Positions 1-52,778 of a stretch of 52,778 nt of DNA are shown here, one piece after another. Positions within the stretch are counted from its first letter, which is position 1. Each line of letters starts with the position of its first letter. This DNA comes from Enterococcus diestrammenae (GTDB taxonomy: Bacteria > Bacillota > Bacilli > Lactobacillales > Enterococcaceae): positions 1-52,778 of the forward strand of contig NZ_MAEI01000023.1 of the NCBI RefSeq assembly GCF_009933255.1, written 5' to 3'. The notes beneath the pieces were generated by a model. It had not been told where the DNA came from. It saw only the letters and a list, made by a program, of their open reading frames with translations, and made no database searches. The position numbers and the translations under genes are program-made.

Positions 1-189
1 CTTCGCTGCCCAAAGAATCAACAACCAAAATTCAAGAAAAGAAATAGTCGCCTGATTTCGAAAAAAAAGTTCTCTTCGAATTTGGACTAGTATCTGCTTT
101 TCTAAAAAAGTGAATTATGAAATTAGCTCAAACAGAAAACATAAAGATAAGTTTTTTAGTTTGCAAAGCTATTTTATTTCTAACAGATG
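1..189. other. Left edge, no gene seen
   Basis: This AT-rich stretch lies downstream of the stop codon of the minus-strand GntR regulator and runs to the window edge. I see no convincing open frame, ribosome binding site or perfect hairpin in it. It may hold the 3' end of the regulator transcript. Confidence 0.5.
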
Positions 190-1287
190 CTAGAAGGTGT
201 AGTTCAAGATACTGATACTTCCGAAATCTTTGAGTGTTGCAGGAATCAACAAGCGATGGTTCTTGATGGGGACTTTGCGAATAGCTTTGTCTAGAACTTC
301 GACACTTTTTGAGCCGATGGTTTCTTCATCTTGAGACAAATGGGTATAGTTGGTCCTGATAAATGAAGAGTTGGCAGAGTCAAATCCGAATAAAGAGATG
401 TCGTCTGGATAGCGTAAATCGAGTTCCCATAAAGCTTGTTGGACGAGTCCAGTCAAATGGGCATCGAGAGAAACAACGCAAGATGGCTTAAATTTTTGTA
501 GAGTTTTTTTGATTAAACAAACATCTTTTTGCAAAGTATCTATATCTGTTGATAGGTAAGTACTAGTGGCAACACGTGCGATATTTTGAGCTGCAAAGGG
601 CATATTTGATTGCCAATAAGTCTTGGTAAAGGCATCGATTCGTTTTTCTAAAGTGGAGTTTCGAACTTCACTGTAGCCAATAATGACAGGATTTTTATGG
701 CCGTTGTCAATAAGCATTTGAGCGCTATCTTGAGCGCCTTTGTAATGATCAGATCCAACGAACAGACTATCGATTCCTTGAAGTTCTTTATCGATGATGA
801 CAATTGGAAAACCGGCATAAATGTGTTTGATCAGAGTTGTGTTATAGAAATTGCGTTGTACAGGTTCGATTAATAAACCACTAACTCCCAATGCAATCAT
901 TTCATCCACTAATCCGCTTTCTTTTTCGGAATCCTCTTCAGTAAGCTTTAAAATTAATTCGTAGCCTCTTGCATCGGCAGTGGCTATGATGGATTGTAGG
1001 AGGTGCTTGCCATAGCTATCAGTTAGTCCTGATAAAATTAAGCCGATAAACTTATTCGGGCGCTCGGCTTGACAATCTTTTATTACAAAGGTACCTACAC
1101 CGGATTTACGTTCTACAATACCATCTTCTGCAAGCATTGTTACTGCTCGTCGAATGGTGATTCGGCTGACGTCATAAAGTTCTGTGAGTTCTTTTTCTGG
1201 AGGAATCATATCTCCAATCTGATAGACTCCAGCGGTAATTTTTTCTTTCAAGTCATTGTAAATTTTGATATAGAGCGAAGCGTTCAT
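190..1287 (-). CDS. GntR/LacI-type chimeric sugar repressor (AraR-like)
   Basis: This 365-residue transcription factor has a GntR winged helix at about residues 1-72 (recognition region SRITIRRAVTMLAEDG, wing GVGTFVIK) and a LacI/periplasmic-binding-type effector domain at about residues 78-360. That architecture is the one of AraR, the arabinose repressor, so a sugar-responsive repressor is the likely role. The start is ATG with GGAGG eight bases upstream (1296-1300). The gene is divergent from the first oligosaccharide importer, and two AT-rich candidate operators lie in the shared intergenic region, so it probably represses that importer and perhaps itself. The domain assignment is secure. 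The inducing sugar is unknown, and arabinose or an arabino-oligosaccharide is only a guess from the enzymes nearby. Confidence 0.9.
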   Translation of the reverse strand: MNASLYIKIYNDLKEKITAGVYQIGDMIPPEKELTELYDVSRITIRRAVTMLAEDGIVERKSGVGTFVIKDCQAERPNKFIGLILSGLTDSYGKHLLQSIIATADARGYELILKLTEEDSEKESGLVDEMIALGVSGLLIEPVQRNFYNTTLIKHIYAGFPIVIIDKELQGIDSLFVGSDHYKGAQDSAQMLIDNGHKNPVIIGYSEVRNSTLEKRIDAFTKTYWQSNMPFAAQNIARVATSTYLSTDIDTLQKDVCLIKKTLQKFKPSCVVSLDAHLTGLVQQALWELDLRYPDDISLFGFDSANSSFIRTNYTHLSQDEETIGSKSVEVLDKAIRKVPIKNHRLLIPATLKDFGSISILNYTF

Positions 1288-1388
1288 AAATTAATCCTCC
1301 CAAAATTCTTCATTACTATGATAACATGTTTCGTTTAATTTTCTATTGAAAAAAGTAGTGTGCCTTGGCTAGTTCTATTTGATTTATG

Positions 1389-1417
1389 ATTAAATTCAAA
1401 ATGATAAGTTTTTTCAA
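1389..1417 (-). promoter_or_regulatory. Predicted promoter of the GntR-type repressor
   Basis: Read on the minus strand, TTGAAA (1412-1417) and TTTAAT (1389-1394) are separated by 17 bases, a good sigma-A match. The 5' untranslated region would be about 95 bases. No operator copy overlaps it directly. Confidence 0.5.
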
Positions 1418-1562
1418 TAGTGTAGTTTATTAGTTTGGTTTATTGATATAACGAAGATAACGATTTTCTAGTATTTACTGCTGAAATAAAGGACCTCTTA
1501 AAAAAACGTTTTCGTCGTTATTATTAAAAAAGTTGTGATTTTTGGATAAATACATTTTTTAA

Positions 1563-1583
1563 ATGTTATATATAGTATATCAT
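1563..1583. promoter_or_regulatory. Candidate GntR-regulator operator, distal copy
   Basis: ATGTTATA-N5-TATATCAT is an imperfect 21-base palindrome (16 of 21 positions symmetric). It lies just upstream of the importer promoter. It shares ATGTTATATAT with a second copy about 110 bases downstream, and two copies around one promoter are typical of dimeric GntR/LacI-type repressors. Assignment to the adjacent regulator is inference. Confidence 0.45.
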
Positions 1584-1596
1584 AATTTTTTAATAA

Positions 1597-1610
1597 AGAA
1601 AGCGTTGACA
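1597..1610 (-). promoter_or_regulatory. cre site (CcpA) overlapping the importer -35 box
   Basis: The minus strand reads TGTCAACGCTTTCT, matching the cre consensus TGWAARCGYTWNCW at 13 of 14 positions. It completely covers the TTGACA -35 element of the first importer, the classic position for carbon catabolite repression by CcpA. Confidence 0.65.
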
Positions 1611-1633
1611 TTTACTTTTTAAGGCGTTAATAT
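1605..1633 (+). promoter_or_regulatory. Predicted sigma-A promoter of the first importer operon
   Basis: TTGACA (1605-1610), 17 bases, then TAATAT (1628-1633). Transcription would start near 1640 and give a leader of about 124 bases that carries the second candidate operator. The cre site overlaps the -35 box. Confidence 0.6.
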
Positions 1634-1672
1634 TTGATGTGTAATCGGAACGAGTAGTAAAGGAAATGCTAT

Positions 1673-1691
1673 ATGTTATATATGATATAAT
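1673..1691. promoter_or_regulatory. Candidate GntR-regulator operator, proximal copy
   Basis: ATGTTATATATGATATAAT contains a perfect TTATAT-ATG-ATATAA inverted repeat and repeats the ATGTTATATAT block of the distal copy. It sits about 35 bases downstream of the predicted start point, where a bound repressor could act as a roadblock or loop to the distal copy. Confidence 0.45.
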
Positions 1692-1763
1692 CGATTAAAC
1701 TTATGCTTGCTTCCGAGTTTTTATTAAAAATAGTTATTTAATTAGTGATGGAGGGAAAAAGAA

Positions 1764-3344
1764 ATGAAGAAATGGAAAACGATTTTAGTGGGCTCTGCTG
1801 TTGCCTCGGCAACACTCTTGAGCCTGGCTGCTTGTGGTGGTGGCACCGGAGAATCAAGTGAGAAAAAAGATGATGGGTCTATCTCTTTGATGGCACCCGA
1901 CATGACAGATGTCCATCCCAAACGTGAAGACCTTTGGATGTGGGATGAATACGAAAAAATTTCTGGTGTGAAGGTGAACTGGGAAGAAGTGAAGGATTGG
2001 GGAGATAAGAAACAATTGATTATCTCTAAAAAGACATTACCAGATGCTTTCTATAATTTAGGTTTCTCAAATGAAGAGTTGGTCAAATACGGCGAACAAG
2101 GGCTGTTTATCCCGCTAGAAGATCTGATTAAAGAGCATGCACCAAACTTGGTTAAATTGATGGAAGAAGATCCTACTATCGAAAAAGCCATCACTTCCCC
2201 AGACGGTCATATCTATTCCTTACCTTATACTTGTTCTGATCCGATGGGTGGCGGCCGTGCCTTCAAGATGTACTTCAATAAAGCTTGGTTGGAAAAATTG
2301 GGGTTAGAAGCTCCTACTAATACAACAGAATTAGAAGAAGTTTTGGAAGCGTTTGTAACGAAGGATCCTAACGGTAACGGGAAGGCGGATGAACAAGGTT
2401 ATTATATGGATTCTGGACAATTTGGACCGTTGGAATTGATGGTTAAATCCGCATTTGGTTTGAACTCAGCTGGTCGAACTGCCATGGAAAACAATTACTA
2501 CTTAGATGAAAATGGGGAATTACAATTTGTCTTCTCTTCTGACAATATGAAAGAAGTTTGGAAATACGAAGCCAACTTGTATAAAAAAGGTTTGATTGCT
2601 AAAACTGCTTTTGCTGGTGTGGATTATGATAAATGGGTAGCTGATGCTAGTAAAGATACTGTTGGTATGTTCTCTTGGGTAGGGCGTGACTTTATCGGGG
2701 CGGAAGCAATGAACAATTATGTACCAACAACGATTTTAAACGGGCCTGATGGCACTGGTGGCACTTTGGTTACCCAATCTTCTGTCATGGGAACTAGCTC
2801 CTTTACTATTACTAAAGATGCAGCTGATCCGGCAAAATTGATTGAATGGGTCGACTATTTCTATGGACCAGAAGGAACAGAGCTGGGTTTCTTCGGTAAA
2901 GAAGGCGAAACCTATGAAGTGAAAGAAAATGGCGACAAAGTATATGTTGACAAGATTTTGAATTATGCAAAAGGCTCTCAATTAGGGGCATTTCAATTTG
3001 TGGACAATGTATATGGTGGTTTCTATCCATACAACGAACCAACGGAACGTGAAAAAGAAATTGCTTATGGCCGTACACCAGAAGAATATACAGATGCACC
3101 TTTGGAAAATCTACCAGAAGTCGTTTTGCCAACCTTTATGTCGACCTCAGAAGAATCTGCTGAATTGTCTACGATTACGACAGATATGAACAAATATATT
3201 GAACAAGCTCGGGTTCAATTTGTGACTGGTAAATGGGACATCGACGAAAAATGGGACGAATATCTTGCACAGTTGAAAAACATTGGTTTGGATAAGTGGG
3301 TAGAAATCCGTCAAGCACAATACGCTCGTTACATGGAAGAGTAG
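1764..3344 (+). CDS. Oligosaccharide ABC importer, substrate-binding lipoprotein (LplA/YtcQ-type)
   Basis: This 526-residue extracytoplasmic solute-binding protein of the CUT1 sugar importers has a lipoprotein signal ending in the lipobox LAAC with modified Cys24, followed by a Gly/Ser/Lys-rich linker. Its size and its combination with LplB/LplC-type permeases and a YesL-like gene match the B. subtilis LplA/YtcQ group, which bind plant or host oligosaccharides. The start is ATG preceded by GGAGGG (1750-1755). It is the first gene of the importer operon and carries a cre-controlled, operator-flanked promoter. Two stable hairpins follow it, which usually leaves the binding protein more abundant than the permeases. 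The substrate is not known from sequence. Confidence 0.92.
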   Translation: MKKWKTILVGSAVASATLLSLAACGGGTGESSEKKDDGSISLMAPDMTDVHPKREDLWMWDEYEKISGVKVNWEEVKDWGDKKQLIISKKTLPDAFYNLGFSNEELVKYGEQGLFIPLEDLIKEHAPNLVKLMEEDPTIEKAITSPDGHIYSLPYTCSDPMGGGRAFKMYFNKAWLEKLGLEAPTNTTELEEVLEAFVTKDPNGNGKADEQGYYMDSGQFGPLELMVKSAFGLNSAGRTAMENNYYLDENGELQFVFSSDNMKEVWKYEANLYKKGLIAKTAFAGVDYDKWVADASKDTVGMFSWVGRDFIGAEAMNNYVPTTILNGPDGTGGTLVTQSSVMGTSSFTITKDAADPAKLIEWVDYFYGPEGTELGFFGKEGETYEVKENGDKVYVDKILNYAKGSQLGAFQFVDNVYGGFYPYNEPTEREKEIAYGRTPEEYTDAPLENLPEVVLPTFMSTSEESAELSTITTDMNKYIEQARVQFVTGKWDIDEKWDEYLAQLKNIGLDKWVEIRQAQYARYMEE

Positions 3345-3456
3345 GATAATCACTGAAGCTGCCTGAGGGGATCCTTGGGTAACTTCTTATTCTATTAGTT
3401 TCTCATATAAAAAACGTATGATGACTAAAGCGGCCTATAGAATTGGAGAAAAGTTG

Positions 3457-3495
3457 GAACAATCACGGTGCCGAAAAAGGTCGCCGTGATTGTTC
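3457..3495 (+). other. Intercistronic RNA hairpin 1
   Basis: A perfect 12-bp stem (GAACAATCACGG paired with CCGTGATTGTTC) encloses a 15-base loop. No U-tract follows, so a Rho-independent terminator is unlikely. A role in protecting the 3' end of the binding-protein message, or as a processing site, is more likely. Confidence 0.6.
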
Positions 3496-3512
3496 AACCT
3501 TATCACTATGGC

Positions 3513-3541
3513 TGATTAATAGGAGTAGCTCCTATTAATCA
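3513..3541 (+). other. Intercistronic RNA hairpin 2
   Basis: A perfect 13-bp stem (TGATTAATAGGAG with its complement) has a three-base TAG loop, 18 bases after hairpin 1. It also lacks a U-tract. It lies 32 bases before the AGGAGG of the first permease, so it should not hide that ribosome binding site. Confidence 0.6.
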
Positions 3542-3583
3542 ATAAGCAAAATGTCGCTTCAGTACACTTGTCAGGAGGTACAC

Positions 3584-4546
3584 ATGATGATAGGAGCTAC
3601 AGATATGAAAGCAGCCCGAAAAGAACTTAAAAAGAAAGAGCGGGCAAAGAGTTGGCAGTACATCAAGAAACACAAATCTCTTTACTTAATGATTTTAATT
3701 CCAGTTATTTTTGTAGTGATTTGGAATTATTGGCCAATGTATGGTGTAATTATTGCCTTTAAGGATTATTCGCCAGCTTTTGGTATTTTTGCTAGTCCAT
3801 GGGTAGGATTTAAACACTTTATTCGCTTCTTTCAATCGTATTTTTTTGTAAATGTTATCTGGAATACCGTACGAATCAGTTTGTATAGTTTATTGATTTC
3901 GATCCCTTTACCGATTATTTTGGCATTGATGTTCAATGAAATTGGTAATAAGAAATTGAAGTCTGTTATTCAAACTATTTCTTATATTCCAAACTTTATT
4001 TCGGTAGTTATCATAGTAGGGATGATTAACTTCTTTTTCGGTTCTCAAAATGGTGTGGTAAACAATATCGTAGAAATGTTTGGTGGTGACACTATTGACT
4101 TCCTCGGAAGTGCTAAAATGTTCCCACATATGTATGTCTGGTCTGGGGTTTGGCAAGGCGTTGGCTGGAGTACGTTAATCTATACAGCAGCTATGTCTGG
4201 AATTCCTCAAGACCAATACGAAGCAGCCTATCTTGAAGGGGCCAGTCGTTTCCAATGCATTAAGAACATTACGATTCCAGCAATTATGCCAACAATCGTT
4301 ATTTCTTCTATATTAGCTACTGGTGGAATAATGGCAGTTGGCTTTGATAAGACCTTCCTAATGCAAAACGCCTCAAACTTGGCTTCCTCAGAAGTATTGT
4401 CTACCTATACTTATAAATTAGGTTTGGTAAATGGTGAGTACAGTTTCTCAGCGGCTGTCGGTTTGTTTAGTAACGTCATTAATTTCATCTTCCTTTGGGT
4501 AGTAAATCACTTTGCCCGTCGTGTCGGTGAAACAAGCTTGTGGTAG
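3584..4546 (+). CDS. Oligosaccharide ABC importer, permease 1 (LplB/YteP-type)
   Basis: This 320-residue membrane permease of the CUT1 family has about six hydrophobic segments and the EAA-loop signature (YEAAYLEGASRFQCIKNITI) that docks the ATPase. The frame stays open back to an ATG at 3551, but AGGAGG at 3573-3578 places the real start at ATG 3584 (or the adjacent ATG 3587). The N-terminal stretch is strongly basic (KKKERAKSW), as in LplB proteins. It pairs with the next gene to form the heterodimeric channel. No ATPase gene is present in the operon. Confidence 0.92.
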   Translation: MMIGATDMKAARKELKKKERAKSWQYIKKHKSLYLMILIPVIFVVIWNYWPMYGVIIAFKDYSPAFGIFASPWVGFKHFIRFFQSYFFVNVIWNTVRISLYSLLISIPLPIILALMFNEIGNKKLKSVIQTISYIPNFISVVIIVGMINFFFGSQNGVVNNIVEMFGGDTIDFLGSAKMFPHMYVWSGVWQGVGWSTLIYTAAMSGIPQDQYEAAYLEGASRFQCIKNITIPAIMPTIVISSILATGGIMAVGFDKTFLMQNASNLASSEVLSTYTYKLGLVNGEYSFSAAVGLFSNVINFIFLWVVNHFARRVGETSLW

Positions 4547-4563
4547 GAAAGGAGAGAGTTTAA

Positions 4564-5469
4564 ATGGCGAAAACTAGAGCTATATATCGACCATCTAAGG
4601 GAGACAAAGTTTTTGATATTGTGAATATCACGATTTTATTGATTTTTACATTATTAATTCTTTATCCTATTGTTTTTGTAGTCAATGCTTCTTTTAGTGA
4701 TCCGACAAAGATTTTTGATACTCCATTATTGTTGACACCCCGAGGATTTTCCCTAGATGGGTACACTGAAATCCTTAAAAACGATGATATCCTGATTGGG
4801 TTTAGAAACGCTGTTTTCTATACTTTTGCTGGAACATTGGTAAATATCGCTGTAACGACGTTGGGTGCGTATCCCTTGTCTCGTAGTGAATTTCGTGGGA
4901 AAGGATTTTTTACCCTCTTCTTTACGATTACTATGTTCTTTAGTGGTGGATTGATTCCAACATACTTGGTCAACCAACAATTAGGTTTTGTTAATACTAT
5001 CTGGGTCATGATTTTACCAGGGGCGTTAAGTGTTTATAACATGATTTTGATGCGTACTTATTTCCAACAAAATATTCCAGGGGAACTTATTGAGAGTGCT
5101 TATGTGGATGGTGCCAATGACATGCAATTACTTTGGAAGGTTGTGTTACCTTTATCCACACCAATTATTGCTGTAATGGCGATGTTTTACGGTGTTGGTC
5201 GTTGGAATGATTACTTCAACGCGATGATTTATCTGCAAGACCGTTCCAAATTCCCATTACAATTAGTTTTGCGGGAAATTTTAGTACAAGGTCAGTTTGG
5301 GGATACCAGCCAAGCTTTGTTAGATAGTGCCAGTGCCCAAACAATGATGCTGAAATTGACTTTGAAATACAGTGTTGTAGTTGTTTCCACATTACCGGTA
5401 TTGCTATTTTATCCGGTAGTAGCGAAATATTTTGAAAAAGGCATCATGGTAGGTGCAATTAAGGGGTAG
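4564..5469 (+). CDS. Oligosaccharide ABC importer, permease 2 (LplC/YtcP-type)
   Basis: This 301-residue CUT1 permease has about six transmembrane segments, an EAA loop (ESAYVDGANDMQLLWKVVLP) and the C-terminal ending FEKGIMVGAIKG typical of LplC/YtcP proteins. The ATG has AGGAGAG a few bases upstream and lies 17 bases after permease 1, so the two are translated together. It forms the translocation pore with permease 1 in the cytoplasmic membrane. Confidence 0.93.
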   Translation: MAKTRAIYRPSKGDKVFDIVNITILLIFTLLILYPIVFVVNASFSDPTKIFDTPLLLTPRGFSLDGYTEILKNDDILIGFRNAVFYTFAGTLVNIAVTTLGAYPLSRSEFRGKGFFTLFFTITMFFSGGLIPTYLVNQQLGFVNTIWVMILPGALSVYNMILMRTYFQQNIPGELIESAYVDGANDMQLLWKVVLPLSTPIIAVMAMFYGVGRWNDYFNAMIYLQDRSKFPLQLVLREILVQGQFGDTSQALLDSASAQTMMLKLTLKYSVVVVSTLPVLLFYPVVAKYFEKGIMVGAIKG

Positions 5470-5475
5470 ATTACA

Positions 5476-6111
5476 ATGGTTGTAAACAAAATACTAGTGA
5501 TTATCAATGACATTTACTACATGATGAAGTTGAACATTTTATGGATACTATTTACGCTTCGAGGCGGTATCATCTTTGGCGTGATCCCAGCGACATTAAC
5601 CGTCTTTGGTTGTATCCGTAATCGTTTACGAAATCAATATGAAGGCAAGGTCTATGTAGAATTTAAAGAAGGTTATCACGACATTTTCAAAGAAAGCTTA
5701 CCAATTACCATGGGCTTTGTAGTTTTGGCTTTGGTGGTATTTTTTGAGACAGCTTTGATTAATGGTGCTGGTCAGCAAGACTTTATTTTGCAAATGGTTT
5801 TAAAGGCAACGCGAATGTTGCTTGTGATGACAGGAATCTTCTTGTTTCCAGTTTATGTCCATTTTGATCTTCACGGTAGTAAAATTTGGTTGCAGCCGTT
5901 CTTATTCCTTTTTATTAATCCTTTGCAGGCGATAGTAACAGTAATTATGGCGTGTGTTGTTAGTTTGCTATACATGACTAATCCGTTATTGGTCCTTTTT
6001 TTAGGCCTTAGTTTGCCAGCGTACTTCTTGATGGGTATGATGCTGAAACGCTTTGATAGATTGCAAGAGAGAATTGCTTATATTGGCAATGATCATTTGA
6101 CGCAATCTTAA
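5476..6111 (+). CDS. YesL-like DUF624 membrane protein
   Basis: This 211-residue protein has five or so hydrophobic segments and the N-terminal pattern (LNILWILFTLRGGIIFGVIPAT) of the YesL/DUF624 family. That family almost always accompanies LplABC-type importers. It starts six bases after permease 2, with only a weak AAGGGG as ribosome binding site, so translational coupling is likely. The biochemical function of the family is not established; an accessory or assembly role for the importer is inferred. A hairpin with the features of a terminator follows. Confidence 0.85.
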   Translation: MVVNKILVIINDIYYMMKLNILWILFTLRGGIIFGVIPATLTVFGCIRNRLRNQYEGKVYVEFKEGYHDIFKESLPITMGFVVLALVVFFETALINGAGQQDFILQMVLKATRMLLVMTGIFLFPVYVHFDLHGSKIWLQPFLFLFINPLQAIVTVIMACVVSLLYMTNPLLVLFLGLSLPAYFLMGMMLKRFDRLQERIAYIGNDHLTQS

Positions 6112-6231
6112 GCCGACAATCTTTAAAAGTTTTTTGAATAACGTCCGTTTGCTTATGAGTGAATAACAAAATGTATCAAGGTACCACTGTGTTAGTAGGT
6201 AATGCTTCAAAGAATTAAGCAACTTGATAAG

Positions 6232-6283
6232 AAAATAGCCCAGCCGAAGAGAACCAATATCGATAGCGGCGGGGCTATTTTGT
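6232..6283 (+). terminator. Probable terminator of the first importer operon
   Basis: AAAATAGCCC (6232-6241) pairs with GGGCTATTTT (6272-6281), with a further GCCG/CGGC inner stem. The closing arm ends in TTTT. The loop is long, so some read-through into the next genes is possible. Confidence 0.6.
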
Positions 6284-6346
6284 GAGCTATCAAAAAATTG
6301 AAGTCTTTTTTACAGAACAAATCTAGACTAAATTAAGGAGCAAACT

Positions 6347-8503
6347 ATGTCTTTCATCAGAGAAAAAAATCAAGAATTAACCGGCTATCAAGAAATTGAA
6401 CCTTGGAATCCTGCCATTGATGTTAATGTGGATTTTGTGATGGCTTATGGCAATGATCCGTCTTTGGTTGAACGGATCCGAGAGTTTAAAAATCGTGGCT
6501 ATATCGTCCATTTGATGACAGGAATTGCTTGGGGAGACTATAAGGATTACCTCTATGGTAAATGGGACGGTCAAGACCACTGGTCGGAGGCACAAAGGCG
6601 GGAAAATGGCGAAATCGTCGGTCATGGGGTAGACACCCCGTATATGGTACCCTCGGTGGCTTTTGCCGACTATATCAGTGAAAGTTTATTTAAAGCCATT
6701 GATGCCGGAGTGGTGGCGATTCATTTGGAAGAGCCGGAGTTCTGGGATTTTTCCGGCTACTCAGAGGCTTTCAAAAAGGAGTACGAACTCTATTATCGTA
6801 AGCCGTGGCAGTCACCACAAGAAAATTTGGAGGTTCATTATCAAGCAGCGGAATTGAAGGCGTATCTGTATGCTCGTACGATTCGTCGGGTGGCTGATCG
6901 GGTCAAAGAATACTCCCAACGAAAATACGGGCAGGCGGTGCGAGTCTATATTCCCACTCATAGCTTGATCAATTACACCCAATGGAAAATTATGAGCCCA
7001 GAAGGCAAGCTTAATGAAATTCCGTCGTTGGATGGCTTTATTGCCCAAGTGTGGACGGGGACTAGCCGGACACCGAATATGTATCGAGGCAAATTGGCAG
7101 AACGGACTTTTGAGACAGCGTATTGTGAATATTCCGTGATGCAGGAGTTGATCAAAGGTACGAATAAGCAAATGTGGTTCCTGGCTGACCCAATTGAGGA
7201 TAATCCGCAATACGACTGGTCTGATTATCAGAAGAACTACTTTGAGACAGTGATCGCTTCTCTGCTGCATCCGCGAGTGCACCAGTATGAAATCTGTCCT
7301 TGGCCTAATCGCGTCTTTAACGGCTTGTACCCTCGGCCGACAGAAAAAGGCCCGGCAGCTGATAATTCAAAACCGATTCCGGAAACTTATCGTACCCAAT
7401 TAAACAATATGTTTCAGACTTTGGGAAATATGGAGCAGCCGCAGTATCACTATTTACACAATAATGATTTGCGTCTGGGGGTAGCTTTGAGCGATACGGC
7501 TTTGTATCAACGAAGCTATCCAGATAGGGATACTTTTGGGACACCACTGAGTACAGAAGCACTTGATTTTTATTCCTCGGATGCATTTCCCATGTTCTAT
7601 GGCATGGCGTTACCATTAGTAAAAAATGGTCTACCAATTCGTTGTGTCCAAATTGACAATGTCTTGCGAGTAGCCAATTACCTAGCAGATTTGGATTATT
7701 TAGTTTTGAGTTATGATTTTATGAAACCCAGTGCACCAGCTGTCAATAGCGAGATTGCTGCTTGGGTGCAAAATGGCGGTACCTTACTTTACGTAGGCAA
7801 TGAAAGTGATCCTTACAATCAAATCCCCGCTTGGTGGAATGATGGGGGACGTAGCCAGCAGACGCCTTGGAGTCATTTGCAACAATTGCTTGGAATTGAC
7901 GGCAATCAGCATCAACAAACGCCAGTGGGCAAAGGCAGTGTCAGTGTTTTAAAGGAAACGCCTGCAGCGATTTGTGAGTCATCTACATTGGAAGAAGCAT
8001 ATCGCACTTGGTTAGCAGCTGTGATAGCCGCTAACGGACAAGAGTGGCAACAAACCAACACCCTCAGTTTGCAACGAGGACCCTATTTGGTGGTTGGGGT
8101 CATGAAAGAAACTAACGAGGAGGATCATCGGTTTAAGGGGCGCTTTGTTGATTTGAGTACTCCTGAATTTCAATATGTCACCGAGGTTCTTGTTAAACCG
8201 GGAGAGACGCGGCTCTTTTATGATTTAGACTGCGGTGTGGATGAGGGCGTGACCATTGTAGGAACTACGGGACGGGTGTTGTCGATGACTACGGAAGGTA
8301 CTCAAACGCAGTTGACTGTGAAAACTGGGCAACAAGTAATTTCTTATCTCGCATTGAACCACGTGGTGAGGGGGACTCGGGTTGTCATAAAGGATGACGC
8401 CGGACAGGTTCTACCTTGCCAAGTAATTAATCCTGAAGAAACGGTGTTGCAAGTGATTCAATACGTTGGAACCGGTGGAGAAGTTTCGGTGCAATTAAAC
8501 TAG
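6347..8503 (+). CDS. Unassigned glycosidase-like protein (possible GH42-like architecture)
   Basis: I do not recognise the family with certainty. The 718-residue protein has no signal peptide or membrane segment. Residues 1-350 look like a TIM barrel: alternating hydrophobic strands such as YIVHLMTGIAW and RVYIPTHSLI, and an acidic strand end, IHLEEPEFWD, that could hold the acid/base. Residues 400-520 look like a Rossmann-type domain (LDYLVLSYDFMK, WVQNGGTLLYVGNES), which resembles the glutamine-amidotransferase-like trimerisation domain of GH42 enzymes. The last 120 residues are beta-rich. AAGGAG precedes the ATG. Position between a sugar importer and a GH38 mannosidase supports a cytoplasmic glycoside hydrolase, but substrate and catalytic residues are inference. 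Confidence 0.6.
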   Translation: MSFIREKNQELTGYQEIEPWNPAIDVNVDFVMAYGNDPSLVERIREFKNRGYIVHLMTGIAWGDYKDYLYGKWDGQDHWSEAQRRENGEIVGHGVDTPYMVPSVAFADYISESLFKAIDAGVVAIHLEEPEFWDFSGYSEAFKKEYELYYRKPWQSPQENLEVHYQAAELKAYLYARTIRRVADRVKEYSQRKYGQAVRVYIPTHSLINYTQWKIMSPEGKLNEIPSLDGFIAQVWTGTSRTPNMYRGKLAERTFETAYCEYSVMQELIKGTNKQMWFLADPIEDNPQYDWSDYQKNYFETVIASLLHPRVHQYEICPWPNRVFNGLYPRPTEKGPAADNSKPIPETYRTQLNNMFQTLGNMEQPQYHYLHNNDLRLGVALSDTALYQRSYPDRDTFGTPLSTEALDFYSSDAFPMFYGMALPLVKNGLPIRCVQIDNVLRVANYLADLDYLVLSYDFMKPSAPAVNSEIAAWVQNGGTLLYVGNESDPYNQIPAWWNDGGRSQQTPWSHLQQLLGIDGNQHQQTPVGKGSVSVLKETPAAICESSTLEEAYRTWLAAVIAANGQEWQQTNTLSLQRGPYLVVGVMKETNEEDHRFKGRFVDLSTPEFQYVTEVLVKPGETRLFYDLDCGVDEGVTIVGTTGRVLSMTTEGTQTQLTVKTGQQVISYLALNHVVRGTRVVIKDDAGQVLPCQVINPEETVLQVIQYVGTGGEVSVQLN

Positions 8504-8653
8504 CAGCAGTTTCTGAGGAGTATTGTTATTTGTTACTGATTATAAACACTCGTTCGTAAAGATGGTTAACAGGTAGAGAGGTGCTCTAGTTTCATACTGG
8601 GGGCCAGCCTAACCTCCTTTTACACATAAATTTTCTAGGAAGAAGGCAGAAAA

Positions 8654-11600
8654 ATGTACACTTTACCAAAGCTCCGCCAACAGATTGGGTTAATTCAAGA
8701 CTATTGGTTCGAGCAATTGAAAGACAGCTATGAAATCGAAAGTACTCATGACTTGCGAGAAATGCACAATACCTTGCCGCAAGATGCCAAATGGGACGCG
8801 TTTCCTGTTGACGCAAGCTTTGCCGGTCGGGATCAGTATTATTGGCTTCGTTTTGAAGTGCCGGTATGTCTGCTAGCTGAAAAAGAAAAATATCTGATAA
8901 ACATTGGTGTCTTGTGTAACAACGATGGTGGTAACTCGATTCCAGAAGGATTAGTCTTTGCTGATGGTACGCCGATTCAAGCGGTAGATGCCAACCACCG
9001 AGACATCATGTTGGATCACAACTATTCTGAAAAAAATGTCAAGATTGCCATTTGTTTTTGGACTGGCCTCAGCCACAATGCGACTGTCTACCCTGTACCG
9101 ACTTATACCTATCGAGACATTCGTGGGGGGAAATTTGACAGTGCCGGCTACGAATGCTTCCGTTACTTAGATGTAATGGCTCAAGCTGTCGCTGAGTTTG
9201 CCAAAGATGAACCTATCAAATATGCCTATTTAAAAACCATGACCCAAATCGTCAAACGTTTTGACTGGGGGAGGATGACACCGACTCTTTTTGAGGAAAA
9301 CATAGAAGAAGCGCTGGCCTTGATTCAAGCCTTTATCAAAGACCATGAGGGGGAAAAGAAACAATTTACCATTTCCGCAGTAGGGCATACTCATATTGAT
9401 GTTGCCTGGTTGTGGCGCTTAGCTCATACCCGGGAGAAAACTTCTCGGTCTTTTTCTACCGAGTTGAGCTTATTAAAAGATTATCCAGACTATGTTTTTA
9501 TGCACAGTACACCGCAAGTTTATCAATATATTAAAGAAGACTATCCGGAACTTTTTGAACAAATTAATCAGCGTATCCAAGAAGGGCGCTGGGAAGCAGA
9601 TGGCGCAGCTTGGGTAGAGCCAGATATGAATATTCCATCGGGGGAAGCCTTGACACGGCAATTTTTGTACGGCTTGGATTACTTTGGCGAACACTTCGAT
9701 GCAAAACAAACGGTTCTTTGGTTACCAGATGTCTTTGGCTATTCAGCCGCTTTGCCACAAATCATGCAAAATTTTGGTATCAAAGATTTCATGACCACTA
9801 AAATTAGCTGGAATGAAACCAACCACATGCCTCATGACACCTTCAACTGGCAAGGAATTGATGGTAGTGAAGTCTTAACCTATTTTATTACAACAGTGGA
9901 TCAAAATTATGATTTCCGGTCAGATGAAGGCTTTGGTGCGACTTATAACGGGACGGTTACCCCACACTCAGTGATGGGGAGCTACTATATGTACCAAGAT
10001 AAACCGTTAAACGATGATTTGTTGGTTTGCTTCGGTCATGGGGACGGCGGTGGCGGTCCGACTCGAGAAATGGTGGAGAATATAAAAATCATCAATGAAC
10101 TCCCAGGGATGCCTACGGTTCAACCAACGCGAGTGGATAATTACTTTGAAAAATTGCACCAACGAATCAAAGACAGTGAAGAAGCAGTGCCAAAATGGGT
10201 TGGAGAACTTTACCTGGAATACCATCGGGGTACCTATACATCCCAAGCCCGGGTGAAAAAGGAAAATCGCCAGCTTGAACTAGCGATGAGACAATTGGAA
10301 ATGTGCTATGTTGATGCCAAAGTACGTCATGGGGTAGATTATCCTATGAAGAAAATCCGTGAATTGTGGCAAATCATCATGCGCAATCAGTTTCACGATA
10401 TTTTGCCAGGATCTTCCATTAAAGAAGTCTATGAAGACAATAATGTGGAATACCGGGAAGCCTTTGCGGGAATTGACGCATTACACGACAAACTGGATGA
10501 AGTGACGGTTTCGGTGACAGAAGGGCAATATACCTTGCGTAATGTGCTTGCTTGGCCAGTACAATCCATTATTGCCATCGAAAATCCAGTAGCGGGTTAT
10601 TTTGAAACAGCAGATCACAAGAAACTCAATAGTGTCTGGATCGATGGGGTGTACTTGTTGGAAACACCAGAAGTACCAGCCTTGGGAGGTGCGGTGATTT
10701 CCTTTGTAGCGACAGAAGAAGTGACGGAAACTGTGACTACCGCTAGGTCCGTATCAGAAATCGAAAACAGCCGTTACCGGATTGCTTGGAATTCAGCCGG
10801 CCAACTGACGGAGATTTATGACAAAAAGCATCAAAAAGCAGTGTTGACAAACGGTTTAGGAAATCAACTAGCTATCTACGAAGACCGGCCATTGTATTGG
10901 GATAACTGGAATATCGATGGAGATTATCAAGAAAAAGCAGTGCTGTTGCAGGCTAGTGACATTCAATTGACCGAAGATAATAACTTGCGTAAAGTGGTAA
11001 CCTTTATCTATCGTTTCCACGAATCAACTATCATGCAAAAACTAATTCTTGCAGAAAATAGTTCCCGTATCGACTTTGAAACAGCTGTCGATTGGCATGA
11101 GCATCAACAATTGTTGCGTACTGCTTTCACGGTAGACATCCTATCAGATCATGCCACTTATGATATTCAATACGGAAACGTTAGCCGGCCAACCCACCGA
11201 AATACTTCTTGGGATGAGGCACGCTTTGAATCTGTAGGTCATAAATGGGCGGACCTCTCTCAGCATGATTATGGGGTTGCTTTGCTGAATGATTCGAAAT
11301 ATGGGTACGACGTCCAAGGGCAAACTATTTCCCTTTCCTTAATCAAATCAGGTATTTGGCCAGATCCGGACTGTGATCAAGGAGAGCATCATTTCACTTA
11401 TAGCTTGTTGCCTCATGCTGGTGATTTTGTGGAAGGGCAGGTGGAAGTGATTGCAAGCGAGTTGAATACACCGACAGTAGCGATTTCTGGTAGTAGTAAA
11501 ACACTAGCTAGTTTGTTTAGTTTTGGGGAATGTAATCAACCAGTTGCTGTTGATGCTATCAAGTTGAACGAAAAAGCTGACGCAGTTATTTTGCGCTTCC

Positions 11601-11776
11601 ATGATTATTCTGGACAAGCTGGGCAATTAACAATCCAGCCAAACTTTGATTATCGAAAAGCCTATCAAACCAACTTGGCAGAAGTAGAGGAATTGCCAAT
11701 TACTATTCAAGAAGGACAACTTACAATTGCTTATCGGCCATATCAGATTATAACATTGGCATTTACTATTGATTAA
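8654..11776 (+). CDS. GH38 alpha-mannosidase
   Basis: This 1040-residue cytoplasmic exo-alpha-mannosidase of glycoside hydrolase family 38 has no signal peptide. The catalytic domain starts near residue 240 with the zinc-binding motif HTHIDVAWLW (His247, Asp249). The retaining nucleophile is expected at Asp359 in WLPDVFGYS. A second conserved Gly-rich motif, GHGDGGGGPTREM, lies at residues 461-473. The C-terminal half is the usual GH38 beta-sandwich region. Bacterial GH38 enzymes release alpha-linked mannose from imported oligosaccharides. AGGAAGAAGG at 8637-8646 serves the ATG. It follows the unassigned glycosidase-like gene by 150 bases and is closed by a strong terminator. Confidence 0.95.
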   Translation: MYTLPKLRQQIGLIQDYWFEQLKDSYEIESTHDLREMHNTLPQDAKWDAFPVDASFAGRDQYYWLRFEVPVCLLAEKEKYLINIGVLCNNDGGNSIPEGLVFADGTPIQAVDANHRDIMLDHNYSEKNVKIAICFWTGLSHNATVYPVPTYTYRDIRGGKFDSAGYECFRYLDVMAQAVAEFAKDEPIKYAYLKTMTQIVKRFDWGRMTPTLFEENIEEALALIQAFIKDHEGEKKQFTISAVGHTHIDVAWLWRLAHTREKTSRSFSTELSLLKDYPDYVFMHSTPQVYQYIKEDYPELFEQINQRIQEGRWEADGAAWVEPDMNIPSGEALTRQFLYGLDYFGEHFDAKQTVLWLPDVFGYSAALPQIMQNFGIKDFMTTKISWNETNHMPHDTFNWQGIDGSEVLTYFITTVDQNYDFRSDEGFGATYNGTVTPHSVMGSYYMYQDKPLNDDLLVCFGHGDGGGGPTREMVENIKIINELPGMPTVQPTRVDNYFEKLHQRIKDSEEAVPKWVGELYLEYHRGTYTSQARVKKENRQLELAMRQLEMCYVDAKVRHGVDYPMKKIRELWQIIMRNQFHDILPGSSIKEVYEDNNVEYREAFAGIDALHDKLDEVTVSVTEGQYTLRNVLAWPVQSIIAIENPVAGYFETADHKKLNSVWIDGVYLLETPEVPALGGAVISFVATEEVTETVTTARSVSEIENSRYRIAWNSAGQLTEIYDKKHQKAVLTNGLGNQLAIYEDRPLYWDNWNIDGDYQEKAVLLQASDIQLTEDNNLRKVVTFIYRFHESTIMQKLILAENSSRIDFETAVDWHEHQQLLRTAFTVDILSDHATYDIQYGNVSRPTHRNTSWDEARFESVGHKWADLSQHDYGVALLNDSKYGYDVQGQTISLSLIKSGIWPDPDCDQGEHHFTYSLLPHAGDFVEGQVEVIASELNTPTVAISGSSKTLASLFSFGECNQPVAVDAIKLNEKADAVILRFHDYSGQAGQLTIQPNFDYRKAYQTNLAEVEELPITIQEGQLTIAYRPYQIITLAFTID

Positions 11777-11781
11777 TTTCA

Positions 11782-11833
11782 GCACTCTCATTATCTAATA
11801 AAAAAATGGGATAATGAGAGTGCATTCTTCTTC
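11782..11833 (+). terminator. Strong terminator after the GH38 gene
   Basis: A perfect 14-bp stem (GCACTCTCATTATC, 11782-11795, pairing with 11810-11823) has an A-rich 14-base loop and is followed by ATTCTTCTTC. It separates the convergent GH38 and ArsR-type genes. Confidence 0.8.
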
Positions 11834-11922
11834 AAGAAAATTTATCAATGAAAGTAGAAAACGTTTCTCTACGTGCAGTTTATTTGCTTTTAACTATCAA
11901 ATTTTGGTAAGAAAGCGACGGA

Positions 11923-12828
11923 CTAACTAACATAAGTTGTGACGCGAATACTTTGATTATGGTTACCCCATTTTTCACCAAAAAGCGTCAGGCCACCGGC
12001 TTGCTCCGCGTTTTCTTCTGAAGCGATTCGCAAGGTGAAATAATCACTTCCTTCTAATCCGAGGTCATGAATATTTACATTGCTCGTGGGCACGCCATCA
12101 ATTCCCGTATCATATTGATTTATGCGTAAATGTTTTAATTCGCCATACTGACTGCAAGCGTCAGGCCACCACAAAGGGGTTAATAGCCCACGAACATCGG
12201 AATAATTTCCACCGACTGTATCTGTGGCTATTTTGATACCGTTGATGTAATAACTAATGTCGCTGGGCCAATTATTATTGGAGATGGGAAACTCAGAAGC
12301 AATCTCAAAACTAATGTCGATAAGCTCCAAGTGATCCCCTTTTTGGATCATATTTGGAACTTTGTACTCTAAATAGCCGCTGCCAATCCAGACAATCTGG
12401 GCATTGACCCGCTGGTTATCAAGAAAAGAACGTGGGTGATCTGCCATACCAATATGCGCGCTTTCGGAAGCGAGGCCGCAAGTAGGTACTGCGAGAAAGT
12501 CGGTAAAATGTCCAACGCTAACATCTGTTCGATAGTATCGATATTCCGGGAAGATTTTTTCTGGAAAATCGATAGTAATTTGATCAATGGCTAATGATGC
12601 GAGTTTTTGCAAGCCAAACTTTCCAGGACAACGACGGGTTTTGACAATCCCGGATTCTTCTAGCTGCTGGATATGACGGGTAGTAATAGCGTTTGAAATA
12701 TTGAGAGTCTTGGCTAGTTCGCCGATATTCATTTCATTTGTAGCTAACGCATTGATAATTTTTAAGCGAGTATCGTTGGCCAATGCTTGTAAGATCGGTA
12801 AAAAATTTTGAGAAGTATCGATAATCAT
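11923..12828 (-). CDS. ArsR-type HTH regulator fused to a conserved beta-rich domain (copy 1)
   Basis: This 301-residue protein has an ArsR-like winged helix at about residues 8-80 (ALANDTRLKIINAL, then SNAITTRHIQQLEESG as recognition helix) and a C-terminal domain of about 200 residues. It lacks the metal-binding ELCVCDL motif of classical ArsR. The C-terminal domain shares long blocks with copy 2 further right: PTCGLA, ISFEIASEFP, NNNWPSDIS, RGLLTPLWW, LKHLRIN, DTGIDG, GGLTLFG. It looks like a jelly-roll or galactose-binding-like fold, so a sugar sensor is plausible (inference). AAAGGAG precedes the ATG on the minus strand. The gene is divergent from a GH2 enzyme with a palindrome inside its promoter, which suggests direct control of that gene run. 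Confidence 0.85.
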   Translation of the reverse strand: MIIDTSQNFLPILQALANDTRLKIINALATNEMNIGELAKTLNISNAITTRHIQQLEESGIVKTRRCPGKFGLQKLASLAIDQITIDFPEKIFPEYRYYRTDVSVGHFTDFLAVPTCGLASESAHIGMADHPRSFLDNQRVNAQIVWIGSGYLEYKVPNMIQKGDHLELIDISFEIASEFPISNNNWPSDISYYINGIKIATDTVGGNYSDVRGLLTPLWWPDACSQYGELKHLRINQYDTGIDGVPTSNVNIHDLGLEGSDYFTLRIASEENAEQAGGLTLFGEKWGNHNQSIRVTTYVS

Positions 12829-12971
12829 TATTAGAAGCTCCTTTACTGTTAGGTTGAATTTAAGAGGAAATCAGAAAGATGACTTCCTCTTAGTTTTCTT
12901 GCTTGTTAAGTTAGTAAAGAATAAAGAGACACCGTTGACCAGTGATGGAAACGCTGTTATTCTTTTGATTG

Positions 12972-13000
12972 TTGATGTTAATATCAATTAACAATATAAT
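12972..13000 (+). promoter_or_regulatory. Predicted promoter of the GH2-GH92-GH127 gene run
   Basis: TTGATG (12972-12977), 17 bases, then a perfect TATAAT (12995-13000). Transcription would start near 13007. The spacer is almost entirely occupied by an 18-base palindrome, which implies repression by a bound regulator. Confidence 0.65.
12976..12993. promoter_or_regulatory. Candidate operator inside the GH2 promoter spacer
   Basis: TGTTAATATCAATTAACA is a perfect 7-bp inverted repeat with a four-base centre. Its place between -35 and -10 is where an ArsR-type dimer would block RNA polymerase. Binding by the adjacent ArsR-fusion protein is inferred. Confidence 0.55.
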
Positions 13001-13018
13001 TGTAGCTTTTTATTAACT

Positions 13019-13038
13019 TATAAGTCAAATGACTTATA
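13019..13038. promoter_or_regulatory. Second palindrome in the GH2 leader
   Basis: TATAAGTCAAATGACTTATA is a perfect 9-bp inverted repeat around AA, about 12 bases after the predicted start point and 23 bases before the GGAGG. Its sequence differs from the first palindrome, so it could serve a different protein, or form a leader hairpin near the ribosome binding site. Confidence 0.5.
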
Positions 13039-13075
13039 GAGAATATGATAAGCGTTTTGCGGAGGTTTTGTATCA

Positions 13076-14866
13076 ATGAACAGAAGAGAACACCCAAGAC
13101 CGCAGTTGATGCGAAGTAACTGGCAAATTCTTGATGGTAAGTGGGACTTTGCATTCGATGACGAAAATCAGGGTTTACTGAATCACTGGTATCAAAATTT
13201 ACCAGCGACCCATCAAATCAATGTTCCCTTTACTTATGAAACTCAATTAAGCGGTATTAACGATCCGTCTCATCACAAGATTGTGTGGTATCAACGTAGT
13301 TTTGAAGCTAGTGCTGAAAACCATGTGTTGTACTTTGAAGGAGTGGATTTTGAGACACAAGTTTGGCTCAATGGCCATTTGTTGGGTACCCATAAAGGTG
13401 GCTATGAACGTTTCTCCTTTGACTTAGAATCATATTTAACTGATGGGACAAATACGATTATCTTACGCATAGAAGATTCACTTTCTTGTGAACAACCTCG
13501 AGGAAAACAACGCTGGCTCAAAGATAATTTTGGATGTTGGTATGTTCAGACAACTGGGATTTGGAAGTCTGTTTGGCTAGAAAGAGCCCCCCTTCAGCGC
13601 TTAAAAGATTTGAAGCTGACACCAGATTTAGATCAGGATTTACTTAAAGTTGAGGTAAACCTGCAAGATGCGACGGTAATGCCAGATACACCGAATTATT
13701 TCGTAGAGGCAGAAGCACACTTTGACGGCCAATTGATTAGCTACCATAAGGGATTATTAGTTCATAACTTTTCTAGCTTTACCATGGATACCCGAGCAAA
13801 AGGTAACGCTGATTCCGGTACCCATCGCTGGACACCCCATACACCGAATCTATATGATTTGACGGTGCGTCTGTATGATACTGAGGGAACGCTACTTGAT
13901 GAAGTCTTCAGTTATTTCGGAATGCGAAAAATCAGTATCGAAAATGGTATGGTACTTTTAAATGATCGTCAACTGTATCAACGTTTGATATTGGATCAAG
14001 GCTATTGGCCAGAATCTGGAATTACGCCGCCGTCTGTCGATGCATTGGCTGAGGATATCGCTCATATCAAAGAAATGGGCTATAACGGATTGCGGAAGCA
14101 TCAGAAAATTGAGGATGAACGTTTCTTGTACTTATGTGACGAAGCAGGGATGTTAGTTTGGTCAGAAATGCCATCCACTTATGTTTTTAATGACAATGCT
14201 ATCGGTCAATTTACCGATGAATGGCTGCAAATCGTCAAGCAACAATACAATCATCCGTCTATTATCACTTGGGTACCTTTCAATGAAAGCTGGGGTATCA
14301 AAGGCATCAACCATTACCAACGTCCACAAGCCTTTACAGAAGGTATTTATCACCTGACTAAGGCAATTGATCCAAATCGACCAGTGATTACTAATGATGG
14401 TTGGGTGCATACGATTTCTGATATTTTGACTTTACATGATTATGAAGAAGCTGGAGCTGCCTTTGCTAAACGCTACTCGGATCATCAAGATTTTGCAGTA
14501 GAAGGCCACTCCAATAAAGAATATATTGTGGATAACAAGATTCAGTTTAATGATGGTTGGTTTGCTTTCGCTAAAGGCTACGAGTATCAAGGACAACCAA
14601 TTATTATCTCTGAATTTGGTGGTATTGCCTTTACGTTAGAAGGCGAAGGTCAATGGGGTTACGGCAATCAGGTGAAAAACGAAGCTGAATTTATGGCTCG
14701 TTTTGAAAAGATCCACGCAGCCATTCAAGATATTCCTTATATCACTGGTTATTGCTACACGCAGTTGACGGACGTGGAACAAGAAGTTAATGGCTTACTG
14801 ACGCCAGACCGTAAAGCAAAAGTTAATTTGGACGATGTGCGTCGAATTAATGAAAGACGGGTTTAA
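13076..14866 (+). CDS. GH2 exo-beta-glycosidase A (about 600 residues)
   Basis: This 596-residue glycoside hydrolase family 2 enzyme has the usual order: sugar-binding jelly roll (residues 1-170, starting EHPRPQLMRSNWQILDG), immunoglobulin-like domain (170-290) and TIM barrel (290-596). The expected acid/base is Glu404 in WVPFNESWG and the nucleophile Glu513 in IISEFGG. No signal peptide, so it acts in the cytoplasm. Family members of this length include beta-galactosidases, beta-glucuronidases and alpha-L-arabinopyranosidases, and the specificity cannot be told here. GGAGG (13061) precedes the ATG. It is the first gene after the operator-bearing promoter and closely resembles the GH2 gene at 31176-32945. 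Confidence 0.92.
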   Translation: MNRREHPRPQLMRSNWQILDGKWDFAFDDENQGLLNHWYQNLPATHQINVPFTYETQLSGINDPSHHKIVWYQRSFEASAENHVLYFEGVDFETQVWLNGHLLGTHKGGYERFSFDLESYLTDGTNTIILRIEDSLSCEQPRGKQRWLKDNFGCWYVQTTGIWKSVWLERAPLQRLKDLKLTPDLDQDLLKVEVNLQDATVMPDTPNYFVEAEAHFDGQLISYHKGLLVHNFSSFTMDTRAKGNADSGTHRWTPHTPNLYDLTVRLYDTEGTLLDEVFSYFGMRKISIENGMVLLNDRQLYQRLILDQGYWPESGITPPSVDALAEDIAHIKEMGYNGLRKHQKIEDERFLYLCDEAGMLVWSEMPSTYVFNDNAIGQFTDEWLQIVKQQYNHPSIITWVPFNESWGIKGINHYQRPQAFTEGIYHLTKAIDPNRPVITNDGWVHTISDILTLHDYEEAGAAFAKRYSDHQDFAVEGHSNKEYIVDNKIQFNDGWFAFAKGYEYQGQPIIISEFGGIAFTLEGEGQWGYGNQVKNEAEFMARFEKIHAAIQDIPYITGYCYTQLTDVEQEVNGLLTPDRKAKVNLDDVRRINERRV

Positions 14867-14934
14867 ACAGATTATATTTCTCTGAGTCATTAAAGAAATT
14901 AAATAATAAAACATAATTAAAGGAGTCTTTATCA

Positions 14935-17052
14935 ATGAATGTCAACCAAATCGACACGCGTCATGCAACGAGCAATTCATTTGAACTATCTCGAGGGAAC
15001 TGCTTTCCTTTTACCACTTTGCCGTTTGGAATGAACTTTTTTGCTGTTGAAACTCATGAGGACAATTGGTGGTTTCATCCAGAGGCCAAACATTTTCGAG
15101 GACTGCGATTGTCTCACCAGCCTACTATGTGGGCAGGAACAAAAGGAGATTTTTGCTCCGTTTGCTTGTTGCCATATACTCGTCCTACCAAGGGTTTAAA
15201 ATCAGTCTCTTATAGTCCGGAACGCTCAGAGTTCCATCCGCATTATCTAAAGATTAGTCAGCCGAATAATCAGTTGGAAACAAATGTTGTGCCAACAGAA
15301 TACGGAGCGGTAATTACTATGACGTCACCTCAAGATCAAAAAGGTGTATTAGTGAGTTTTCCGACTTCGGGAACAATTACCAAAGTTGAAGATAAGGTAA
15401 TTGAAGGATGGTCTGATCAGTTGCATACTCATGGCAAGGTGCCCCTGAAGTTGTATTTCCACATTGAGGTGGCAACTGGTGTGGCAAATTGGACTAGAAG
15501 AGATGATGATACCTACGAAATTGATTTCCAAGATACACCTACAGTAGAACTTCGGATGGGTACATCTTTTATTTCCTCCGCATATGCCGTGAAAAACACG
15601 CCTGTGGAACCGGTGTCCAAACTACAAGAAACCGCTGCTAATCTATGGAATGAGAAACTGGCCAAAATCGAAGTAACCGACTTGGATCAAACCAAAGTCA
15701 GCACCTTCTATCATAATTTGTACCGAACATTTCTGTATCCTCAACGGTTGTATGAATTTGACGAAACCGGTGAACCTGTTCACCGAGATGTATACGCCGA
15801 CGAAGTAAAGTCAGGCTATCTTTATATGAACAATGGGTTTTGGGATACAGCTCGAACTGTTTATCCATTATATTCTTTGATTGAAATGGAAGAATATCCA
15901 AAGATTTTGGAAGGCTTTTTGAATAGTTATAAAGAAAGTGGCTTCTTACCAAAATGGTTATCTCCAGAAGATTCTGGAGGGATGCCAGGGAACTATGTGG
16001 ACGCGGTGATTGCCGATGCGGCAGCCAAAGGGATTCGGATGGATTTGATGCCGGAATTTTTGGAAGGAATGCTTCATTCGGCGACGGTACAAGATGAAAA
16101 ACGCTCAGCTGGCCGCTCTTATTGCGCTGAATATTTGGAATATGGCTATGTGCCTCAAGATATGCATGAATCTGTCAACCATACCTTAGATTACTGCTAT
16201 AGTGATTATTGTATTTCGGTGGTGGCAGATAAATTAGGCGAGGTGGAACTTGCCAAAAAATATGCGGACCAATCCATGAACTACCGCAACCTCTTTTCGA
16301 AAGAAGACGGCTTTATGGTGGCTAAAGATCGTGAAGGAAATTTTAATGAAAACTTTAGTCCAATTTCATGGGGTGGGGATTACACAGAAGGTTGTGCTTG
16401 GCAATCCAGTTTTGCCGTCGTCCAAGATATCCAAGGTTTAATTAACCTTTACGGGAGCGACGAGGATTTTGAAGACATTTTGGTGCGCTTAGGTAATTCC
16501 AAACCAGCTTTCACTGTTGAAGGCTATGGTCACGTGATCCATGAAATGGCTGAAAGCGAGTACAATGGATTCGGTCAAATCAATGTTGGAAATCAGCCGA
16601 GCTTCCATTTGCCTTACCTCTACAGTTATATCGGGAAACCATATTATGCCCAACCTTTATTAAAACAAGCCATCAATCGTTTATTTAGTGATGGATGGCA
16701 AGGCTATCCTGGCGATGAGGATAATGGCAGCATGGCTACATGGTATATCTTCAACTCTCTAGGTTTCTATCCTTTCTGTCCAGGACATGACGAGTACTTG
16801 ATTGGTATGCCCAACTTTGACCAAGCTGTGCTACATCTGGCTAACGGCAAGGATGTTAGTCTGACTACTGAGATGAATAATCCGCAACAACAGTTTATTC
16901 ATCGAGTGACTGAATCTGGCGAGACCTATCATAAATCATTTATTGCTCATGATGATTTAGTGGCAGGGATGAACTTAAATTTTGAACTTGGTATGGTGCC
17001 AAATCCGAGATGTTTCGACCAAGAACGACCATTTAGTATGACCAAAAAATAA
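14935..17052 (+). CDS. GH92 alpha-mannosidase (intracellular)
   Basis: This 705-residue protein has the (alpha/alpha)6 features of calcium-dependent GH92 exo-alpha-mannosidases: GFWDTARTVYPLYSLI near residue 302, GNYVDAVIADAAAKGI near 353, and DEDNGSMATWYIFNSLGFYP in the last quarter, which corresponds to the conserved Asp/Gly/Met-Ser-Ala-Trp segment. The GAW or SMATW region is somewhat diverged from Bacteroides enzymes. No signal peptide is present, whereas most characterised GH92 enzymes are exported; mannosides must reach it after import. AAAGGAG precedes the ATG. It lies 68 bases after the GH2 gene and is followed by a stable hairpin without a U-tract. Confidence 0.92.
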   Translation: MNVNQIDTRHATSNSFELSRGNCFPFTTLPFGMNFFAVETHEDNWWFHPEAKHFRGLRLSHQPTMWAGTKGDFCSVCLLPYTRPTKGLKSVSYSPERSEFHPHYLKISQPNNQLETNVVPTEYGAVITMTSPQDQKGVLVSFPTSGTITKVEDKVIEGWSDQLHTHGKVPLKLYFHIEVATGVANWTRRDDDTYEIDFQDTPTVELRMGTSFISSAYAVKNTPVEPVSKLQETAANLWNEKLAKIEVTDLDQTKVSTFYHNLYRTFLYPQRLYEFDETGEPVHRDVYADEVKSGYLYMNNGFWDTARTVYPLYSLIEMEEYPKILEGFLNSYKESGFLPKWLSPEDSGGMPGNYVDAVIADAAAKGIRMDLMPEFLEGMLHSATVQDEKRSAGRSYCAEYLEYGYVPQDMHESVNHTLDYCYSDYCISVVADKLGEVELAKKYADQSMNYRNLFSKEDGFMVAKDREGNFNENFSPISWGGDYTEGCAWQSSFAVVQDIQGLINLYGSDEDFEDILVRLGNSKPAFTVEGYGHVIHEMAESEYNGFGQINVGNQPSFHLPYLYSYIGKPYYAQPLLKQAINRLFSDGWQGYPGDEDNGSMATWYIFNSLGFYPFCPGHDEYLIGMPNFDQAVLHLANGKDVSLTTEMNNPQQQFIHRVTESGETYHKSFIAHDDLVAGMNLNFELGMVPNPRCFDQERPFSMTKK

Positions 17053-17061
17053 ACAACTTTA

Positions 17062-17102
17062 TCACGAAATAAGCCACTGATCAAAAGTGGCTTATTCCGT
17101 GA
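17062..17102 (+). other. Intercistronic hairpin between GH92 and GH127 genes
   Basis: TCACG-A-AATAAGCCACT (17062-17078) pairs with AGTGGCTTATT-C-CGTGA (17086-17102), 16 of 17 pairs with one mismatch and a seven-base loop. No U-tract follows, so partial termination or mRNA processing is more likely than full termination. Confidence 0.55.
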
Positions 17103-17137
17103 CCTATCAAAGTCATTTCTTTCATAGGAGGCGTCAA

Positions 17138-18952
17138 ATGACAACTCAAATCAACTTCAACCAAGTCACCATCAACGATGATTTTTGGACTCCGAGACTG
17201 AATCAATGGAAAAAAGTTTTAATCCGGACCTGTTTAGATAAGTGCTATGAAAGTGGTCGCATAGATAATTTCAAAAAAGCGGGCGGCCTGATTCCTGGAG
17301 AATTTATCGGCATTTATTTCGATGATTCCGATGTCTATAAAGTACTAGAAGGTGCTGCCTATTTCTTGCAATTGGAAAAGGATCTTGAATTGGAAGCAGA
17401 GATTGATGAAATTATCAGTTATATCGCCGCTGCTCAAGAAGACGATGGCTATCTAGATACTTACTATACCTTGGTAGAACCTGAAAACAAATGGACAGAT
17501 ATGGAACGCCACGAAATGTATTGTGGTGGACATCTCATCGAAGCGGCGGTAGCTTATTTCCAAGCAACTGGCAAGCGGACTTTCTTAGATGTAGCGGAAA
17601 AAATGGTCAATCACTATTTGACGATTTTCGGTAGTGGCAAGCGCAATTGGGTAGAAGGCCACGAAGAAATTGAGCTGGCTTTAGTAAAATTGGCAAAAAC
17701 CACAGGCAAACAAGAATATCTCGATTTTGCTAAATGGTTGTTAGGTCAACGAGGCCATGGTCTAGGTGAAGGGATGATCTGGAACAAAGCCAATTGGGGC
17801 CCTGCTTACTGCCAAGATGATGTGCCAGTTGAGGATATCACTGAAGCGGTAGGACATTCGGTGCGGGCAGTTTATCTCTACACGGCGATGGCGGAAATTT
17901 TTGAGATAGATCATGATGACCGTTATTTTGCAGCCTTGGAAGTGGTCTGGGAAGACGTCACCACCAAGAAAATGTACATCACCGGTGGCATCGGTTCTTC
18001 TCGAGAAAATGAAGGGTTTAAAGAGGCGTACCATTTGCCAAACGAAAGTGCCTACTGTGAAACTTGTGCCGCTATCGGCGAAGTCTTCTTTAATCAGCAA
18101 ATGAATCTGATTACCGATGAAGCCAAGTATGCCGATATCATTGAACGGTGCATCTATAACGGGATTCTTTCAGGTATATCTCAAGAGGGAAATAAGTTTT
18201 TCTACACCAATCCTATGGCTTCTGTAGGGGATCATCATCGTAGTGAGTGGTTTGGAACTTCTTGTTGCCCAACAAACTTAGCTCGCTTTTTACCTTCATT
18301 AGGAAATTATATCTACAGTGAGTCCCTGGATAGTGAAACGTTGACGGTGAATCAGTATATTGGTAGTCAGTTTCATAAAGATGGAAGCGATAGCTGTGTA
18401 AGTATCACTTCCACTATGCCTTGGAACGGCAATGTTGGCGTGAAGATTGTCGGCGATACCGACTATCGTTCAATCCGTCTACGAAAACCTTTTTGGACAC
18501 GTAACTATACGGTGGCGGTCAACGGTCAAACAATGACTGTTCCGGTGGATGAGAAAGGTTACTTAAATATTGAATTATCTCCTGCTGTTACCGAAACAAC
18601 AATTGACTTAGTTTTTGAGAATACTGTAAGGGAAGTTTACGCCCATCGCAATGTTTTGAGCAATCGTGGAAAAGTAGCCATTATGAAAGATCCGTTGGTC
18701 TACTGTGCTGAAAAGGCAGATAATCCCCATCGCCTATACGATGAGTTTGCTTTGGAATCAGGAGCGAGCTATCAAATCAATTGGGATATGCAATTAGACT
18801 GTGAAAAATTAATTTTCACTAAAGGTATGACAGAGGGTGTAGAAAAGTCTCCCTTGCAGCTCCTTCCTTATTATGCGTGGGATAATCGTGGAGCCGGACC
18901 TATGAAAGTATGGTTAGATGGAATTCAAAGCAATAGCTTATATCACAATTAG
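17138..18952 (+). CDS. GH127 beta-L-arabinofuranosidase (DUF1680 family)
   Basis: This 604-residue cytoplasmic enzyme belongs to the HypBA1 family, which removes beta-L-arabinofuranose with a zinc-bound cysteine nucleophile. The zinc and nucleophile residues are all visible: Glu308 and Cys310 in YCETCAAIG, and Cys376-Cys377 in GTSCCPTNLARF, matching Glu338/Cys340/Cys417/Cys418 of HypBA1 in spacing and order. Other family blocks are EFIGIYFDDSDVYKVLEGAA and YITGGIGSS. The frame is open from a GTG at 17087, but that lies in a hairpin; AGGAGG (17126-17131) supports ATG 17138. GH127 in this setting points to plant arabino-glycans such as hydroxyproline-linked arabinosides, though other furanosides are possible. 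Confidence 0.93.
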   Translation: MTTQINFNQVTINDDFWTPRLNQWKKVLIRTCLDKCYESGRIDNFKKAGGLIPGEFIGIYFDDSDVYKVLEGAAYFLQLEKDLELEAEIDEIISYIAAAQEDDGYLDTYYTLVEPENKWTDMERHEMYCGGHLIEAAVAYFQATGKRTFLDVAEKMVNHYLTIFGSGKRNWVEGHEEIELALVKLAKTTGKQEYLDFAKWLLGQRGHGLGEGMIWNKANWGPAYCQDDVPVEDITEAVGHSVRAVYLYTAMAEIFEIDHDDRYFAALEVVWEDVTTKKMYITGGIGSSRENEGFKEAYHLPNESAYCETCAAIGEVFFNQQMNLITDEAKYADIIERCIYNGILSGISQEGNKFFYTNPMASVGDHHRSEWFGTSCCPTNLARFLPSLGNYIYSESLDSETLTVNQYIGSQFHKDGSDSCVSITSTMPWNGNVGVKIVGDTDYRSIRLRKPFWTRNYTVAVNGQTMTVPVDEKGYLNIELSPAVTETTIDLVFENTVREVYAHRNVLSNRGKVAIMKDPLVYCAEKADNPHRLYDEFALESGASYQINWDMQLDCEKLIFTKGMTEGVEKSPLQLLPYYAWDNRGAGPMKVWLDGIQSNSLYHN

Positions 18953-19015
18953 CAATATTATTTCAATTAAAGAAAATGATAAATATCTAGAAAAATTTAA
19001 ATTAGGAGTCTTAAA

Positions 19016-21013
19016 ATGACAACAATAACCCGAGCAGCATCGATTCCTTTAATTCTCAGTGACCCGTATTTTTCTATCTGGTCGCCGGCGGATCATCTCT
19101 ATGACTGTGACACTCAAAGCTGGACTGGTAAAGAACAGCCAGTACGAGGCTACGTGACGATTGGTCAGTCGACTTTTCGCTTTATGGGAGCTGACTCAGT
19201 CATACCGGCAATCCCTCAAACCGAAATGGCAGTGACTGCGACTCAAACCCGATACACCTTTGAAAATGAGCAAGTATTGCTAGAAGTGACTTTCTCGACT
19301 GATTTGGATTTGCAGGATTTGCATAAAATTTCCGAACCAGTGACAGCGATTACTACTCGAGCGGTAGCGAAAAATGGTGAGGATTCAGTGACTATCAGTC
19401 TCACGTTTTCAGAAGAGATTTGTCGCGACACAACTGTAAAAGAACCTTTGCATTGGCGCACCATCACTACACCAACGGCAAAACTTGTCTGGATGGGAAA
19501 AGGGCGTCAAACCCCACTGGATTCTTCTGGTGATTTAATTGATATCAATTGGGGCTACTTATATCTGGGGGCAGCAGCTGACTTAGACGTTACGTACCGT
19601 AAGAATCGTGATTTCTTGGTAGCGACTTATCCTGTGACTAGCAACAAGCAGTCCTTAGCAGATGCTTCCGGGACGACGATTTTGGTGGCTTATGATGATA
19701 TTCATTCAATTAATTATTTCGGTACCCCCACCAATGCCCTTTGGAAAGAAAAATACCGTGGCATGTGTGAGTTATTAGAAGTTTATTTGCAGGAATTGCC
19801 AGAACGCTTGGCAGATTGTAAGCGTATCGATCAAATGGTGACTGACGCTGCGACTGAAGCAGGTGGCAAAACCTTGGACTTGATCACGGCTTTTAGCTAT
19901 CGGCAATCGATTTGCGCTCATAAGCTGATTCGGGATCAAGAAGGAGAAATTGTTTTCTTATCCAAAGAAAATAGTTCCAACGGTTGTATCGGTACGGTGG
20001 ATATTAGTTATCCTTCTTCACCGTTGTACTTGTTGTGGCAGACCGAACTTTTGAAAGGCATGCTGCGTCCGGTTTATAAATTTGCAGCTATGCCTGTCTG
20101 GGAATTTGATTTTGCCCCTCATGACGTGGGTCGTTATCCTTATGCTACCGGGCAAGTTTATAGTGAAGTGCATCGCCCGGGCTCATTGGATTGGTCAGAC
20201 CGCGGCGGTTATGACACGCTTTATGACTATTACCAATTACCAGCTGGGCAAAATGTGTATACTGCTGATCATCAAATGCCTATTGAAGAATGTGGTAATA
20301 TGTTGGCTCTGGTTTCAGCAACTTATTTGCGAGACGGAGATAGCGCCTTTTTCAGTCGCTACTTAGAAACGAATCGTAAGTGGGCAGATTATCTGGCAGC
20401 GTTTGGTCAAGATCCAGAAAATCAGCTGTGTACGGATGATTTTGCGGGACACTTAGCGCATAACTGCAATTTATCGCTAAAAGCCATCACGGCATTGGCT
20501 CTATTTGGGAAAGCCTTGGTGCAATTTGGTGATGCGAAGGATGGCCAGCAATACAGCCAAAAAGCTCAAGCGATGGCGAAAATTTGGCAAGAGACTGCTA
20601 TCGCTGATGGCGATCATACTCCGCTAGCTTTTGATCGTCCAGATAGTTGGAGCTTAAAATATAACATCGTCTGGGATAAACTTTTCTCTTTGGATTTGTT
20701 CCCAACTGATTTGATGGCTAAAGAATTGGTGAAATATATTGAAGAAGCCAATGAATTTGGGACACCACTGGATCAACGGGCGACTTATACTAAGGCTGAC
20801 TGGCTGATGTGGGTAGCAATTTTTGCTCAAGATGCAGATACTTTGGAAAAAATAATCGGTCCAGTCGCGCATTATTTGCAAAATACACCAACACGAGTTG
20901 CGTTTTCGGACTGGTACGATACGCTAGATGGTCATCAAATGAACTTCAAAAACCGTTCAGTAGTCGGTGCGATGTTTATGCCGATGTTGGAGCGGGAGTT
21001 GAATAAAAATTGA
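19016..21013 (+). CDS. DUF4965/DUF5127 (GtaA-like) protein
   Basis: This 665-residue protein matches, by overall pattern, the family whose fungal members are called glutaminase A (DUF5127-DUF4965-DUF1793 order). The N-terminus SIPLILSDPYFSIWSPADHLYD, the central SYRQSICAHKLI and KENSSNGCIGTVDISYPSSP, and EFDFAPHDVGRYPYATGQVY are typical. The C-terminal half looks like an (alpha/alpha)6 barrel. No signal peptide. The glutaminase name is probably misleading for bacterial members found in glycan loci; a glycosidase-like role is inferred from the barrel and from its place between GH127 and a GH2 beta-galactosidase. TAGGAG precedes the ATG. Confidence 0.75.
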   Translation: MTTITRAASIPLILSDPYFSIWSPADHLYDCDTQSWTGKEQPVRGYVTIGQSTFRFMGADSVIPAIPQTEMAVTATQTRYTFENEQVLLEVTFSTDLDLQDLHKISEPVTAITTRAVAKNGEDSVTISLTFSEEICRDTTVKEPLHWRTITTPTAKLVWMGKGRQTPLDSSGDLIDINWGYLYLGAAADLDVTYRKNRDFLVATYPVTSNKQSLADASGTTILVAYDDIHSINYFGTPTNALWKEKYRGMCELLEVYLQELPERLADCKRIDQMVTDAATEAGGKTLDLITAFSYRQSICAHKLIRDQEGEIVFLSKENSSNGCIGTVDISYPSSPLYLLWQTELLKGMLRPVYKFAAMPVWEFDFAPHDVGRYPYATGQVYSEVHRPGSLDWSDRGGYDTLYDYYQLPAGQNVYTADHQMPIEECGNMLALVSATYLRDGDSAFFSRYLETNRKWADYLAAFGQDPENQLCTDDFAGHLAHNCNLSLKAITALALFGKALVQFGDAKDGQQYSQKAQAMAKIWQETAIADGDHTPLAFDRPDSWSLKYNIVWDKLFSLDLFPTDLMAKELVKYIEEANEFGTPLDQRATYTKADWLMWVAIFAQDADTLEKIIGPVAHYLQNTPTRVAFSDWYDTLDGHQMNFKNRSVVGAMFMPMLERELNKN

Positions 21014-24259
<3,246 letters not shown>

Positions 24260-24289
24260 GTGTTTAGCGGTTGGTAGTTATGAGTAATT

Positions 24290-24336
24290 AAAAACTGTCG
24301 GTAGGCCAAAAGTTTGGCGCTATCGACAGTTTTTTT
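24290..24336. terminator. Bidirectional terminator between lacZ and the second ArsR-type gene
   Basis: The stem ACTGTCG/CGACAGT continues into GTAG/CTAT and GCCAAA/TTTGGC, with a two-base loop and seven Ts on the right. AAAAA on the left makes it usable from the minus strand too, for the convergent regulator. Confidence 0.85.
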
Positions 24337-24409
24337 GCACTTGGTTGTTGTGGTCAGGAAAAGGGTCGCGGTGACTATGAAGGCAGGGGGATATTACCTT
24401 TAAAGGTAG

Positions 24410-25321
24410 CTATTTATCTAAATAATAAGTATTAATCACAATATCTTGATTGTGATTACCAAATCCCTTTCCGAATAACGTGAGGCCGCCTTTATTCACA
24501 GCGTCAGGTTCGACAGCTAACCGTAGTTTGATGAAGGGATTTTTGTTGAGGTTGAGGTCAGCTACCGTCACTGGAGAGTACGCCTCTCCATCGATACCAG
24601 TATCTAATTTATTGATTCGTAGGTGTTTTAATAGGCCGTATTGGCTGAATTCGTCGTTCCACCAAAGGGGAGTGTAACGCCCGCGAATATCTGAGAAATT
24701 ACCAGGAACAGTATAGACAGCTACTAAAATATCATTGACATAGATAGAGATATCGCTAGGCCAAACGTTATTGGATAGGGGGAATTCTGAGGCGATTTCA
24801 AAGCTGATTTCAAGCATATTAGGATCTTCATCTTCGGTTAGCATATTCGGGATTTTATATTCTACAAAACCCTCGCTAAACCACATCAGGCTGGCATCTA
24901 CTCTTTCAGGAGCCATAAAATATTTTGGATCATCTGATTTTCCAACTACATTTTTGGTAGTGGCTAAACCACAGGTGGGTTTTACATTGAAGTCTGTGAA
25001 GTGACCTAAGCGGAGGTTGGTTTGATGTAACTTATAACCTTGATAAACCTTTTCTGGGAAAGTGATATGAATATCGTCAACTTTTAAGAAGACCATTTTT
25101 TTGTTGCGATTTTCCCCGACACCTCTTTCGGAATTTAAAAGTCCAGCGTCTTCCATCTGTTGGACATGACGGGTGACGATGGCATTGCTCATATTTAGGT
25201 AGTCGGCAATTTCCCCGATACTTTTTTTGCGATTACCGATAAATTTCAACATCTTTAAACGAGTCTCGCTAGCGAGACATTCATAGACGGGTAAAGAATA
25301 TTTTTCTAAGTCTAACTCCAT
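24410..25321 (-). CDS. ArsR-type HTH regulator fused to a conserved beta-rich domain (copy 2)
   Basis: This 303-residue paralogue of the regulator at 11923-12828 has the same layout: winged helix at about residues 12-80 (LASETRLKMLKFIG, recognition helix SNAIVTRHVQQMEDAG) and a C-terminal beta-rich domain of about 200 residues. Shared blocks are PTCGLA, VEYKIPNM, ISFEIASEFPLSNN, WPSDIS, TPLWW, LKHLRIN, DTGIDG and GGLTLFGKGFGNHNQ. No classical metal site. AAAAGGAG precedes the ATG. It is divergent from the second importer, the normal placement for a dedicated regulator of that importer. What its C-terminal domain binds is not known; an imported sugar is inferred. Confidence 0.85.
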   Translation of the reverse strand: MELDLEKYSLPVYECLASETRLKMLKFIGNRKKSIGEIADYLNMSNAIVTRHVQQMEDAGLLNSERGVGENRNKKMVFLKVDDIHITFPEKVYQGYKLHQTNLRLGHFTDFNVKPTCGLATTKNVVGKSDDPKYFMAPERVDASLMWFSEGFVEYKIPNMLTEDEDPNMLEISFEIASEFPLSNNVWPSDISIYVNDILVAVYTVPGNFSDIRGRYTPLWWNDEFSQYGLLKHLRINKLDTGIDGEAYSPVTVADLNLNKNPFIKLRLAVEPDAVNKGGLTLFGKGFGNHNQDIVINTYYLDK

Positions 25322-25337
25322 ATTGGATCCGCTCCTT

Positions 25338-25403
25338 TTAACTGAAAAGTAAAATAGATATCTTCACTTTCTATTGTAAATCAAGATGCTATTAACTGTA
25401 AAG
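25338..25403. promoter_or_regulatory. Direct repeats in the regulator 2 / importer 2 intergenic region
   Basis: TTAACTGAAAAG (25338-25349) and TTAACTGTAAAG (25392-25403) are identical at 11 of 12 positions and 54 bases apart. A looser form, TTTACTGTTAGG, lies upstream of the first ArsR-type gene (from 12842). They could be half-sites for the two paralogous regulators; this is weakly supported. Confidence 0.3.
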
Positions 25404-25434
25404 TTGTTTTTGATGATTATTGTAAAAATAGGAT

Positions 25435-25448
25435 TGATAGCGTTTGCA
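25435..25448 (+). promoter_or_regulatory. cre site (CcpA) upstream of the second importer
   Basis: TGATAGCGTTTGCA matches TGWAARCGYTWNCW at 13 of 14 positions. It lies 120 bases before the start codon and overlaps the best -35-like hexamer (TTGATA at 25434-25439), so catabolite repression of the second importer is likely. The -10 box is not clear. Confidence 0.6.
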
Positions 25449-25567
25449 TAAGCTGTTAATTTATAGATGCATCAAGCGAAAGAATCAATATTAATACTAA
25501 TTGGTTAAATCTATCAAAGCGTTGCATAAAAGTAGAAATAACCAAAAAGTAAAATGGAGGTAAGGAA

Positions 25568-26845
25568 ATGAACATCAAGAAATTAGCAGGCGTGGTATTG
25601 GTAGCAGGGGCAAGTGTTGCCTTGATGGCTGGTTGCGGTGGCGGAAGTTCGTCATCTGGAGGCTCTTCATCAAGCAAAAATGAGATCGTATTTTGGAATC
25701 CTTTCGTTGGTGAAGATGGGGACAATATGAAAGCAATGATTGACGCTTACAATAAAACCAACCCCGACTTCAAAGTCAAAAATGTTTCCTTAAAAGAAAG
25801 TGACATGTATACCAAAATCCCGACAGTTGTTAACTCAGGGAAAAATATCCCTGATTTGAATATTGTCCATGCGGAACGGATCAAACAGTATAAAGATAAT
25901 GACATGTTGGAAACCTATGACGATGTACTGGCAGATTATCCTGAAATAAAAGCAGATAACTATGTGCCAGAAGCTTGGAATTTAGGTGAAATTGATGGCG
26001 TTCGTTACAGCGTACCTTTGGATATTCATAGTTGGGGCGTTTACTACAATAAAGAATTAGTAGATAAATATCTACCAACTGCTTTGGATGATAATATTAT
26101 TACCTTTGATGAAGTAGAGGAAATCGGGAAGAAATCTGAAGCAGATGGTATCCGTGGCATGGGGATTACTTGGGCAAAACCAAACCTCTTGTCCTTGTAC
26201 GCCCAAGAAGGTGGTAAATTGACCGAAGATGGTACGACGCCAACACTGGATAACGATGCAATGAAGAAAGCCGTTCAACTTTATGCTGATTTATACAAAG
26301 AAAAAGTAACCACTCGCGATGGGGAAGATCCAGCACAATTATTCCTTTCTGGCAAAATGGTTCTCTATCCAGAAGGTATTTGGATGCGTAACCAAGTAAA
26401 AGAAGCAAAATTTGATTGGGGATTGACTAATTCACCACAATTGACAGATGACCTTTCTAAAGCAGTAAACTGGGCATCCTCTCACCAATTCGTGATGTTT
26501 AAAAACAAAGATCGTTCCGAAGAAAAAACAAAAGGGATCATGGAATTTTTGGAATGGGTACGTACAAACTCATTGGAATGGGCGAAAGCCGGTCAAAACC
26601 CAGCAACCCTTGATTTACTAGACAATTCTGAGTATACCGACATGGAACAATCTGTTTTCATTAATTCCCCAGAAGAACAAGCGACATTAACAATCTTTGA
26701 CTACAAATACAATGGCTATGTAGCTGAATACTTGGATGCGCATGCCTTAGATGTCACATTCGGTAAAATGACAGTCGATGACTTTACAGCTGGTTTGCAA
26801 AAAGAAGTTGCCGACAAAGTAGCAAAAGATAATTCAGGAAAATAA
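25568..26845 (+). CDS. Sugar ABC importer, substrate-binding lipoprotein (second system)
   Basis: This 425-residue CUT1-type solute-binding protein has a lipoprotein signal with lipobox LMAGC (Cys23), a Gly/Ser linker and the N-terminal strand EIVFWNPFVGEDG typical of maltodextrin/multiple-sugar binding proteins. It is 100 residues shorter than the LplA-type protein of the first importer and belongs to a different subfamily, so the two importers probably take different oligosaccharides. GGAGG (25556-25560) precedes the ATG. A hairpin follows, then the two permeases. Control by the adjacent ArsR-fusion protein and by CcpA is likely from the upstream sites. Confidence 0.93.
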   Translation: MNIKKLAGVVLVAGASVALMAGCGGGSSSSGGSSSSKNEIVFWNPFVGEDGDNMKAMIDAYNKTNPDFKVKNVSLKESDMYTKIPTVVNSGKNIPDLNIVHAERIKQYKDNDMLETYDDVLADYPEIKADNYVPEAWNLGEIDGVRYSVPLDIHSWGVYYNKELVDKYLPTALDDNIITFDEVEEIGKKSEADGIRGMGITWAKPNLLSLYAQEGGKLTEDGTTPTLDNDAMKKAVQLYADLYKEKVTTRDGEDPAQLFLSGKMVLYPEGIWMRNQVKEAKFDWGLTNSPQLTDDLSKAVNWASSHQFVMFKNKDRSEEKTKGIMEFLEWVRTNSLEWAKAGQNPATLDLLDNSEYTDMEQSVFINSPEEQATLTIFDYKYNGYVAEYLDAHALDVTFGKMTVDDFTAGLQKEVADKVAKDNSGK

Positions 26846-26853
26846 GTAGGCTT

Positions 26854-26878
26854 GGGAGCCGGTTTGTTACTGGCTCCC
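26854..26878 (+). other. Intercistronic hairpin after the second binding-protein gene
   Basis: GGGAGCCGGT pairs with ACTGGCTCCC (one G-U pair) around a TTGTT loop. The following TTACATACTTTG is not a U-tract. It probably stabilises the binding-protein message, as the hairpins do in the first importer. Confidence 0.55.
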
Positions 26879-27002
26879 TTACATACTTTGACGGTAAAGG
26901 TTATGCCAGGTAAGCGCCGATAGCCTTGATTTGCTGTCGAAAGTAACCGTGGAAGAGAACTCTTCTTCTGCAAAAAAATTGCTTCAAGAAAGGAAAATAA
27001 AA

Positions 27003-27920
27003 ATGATGGCGACGAAAAATGAACCTCAAAATGCCGTGAAAAAAGGCAATAAGAACAAAAGCAAACTGATTCCTTGGCTGTTCGTTGCACCTCACTTAGT
27101 AATTTTTACAATCTTCTTTTTAATTCCAGTCATCTTTGGGATCTATATTTCTTTTACTGACTGGAATTTGTTTGGTGCGCCAACATTTACCGGACTAGAT
27201 AATTATAAGGAATTATTCTTTCAAAAAGATTCGACATTCTATGAACAGTTGCGAATTGGTTTATTTAATACCTTTAAGTTTGTCATCTTCTCCGTACCAT
27301 TTTGTATTGCGGTGCCATTGTTGCTAGCGGCTGCTCTCAATACGAAACCAAAGCTTGGAAAAATCTTTCAGTCGATTTTTTATATGCCGTCTCTTTTTGC
27401 TATTTCCGCAGTGGTGATTATTTGGACATTGATCTTTAACGTCAACTACGGTCCAGTGAATACCATATTAAATACAGATACCCCGTGGACTAGCACCCAG
27501 CCATATGCTTGGATAACGTTAGTCGTAGTGACAGTTTGGTGGACGATCGGTGGGAATATGGTTATTTATCAAGCCGCGTTAAATGGGATTTCTAAAGATT
27601 TCTATGAAGCAGCAGACATTGATGGAGCGACAGCCGTTCAAAAATTCATGAAGATTACCTTACCAGCCATTAAAGGCCAAATCCTTTATACCTTAGTGAT
27701 GACGACGATTGCCCAATTCAATATTTATGGACAACCTTTAATGCTGACTGGTGGGGGACCAAATAATTCCACACGAGTGTTGTTGATGTACATTCAGCAA
27801 AATGCCTTTGGTTCCGGTCAATCCATTGCAGGGATTGCTTCGGCGATGGCGGTTATTTTAGGGATTTGTATCATGATCGTGTCAGCGATTCAGTTTAAAC
27901 TGCTTCGCAAAGAAAACTAG
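27003..27920 (+). CDS. Sugar ABC importer, permease 1 (second system)
   Basis: This 305-residue CUT1 permease of the MalF/UgpA group has a basic N-terminus, about six transmembrane segments and the EAA loop YEAADIDGATAVQKFMKITLP. The frame is open back to 26931, but AAAGGA (26989-26994) is spaced for ATG 27003, with ATG 27006 next to it. It partners the next gene to form the channel. It ends two bases before the following Shine-Dalgarno core. Confidence 0.93.
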   Translation: MMATKNEPQNAVKKGNKNKSKLIPWLFVAPHLVIFTIFFLIPVIFGIYISFTDWNLFGAPTFTGLDNYKELFFQKDSTFYEQLRIGLFNTFKFVIFSVPFCIAVPLLLAAALNTKPKLGKIFQSIFYMPSLFAISAVVIIWTLIFNVNYGPVNTILNTDTPWTSTQPYAWITLVVVTVWWTIGGNMVIYQAALNGISKDFYEAADIDGATAVQKFMKITLPAIKGQILYTLVMTTIAQFNIYGQPLMLTGGGPNNSTRVLLMYIQQNAFGSGQSIAGIASAMAVILGICIMIVSAIQFKLLRKEN

Positions 27921-27932
27921 GAGGCCTTTTTC

Positions 27933-28778
27933 ATGAAAAAACATAAAAAACTCTCTGTCTCTCGGCTAGTTGCCTTCTTATTCTTGTTGGCGATGGCTTG
28001 TGTCTGGTTGATTCCGTTAGCTTACGGGGTATTAACGTCATTTAAATCGGAAATGGAATTGATGACTTCTGGTTTTAAGATTATGCCAATTGAATGGGTG
28101 CTGACGAACTATCAAGAATTATTGGTAGACAATACTAGCACGCCACTTGTCCGCTGGTTCTTGAATTCTTTGCTGATCTCTGTTTCTCACACATTACTGG
28201 TGCTATGCGTAGTGTCGTTATCTGCTTTTGCTTATAGTCGCTTACAGTTTAAAGGTAAAAATGCACTGTTTTCTTTCTTACTAGCAACTATGATGTTCCC
28301 AAGCGTGGTGAATCTGATTCCTTTATATAAAATTGTTGATATTCTCGGATGGGTGAATACACCACTTGCAATGATTATTCCTGGTGCATCAGGAGTCTTC
28401 AATATTTTCTTGGTGAAACAGTTTATGGGCAATATTCCGAAAGATTTTGATGAAGCAGCCCAAATTGATGGAGCTAGCGAAGGGACGATTTTTGTCAAGA
28501 TTATTTTGCCATTGATCAAACCTGTCTTGCTAGTGGTGGCATTGTTTGCCTTTACTGGCTCATGGAATGATTTCTTGTGGCCTTCCATTGTCTTCAATGA
28601 CATCGAAAAAATGCCGATCACTTCTGGGTTGCAGCTTTTACAAGGAATGTACGCTGCTAAACCAACTTTGTTAATGGCGGGAGCGTTAATTGCGATTGTC
28701 CCAACCTTTATCTTGTATCTGTTTGCGCAAAAATACTTCTTGGAATCCATGTCCTTGTCCGCCGGAGTGAAAGGATGA
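27933..28778 (+). CDS. Sugar ABC importer, permease 2 (second system)
   Basis: This 281-residue CUT1 permease of the MalG/UgpE group has about six membrane segments, an EAA loop (FDEAAQIDGASEGTIFVKIILP) and the C-terminus SMSLSAGVKG that is common in the family. AGGAGG (27919-27924) overlaps the stop codon of permease 1, so translation is tightly coupled. No ATPase gene follows; a shared MsmX-type ATPase elsewhere is expected. Confidence 0.94.
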   Translation: MKKHKKLSVSRLVAFLFLLAMACVWLIPLAYGVLTSFKSEMELMTSGFKIMPIEWVLTNYQELLVDNTSTPLVRWFLNSLLISVSHTLLVLCVVSLSAFAYSRLQFKGKNALFSFLLATMMFPSVVNLIPLYKIVDILGWVNTPLAMIIPGASGVFNIFLVKQFMGNIPKDFDEAAQIDGASEGTIFVKIILPLIKPVLLVVALFAFTGSWNDFLWPSIVFNDIEKMPITSGLQLLQGMYAAKPTLLMAGALIAIVPTFILYLFAQKYFLESMSLSAGVKG

Positions 28779-28784
28779 TTATTG

Positions 28785-29195
28785 ATGACACGAAAATTAG
28801 AACGTCGGTTAAGCACTGCAATGGGAGTCTGGCAAATTATTGATGGCTTAGTGACGATTATCTATTTTGGCTTGATTAAGTTGGCCCCTTTGACTGGGAA
28901 ATTAGGAAATGCCATCACGGAACAAGCCAGTCAAACCGTAAATAGCAGTATGTTTACCTTGACTTGTACTTTTGGGTCCTTATTAATCGGGCTGGGATTG
29001 TTAAATTTAGTTTCAGCTAAACGTTATTTAAAAGATGGTACAACCGCCAAAAAACATGGTCTCTTTCTTTTAGGCCAAGGATTATTCTCCTATTTTGTAT
29101 TGGATATCCCTTCAATGATCTTGGGGATTTGTAGTGGTGTGGTGTACTTTGCCAAAAATAAAGCATTGAAGCAACAAGCAGTTGCTCAATCATGA
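28785..29195 (+). CDS. Small integral membrane protein, unknown function
   Basis: I do not recognise this 136-residue protein. It has three or four hydrophobic segments (about residues 12-32, 54-78, 92-125) and short basic ends. AAAGGA (28770-28775) favours ATG 28785 over the TTG just before it. It starts seven bases after permease 2 and its stop codon lies beside the reading frame of the next GH2 gene, so it belongs to the importer operon. It occupies the position that the YesL-like protein holds in the first importer operon, though I see no sequence similarity between them. Confidence 0.7.
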   Translation: MTRKLERRLSTAMGVWQIIDGLVTIIYFGLIKLAPLTGKLGNAITEQASQTVNSSMFTLTCTFGSLLIGLGLLNLVSAKRYLKDGTTAKKHGLFLLGQGLFSYFVLDIPSMILGICSGVVYFAKNKALKQQAVAQS

Positions 29196-29230
29196 ACATG
29201 AAATTTGATTTGTCGGAAAGGAAGAAAAAA

Positions 29231-31036
29231 ATGAGAAATGAATACCCGCGCCCGCAGTTTGTTCGTAAAAACTGGCAAGATTTAAATGGCACTTGGCGCT
29301 TTGCTTTTGATGATCAAGATCGGGGAAATCAAGAAAAATGGTTTAATCACCCGGAAAAATTTGATCAAAAGATTGAGGTTCCTTTTGCCTATCAAACCAA
29401 ACTCAGTGGGATTGATAGTCAAGAGGTACATGATATCGTTTGGTATCAAAGAGAGTTTGACTGGCAGCAAGAAGCAGGCACTCGCTGTTTATTGCATTTT
29501 GGTGCGGTGGATTATCAGGCAGATGTCTATGTCAATGGCCAGTTAGCAGGAAAGCATGTGGGTGGTCATACCTCTTTTACAATGGATATCACTGATTTAG
29601 TTCAAGCCTCTGGAAATGTTTTGTCAGTTCGTGCCCAAGATTATCACGATGATGAAGAAATTCCTCGGGGAAAACAGTATTGGCATCCAGAATCAGCAGC
29701 TATCTGGTACACCAATACCACGGGGATTTGGCAATCGGTTTGGTTAGAGCCGGTGGGTAAAAACTATCTCCACAATGTGAAATTCACACCGGATTTGGAT
29801 ACAGATTCTGTGGCTATTGAGTTTCAGCTGAATCAGGCCGTGGAAAATCAGTATATTCGCTATTTTATTTCCTTTAAAGGTGAATTATTGGTGGAAGATA
29901 GTCTGAAGGTTACGAATGCTATTATGAGCCGAACCGTTCCAATTACCGCTGGCAAAATCGATCGAGGTAATTTCCACAATGATGGTTGGACTTGGACGCC
30001 AGCAAATCCCAATCTTTTTGATGTCGAAATGATCTTAGTTGATCAGCAAGAAGGGGTTCTAGATCAGGTCACTTCTTACTTTGGTATGCGAAAGATTCAC
30101 ACAGAAAAAGGCATGGTCTTCTTGAACAACCGGCCATTTTATCAAAAGTTAGTGTTGGATCAAGGCTATTGGCCTGATGGATTATTGACAGCACCTACTG
30201 ATGAAGACTTCATCAAAGACATCCAACTTTCCAAGGAAATGGGCTTTAATGGTTGTCGTAAACACCAAAAAGTTGAAGATCCACGCTTCTTGTATTGGGC
30301 GGACCAGTTGGGTTACTTGGTTTGGGGAGAATGCGCCTCTTCACCAATTTATACACCAAAAGCAGCAGCAGCTTTAACTGCAGAATGGTTTGAAATTATT
30401 GAACGGGATTACAATCATCCAAGTATTGTAACCTGGGTACCATTGAATGAAAGTTGGGGCGTACCTAATATCCATAATAATTCTCAGCAGCAAAACTTCT
30501 CTCAAGGAATCTACCATATGCTTCATGCTTTAGATGGTTCTCGACTGGTGATTTCCAACGACGGCTGGGAAATGACGGAAACGGATATTTGCGCTATTCA
30601 TAATTATTCCCACGGAGCCGCTGATGAAACGAAAAAATACCAACATTTTAAAGATACTTTGGCAACGGTTGGGGGGCTGATTGACATGCCTCCAGGAAAA
30701 TGGGGAATCTTTGCAGAAGGCTACGAATACCAAGGCCAACCGATTCTACTGACAGAATTTGGAGGTATTGGGTATAAGGTGGGTGATCAAGCTGGCTGGG
30801 GTTATACTACGGCCGAAAATGATCAACAGTATTTAGATGATTATGCCCGCATTATGGCAGCGATTTATGATTCTAAAGCGCTTTGGGGTTATTGCTATAC
30901 CCAGTTGACCGATGTGGAGCAAGAAATTAATGGGCTGTTAGCTTATGATCGCTCAGCAAAAGTTGATTTAGCAAAAATCAAAGAAATCAATGATCAGTAT
31001 TATCCAGAACGGATTGATATTTCCCATCAGTGGTAA
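29231..31036 (+). CDS. GH2 exo-beta-glycosidase B
   Basis: This 601-residue GH2 enzyme has the same three-domain layout as the enzyme at 13076 (NEYPRPQFVRKNWQDLNG start, immunoglobulin-like middle, TIM barrel). The acid/base is in WVPLNESWG and the nucleophile in LLTEFGG. It is clearly more diverged from the other two 600-residue GH2 proteins than they are from each other. The frame is open to ATG 29192, which overlaps the previous stop, but AAAGGAAG (29217-29224) and alignment with its paralogues favour ATG 29231. Cytoplasmic. Exact specificity (galactose, glucuronate or arabinopyranose) cannot be told. Confidence 0.9.
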   Translation: MRNEYPRPQFVRKNWQDLNGTWRFAFDDQDRGNQEKWFNHPEKFDQKIEVPFAYQTKLSGIDSQEVHDIVWYQREFDWQQEAGTRCLLHFGAVDYQADVYVNGQLAGKHVGGHTSFTMDITDLVQASGNVLSVRAQDYHDDEEIPRGKQYWHPESAAIWYTNTTGIWQSVWLEPVGKNYLHNVKFTPDLDTDSVAIEFQLNQAVENQYIRYFISFKGELLVEDSLKVTNAIMSRTVPITAGKIDRGNFHNDGWTWTPANPNLFDVEMILVDQQEGVLDQVTSYFGMRKIHTEKGMVFLNNRPFYQKLVLDQGYWPDGLLTAPTDEDFIKDIQLSKEMGFNGCRKHQKVEDPRFLYWADQLGYLVWGECASSPIYTPKAAAALTAEWFEIIERDYNHPSIVTWVPLNESWGVPNIHNNSQQQNFSQGIYHMLHALDGSRLVISNDGWEMTETDICAIHNYSHGAADETKKYQHFKDTLATVGGLIDMPPGKWGIFAEGYEYQGQPILLTEFGGIGYKVGDQAGWGYTTAENDQQYLDDYARIMAAIYDSKALWGYCYTQLTDVEQEINGLLAYDRSAKVDLAKIKEINDQYYPERIDISHQW

Positions 31037-31094
31037 TTCAGAAGTCATCTTATCGGCAGGAAAAATAAGAAATGACTAGCGATACTCACTTTTT

Positions 31095-31129
31095 CAAAAG
31101 CCCCTTGATAGAGATAAAAGGGGCTTTTG
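31095..31129 (+). terminator. Terminator-like hairpin after GH2 B
   Basis: A 12-bp perfect stem CAAAAGCCCCTT/AAGGGGCTTTTG lies here, and ACTCAC/GTGAGT (31085-31090, 31130-31135) can extend it past a TTTT bulge. The 3' arm supplies TTTT. The next gene starts only 46 bases later without a visible promoter, so read-through is expected. Confidence 0.6.
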
Positions 31130-31137
31130 GTGAGTAA

Positions 31138-31161
31138 TGGTAATCATTATCAAAATGATAA
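31138..31161. promoter_or_regulatory. Palindromic site before GH2 C
   Basis: TGGTAATCATTATCA (31138-31152) matches the 7-1-7 Fur-type box TGATAATNATTATCA at 14 of 15 positions, and TTATCA-AAA-TGATAA (31147-31161) is a second perfect inverted repeat overlapping it. It lies directly before the ribosome binding site. AT-rich chance similarity is possible. Confidence 0.3.
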
Positions 31162-31175
31162 AGGAGCTATATCAA

Positions 31176-32945
31176 ATGACAATCACACGAAAATTACATC
31201 CCCGGCCCCAGTTTATCCGCGAAAATTGGGAATCTTTAGATGGCCAATGGGACTTTCGCTTTGATGATGAGAATCAAGGCTTGGCAGAAAAATGGTATGA
31301 AGGTTTCGAAAAAGAAATGGTCATTACAGTACCTTTCACCTATGAAACCAAAGCTAGTGGTATCCATCAAGAAGAGCATCATTCAGTAGTATGGTATCGC
31401 AAGCATTTTACTGCTGAAAAAACTAATCAATTGTTAACCTTGTATTTTGAAGGGGTAGACTATGAAACCTCTGTTTGGATTAATGGCTATTTAGCAGGTA
31501 CACACCAGGGTGCCTATGAACGATTTTCTTTTGATATTTCCGCTTTTGTACAAGCTGGGGAAAATGAAATCGTGCTACGAGCCGAAGATTCTATGGCTTG
31601 TGAACAACCTCGGGGCAAACAGCGTTGGAAAAAGGATAACTTTGGCTGCTGGTATGTCCAGAATACCGGAATTTGGAAATCAGTTTGGATGGAAGAAAGA
31701 CAACATAGTATCTCTTTAGATATGGTAAAAATTACGCCAGATTTGGATGGAGATCAAGTTACTTTTCAGCCTCGAGTTATCACACCAGCCGGTTTTTCAG
31801 ATACAGTCATTTTTGAAGCGGTTATCACCTTTGCTGGTGCGGCAGTTAGTGAAGTTCGCGGAAGTTTACATCAAAAAATGCAAATTTTTACCTCTGATAC
31901 TCGCTTAGCCGAAGATCCTTGTTGGGGAACCAAAGTCTGGTCACCGGCGGATCCAAATCTTTATGATGTCACTTTTCGTTTGTACGATGAATCTGATCAA
32001 CTGTTAGATGAAGTGTCTAGTTACTTTGGGATGCGTAAAATTCATATCCAAAATGGTCAGATTTTACTAAATAACACAACCTTGTACCAACGCTTAATTT
32101 TGGATCAAGGCTATTGGCCAGAGTCTTCGATTACACCGCCATCAGTAGAAGCTTTAGAGCTAGATTTGCAACGGATCAAAGAACTAGGTTATAACGGGTT
32201 GCGGAAGCATCAAAAATTAGAAGATGAACGTTTTTTGTATCTGTGTGACCAAATGGGGATGTTGGTGTGGAGTGAAATGCCATCAACGTACACTTATAAT
32301 GATATTGCTGTAGAAAATTTTGTATCAGAGTGGCAAGCCATTGTGAAACAATACTATAATCATCCGGCTATTATTACTTGGGTGCCATTTAATGAATCTT
32401 GGGGCATCAAAGATATCGCTCATAATAAGGCGCAGCAAGCTTTTACTGAAACAGTCTACTATTTGACTAAATCTTATGACCCTGCCCGACCGGTGATTAC
32501 TAATGATGGTTGGGTGCATACAATTTCTGATATTGTGACCCTTCATGATTATGAAGAGTATGGAGAAATGTTGGCTGCTAGGTATGCTGACAAAGATGCG
32601 ATTGTAAACAATGAAATCCAGTTTAACAAAGACTTTCATGCTTTTGCTGATGGCTACAGCTATCATGGTCAACCGGTGATTATCTCTGAATTTGGTGGAA
32701 TTGCTTTTTCAACTGCAGAAGGAGCAGAGTGGGGCTATGGTCATCATGTTGGCAATGAAGCGGAGTTTATGAACCGTTTTGATAAGATTCACCAAGCAAT
32801 TCAAGATTTACCGTATGTAGTTGGTTATTGCTACACTCAATTGACAGATGTGGAACAAGAAGTTAACGGATTGTTAGATGTCAATCGGAAGCCTAAATTA
32901 CCGGTAGCGCCAATCGTGGCGATTAATGAGCGACGATTGAAATAA
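31176..32945 (+). CDS. GH2 exo-beta-glycosidase C
   Basis: This 589-residue GH2 enzyme is closely related to the one at 13076-14866: both carry LYQRLILDQGYWPES, GLRKHQK, FLYLCD and FGCWYVQ blocks in the same order, and the same active-site stretches WVPFNESWG and IISEFGG. AAAGGAG (31160-31166) supports ATG 31176; the upstream ATG at 31137 lies too close to the preceding hairpin and adds residues that the paralogues lack. No signal peptide. The pair suggests a duplication that put one copy in each regulator module, either for dosage or for a different linkage. Confidence 0.92.
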   Translation: MTITRKLHPRPQFIRENWESLDGQWDFRFDDENQGLAEKWYEGFEKEMVITVPFTYETKASGIHQEEHHSVVWYRKHFTAEKTNQLLTLYFEGVDYETSVWINGYLAGTHQGAYERFSFDISAFVQAGENEIVLRAEDSMACEQPRGKQRWKKDNFGCWYVQNTGIWKSVWMEERQHSISLDMVKITPDLDGDQVTFQPRVITPAGFSDTVIFEAVITFAGAAVSEVRGSLHQKMQIFTSDTRLAEDPCWGTKVWSPADPNLYDVTFRLYDESDQLLDEVSSYFGMRKIHIQNGQILLNNTTLYQRLILDQGYWPESSITPPSVEALELDLQRIKELGYNGLRKHQKLEDERFLYLCDQMGMLVWSEMPSTYTYNDIAVENFVSEWQAIVKQYYNHPAIITWVPFNESWGIKDIAHNKAQQAFTETVYYLTKSYDPARPVITNDGWVHTISDIVTLHDYEEYGEMLAARYADKDAIVNNEIQFNKDFHAFADGYSYHGQPVIISEFGGIAFSTAEGAEWGYGHHVGNEAEFMNRFDKIHQAIQDLPYVVGYCYTQLTDVEQEVNGLLDVNRKPKLPVAPIVAINERRLK

Positions 32946-32964
32946 TTCCAGACACTTAAATAAT

Positions 32965-32999
32965 AGGAGAACCAGTGGCTTGCAGTCGCTGGTTCTCCT
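32965..32999 (+). terminator. Hairpin between GH2 C and the GH43 gene
   Basis: An 11-bp perfect stem, AGGAGAACCAG/CTGGTTCTCCT, has a 13-base loop. Only two Ts follow, so termination would be partial. The GH43 gene starts 17 bases later and has no obvious promoter of its own. Confidence 0.5.
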
Positions 33000-33015
33000 T
33001 AAAATGGAGAGACGG

Positions 33016-34602
33016 ATGACAAAAATTAAAAAGCGGCGAATTGTGATAATCATCGCAGTCCTTAGCCTTATTATCATAACTGCCGGAAGCACTGTGGCGT
33101 TCCTCAGATCCCGAGGCTATCACAGCAATTTTCAAGATCAAAGAAATTGGCAAGTCTATGCTGGAAGTGAGGAAACTGCGGCAAAACAATCACAAGGAGT
33201 GTTACAAATGAATGTGGGAATTGGCAATAAATGGATTAACCAACAAGAAAAAACTGATTTTGAAGCTTCTGTTTCGGTGAGGATTCAAACCAATCCCGTC
33301 AGTGTCGGAGAAGGGGAGCTGCCAGATGCGGGGCTGCTTTTCCGAGTTCAAGAGGACAGTTTGTCGGATGGAACAGATGTGGTGGATGGTTATTATTTTG
33401 GTATCGACCTTTATAAGCAACAGGTTTTTTTGAAGCAAGGAGATAGCGCAAGCCAAAAATGGCAAGAAATCGCCACTAAACAGCACTTGATTGAAGCCAA
33501 TACTGACTATCGCTTGACGGTGAAAGTAGCGGGAAACCATATCATAGGATTTGTAGATGAAAGAAAGGACAGTTGGCCGGTGATTGATGTGGTGGCTGAA
33601 GACTTTGCAGAAGGGCTGATTGGTGTGCAAAACCAACAGTTGCAGACGGCATTCACTAAGTTTGCCATCAAGGGCTACGAGGAAAGTGAAGGGAAAGAGG
33701 CGACTTATCAGAACCCACTTCTGCCAGAGATTGCCGATCCCGATGTGTTGTATTGGGAAGGGACGTACTACCTTTATGCCACCACTCCTGGAACCAATAT
33801 CGGTGGGATTAAAGTCTATACGTCTAAAGATTTGGTGAACTGGGAAGATGCTGGGATGGCGATGACGGCCGGTCCCGATAACTGGGGAACTGAAGGGTTT
33901 TGGGCACCGGATTTGATTGAAAAGGATGGTCGCTTTTACATGTATTACACAGCCAATGAACACCTTTGCGTCAGTATCGCGGACAATCCCCTTGGCCCTT
34001 TTAAACAGGAAAATGTGGCACCGATGCACGAGGACATCCAAGAAATCGATGCTCATGCTTATCTTGATGATGATGGCCAGTATTATTTGTATTTTGTTCG
34101 CTTTAACAATGGTAATCTGATCTATGGCGCAAAATTAAATGATGATATGCAGACCATCGACGAGGAGTCCATCGTGGAAGTCTTGGCCCCATCGCAAGCT
34201 TGGGAGCAGGACATGGCGAATATCAATGAAGGACCATATATGCTCAAACATGAGGGCAAGTATTACCTGACCTATTCCGGTTCTCACTTTGAAAGTCCGT
34301 TATATGGTGCGGGTTATGCGGTCAGTGATTCTCCCCTCGGCCCGTTTGAAAAATATACCGAAAATCCTATCATGCAGTCCAATTCTTTAGTTCACGGGGC
34401 GGGGCATCACGCTGTCGCTGAATCCCCAGATGGCAAAGAATTGTTTATGATTTATCACCGGCATCAAACGTTGTATAGTACTGATCCGCGGGAATTTGCC
34501 ATTGACCGGATGCGCTTTACGGAAAATGCCAAGGGTGAGACGGTTTTGCAAGTCTATGGACCAACCGTGACACCACAGCCTTATCCTAGTGGGGCGAAGT
34601 AG
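33016..34602 (+). CDS. Membrane-anchored GH43 arabinofuranosidase/xylosidase-type enzyme
   Basis: This 528-residue protein begins with a basic patch and one hydrophobic anchor (about residues 3-27). A beta-sandwich region of about 200 residues resembles a concanavalin-type domain, and a five-bladed GH43 propeller runs from about residue 230 to the end. The catalytic set is visible: base Asp241 in IADPDV, pKa modulator Asp345 in EIDAHAY, acid Glu405 in INEGPYM. GH43 members mostly remove alpha-L-arabinofuranose or beta-xylose. It is the only enzyme of the region placed outside the cytoplasm. Start at ATG 33016 with GGAGA just upstream; an in-frame ATG at 33004 is less well placed. Confidence 0.9.
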   Translation: MTKIKKRRIVIIIAVLSLIIITAGSTVAFLRSRGYHSNFQDQRNWQVYAGSEETAAKQSQGVLQMNVGIGNKWINQQEKTDFEASVSVRIQTNPVSVGEGELPDAGLLFRVQEDSLSDGTDVVDGYYFGIDLYKQQVFLKQGDSASQKWQEIATKQHLIEANTDYRLTVKVAGNHIIGFVDERKDSWPVIDVVAEDFAEGLIGVQNQQLQTAFTKFAIKGYEESEGKEATYQNPLLPEIADPDVLYWEGTYYLYATTPGTNIGGIKVYTSKDLVNWEDAGMAMTAGPDNWGTEGFWAPDLIEKDGRFYMYYTANEHLCVSIADNPLGPFKQENVAPMHEDIQEIDAHAYLDDDGQYYLYFVRFNNGNLIYGAKLNDDMQTIDEESIVEVLAPSQAWEQDMANINEGPYMLKHEGKYYLTYSGSHFESPLYGAGYAVSDSPLGPFEKYTENPIMQSNSLVHGAGHHAVAESPDGKELFMIYHRHQTLYSTDPREFAIDRMRFTENAKGETVLQVYGPTVTPQPYPSGAK

Positions 34603-34638
34603 ATTTGGGATAGAACGTTAGTTAGTTGGGAGAAAAGG

Positions 34639-34688
34639 AAAACACCGCCAATTAAGACTTGGGAACTGTCTTGGTTAGCGGTGTTTTT
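34639..34688 (+). terminator. Terminator after the GH43 gene
   Basis: AAAACACCGC (34639-34648) pairs with GCGGTGTTTT (34678-34687), with an inner AAGAC/GTCTT stem, and ends in TTTTT. It closes the glycan-utilisation region. Confidence 0.8.
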
Positions 34689-34709
34689 GCGGATGGAGTA
34701 AGGGAAAAC

Positions 34710-34739
34710 TTGACAGTATTCGCGTTTTCTCGCTATGCT
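34710..34739 (+). promoter_or_regulatory. Predicted promoter of the anchored hypothetical gene
   Basis: A perfect TTGACA (34710-34715), 18 bases, then TATGCT (34734-34739). The leader would be about 43 bases. It supports an independent transcript after the terminator. Confidence 0.6.
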
Positions 34740-34787
34740 GGTAGTAAAGATCATACGACATCCACTCAAGGGAAACGAGGTGGTATC

Positions 34788-35510
34788 TTGGAACAAACAA
34801 GATTAGGCAAAAAGAAGCAAAAAAATCCGTGGTGGCTTTATATTGTGATGTTTTTAGTCGGAGTAATTGTTGCGATGGTGGCCTTTATCTTACTCACCAA
34901 AAAAGACGAGCAACCGAAACAGACCGCTAGCTCTACTGGTTCGTCAACGGTTACACAAAGGCAAGAAGGTAGTGCTAGAAATACTTCGCAAACTGCTGTA
35001 TCCGCCAGTGCTGAAACGGAGGAGACAAGCGCTTCTTCAGATATCGGGTCATCTACCGCTGAGGCTCCTTATGCTGTGGATATTGCCACCTTCACAGAAC
35101 AGGATAGTCTCAGATTTCGACCAAAAGGAGATAGCATAGGAACGTTGAATCGTGGTAAATCAGCGCTTATCCGAAAAGTCGATGATTTATACTATTTCGA
35201 ATGGAGTCACGTTTATCGTGATGCTTGGACTAATTATTCTGGGCGGTTTGTCTATCAAGTTGAATTAGAGACTGTCCCGACGGAGGAATTAGAGGTCTCT
35301 AGTTATTCTCAAGTACCTCGAACAGTGAAAGTTAACACTCGCTTTAAATTGACTAATCTCATTTCCGCCAACGATGATTTCGCTCAAAGCTGGCAAGGGC
35401 AGTATCTCTACAGCTTTTATGCATCTGATGGGACTATTTCTCTAACCGTGCCAGAGGATAATACTGGCGGCTTTAGCAGTCAGATGGAGTATCAGCTTGT
35501 GAAACAATAA
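34788..35510 (+). CDS. Membrane-anchored extracellular protein, unknown function
   Basis: I do not recognise this 240-residue protein. A short Lys-rich head, one hydrophobic segment (about residues 17-38), a Ser/Thr/Glu-rich linker (about 40-95) and a folded C-terminal domain of about 140 residues are visible. The C-terminal part is rich in aromatic residues and beta-strand patterns and could be an SH3-like or other wall-facing domain. The predicted promoter and GAGGTGG (34777-34783) imply a TTG start at 34788; the frame is open further upstream, but that part overlaps the terminator and the promoter. A hairpin terminator follows. Confidence 0.65.
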   Translation: MEQTRLGKKKQKNPWWLYIVMFLVGVIVAMVAFILLTKKDEQPKQTASSTGSSTVTQRQEGSARNTSQTAVSASAETEETSASSDIGSSTAEAPYAVDIATFTEQDSLRFRPKGDSIGTLNRGKSALIRKVDDLYYFEWSHVYRDAWTNYSGRFVYQVELETVPTEELEVSSYSQVPRTVKVNTRFKLTNLISANDDFAQSWQGQYLYSFYASDGTISLTVPEDNTGGFSSQMEYQLVKQ

Positions 35511-35530
35511 CTGGAAGTATTACTTGCTAA

Positions 35531-35573
35531 CGAAAAAGCCGCACCTCATCAAAAAATGAGTTGTGGCTTTTCG
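35531..35573. terminator. Bidirectional terminator
   Basis: CGAAAA-AGCC/GGCT-TTTCG with an inner CTCAT/ATGAG stem and an A-rich loop. It sits between two convergent genes and has A and T tracts on both sides. Confidence 0.7.
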
Positions 35574-35578
35574 TAATG

Positions 35579-37339
35579 TTATTCTTGGCCTCGCCGCATC
35601 ACAATCCCAGTCACTTTATCTAAGCCCTTAGCGACACCGCGACTGACAATCGGGCGGCTCAACAGCCAGAGGATTAAAACAGAGCCTAGTAACAGCAGTA
35701 GAAATTCTAACGCGGGTGTGCCAAACCAACTTCCAGTAGCCCCCCACCTAGAAGCCGCTAGTTGCTCGCCAGCTTGGACGAGCGGGGCTACTAGATAGAC
35801 GTGAAGCAGATAGATGGCCAGGGTGTTTTGCCCCCAGATAGTGTAAAAACGGCGATGATTTTTTGCTAAGGTGATGAAGACGAAGATGAAGGCAAAGCTC
35901 AAGATAGCCAGTAAAATATCCGCCAATAGACTTTGCCACAAGGGGATGCCAATCAAATCATAGGCGCGATCCCCCCACAAAATCTCTGGTGGTAAATCTG
36001 CCACTGACCACAATGTAGCGGTCAATAGTCCGACAGCCGCCACAATCAGGCTGATGACCCGGCGAAAGGGAAAATGCCGGATACGATCGATGTGTCGCGG
36101 TTGGCAATAATACCCCGCCAAAAAGAAGGGTAGAAATCCCAACGTCCGAGCTAGCGCCATATAGGTACCAAACTCGGTGAGAAAGCCGGAGAGAATCGCT
36201 ACCAAAAAGCTGACGATTAAGACGTGGCGGATCCGTACCAAGTCTGGCAAGAGGAGCCGCCAGATAAACATGCAGTAAAGGTACCACAGCGTCCAGCCGG
36301 GATTTAAAATGGCGAATTCATCGATTTTTCCCAAGGCTAGCATAATCAAAGTTAAGACGACATTTAATAACAGGTAGGGTAAGAGGAAATTCCGGACGGC
36401 GGTTTCTCGACCCCGTGGGAGATTTTTTGAAAAATACCCAGAAATAAAAATGAACACCGGCATATGGAAGAGATAAATAAAGACGTAGATGAATTCCGCC
36501 ACTGGATCGACTAGTCGAAAATATTCGATGGCGTGGCCGAAAATTACCAAGAAGATCAGCACAGCGCGAATATTATCAAAGGAGTAATCGCGACTTGGCT
36601 TGGCTGTCATTGCTAGGCTGGTAGTTGGTGTAGTGACGGTGGGCGCCGATGTTGGTGGAAGCTGATGAGCGGTTTTGGAAGACCAATCGTCAGTTTTTTC
36701 CAGCTGGGAATCGGGCAACGAATCTACTCCCTGAGAGTTGAGAGTCTCCTGTTGTCTCGTACTTGCCGTCTTTTCACTTGCTGTGTTTTCTGCATCAATC
36801 CCTGTCTCTGACCCGGCTAGCCCTTTCTCGGCTGCTCGCCGTTGTTGCCGCTGTGCTTCCCGTAGTTGGATCCATTCCCGCAACGTCAAATGTTCGTGGT
36901 TGGGGGAATCTAGGACGTCTAGGGGGATGGCCGGATCGTCGAAGTCGTTGACAAAGGCAGGCGGTGCTGCGGCATTTAGCTCTTTTTCCGTCGAGTTGTG
37001 GGACAAAGGTTGTTCAGCAGTCGAGGGGGGTTCTTTTGCTGAGTGATCTACTGCCTGGGTATTTGCTTGGAAATCTGTTGGACTGTTACTGTTAGCAGTT
37101 GTCTTTTTTGTTGATTCATCACTGCTGGCCTTAGCGGGGGCAGTTGCGCTAACATTTTGCTCATTTGTTTTTTTATTTTTATGGGTTGCTTCTGAAATAA
37201 TAGACACCCCCAGTTGGGATAAGGTATGCTTGAGACAAGTGATAACAAGGCTCAAGAGGAATGGCCAAAACCAATCTACTTTCGTGGGCGTTTTCCCATA
37301 CACTAAAAATTGGCGAGACCATTGCTTATATGATAACAC
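35579..37339 (-). CDS. Membrane acyltransferase (fucose-4-O-acetylase type) with a long low-complexity N-terminal region
   Basis: The last 340 residues or so form an acyltransferase-3 domain with about ten membrane segments, beginning DYSFDNIRAVLIFLVIFGHAIEYF with its conserved His; such enzymes O-acetylate surface glycans. Ahead of it come a hydrophobic segment near residues 22-50 and about 190 residues rich in Ser, Thr, Ala, Glu and Gln. The total is 586 residues, about 240 more than the usual family length. The only upstream start is a GTG without a convincing Shine-Dalgarno, and the Met just before the core (36610) has none either, so the N-terminus is uncertain. The frame stays open through the linker with ordinary codons, which argues that it is translated. 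Confidence 0.8.
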   Translation of the reverse strand: MLSYKQWSRQFLVYGKTPTKVDWFWPFLLSLVITCLKHTLSQLGVSIISEATHKNKKTNEQNVSATAPAKASSDESTKKTTANSNSPTDFQANTQAVDHSAKEPPSTAEQPLSHNSTEKELNAAAPPAFVNDFDDPAIPLDVLDSPNHEHLTLREWIQLREAQRQQRRAAEKGLAGSETGIDAENTASEKTASTRQQETLNSQGVDSLPDSQLEKTDDWSSKTAHQLPPTSAPTVTTPTTSLAMTAKPSRDYSFDNIRAVLIFLVIFGHAIEYFRLVDPVAEFIYVFIYLFHMPVFIFISGYFSKNLPRGRETAVRNFLLPYLLLNVVLTLIMLALGKIDEFAILNPGWTLWYLYCMFIWRLLLPDLVRIRHVLIVSFLVAILSGFLTEFGTYMALARTLGFLPFFLAGYYCQPRHIDRIRHFPFRRVISLIVAAVGLLTATLWSVADLPPEILWGDRAYDLIGIPLWQSLLADILLAILSFAFIFVFITLAKNHRRFYTIWGQNTLAIYLLHVYLVAPLVQAGEQLAASRWGATGSWFGTPALEFLLLLLGSVLILWLLSRPIVSRGVAKGLDKVTGIVMRRGQE

Positions 37340-37351
37340 GTTTTTTAGTAA

Positions 37352-37361
37352 CTACCGGTAG
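37352..37361. promoter_or_regulatory. Short palindrome in the acyltransferase/esterase intergenic region
   Basis: CTACCGGTAG is a perfect 10-base palindrome midway between the two divergent genes. It could be an operator core; no adjacent regulator is present, so the assignment is open. Confidence 0.25.
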
Positions 37362-37461
37362 CAAATGGGAAAAAAGCGCCATTGCTATACCTTGAGTGCC
37401 TTAGGAGTAGCTGTTATTCATTTACTGGCAAACACAAGCGAACTTATCAAAGGAGGGGCCT

Positions 37462-38487
37462 ATGCGATTTTCCGCGAAATTTGTCAAACAAGTTTTCAAA
37501 GTAATCCATATGAAAAAATTGGTGGGCAAAAATATGGTGGATCCTCCACCGCGACTAGAGCTTAATGCGCAACAGCTAAAGCGTAGCCAACTGCCGCAAC
37601 GCCAGGAGACCATCGGAGCGTCGGACCTGATTACCTTGTTTCCGGCACATCCTACGACGCAGCATGTGTTTTATCTTCATGGGGGTGGCTATGCGTTGGA
37701 AGCCTCCCCTTTTCATAAAAAAATTCAGGCGTATTTTGTCAGTAAGTATGGCTTAAAAGTCAGTGCCTTTGATTATCCTTTGGCACCGGAGCATACGGCA
37801 GAAGTGACGTTACGCGAGACGTTAAAAGCCTTCCAACGACTGGTATTTTTGTATCCAGATGACCAGTTTTATTTGTTCGGCGATTCAGCAGGAGGTGGCT
37901 TGGCCTTGAGTTTGGCTCAGCATTTGCGGGATTTAGCGCTGGCAGAAGTCCCAGGAGATTCCCTTCGTAAGCAGCCCGCAAATTCAGCTGCTAGCTCGGC
38001 GCCAAATACCTCGACAAGCCCAGGAGCAGAGTCTTTGTCAGAAGCCGGCTTAGCGGATCTTCGTCAGACTGCCAGGCACCGGCCGCAGAAGTTGGCGCTG
38101 ATTTCTCCTTGGTTGGATTTGACGTTACAAGATCCTCGTATCGCAGGGATTGAAAATCGTGATGTGCTGCTGGAACGGGAGCTGTTGGCAGAAGCCGCCG
38201 CCAATTATGCCGGTGGTTTGGCGCTGACGGATCCGCGGGTGTCGCCTTTGTTTGGAGAGCTGACGGATTTGGGTGCGTTATTGGTTATCAGTGGCACCGA
38301 CGATATCCTCAATCCGGATGTGCTAAATTTAGAGGAACGGTTGCAGGCGCTGGGTTCGCCAGATTCCACGGGTACCCGACTGACCTTGAGTATCGCCCCA
38401 GAAATGATGCATGATTTTGTGGTTTATCCCCTAAAAGAATCAGCGCCTTATCTGGATCTGATTGGTAATTTTTACACGGAAAAATAA
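37462..38487 (+). CDS. Alpha/beta-hydrolase, hormone-sensitive-lipase type esterase
   Basis: This 341-residue family IV esterase has the oxyanion motif HGGGYA, the nucleophile Ser142 in GDSAGGG, an acidic residue in SGTDDILNPD and the catalytic His in MMHDFVVYP. Small acyl esters are the usual substrates, in the cytoplasm. AAAGGAGG (37449-37456) precedes the ATG. An insertion of about 45 residues rich in Ser, Ala, Pro and Thr (about 160-205) separates the nucleophile region from the rest of the fold and is not normal for the family. It resembles in composition the linker in the divergent acyltransferase. Substrate unknown. Confidence 0.9.
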   Translation: MRFSAKFVKQVFKVIHMKKLVGKNMVDPPPRLELNAQQLKRSQLPQRQETIGASDLITLFPAHPTTQHVFYLHGGGYALEASPFHKKIQAYFVSKYGLKVSAFDYPLAPEHTAEVTLRETLKAFQRLVFLYPDDQFYLFGDSAGGGLALSLAQHLRDLALAEVPGDSLRKQPANSAASSAPNTSTSPGAESLSEAGLADLRQTARHRPQKLALISPWLDLTLQDPRIAGIENRDVLLERELLAEAAANYAGGLALTDPRVSPLFGELTDLGALLVISGTDDILNPDVLNLEERLQALGSPDSTGTRLTLSIAPEMMHDFVVYPLKESAPYLDLIGNFYTEK

Positions 38488-38492
38488 CAACG

Positions 38493-38558
38493 AAAAAGCT
38501 TGTCCTAGTTGGCGCTCCTTGCGAAAATCGTGGGAGGACCTTGATGGACAAGCTTTTT
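38493..38558 (+). terminator. Terminator after the esterase gene
   Basis: A 13-bp perfect stem AAAAAGCTTGTCC/GGACAAGCTTTTT has a 40-base loop that can fold further. The 3' arm ends in five Ts. The A-tract on the left could also serve the convergent permease gene. Confidence 0.7.
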
Positions 38559-38609
38559 GTGGTTTTTCGAGGTGCGGAGCTCAACGTCTAGTTTTGCGAG
38601 ACTTGGGAG

Positions 38610-40031
38610 TTATTCTGCTGTTTCCACTTCGCAATCCGGTGCTGCGGTGCTGGGGGCTTTAGCGGCTTTGCTTACTAGTTGTCGAAAATTGAAGAAAAAG
38701 TTTAAGGAGATCGAAGTCAACGCACCCGCCAAAATCCCAGAGCCAAAAATGTTTTGCACCAACTGAGGAAATTCCCCATAAAAGTGAGGGTAAACGGAAG
38801 GCAACATAGCCACACCGACACTGAGACCGATAATTAACATATTTTGATTGCCGCTAAAATCTACCTGTTTCAACATATTGACGGCACTACCGATGATGAC
38901 GCCAAAGATTGCAAAACCGACGCCTCCTAAGACGGGGGTTGGTATTGCCGCAATCACTGCTGACAATTTAGGGACAAAGCCCGCCAATAATAACATCCCA
39001 CCGGCTGCAGCCGTGGCGTAACGACTTTTTTCTTTGGACAGATCTAAAATACCTAGATTTTGTACGAAGGCGGTGGGCTGCACGGCATTGAAGCCGCCGG
39101 AGACGAAAGTTGCTAGACCTAAAGTGCGTAAAGTCTTGCTAAATTGGGCCTCATCCATCTCTTTGTCCACGATAGCATGGATTCCCATAGAGGTGCCGGA
39201 GACTTCCACCATTCCCAAAATCATCACGATCAAATAACTTGGCAGCAAGCTGAGATTCAGCTTAGGTAAACCGTAATGCCCCGGTAAATTTAAGGCGAAC
39301 CAAGGCGCGTCAGCCACTGGAGAAAGGTCCACCATGCCCATGAAGCCTGCGACAACGGTTCCGACTAACAAAGCAATCAAAATGGTTAGATTACCTAACA
39401 GGCCTTTGAGAAACTTACTCAAAATAACGTGAAATAAGAAGATCCCTAAGGCTAATAAAAAGGGCTGGAGGGGAATCGCTTGGGTCAAATCGTTGGCGGC
39501 GGTTCCCATCATCCAATGAAAGGTGTTGGGTAACAAAGCCACCCCTAACACCATTAAGTTGGTACCCACGACAATCGGCGGGAAAAAGCGTTTCAGTTTA
39601 ACCCAGACGCCGGCTAATAAAAAACAGCAGAGTCCAGCAAACATGGTACAGCCGGCCACCAATGCAAAGCCTTCCTTGATACTAGTAGCGCCTGTCAAAG
39701 TACTGGAAACCACTGGTATAACAGCGAAGTTTGCTCCCAATGCCATGGGAATTAATGGGCTAGTACGGGGGAGAAGATTTAACGACGCCAATAAGGAGCT
39801 AATCCCAGCGCAAAAAATAATAGCGCTTACAAAATAACGTGTTTCAGCCGGACTCAAGCCAGCGTTGGCGGAGATGATCAAAGGAACCGGTATAGCTGCT
39901 AAAATGGCGATGACCCCATGTTGGAAGCCTAGAGGGAGTAGCTGGCTCAAAGGTAACTTGCGATCAGTGGGAGCCGTCGTCGCAGCGGTAGCAGAGGTCG
40001 TTTTTGGCAGTGTAACAGCTTTGTCAACCAT
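38610..40031 (-). CDS. NCS2-family xanthine/uracil permease
   Basis: This 473-residue membrane protein has 12-14 hydrophobic segments and the NCS2 signature QNLGILDLSKEKSR in the C-terminal half, close to that of bacterial xanthine and uric acid transporters. AAAGGAG precedes the ATG on the minus strand. It lies downstream of xdhABC in the same direction, separated by a hairpin, so it probably supplies the hydroxylase with purines. Xanthine, hypoxanthine or urate is more likely than uracil because of the neighbours (inference). Confidence 0.9.
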   Translation of the reverse strand: MVDKAVTLPKTTSATAATTAPTDRKLPLSQLLPLGFQHGVIAILAAIPVPLIISANAGLSPAETRYFVSAIIFCAGISSLLASLNLLPRTSPLIPMALGANFAVIPVVSSTLTGATSIKEGFALVAGCTMFAGLCCFLLAGVWVKLKRFFPPIVVGTNLMVLGVALLPNTFHWMMGTAANDLTQAIPLQPFLLALGIFLFHVILSKFLKGLLGNLTILIALLVGTVVAGFMGMVDLSPVADAPWFALNLPGHYGLPKLNLSLLPSYLIVMILGMVEVSGTSMGIHAIVDKEMDEAQFSKTLRTLGLATFVSGGFNAVQPTAFVQNLGILDLSKEKSRYATAAAGGMLLLAGFVPKLSAVIAAIPTPVLGGVGFAIFGVIIGSAVNMLKQVDFSGNQNMLIIGLSVGVAMLPSVYPHFYGEFPQLVQNIFGSGILAGALTSISLNFFFNFRQLVSKAAKAPSTAAPDCEVETAE

Positions 40032-40069
40032 GGAAAAACTCCTTTCAATAGCTCATTTTTTAATGATTA

Positions 40070-40107
40070 CAAAAGCTGTGGGCAAGTTGGGATTGCCACA
40101 GCTTTTG
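40070..40107. other. Hairpin between xdhC and the permease gene
   Basis: CAAAAGCTGTGG(G)CAA pairs with TTGCCACAGCTTTTG, 15 pairs with one bulged G. Read on the minus strand no U-tract follows, so it is an attenuator or processing hairpin more than a full terminator. Confidence 0.5.
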
Positions 40108-40177
40108 CAAATGGTTAAGTGGTGAGAGGGGTAGCAAAATGACCGCTACCTGTTCACCTTTTCGGGAATAGCGCTGT

Positions 40178-40696
40178 TTATTTTTCCTGTAAATTGCGGC
40201 GTGTGGCTGTATTTTCCACCGCATCGACAATCTTTTGATATCCGGTACAGCGGCACATATTACCGGAGAGCCCTCGGCGAATTTCTTCCCGTGTCGGATT
40301 GGGTATTTCATCCAACAATGATTTACTAGAAATAATCATCCCGGGAATACAAAAGCCGCATTGGACCGCACCAGCATCCACGTATTCTTCTTGGATGTCG
40401 CTTAAAGTACCATCCGGATCGGTGATGCCTTCAATGGTGGTGACATTGTGATCTTGTGTCCACACTGCCAAGTAAAGGCAACTATCTACAGTGTGGTCAT
40501 CGATCATGACGGTACAGGCACCACATTCGCCGACGCCACAGCCTTCTTTGGTACCCATCAGACCGAATTCTTCCCGTAAGACTTCCAATAAACTTTTGCG
40601 GACATCCACGGTACAGGTGACGGGTTCGTTATTTAAAGTAAAGGTGATTGTTTGGGTTGGCACCGCTGGGAGGGCGCTAGTTGTAGGTATACTCAT
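40178..40696 (-). CDS. xdhC: Xanthine dehydrogenase iron-sulfur subunit
   Basis: This 172-residue electron-transfer subunit carries two [2Fe-2S] clusters. The plant-ferredoxin-type site is Cys53, Cys58, Cys61 and Cys73 (CGVGECGAC and DSC); the second is Cys113, Cys116, Cys148 and Cys150 (QCGFC and CRCTGYQ). It passes electrons from the molybdenum site to the FAD subunit. Size and gene order match E. coli XdhC (about 159 residues). The AGGAGG lies inside the end of xdhB, one base separates the two genes, and translation is coupled. The N-terminus is about 15 residues longer than usual and Pro/Thr-rich. Confidence 0.95.
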   Translation of the reverse strand: MSIPTTSALPAVPTQTITFTLNNEPVTCTVDVRKSLLEVLREEFGLMGTKEGCGVGECGACTVMIDDHTVDSCLYLAVWTQDHNVTTIEGITDPDGTLSDIQEEYVDAGAVQCGFCIPGMIISSKSLLDEIPNPTREEIRRGLSGNMCRCTGYQKIVDAVENTATRRNLQEK

Positions 40697-40697
40697 C

Positions 40698-41588
40698 TTA
40701 ATTGGCCTCCTTTTGATGGGCAGATGCTTTCAACGCTTCGACGATATTGCGACCTGGCAAGAGTTTTACTAAGTGGTCCCGGTATTCTTTGGAAGCCCGC
40801 CAAGAATCCCGAGTCTTGGCATCTTCTAAGCATTTTTTACCGATGGCTTTTAAGTTATCATCAGTAATCGGCAACCCTTTGGCAAACTCTTCAGCCTTCG
40901 TCATGCGAATCGGTGTCGGTGCCGCAACACCAAAGCAAATCCGTAAGTCTTCCATCACACCTGAGGATTCTTTCACCAAAGTGGCACAGCTGAGGTTGGC
41001 GATATCCAGAGCTTGGCGTTGGGCAAATTTTGTATAGTGACCAACGTAGCCTTGGTAGTCTTGGCGGCGAATTTTGATTTTTACTAAGATTTCTCCGGGA
41101 GCCAAGTCCACCCAGCCAGCACCTTTATAGAAGTCAGCGATGGGGACGTTTTTCACTCCAGTGGCGGTATGGATTTCTAACAAGGCATTATAAGCAAACA
41201 AGGTTGGGGCGCTGTCGGCGGAAGTTGCACCGTTACAGACATTGCCACCAATTGTACCAACGTTACGGGTTTGGGGTCCTCCCACCAAAGCCACAGCTTC
41301 TCCTAAAAGTGGTACGTATTGTTGGATGATCGGGTGGTGTTCAATGGTGGTGAAAGTATTCATGGCACCAATCACCACGGTCTCTTCTTCGTCTAGATAG
41401 ATTTCTTGTAGCTCAGGGATGCGGGTGATCCCGATCAAATCGCAGTCCACGTAGCCTTTTTTTAGTTCCCGGGCTTTGACTAAGACATCGGTCCCTCCCG
41501 CCACCAACCGAGCGTCAGGCTTTTCGGCGGTGATGGCAAAGACTTCTGATAAGGTTGTGGCTTCATGGTAGCCAGTAATTGCGTACAT
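40698..41588 (-). CDS. xdhB: Xanthine dehydrogenase FAD-binding subunit
   Basis: This 296-residue flavoprotein of the molybdenum hydroxylase family has the FAD-binding motifs LVAGGTDVLVKA (near residue 34) and TIGGNVCNGATSADSAP (near 112), and a C-terminal CO-dehydrogenase-flavoprotein domain (VAAPTPIRMTKAEEFAKG). The length matches E. coli XdhB (292). It takes electrons from the iron-sulfur subunit and reduces NAD+ or another acceptor in the cytoplasm. AAAGGAG precedes the ATG. About 190 bases that can form two hairpins separate it from xdhA. Confidence 0.95.
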   Translation of the reverse strand: MYAITGYHEATTLSEVFAITAEKPDARLVAGGTDVLVKARELKKGYVDCDLIGITRIPELQEIYLDEEETVVIGAMNTFTTIEHHPIIQQYVPLLGEAVALVGGPQTRNVGTIGGNVCNGATSADSAPTLFAYNALLEIHTATGVKNVPIADFYKGAGWVDLAPGEILVKIKIRRQDYQGYVGHYTKFAQRQALDIANLSCATLVKESSGVMEDLRICFGVAAPTPIRMTKAEEFAKGLPITDDNLKAIGKKCLEDAKTRDSWRASKEYRDHLVKLLPGRNIVEALKASAHQKEAN

Positions 41589-41778
41589 AATGATGCTCCT
41601 TTCTCGTACTAAGGGAATGATTTTTCAAACGGCGAAAAATCAGTTTGCTTCTCGAGGCGTATCCCACCTGTTGACATGGGGTTAAACTGATGGCTGCCAA
41701 GCGACATTGCAAGACCAGCCTCATAAGGAGGGGAGGAGCGCTTGCTTCATCTGCCCTCCTTGTGACGGTTAGTCAAAC
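41589..41778 (-). other. Intercistronic region of xdhA-xdhB with two hairpins
   Basis: One 9-bp perfect stem (TGATTTTTC/GAAAAATCA, 41618-41642) and one 8-bp stem (AAGGAGGG/CCCTCCTT near 41726-41762) are present. No gene fits here. Segmental processing of the operon message is a possible role. Confidence 0.45.
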
Positions 41779-44073
41779 TTACTCTTCAATCACGCCGGCC
41801 TGCTTTAAGGCTTCAAAGACTTTTTGAGGAGCCAAAGGAATCTGATTGATGGCGACTCCGGTAGCGTTTTTGACGGCGTTGCGAATTGCTGGTGCGGGGG
41901 AACACAAGGGATTTTCACCGAGAGATTTATTCCCATAAGGCCCTAATGGATCTTCGGACTCGATAAAGGCCATCTCAAAATCAGGTAAATCCATCGTGGT
42001 AGGGATCTTATAGTCCAACAGGTTGTTGTTCAATGGTTTGCCTTCAGGACTATAGCGTAAGCCTTCACTTAACCCAAAGGCTACCCCCATCGCCATCCCG
42101 CCTTCCACTTGACCACTTGCCAGTAGCGGATTGATAATCTTACCGGAGTCGTGGACATTCATACAGCTCAATAAGGTGATTTGACCGGTTGCTACGTCGA
42201 CTTCCACTTCGGCAAAGGTACAGCCACAGGCATAGGAGTTGTGGTGAATATTGACAGAGGATTCTGCAACGATGGCCCGGCCGTGCGCCATATCATAGAA
42301 GGAGGCCATGGCAAAGTCTGCCATGGAGACGACTAGCTGGTTGTTGTGGGCGTAGACGATATTGTTATCCACAATGTCTAGATACTCTGTGCGAATATCG
42401 TAAAGTTCCGCTGCCCGTTGCAAAATTTTGGCTTTCATCTTTTCTGCACATTTTTGCACGGCAAAACCGGTGATATAGGTTTGTCGTGAGGCATAAGCAC
42501 CAGTATCAAAGGGATCGATATCGGTATCGGTGATGGCATCTCGAATGATTTTGTCATAGCTCACCCCTAGTGTGTCGGCGGCCATTTGGCTAAAGGTTGT
42601 GTCCGAACCTTGCCCGATTTCTGTCGCTCCGAGCATCAGTTTGAAGGAACCATCTTGGATCAAAATCAAACGCGCACCAGCAACTTCTAAGCCAAAAGGA
42701 TAGGTACCAGAACCGTAAGAAAAGCTGGCAACACCGACGCCACGACGCTTATCGCCAGTTTTGTAGTTTTGGCTATCGGCGAGCTTGCGGTCATAATCAA
42801 AGGCTTCCCGTCCCCGTTTGAGGCAGTCGTTAATCTTGAAGTTGAATTGTTGCACCTGACTCAAGGAATTAAGGTAGCCCTCTGGACGAGTATTTTGCAG
42901 GCGAAAATCAATCGGGTCCATTCCAAGTTTGTCCGCTGCATCAGCAATGGCGGCTTCCAAGGCATACATCACTTGAGGAATCCCGTAGCCCCGCATCGCA
43001 CCAGCTGCAGCGATGTTGGTGTAGACCGTTTTAGCGGCATAGCGGAGATTATCCGAAGCATACAAGGCGTTGATAAAGCTGCCGCCTTTGCCCCCGATGG
43101 CGTGACCGTGGGAAGCATAACCTCCTTGGTTGCTGAGGACATCAAAGTCGATGGCGGTGATGTGCCCATCTTGTTTCACTCCGAGAGCCACTTGGTAATC
43201 AATCGCGTGACGAGTCCGCGTGTTGGCTAAGGATTCTTCGCGAGTTAAGTTGATTTTCACCGGACGACCACCACACAGCATGCTGAGAGCCACGACTAAA
43301 GGTTCAATGGTGATATCCTGTTTGTTCCCAAAACCGCCACCGATGAAAGGTTTTTTTACGCGGATTTGTGACCAGGGCAGACCTAGCGCTTGACCGATAA
43401 TCCGCCGGCAGATGTGAGGAATTTGAGTGGAACTGATGCAAATCCAGCGTTGATCTTCGCCGCGATAAGCGACTGCCACTTGTTTTTCCATGTGGGCGTG
43501 TTGTTGGACACCAGTGGAGAATTCTTCTTTAACGATCACGTCTGCTTCAGCTAGGCCGTTGTCAATCTCTCCAAAACCGACATTTGTGTTGGCAATGATG
43601 TTGTCTCGTTCTGGATGGATACGACGGGCATCAGGGGCCATAGCAGCTTGTGGTGTCAGGTAGACCGGATATTCTTTGTAGGTGACTTTGATTTTACTGA
43701 CGGCGATTTCCGCTGCTAGCTCAGTTTTGGCTACCACCGCGGCGATTTCTTCTCCATAGACGTGGATCTCGCGGTTGAGCATCAGGCGGTCTTCGATATC
43801 CCGTTTGGCGGGTATCATAGCGTAAGGGTGACCAGCTGTGGCGTATTGGTTCTGGGGCAAATCTTCCGGCAATACAATCTTGATGACGCCAGGGACTTGG
43901 CGAGCTTCAGTGAGGTCGTAGTCTACCACGCGTCCGTGGGCGATGGTGGAGCGCAAAATTTTGGCATACAGGCAGTTGCGAATGGCAAAATCATCGGTAA
44001 AATTGGCTTCCCCTTTGACTTTGGCGATGGCATCCCAGCGTGTCTCATTGTGGCCGATTGTCTGGTGTTTCAT
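41779..44073 (-). CDS. xdhA: Xanthine dehydrogenase molybdenum-binding subunit
   Basis: This 764-residue catalytic subunit binds the molybdopterin cofactor and hydroxylates purines. Family motifs: FIGGGFGNKQD, AAGAMRGYGIPQ (the substrate-binding Arg region), ATEIGQGSDT, VEGGMAMGVAFG and, near the end, the catalytic Glu in KSLGENPLCSPAPAI. The position of bovine Glu802 is Gln (GNKQ), as I recall for E. coli XdhA, so its purine preference may differ from that of the bovine enzyme. GAGGAGC precedes the ATG. First gene of the operon, with a strong promoter and structured leader. No cofactor-synthesis or insertion genes lie in the window. Confidence 0.95.
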   Translation of the reverse strand: MKHQTIGHNETRWDAIAKVKGEANFTDDFAIRNCLYAKILRSTIAHGRVVDYDLTEARQVPGVIKIVLPEDLPQNQYATAGHPYAMIPAKRDIEDRLMLNREIHVYGEEIAAVVAKTELAAEIAVSKIKVTYKEYPVYLTPQAAMAPDARRIHPERDNIIANTNVGFGEIDNGLAEADVIVKEEFSTGVQQHAHMEKQVAVAYRGEDQRWICISSTQIPHICRRIIGQALGLPWSQIRVKKPFIGGGFGNKQDITIEPLVVALSMLCGGRPVKINLTREESLANTRTRHAIDYQVALGVKQDGHITAIDFDVLSNQGGYASHGHAIGGKGGSFINALYASDNLRYAAKTVYTNIAAAGAMRGYGIPQVMYALEAAIADAADKLGMDPIDFRLQNTRPEGYLNSLSQVQQFNFKINDCLKRGREAFDYDRKLADSQNYKTGDKRRGVGVASFSYGSGTYPFGLEVAGARLILIQDGSFKLMLGATEIGQGSDTTFSQMAADTLGVSYDKIIRDAITDTDIDPFDTGAYASRQTYITGFAVQKCAEKMKAKILQRAAELYDIRTEYLDIVDNNIVYAHNNQLVVSMADFAMASFYDMAHGRAIVAESSVNIHHNSYACGCTFAEVEVDVATGQITLLSCMNVHDSGKIINPLLASGQVEGGMAMGVAFGLSEGLRYSPEGKPLNNNLLDYKIPTTMDLPDFEMAFIESEDPLGPYGNKSLGENPLCSPAPAIRNAVKNATGVAINQIPLAPQKVFEALKQAGVIEE

Positions 44074-44127
44074 GTAAAAGCTCCTCTCTTATAAAACTTT
44101 GATTTTGCAAAATAATATTTTTTAGTG

Positions 44128-44175
44128 GCGGTTGTAAAAAAAGATGCGTCTAGGGTACGCAGATTTTGTAACCGC
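44128..44175 (-). promoter_or_regulatory. Structured leader of the xdh operon
   Basis: On the minus strand GCGGTT...AACCGC closes a 48-base element with a further TGCG/CGCA inner stem. It starts about ten bases after the predicted start point and lies 55 bases before xdhA. It could be an operator (the ends are symmetric) or an RNA switch. I cannot match it to a known riboswitch. Confidence 0.4.
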
Positions 44176-44191
44176 TTTAATTACAGTGAGA

Positions 44192-44220
44192 ATTGTAGCA
44201 CTGCCTGTCGGGAAGGGCAA
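44192..44220 (-). promoter_or_regulatory. Predicted promoter of the xdhABC operon
   Basis: On the minus strand TTGCCC (44215-44220), 17 bases, then TACAAT (44192-44197), preceded by TGC as an extended -10. Transcription would start near 44185 and leave a leader of about 110 bases. Confidence 0.6.
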
Positions 44221-44758
44221 TTGGGATTTTCTTCAGATAACGTTCCTTTACTTTGAAGGTGCCGCTTTTTTAAAATACGAGGCAGCAGTTGGCGTCCGCT
44301 TGAGGAAATGCGATTGGTTGGTCGTAGTAAATCGTTTAAAAAATAACGATGATAATCGTTTTCAATTGGAGATTTCATTAAGAAATAGGTTTTTGAATAC
44401 TGATACAATGGTTTTAAATTGAAAAACCGTTAGCGCTATACTTTTTGAATTATAACGAAAGACCAGAAGAGCTGGTAGCTGTTTCTTCTGATAGTAGCTG
44501 ACTTTTTATCCCCAGTTAGCCAACGAGTTTTTTTAGATAAAACTAGCTGGCCTTCGCGTATCTTACGGATAGCAAACCTTGTTGGTAGCAATTCTTGCCG
44601 GTTTAATCATCCGCGGGGGATCGCTTATCCAGTCAACAAATCATGTCCTCAGAAATCTTTCGCCTAGCTTTGCTTTGCTTCTTAAGCTGAAAGACTTGCT
44701 TCTCGCTAGGTTTTTTACAGAGGATTCTGAAAACTCGTCATTTTACGGTGGAAAAGCT
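44221..44758. other. Long intergenic region without a recognisable gene
   Basis: About 540 bases between the divergent xdh promoter and the M50 gene hold only short open frames without ribosome binding sites. It contains a perfect inverted repeat AACGAT-GATA-ATCGTT (44345-44360) overlapping TGATAATCGTTTTCA, which fits a Fur-type box at 13 of 15 positions, and several A/T-rich hairpins near 44465-44565. An undetected small RNA is possible. Confidence 0.4.
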
Positions 44759-44766
44759 GTTATACT
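44758..44766 (+). promoter_or_regulatory. Predicted extended -10 promoter of the M50 gene
   Basis: TGTTATACT has the TG-N-TATACT form of an extended -10 element. There is no good -35 box. The leader would be about 43 bases. Confidence 0.45.
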
Positions 44767-44815
44767 TGAAGAAAAATGGGTCACGGGGTTGTTTGACGAA
44801 TAATAGGAGGCATCT

Positions 44816-45937
44816 ATGAAAAAGTTTTTACCGATTTTAGTGGTGGTAGCAGTGATTGGCTTTGGGGGAGGTCTGCTGGCAGGTGGGGCAGATAGCTCAG
44901 TGCTTGTCGGAAATCTAGATCCAGATCAGCTGATCAAGGACCTTGTTTTGGTTAGCTTAGCACTGCTGGTTTCGTTTTTCTTACAGATTATCATTCATGA
45001 GCTGGGTCATTTGGTGATGGGGTTTTTCAGCGGCTATCGCTTTGTCAGTTTTCGCATCATGAATCTGCTAATTGCGAAAAATGACCAAGGAAAGCTACAG
45101 GTGACGCAGTATGCTGTCGCTGGTACTGGCGGGCAGTGCTTGATGGCGCCACCGGCATACCGAGAAGCGGGGTTTCCCTATAGACGTTACCTTTGGGGCG
45201 GGGTTTTGGCTAATGCTGTGGCGAGTTTTTTGGTTTGGCTGATGTTAGGGAGTCGTTCGCTTTTTGGGCTGGCCTTTGTTTTTGTTGGTATTTTGATGGT
45301 TGTCACTAATGGCTTACCGATGCAATACAATGATGCCCGAACGATTCAGTTGGCCGGGCAAAGTTCAAATAACCAACGCATCCTCTACAATGGCTTGGCG
45401 ATCAATCAACTCTCTGCAAAAGGGGTGACTTACACGGAGATGCCCGACGAACTTTTTGCCCTGGTGCCGCCGGTTCCCCAATATACCTACCTTAATACCC
45501 AGCAAGAACTGATGCGGGTCAATCGATTAATGGACGAAGGGCGGTTGGAAGCGGCGTGGGATTTATTGGAAGATTTGTGGAGCAAAAAGGACCAAATCGC
45601 GTTTCCGCACTATCAAGGGGCCATCGCAGGAGAGTTGATGGGATTGTTATGTTTGCTAGCGCCCACTGATCCTCGGATTGCTACCCTCTGGCAAACCCCT
45701 CGGCTGCAACAACTGTTGCAACAGCCGTTGATGGGCACTTTTCGCCTAAAAGCGCTTCACGCCAAAGTGGTGGAAAAAGACGATATCAAAGCAATCCAGC
45801 TCCTACAAGAAGGTTTGACAAAAAAAGATAAGATGCCAACGTTCGGCGAAGCAAAGTTGGAGGAAAAATTGCTGAGACATTTATTGACTTGTTGGCAAGC
45901 TTCTGGTGAACTAGTGACGCCAGGTGACAGCGAATAA
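44816..45937 (+). CDS. M50-type membrane metalloprotease homologue
   Basis: This 373-residue protein has a hydrophobic N-terminus, then the zinc motif HELGH at His61-Glu62-His65 inside a membrane segment (IIIHELGHLVMG), and about four membrane segments up to residue 175. The last 190 residues are soluble and helix-rich, with a tetratricopeptide-like look (MDEGRLEAAWDLLEDLW). A second conserved Asp-containing motif of site-2 proteases may be ...NDARTIQ near 180. Such proteins cleave or handle membrane proteins, but the substrate is unknown. AGGAGG (44805-44810) precedes the ATG. It is transcribed toward the patatin gene. Confidence 0.8.
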   Translation: MKKFLPILVVVAVIGFGGGLLAGGADSSVLVGNLDPDQLIKDLVLVSLALLVSFFLQIIIHELGHLVMGFFSGYRFVSFRIMNLLIAKNDQGKLQVTQYAVAGTGGQCLMAPPAYREAGFPYRRYLWGGVLANAVASFLVWLMLGSRSLFGLAFVFVGILMVVTNGLPMQYNDARTIQLAGQSSNNQRILYNGLAINQLSAKGVTYTEMPDELFALVPPVPQYTYLNTQQELMRVNRLMDEGRLEAAWDLLEDLWSKKDQIAFPHYQGAIAGELMGLLCLLAPTDPRIATLWQTPRLQQLLQQPLMGTFRLKALHAKVVEKDDIKAIQLLQEGLTKKDKMPTFGEAKLEEKLLRHLLTCWQASGELVTPGDSE

Positions 45938-46086
45938 AGGTCGTTAAAAAATATCGGAGCTTTGAGGAAAGGCTGGGATCAATCATATCAGACGGCTTTA
46001 GTCTAGCAATACTTGTCTTCGTAAATGGGCTCGACCACTCCTTTGCAAAGGATGGAAGCCGGATTTTTTAAGGGGAGCCTGCTGCA

Positions 46087-46095
46087 TGGTATACT
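46087..46095 (+). promoter_or_regulatory. Predicted extended -10 promoter of the patatin gene
   Basis: TGGTATACT fits TG-N-TATAAT at all but one base. It lies inside the open frame upstream of the patatin gene, which argues that the true start codon is further right. Confidence 0.4.
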
Positions 46096-46228
46096 TAATA
46101 AGAATATTCTGGTGACAGATAGGAGCGCGTGGGACAGCAAAGCCTCATCGAAAACTGCAACAATGATGGCTGAGTTTCTGTTCCTAACCGTTGTTTTTGT
46201 CAGAAATGAGGAAATAGGGGGGACCCAT

Positions 46229-47932
46229 TTGCAGATTGAGAAACTTTATCCTAGTGATTTTTTGGTGACAGATGCGACTTTTCAGAAAAGTCGCCTGTTG
46301 TTGCCCTTTTATGGCAGCCATTCTCGTGGACGGGAACAGTTGCTGGCGGCAGTCAAAGCCGGCAGTGCCTATCAGTTGGTACAAGGAGGGCGTAAATTTT
46401 ATTTAGCAGCAGAAGAGACGTTGCGGGAGCGACTGACGGTGACGAATTTCCTAGCAGCACCTCGGGAAGAGTTGTTGTCTGAGGAGGAAGATTTGACTTG
46501 GAGGACCTTGCTGACCCTTTTGGAAGCTGTGGCTCGCAGGCGTTTTGTGCGAGAACTACGGTTGGCTTTTGAAACCACTGAAAGTAACCGAGAGTGGCTA
46601 GCCAAGCAGGGTTATGTCGAGACTGCTCGAGGATTTGAGAAGACACTTAGCTATCACACGGGTATCGTCCTTGGTGGCGGTGGGGCTCGCGGTGGCTATC
46701 AAATCGGCGTTTGGCAAGCCCTTAAAGAGTTGGAGATTACTGCTGAGTTGATCACCGGGACCTCAGTGGGGGCGCTAAATGGCGGCTTACTGTTGGTAGG
46801 CGATGTCCCCGCAGCCAAACAACTGTGGTTGGACATCAGTACCGATCAAGTCTTGCAATTTCCGCAAGCCGCCGCTGACAATACGAGTTTGAGCTTGTTA
46901 TTACAACAGGTGCGTTCTTTGGCGGTAACTGCGCTACGAGATAATGGGGCCAGTACCGAGCCTTTAGAAAAATTGATTCATCAAGCTTTGAAGGTTGAAA
47001 AAATGCAAGAAAATCCGGCTGAACTCTTCGTCTGTGCTACTCATTTGCCAGACTTTAATGAGACGGTCATTCATTTCGATAAGACAAAAGTCATGGAACA
47101 ATTGGATTGGTTAATCGCTTCTGCTTCCTTTTATCCCGCTATGAAAGCCAAAGAAATCAATGGTGAATACTATATGGATGGCGGCTACCGTAATAATTTG
47201 CCTGAAGATGTCGCTTTGAAACAAGGAGCCACCGAGTTGATTGTGGTGGATGTAGAGGGTCCAGGTTTTGTCAAACGGACGCCAATTCCTGCGGGGGTAG
47301 CGAAAGTCACCTTTGATTCTCCTTGGACGTTGGGAAGCTTTTTGGTATTTGATCAAGAGCGTTCCCGGGTCAATTACCAGTTGGGTTACTTGGAAACGCT
47401 GAAATATTTCGGCCGCTATGCCGGACACTGGTATACTTTTGAGCAGGCCCAAACCGCCTTTTTTCAAAACGCTTGGTTGGCATTTGTTCGGCGCCACCAA
47501 AAAGCCGATAGTCCTTTGTGGCAAATCATCAAAGACCGCAGTTTTTGGCAAAAGCTGCGCCGCGGTCTAGGGGTTAAAGTCGCCTTTGAAACGGCGGGCT
47601 TGACCTTGACTGAATATGGGGGGATGTTATTGAATATCCCACCAGAAGTTATTTATCCAGCTGAAGCGTTTGTCACCGAGTTGGCTAAAGCTTGTCGGGC
47701 CCAAACCGAGCCAGTGGGAGCTGTACTTTCAGTGGGGGAATGGCTTCACCAATACCGAGAACGATTAGTGGCCTTCTCAGATACCCGCCAACTGCTGTAT
47801 TGGCGCCGTAGTTTTGAAGCCAAGGTCGAGGTTTCTCGGCGATTGCTAGAATTAACACCGATCACAGCTGTGGCTGGGGCCTTTTTGCAGGAGTTGACCG
47901 CTACCACTGAAACAGAAACATCAGCAGAATAA
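46229..47932 (+). CDS. Patatin-like phospholipase with an extra N-terminal domain
   Basis: This lipid acyl hydrolase has the patatin catalytic dyad: the oxyanion loop LGGGGARGGYQ, Ser179 in GTSVGALNGG and the Asp317 of DGGYRNN. About 135 residues precede the patatin fold; their end (RELRLAFETTESNREWLAKQG) looks like the last helix and strand of a GNAT acetyltransferase fold, a weak resemblance. About 200 residues follow it. The frame is open to 46025, but an extended -10 element lies in that part and no ribosome binding site does; AGGGGGGA before TTG 46229 fits better (567 residues). ATG 46163 is the alternative. No signal peptide. Confidence 0.8.
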   Translation: MQIEKLYPSDFLVTDATFQKSRLLLPFYGSHSRGREQLLAAVKAGSAYQLVQGGRKFYLAAEETLRERLTVTNFLAAPREELLSEEEDLTWRTLLTLLEAVARRRFVRELRLAFETTESNREWLAKQGYVETARGFEKTLSYHTGIVLGGGGARGGYQIGVWQALKELEITAELITGTSVGALNGGLLLVGDVPAAKQLWLDISTDQVLQFPQAAADNTSLSLLLQQVRSLAVTALRDNGASTEPLEKLIHQALKVEKMQENPAELFVCATHLPDFNETVIHFDKTKVMEQLDWLIASASFYPAMKAKEINGEYYMDGGYRNNLPEDVALKQGATELIVVDVEGPGFVKRTPIPAGVAKVTFDSPWTLGSFLVFDQERSRVNYQLGYLETLKYFGRYAGHWYTFEQAQTAFFQNAWLAFVRRHQKADSPLWQIIKDRSFWQKLRRGLGVKVAFETAGLTLTEYGGMLLNIPPEVIYPAEAFVTELAKACRAQTEPVGAVLSVGEWLHQYRERLVAFSDTRQLLYWRRSFEAKVEVSRRLLELTPITAVAGAFLQELTATTETETSAE

Positions 47933-47979
47933 ACTTGTCGTTCCGGTTTGATGCCGGGAAACGCAGAATGGAGTCTATT

Positions 47980-48198
47980 ATGGCACAAGAGTTTTCCTAT
48001 GAAATTTTAGAAGAAATTGCTGTTTTATCAGAAAATCCCAAAGGCTGGCGCAAAGAATTTAACCTCGTGAGTTGGAATGGTCGTCCAGCGAAGTTTGATA
48101 TCCGTGACTGGGCGCCAGACCATGAGAAGATGGGCAAAGGGGTAACCTTGTCTAACGAAGAATTTGCCGCCTTAAAAGCAGCCATCGAAAAAATGTAG
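47980..48198 (+). CDS. ydbC: YdbC, PC4-like single-strand DNA-binding protein
   Basis: This 72-residue protein matches the lactococcal YdbC family, PC4-like homodimers that bind single-stranded DNA. Diagnostic stretches are SENPKGWRKEFNLVSWNG, AKFDIRDWAPDH and KMGKGVTLSNEEF. GGAG precedes ATG 47980; the frame is open back to 47935, but those residues are not part of the family. It starts 47 bases after the patatin stop and may share its transcript. Confidence 0.93.
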   Translation: MAQEFSYEILEEIAVLSENPKGWRKEFNLVSWNGRPAKFDIRDWAPDHEKMGKGVTLSNEEFAALKAAIEKM

Positions 48199-48254
48199 GT
48201 AGTTAGAACGAACCACGAAGTCACTAACAATCAAAAACAAAAGGTGGAAGTCAA

Positions 48255-49139
48255 ATGTTGAAAAGTATGACTGGCTTTGGGGAAAGTACCCAAGTCAATG
48301 GGCATTATAGTGTCACGGTCGAGATCAAAAGCGTCAACCATCGTTTTTTAGATATTCAGATTCGTAGTCCCAAACAAGTGAACGCCTACGAGACCCAGAT
48401 TCGCCAAATCATCAAGGACACGTTACCTCGGGGGCGGGTGGAGGTCTTTGTCACCATCAAAGAAACCAGCGATGAAGGGAAAAAGGTGGCGATTCATTGG
48501 GGGTTGATCGATCAACTGGTGACGCAATTGCAAGTCGGCGCTGCCAAATATGGCGCGACGGATTTACCAGTTTCTCAGATTATCCAGCAGGTGGTGACGT
48601 TGCCAGATTTTGTGGAGATTACCGAACAAGGGCAAACAGATGAGAGTCTAGCGGGGCTGTTGTTAGCAGCAGTGACGGAAGCTTGTGGCCAAAATGCTGC
48701 TTCTCGCCTGATTGAAGGGGCGGGCTTAGAAGCTGTGATGGTGGCTAATCGTCAAGTTATCGGGGCTGCCCTGACGCAATTGTCGGAATTTGTCACGGTG
48801 TATGAAACGGAATTCAGCGCTCGTTTCCAACAAAAATTGCAGGACTACTTGGGTAGCAGCGTGGATCAGGAACGTTTGCTGACGGAGATGGCTTTGTTAT
48901 TGGAACGGGGAGATATCCATGAGGAGCTGGATCGATTGGCGATTCATCTGAAAAAATTCGACCAACTAGTAACCAAAGAAGAACCCGTGGGCCGGGAGTT
49001 GGATTTCTTGATTCAAGAAATGAACCGGGAAATCAATACCATCGGCTCGAAATCTGGGGCCATCGAAATCAAAGAATTGGTAGTCCAAATGAAAACCACC
49101 GTGGAAAAAATCCGGGAACAAGTCCAAAACGTGGAATAA
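48255..49139 (+). CDS. yicC: YicC endoribonuclease-family protein
   Basis: This 294-residue protein has the full YicC layout: N-terminal YicC domain (MLKSMTGFGES, KSVNHRFLDIQIRSPK, RGRVEVFVTI) and C-terminal DUF1732 (ERGDIHEELDRLAIHLKKF, REINTIGSKS). The family has been shown in other bacteria to be an endoribonuclease acting in RNA turnover. AAGGTGG precedes the ATG. In many Firmicutes it lies directly before remA-gmk-rpoZ; here a different small gene takes the place of remA. Confidence 0.95.
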   Translation: MLKSMTGFGESTQVNGHYSVTVEIKSVNHRFLDIQIRSPKQVNAYETQIRQIIKDTLPRGRVEVFVTIKETSDEGKKVAIHWGLIDQLVTQLQVGAAKYGATDLPVSQIIQQVVTLPDFVEITEQGQTDESLAGLLLAAVTEACGQNAASRLIEGAGLEAVMVANRQVIGAALTQLSEFVTVYETEFSARFQQKLQDYLGSSVDQERLLTEMALLLERGDIHEELDRLAIHLKKFDQLVTKEEPVGRELDFLIQEMNREINTIGSKSGAIEIKELVVQMKTTVEKIREQVQNVE

Positions 49140-49181
49140 CGGACCACCAACCTTTCATCACTTAATTAGCAGTCGGATATT

Positions 49182-49210
49182 TTCACAAAGTAGCTACAGA
49201 CGGCTATAAT
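49182..49210 (+). promoter_or_regulatory. Predicted promoter of the 93-residue gene
   Basis: TTCACA (49182-49187), 17 bases, then a perfect TATAAT (49205-49210). It is among the best sigma-A matches in the window and suggests good expression of a short monocistronic message. Confidence 0.65.
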
Positions 49211-49261
49211 GAAAGTATCAAGGCGGCCACTAGCACCCGCCACAAGAAAGGTGGCAAACAA

Positions 49262-49543
49262 ATGAACTATTATGATATTACTTTCCACGGTATCAGTGGA
49301 CGATCGGTGATTAAGCGAACGGTGCCTTCTGAAAAAGATCCTTATGAGGCTTGGCAAGATGCTTGCGCTCAGATTACCGACGAAGAGATTCGCTTGTTAG
49401 TCAATGACACCTACGTCACCATGCGCCGCTCATTAATCGCCCGCATCGATGTCGAACGGGTTACCGATCCCTTGGAAGAAGCTCAAAATCGGAAAGATGA
49501 GCTTCGTAACGTCATCAATACGCTATCGAACATGGGCTTTTAA
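49262..49543 (+). CDS. 93-residue protein of unknown function
   Basis: I do not recognise the family. The protein is soluble, acidic to neutral, with a beta-rich first half (YYDITFHGISGRSVIKRTV), a helix near residues 27-40, a strand pair around LLVNDTYVTMRRSLIARIDVERV and a C-terminal amphipathic helix. AAAGGTGG precedes the ATG. It has its own promoter and terminator and sits between yicC and gmk, where remA is often found; length and fold pattern are loosely similar to RemA, but I see no sequence match. Confidence 0.75.
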   Translation: MNYYDITFHGISGRSVIKRTVPSEKDPYEAWQDACAQITDEEIRLLVNDTYVTMRRSLIARIDVERVTDPLEEAQNRKDELRNVINTLSNMGF

Positions 49544-49549
49544 CTGAGT

Positions 49550-50458
<909 letters not shown>

Positions 50459-50463
50459 GACTT

Positions 50464-50769
50464 ATGATGCTAAAACCGTCCATCGATAAATTATTAGATC
50501 GTGTCAATTCAAAATATTCCTTGGTGATTCTTGCTTCCAAGCGGGCTCACGAACTGGATGCCGGTGCGAAACCAACTGTTGAAAGTTTTGATTCAGTGAA
50601 ATCTGTTGGCCAAGCTTTAGAAGAAATCGAAGCTGAAACAGTCATCAACGATCCTCATCCAGAAATCAAACGTGCTCGGATCAAGATGGAAGAGGAAGAA
50701 AAGAAAGCCCAACAAGAACGGGATCAAAAAGAAATGGAAAAGAAAATCCGCGACGAACATAAGATGTAA
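50464..50769 (+). CDS. rpoZ: RNA polymerase omega subunit
   Basis: This 101-residue subunit has the omega signature: [27 protein letters not shown] and the [10 protein letters not shown] segment. The C-terminal third is a charged Glu/Lys/Gln helix, as in other Lactobacillales. GAGGAG lies inside the end of gmk, so the two are translated together. It stabilises the RNA polymerase core. A strong terminator follows; the priA/coaBC genes that usually continue this cluster are absent here. Confidence 0.97.
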
Positions 50770-50782
50770 GAAGCAAGTGATG

Positions 50783-50815
50783 AAGCCCAACTGCGTGAGT
50801 GTAGTTGGGCTTTTT
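50783..50815 (+). terminator. Terminator after rpoZ
   Basis: AAGCCCAACT/AGTTGGGCTT, a 10-bp perfect stem with a 10-base loop, runs into TTTTT. It ends the gmk-rpoZ transcript. Confidence 0.9.
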
Positions 50816-50944
50816 GAGTGTTTAAACCGGATAGTTGAGATTAAAACAGTTACTAAACTAGTGCTTTTGAGAGAGGTAGACCTCCGTGTATGGATATGCT
50901 ACTTTGGCAGTAAAGAAAAGTTGATGGTTGAAAGGAGACTAGCA

Positions 50945-51151
50945 ATGAATGAGAAAGACATGATTGAATATGAAAAAGCTGATAGAAAAGTTTTTTTGAA
51001 ACAACACGAAAAGGGAGCTTCACCCGTTGACGCTAGCACAACTGTTTCAAAACGAGAATTGGCCATTTATTTGGCGGCGAAAGGCTACGACACCGCTACT
51101 GAGATGCACGAAGATATCTTAGGGGATTTGTACAATCAATTGCCAGATTAA
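50945..51151 (+). CDS. 68-residue protein of unknown function
   Basis: I do not recognise the family. The protein is mostly helical and charged (MNEKDMIEYEKADRKVFLKQ), with the segment KRELAIYLAAKGYDTATEMH in the middle. AAAGGAGA a few bases upstream fixes the start at 50945; the frame is open much further left but that part crosses the rpoZ terminator. A 12-base perfect palindrome, GAGGTAGACCTC (50873-50884), lies upstream and may be an operator. A strong terminator follows. Confidence 0.7.
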   Translation: MNEKDMIEYEKADRKVFLKQHEKGASPVDASTTVSKRELAIYLAAKGYDTATEMHEDILGDLYNQLPD

Positions 51152-51181
51152 ATAGACTCGTGGTCTTGCCAAGTTTAGTTC

Positions 51182-51232
51182 AAAAGGGACACCACTTGTT
51201 TCTTTTCCTAGAAGCGAGTGGTGTCCCTTTTT
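51182..51232 (+). terminator. Terminator after the 68-residue gene
   Basis: A 15-bp perfect stem, AAAAGGGACACCACT with its complement, with a 20-base loop and a TTTTT end. Also usable from the minus strand for the convergent fic gene, thanks to the A-tract. Confidence 0.9.
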
Positions 51233-51339
51233 AAAAGTTCTTATTCTAACAACAAATCCACTATTTCCTTTTGAATTATCACTATACCTAAAATTTCTAG
51301 TTTTACCGGAGAGTCGAACTACTAGAAATCCACCTCTTG

Positions 51340-52593
51340 CTATTCACTATCTGTTTTTTTCTCTAACCTATTCTGGAAAGCGGGACTTAAGCGGAATTTA
51401 GCCGGTCGTTCGCCAACTCTTTCGATAAATCCTTGACCCTCTAACAAATTCTCGGCTTTCCTTTGTTTATGCTCCGACCAAGCTCCTTCTTCAAAGTGGG
51501 AATGGATATCTTTTCTAGTAAGACTTTTGACGCTACTGCCATAAACTGCATGATCGTAGTAGAGCCAAAATACTTTTTCCTCAAAGTCTGAAAGCTGGGC
51601 CTCTTTAATAAAATTCACAGCCCTTTTCGTTTCCAGCTGACTTCGGTTTAGCAAATACGCAATCTTCTCTTGCGCCTCATACAGCAGTTCCAACAAGTTC
51701 AGGACAAAAAACGTCCCTTCAGCATAATTTTCTTGATCTGAAGTAATGACAAAGGCTTTCTCGTAGGCTTTTCGATTAGCAACAGCACTACTGGACATGA
51801 GTAAGCTTGAAAAAACATCCAGTTCAAAACCCAGATAATTCGCTAATAAATACCTGCCAACGCGGCCATTGCCATCATAAAAAGGGTGGATATATTCAAA
51901 CATATAATGAGAGAGCAGCACTCTGACCAACGAGGGGAAATTCAGATCTTCCAGATTCAAAAAATCCAGCATGATCTGTAGTTGTTCTTCGATTTTCTCT
52001 GGGTCTTCCCCTACATGAACCGTAGCGAAATCATCACCAATCATTACTTTATCTTGTCTGAATAAGGCATCTGCTTCGATTGTTGCCTCGTCCTCAACTT
52101 CGTCAGCAACCAACTCATCATAGATTGCTCTTACTGTTTCTGGTGAGGTGATTCTGCTGGAATGACCACTACCGATTTTCTTATATAAAAGGGAAAGGCC
52201 TTTAAACCGATGGCGGGCTTTCTTATCATTTAGCGAATCCAGGGCTTCTTTGAGCTCTTGTCGGGTACTTTTCACACCTTCGTATTCATTGGTTGCTTGC
52301 ATTTCTTCGATTAACAGAAAATCCAAAAACTCATGGTAGCGGTTCTCGGTAAGGTCCAATTCAAAGGCTAACAATTGCCGGGACACCTTCTGGATATTAT
52401 TTATTAAAGAGGTAATCTCTGGAATGTTGTTGGCCCATAACTCATTGGTGATACGCTTAAGTTTGACGCCGTTGTTAATCGGTGAGATGTAAAAGCCGGT
52501 TTTCATCGCGGAAGGGGAGTGAAATCGTGATGTAAATTCCACTTTGGGGTCTTTTCTCATATATTTAAATCGTTTAATTTCTTTATAAGCCAC
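51340..52593 (-). CDS. Fic-domain AMP-transferase family protein
   Basis: This 417-residue protein has the canonical Fic motif HPFYDGNGRVGR starting at His236. Such enzymes usually move AMP from ATP to a Ser, Thr or Tyr of a target protein. An autoinhibitory motif of the S/TxxxE(G/N) form is present N-terminal to it (Thr101-Asn-Glu-Tyr-Glu105-Gly106), which makes it a class II, self-restrained Fic protein. The C-terminal 80 residues look like a winged helix (LLEGQGFIERVGERPAKFRLS). The start is GTG with AGAGGTGAG upstream and a good promoter beyond it. No antitoxin partner is next to it. Confidence 0.93.
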   Translation of the reverse strand: MAYKEIKRFKYMRKDPKVEFTSRFHSPSAMKTGFYISPINNGVKLKRITNELWANNIPEITSLINNIQKVSRQLLAFELDLTENRYHEFLDFLLIEEMQATNEYEGVKSTRQELKEALDSLNDKKARHRFKGLSLLYKKIGSGHSSRITSPETVRAIYDELVADEVEDEATIEADALFRQDKVMIGDDFATVHVGEDPEKIEEQLQIMLDFLNLEDLNFPSLVRVLLSHYMFEYIHPFYDGNGRVGRYLLANYLGFELDVFSSLLMSSSAVANRKAYEKAFVITSDQENYAEGTFFVLNLLELLYEAQEKIAYLLNRSQLETKRAVNFIKEAQLSDFEEKVFWLYYDHAVYGSSVKSLTRKDIHSHFEEGAWSEHKQRKAENLLEGQGFIERVGERPAKFRLSPAFQNRLEKKTDSE

Positions 52594-52627
52594 TATAACT
52601 CACCTCTATCATTAAAAAGTTTACCTG

Positions 52628-52656
52628 ATTTTAACATTAGAAAGCAGATTATTCAA
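52628..52656 (-). promoter_or_regulatory. Predicted promoter of the fic gene
   Basis: On the minus strand TTGAAT (52651-52656), 17 bases, then TAAAAT (52628-52633), preceded by TGT as an extended -10. The leader would be about 28 bases. The remaining bases to the window edge hold no gene I can see. Confidence 0.65.
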
Positions 52657-52778
52657 TTTACTAGTGAAAAATGCTAATCTTCTTATGATTATTTTTGACA
52701 ATCAGATTTACTTGTGTTTTTCCCTAGAAACAAGCCAAATTTTCCCCTCAAATTTGAACTATACTGCAATTTCCCGCC

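Follow-up and report, generated by a model that had tools for sequence, protein, structure and literature searches.

The two ArsR-type regulators encoded in the analysed DNA of Enterococcus diestrammenae (52,778 nucleotides, called here the window) combine a winged-helix DNA-binding domain with a C-terminal beta-sandwich whose predicted fold is that of carbohydrate-binding modules (CBM). Computation revealed this fusion and predicted fold, a conserved divergent wiring with glycan genes, and a conserved palindrome, TTAAC-N6-GTTAA, lying on or beside predicted promoters. As a whole, the explanation that we consider reasonably probable is that of a cytosolic one-component repressor of the divergent glycan operon, in which the CBM6/35-like sandwich would release the DNA upon encountering an imported oligosaccharide. 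Coordinates of all features are collected in Table 1.

Both open reading frames that the original prediction had described as an ArsR winged helix joined to a common domain were found, on the minus strand. The two proteins are 49% identical over 299 residues without any gap (E 2e-112), and the blocks ISFEIASEFP, WPSDIS, TPLWW, LKHLRIN and DTGIDG, proposed to be conserved, are present in both. Pfam HTH_5 scored 43.6 bits in copy 1 and 36.1 bits in copy 2 (curated cut-off 22), which assigns both to the ArsR superfamily, and the NCBIfam metalloregulator model NF033788 gave 50.7 and 37.2 bits, below its cut-off of 55. No Pfam match at E<=1 was obtained for the C-terminal two thirds of either copy. 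Searches of PDB sequences, with a single query or with a 63-row profile, returned essentially winged-helix proteins only, apart from one weak and non-significant match of the C-terminal domain (E 0.19, single query).

Structure prediction gave the C-terminal domain as a beta-sandwich of the CBM6/CBM35/CBM36 type, in agreement with the jelly-roll look noted beforehand. Most of its structural matches were CBMs or belonged to other carbohydrate-active proteins, so that the domain did not prove to be a known non-carbohydrate fold, the outcome that had been named as contrary to the original prediction. Foldseek itself ranked TtX122A, a domain without known function, first and Cry toxins and legume lectins next; CBM6E came ninth and Xyn30D twelfth, and TM-scores on the query were just 0.19–0.41 among the matches listed. 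Cry toxins and ephrin receptors, which have the same sandwich, made up 15 of the 50 VIA rows, and possession of this fold is therefore no proof of sugar binding. The titles of several matched CBM entries show that saccharide chains were present in the solved structures. The full-length model reached a pTM of 0.70, the predicted orientation of the two domains being uncertain. A viral fold library listed phage proteins, including many uncharacterized and winged-helix ones; TM-scores were low across most of the model, and these matches were not used.

At the level of sequence, neither Pfam nor profile-profile comparison placed the domain in the CBM6 or CBM35 family. Among 51 members searched at E<=10, no CBM family was matched and other hits were scattered and weak, the best being GH28 (0.012, in 3/51). 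With hhalign, alignment A2 obtained a probability of 1.3% against CBM35 and 0.9% against CBM6 (20 CBM35 and 19 CBM6 segments, chosen from 30 loci each); including seven other profiles used for comparison, all values were 1.4% or less, with the GH2 N-domain (1.4%) and CBM35 on top. Unlike CBM6, CBM35 and CBM36, the domain is cytosolic and attached to a DNA-binding domain; it also exceeds them by about 80 residues and has conserved insertions. P188, S189, D190, D211, W220, W221, Q227, Y228 and N289 are invariant in the 63 rows and W187 nearly so; judged from the alignment, these aromatic and polar residues look like a pocket.

Table 1. Regulators, predicted control elements and adjacent genes in the window
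Feature	Coordinates	Strand	Remark
Regulator copy 1, P0001, 301 aa	11923..12828	-	ArsR-type winged helix and CBM-like domain
Copy 1 C-terminal beta-sandwich, residues 89-301	11926..12564	-	putative oligosaccharide sensor
Copy 1 winged-helix DNA-binding domain, residues 1-88	12565..12828	-	
Weak operator-like site, 2 mismatches	12842..12857		offset -21; near site (-20) in L001-L003
Weak operator-like site, 2 mismatches	12894..12909		offset -73; near site (-72 or -73) in L001-L003
Promoter-like TTGATG-17-TATAAT toward GH2 block	12972..13000	+	consensus match only
Promoter-like TTGACT-18-TACAAT toward copy 1	12999..13028	-	consensus match only
Predicted operator TTAAC-N6-GTTAA, 1 mismatch	13013..13028		contains -35-like hexamer of copy 1 promoter
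GH2 glycoside hydrolase	13076..14866	+	divergent, first predicted target of copy 1
GH92 (alpha-mannosidase family)	14935..17052	+	downstream, same strand; probably co-transcribed
GH127 (beta-L-arabinofuranosidase family)	17087..18952	+	probably co-transcribed
Glutaminase-A-like (GtaA-like) / DUF4964-DUF5127 protein	19016..21013	+	probably co-transcribed
GH2 LacZ-type beta-galactosidase	21419..24259	+	405 bases past preceding gene; co-transcription uncertain
Regulator copy 2, P0002, 303 aa	24410..25321	-	architecture as copy 1
Copy 2 C-terminal beta domain	24413..25057	-	52% identical to copy 1 counterpart (alignment A2)
Copy 2 winged-helix domain, residues 1-88	25058..25321	-	Pfam HTH_5 at 18-64
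Predicted operator, 1 mismatch	25338..25353		just upstream of copy 2
Promoter-like TTTACA-18-TACAAT toward copy 2	25373..25402	-	consensus match only
Weak operator-like site, 2 mismatches	25392..25407		overlaps -35-like hexamer of copy 2 promoter
cre-like (CcpA) box	25432..25449		copy 2 divergent region; second motif, score 12.9
Weak operator-like site, 2 mismatches	25538..25553		14 bases ahead of SBP start codon
Solute-binding protein (SBP) of sugar-type ABC importer	25568..26845	+	divergent, first predicted target of copy 2; SBP_bac_1/SBP_bac_8
ABC permease	26931..27920	+	BPD_transp_1
ABC permease	27933..28778	+	BPD_transp_1
137-aa protein	28782..29195	+	no Pfam match; behind importer genes
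GH2	29192..31036	+	
GH2	31137..32945	+	
GH43	32980..34602	+	

Copy 1 is divergent from the first gene of a GH2 block across a gap of 247 bases, and copy 2 from the SBP gene across 246 bases, which bears out the proposed divergence of each copy from glycan-utilisation genes. Since its cluster occurs in 43 of the 80 loci surveyed below, the 137-aa protein may belong to the importer as an accessory component. A second sugar block of the window holds an SBP-like gene, two permease genes, DUF624 and a GH38 gene at 8654-11776; at its edge (190-1287) a GntR head is joined to a periplasmic-binding-protein-like sensor, presumably an AraR-like layout. A 718-aa protein encoded at 6347-8503 in a glycan block gave no Pfam match at E<=1e-4. 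Further along, a xanthine/uracil-type permease gene lies near a molybdenum-hydroxylase-type gene (38610-44073, the latter at 41779-44073), followed by genes for a patatin-like phospholipase (46025-47932) and a Fic/DOC protein (51340-52593).

In order to define the context of the family, named genomes were scanned and 323 loci were confirmed, of which the best 80 were surveyed, so the survey leans to close relatives. Open reading frames were called mechanically and clustered by BLAST, and clusters were named by Pfam on one or few members. The 80 loci stem from Enterococcus, Vagococcus, Listeria, Bacillus, Niallia, Lederbergia, Paenibacillus, Trichococcus, Alkalibacterium, Fundicoccus, Lachnospiraceae and others. 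Among these best 80, the immediate 5' neighbour was a divergent gene for an SBP in 60, GH51 in 6, GH2 in 3, GH43 in 3, and a GtaA-like, an acetyltransferase-type or another protein in 1, 1 and 2, respectively; in the rest it was on the same strand (3) or missing at a contig end (1). Within the flank examined, GH2, GH43, GH51 or GH127 was detected in 67 loci, an ABC sugar gene in 71 and either of them in 76, while neither was present in L032 (contig end), L049, L052 and L063. A second sample, drawn from 398 Bacillota genomes, yielded loci for 27 of 40 matches outside the window's own genome; an importer or listed glycoside hydrolase gene lay within about 1.5 kb in 24 of these 27 and was not found near L094, L096 and L104, the last being convergent to a ZnuA-type zinc-uptake gene and thus an exception to the glycan context.

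As control, 30 HTH_5 matches with loci were taken from ten genomes of the window's genus, several of them being mutual orthologues. Short ArsR proteins made up 28 of the 30, and none of these had an SBP, permease or GH2/43/51/127 neighbour; a MocA-like neighbour occurred at two (L157 and L158). The others were a long open reading frame of another kind (L149) and a member of the CBM-like regulator family adjoining GH51 (L156). Homologues mostly away from glycan genes, which had been set as evidence against a sugar link, were therefore not what the two samples contained, and it was the short ArsR genes that stood apart from glycan genes.

The palindrome emerged from a symmetric motif search in 75 divergent regions, namely 73 of the 80 survey loci and the two of the window; L032 (contig end), L052, L055 and L066 (same-strand neighbour) and L041, L043 and L045 (region >500 bases) were dropped. 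The best match per region was exact in 41, with one mismatch in 30, two in 3 and three in 1, against 0.16 exact and 4.4 one-mismatch matches per 75 in dinucleotide shuffles, the pattern having been learned from the same 75 regions as were scored and these regions not being independent cases, since many loci are close relatives. At least two sites with at most one mismatch were present in 39 of the 75 regions, and at the same stringency a site was located no more than 80 bp from the regulator start in 36 and from the divergent start in 43. No site of the window is exact, and many relatives have stronger ones. The site at 13013-13028 follows the -10-like hexamer of the promoter toward GH2, with 12 bases between them. 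Promoter-like matches numbered 4 in the copy 1 region (1.2 expected in shuffles) and 3 in the copy 2 region (2.0 expected).

Definition of a regulon by a genome-wide operator scan was abandoned: the pattern is too weak alone and meaningful only in divergent regions. The genome had 89 places with at most one mismatch, versus 369 for the pattern read backwards, and the window 38 places with at most two mismatches, versus 34.3 expected. An unconstrained motif search delivered a second motif in 56 of the 75 regions, which resembles the cre box of CcpA. Upstream of copy 1, two terminator-like hairpins were found at 12930-12956 (0.0 expected in shuffles), the plus-strand stem of which is also cre-box-like by eye.

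The family extends far beyond the window. At E<=1e-3, 1383 related clusters were matched with copy 2 as query, 1407 with copy 1 and 7313, among 7998 scored candidates, with a Caldicellulosiruptor-like query, only the best 120 per query having been listed, so that not all clusters need carry the sensor domain. Those matches listed that have a name are mostly called 'ArsR/SmtB family transcription factor', or transcriptional regulator in general terms. In Bacillota genomes drawn evenly, the family was present in 23 of 398; this count takes in the window's genome, and in some genomes there were four or five copies. The host genome has four, and the description of the window's copies as paired stands only in so far as they are paralogues, since they fall in different subclades. 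Copy 1 is divergent from GH2-GH92-GH127-GtaA-like-GH2, copy 2 from SBP-permease-permease-137 aa-GH2-GH2-GH43 and, by BLAST to named clusters, copy 3 from SBP-permease-permease-132 aa-GH43-GH43-GH51-GH43, while copy 4 lies downstream of GH51 on the same strand. In a tree of 85 rows, copy 1 grouped with three Enterococcus proteins linked to GH2 (98*), and copy 2 fell within a set of 14, all SBP-linked (100*); the long branches of copy 4 and of the Caldicellulosiruptor-like row are loosely placed. Partner type was clustered on the tree, with 9 changes against a shuffled mean of 21.5 and 0 of 200 shuffles as low, near-copies contributing to this. Two internal self-repeats in one 409-aa member (P0173) are most probably an artefact of assembly.

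Regulation of sugar genes by an ArsR protein has been predicted before. PMC8579813 names ArbA of Caldicellulosiruptor, encoded divergently from the gene abfA for an arabinofuranosidase, as the first regulator of carbohydrate utilisation in the ArsR family, predicts three sites for it and proposes that it is a repressor; a repressor was deduced from mapped start sites for the ArsR-family regulator (printed ArbR in one passage). With the profile of alignment A1, a full-length member divergent from a GH51 gene was found at E 4e-100 (L099, also L162), and a match sharing 90% identity with it carries the name Caldicellulosiruptor sp. F32; its layout suggests that the L099 gene may be ArbA itself. 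In seven genomes of the genus to which L099 belongs, the neighbour was GH51 in 3, a permease in 2, an SBP in 1 and none in 1. ArbA resembles the window family in being ArsR-type, divergent from an arabinofuranosidase gene and a predicted repressor, and differs in that no effector domain is described in the parts of PMC8579813 examined and that the TTAAC palindrome is absent there at one mismatch or less (0/7 Caldicellulosiruptor-like upstream regions; a two-mismatch place in 3/7). Another dyad, TATTTT-N10-AAAATA, is common to 6 of these 7 regions, so DNA recognition may have diverged along with the subclade.

Table 7 of PMC4428132 lists, in the arabinan cluster of Geobacillus 56T3, an ArsR-family gene adjoining genes for an SBP, two permeases, GH43 and a GH2 annotated as alpha-L-arabinofuranosidase; the gene kinds are those of the copy 2 block, the regulator being known from its name in the table alone. 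PMC4855831 describes an ArsR gene within an ara cluster of Lactobacillus rossiae. In the portions seen, PMC3616900 mentions ArsR for metals only, and PMC11575207, linked here by the ArsR label alone, reads six extra ArsR genes as possible metal tolerance. Our literature search, from which subscription journals were mostly excluded, retrieved no paper that reports a CBM-like domain for an ArsR protein, and the sensor domain, the breadth of the family and the TTAAC palindrome were not found in print. Of the candidate new class of sugar sensor that was proposed, only the sensor domain would therefore be new, a regulatory role at arabinoside genes having been predicted for ArbA (PMC8579813).

A repressor released by its imported substrate agrees with the layout and with the location of operators at or next to predicted promoters. 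A dimer of ArsR-type winged helices, itself an assumption, would bind the palindromes between its own gene and the divergent glycan operon and thereby block both promoters. The CBM6/35-like sandwich would stand in place of the ArsR alpha-5 helix and metal sites; an oligosaccharide brought in by the importer would be bound by it, the dimer would change shape and leave the DNA, and importer and glycosidases would then be made. At regions with a cre-like box, glucose repression through CcpA may come on top. The CBM-like fold and the location beside genes for import and cutting of plant-type sugars indicate that the family probably senses sugar chains inside the cell. Since GH43, GH51, GH127 and GH2 recur, the likeliest ligands are arabinofuranose-containing oligosaccharides, more than mannose, where GH2 is counted as alpha-L-arabinofuranosidase kind after the Geobacillus annotation (PMC4428132), carried over by family label only. 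Mannose-containing glycans are possible at copy 1, the GH92 gene behind it being the sole hint.

That the adjacent glycan operon is indeed regulated, but by a downstream monosaccharide or sugar phosphate (e.g. L-arabinose) or through activation, appears unlikely, though it deserves some weight. Monosaccharide sensing is common among AraR- and LacI-type regulators, and only 96 of the 132 sites with at most one mismatch have a start codon within 80 bp, so that some could be activating. Against this reading stand the saccharide chains in matched CBM entries and the best window site, whose position over one -35-like hexamer and just behind the -10-like hexamer of the other promoter suits repression. 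PMC8579813 also argues for a repressor. We give still less credence to a beta domain that binds no ligand itself and is a module for dimerisation or protein docking, with the signal passed on by a partner (such as the transporter or the 137-aa protein). In the structure model no alpha-5 helix, the usual dimer helix of ArsR proteins, is seen at its usual position, and the sandwich replaces it; the same fold occurs in ephrin receptor ligand-binding domains, and the 137-aa cluster is frequent. The pocket-like appearance of the invariant residues in the alignment argues against such a module, as do the 37 of 80 loci without the 137-aa protein in the flank examined.

Metal and redox sensing is the textbook role of ArsR proteins; in ArsR/SmtB metalloregulators the Cys/His metal ligands lie in alpha-3 or alpha-5. 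An ordinary metal or thiol sensor with an extra domain, sensing through Cys117, would accord with the conservation of Cys117 (63/63 rows of alignment A1) and His107 (57/63) and with the ZnuA gene adjoining L104, but is highly improbable. His52 is the only column of the winged helix that is mostly Cys/His (residues 1-88, 63 rows of A1, Cys/His scored only), His107 is replaced by Asn in the Caldicellulosiruptor-like member, and neighbours are mostly glycan genes, not metal genes. The earlier statement that classical ArsR metal sites are missing was thus upheld by the lack both of a Cys/His pattern in the winged helix and of alpha-5. Unlike CzrA, CadC and SmtB, the window proteins have neither alpha-5 nor metal-site Cys/His, carry about 210 extra residues and score below the NF033788 cut-off.

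The proposed cytosolic repressor, which an imported oligosaccharide would release, belongs to a regulator family that is widespread and almost unstudied, and labels such as 'ArsR/SmtB family' invite a metal reading of its members. The chances are about even that there are thousands of cytosolic transcription factors in which a CBM fold takes the place of the ArsR metal site and of the helix for dimerisation, and which control the adjacent importer and glycosidases by directly reading imported oligosaccharides, probably arabinofuranosides, while these are still intact. If the CBM-like domain is the sensor, a regulator could be assigned to many glycan-use operons of Bacillota, together with an operator motif and a hypothesis on the ligand, and oligosaccharide biosensors could draw on a new sensor part.
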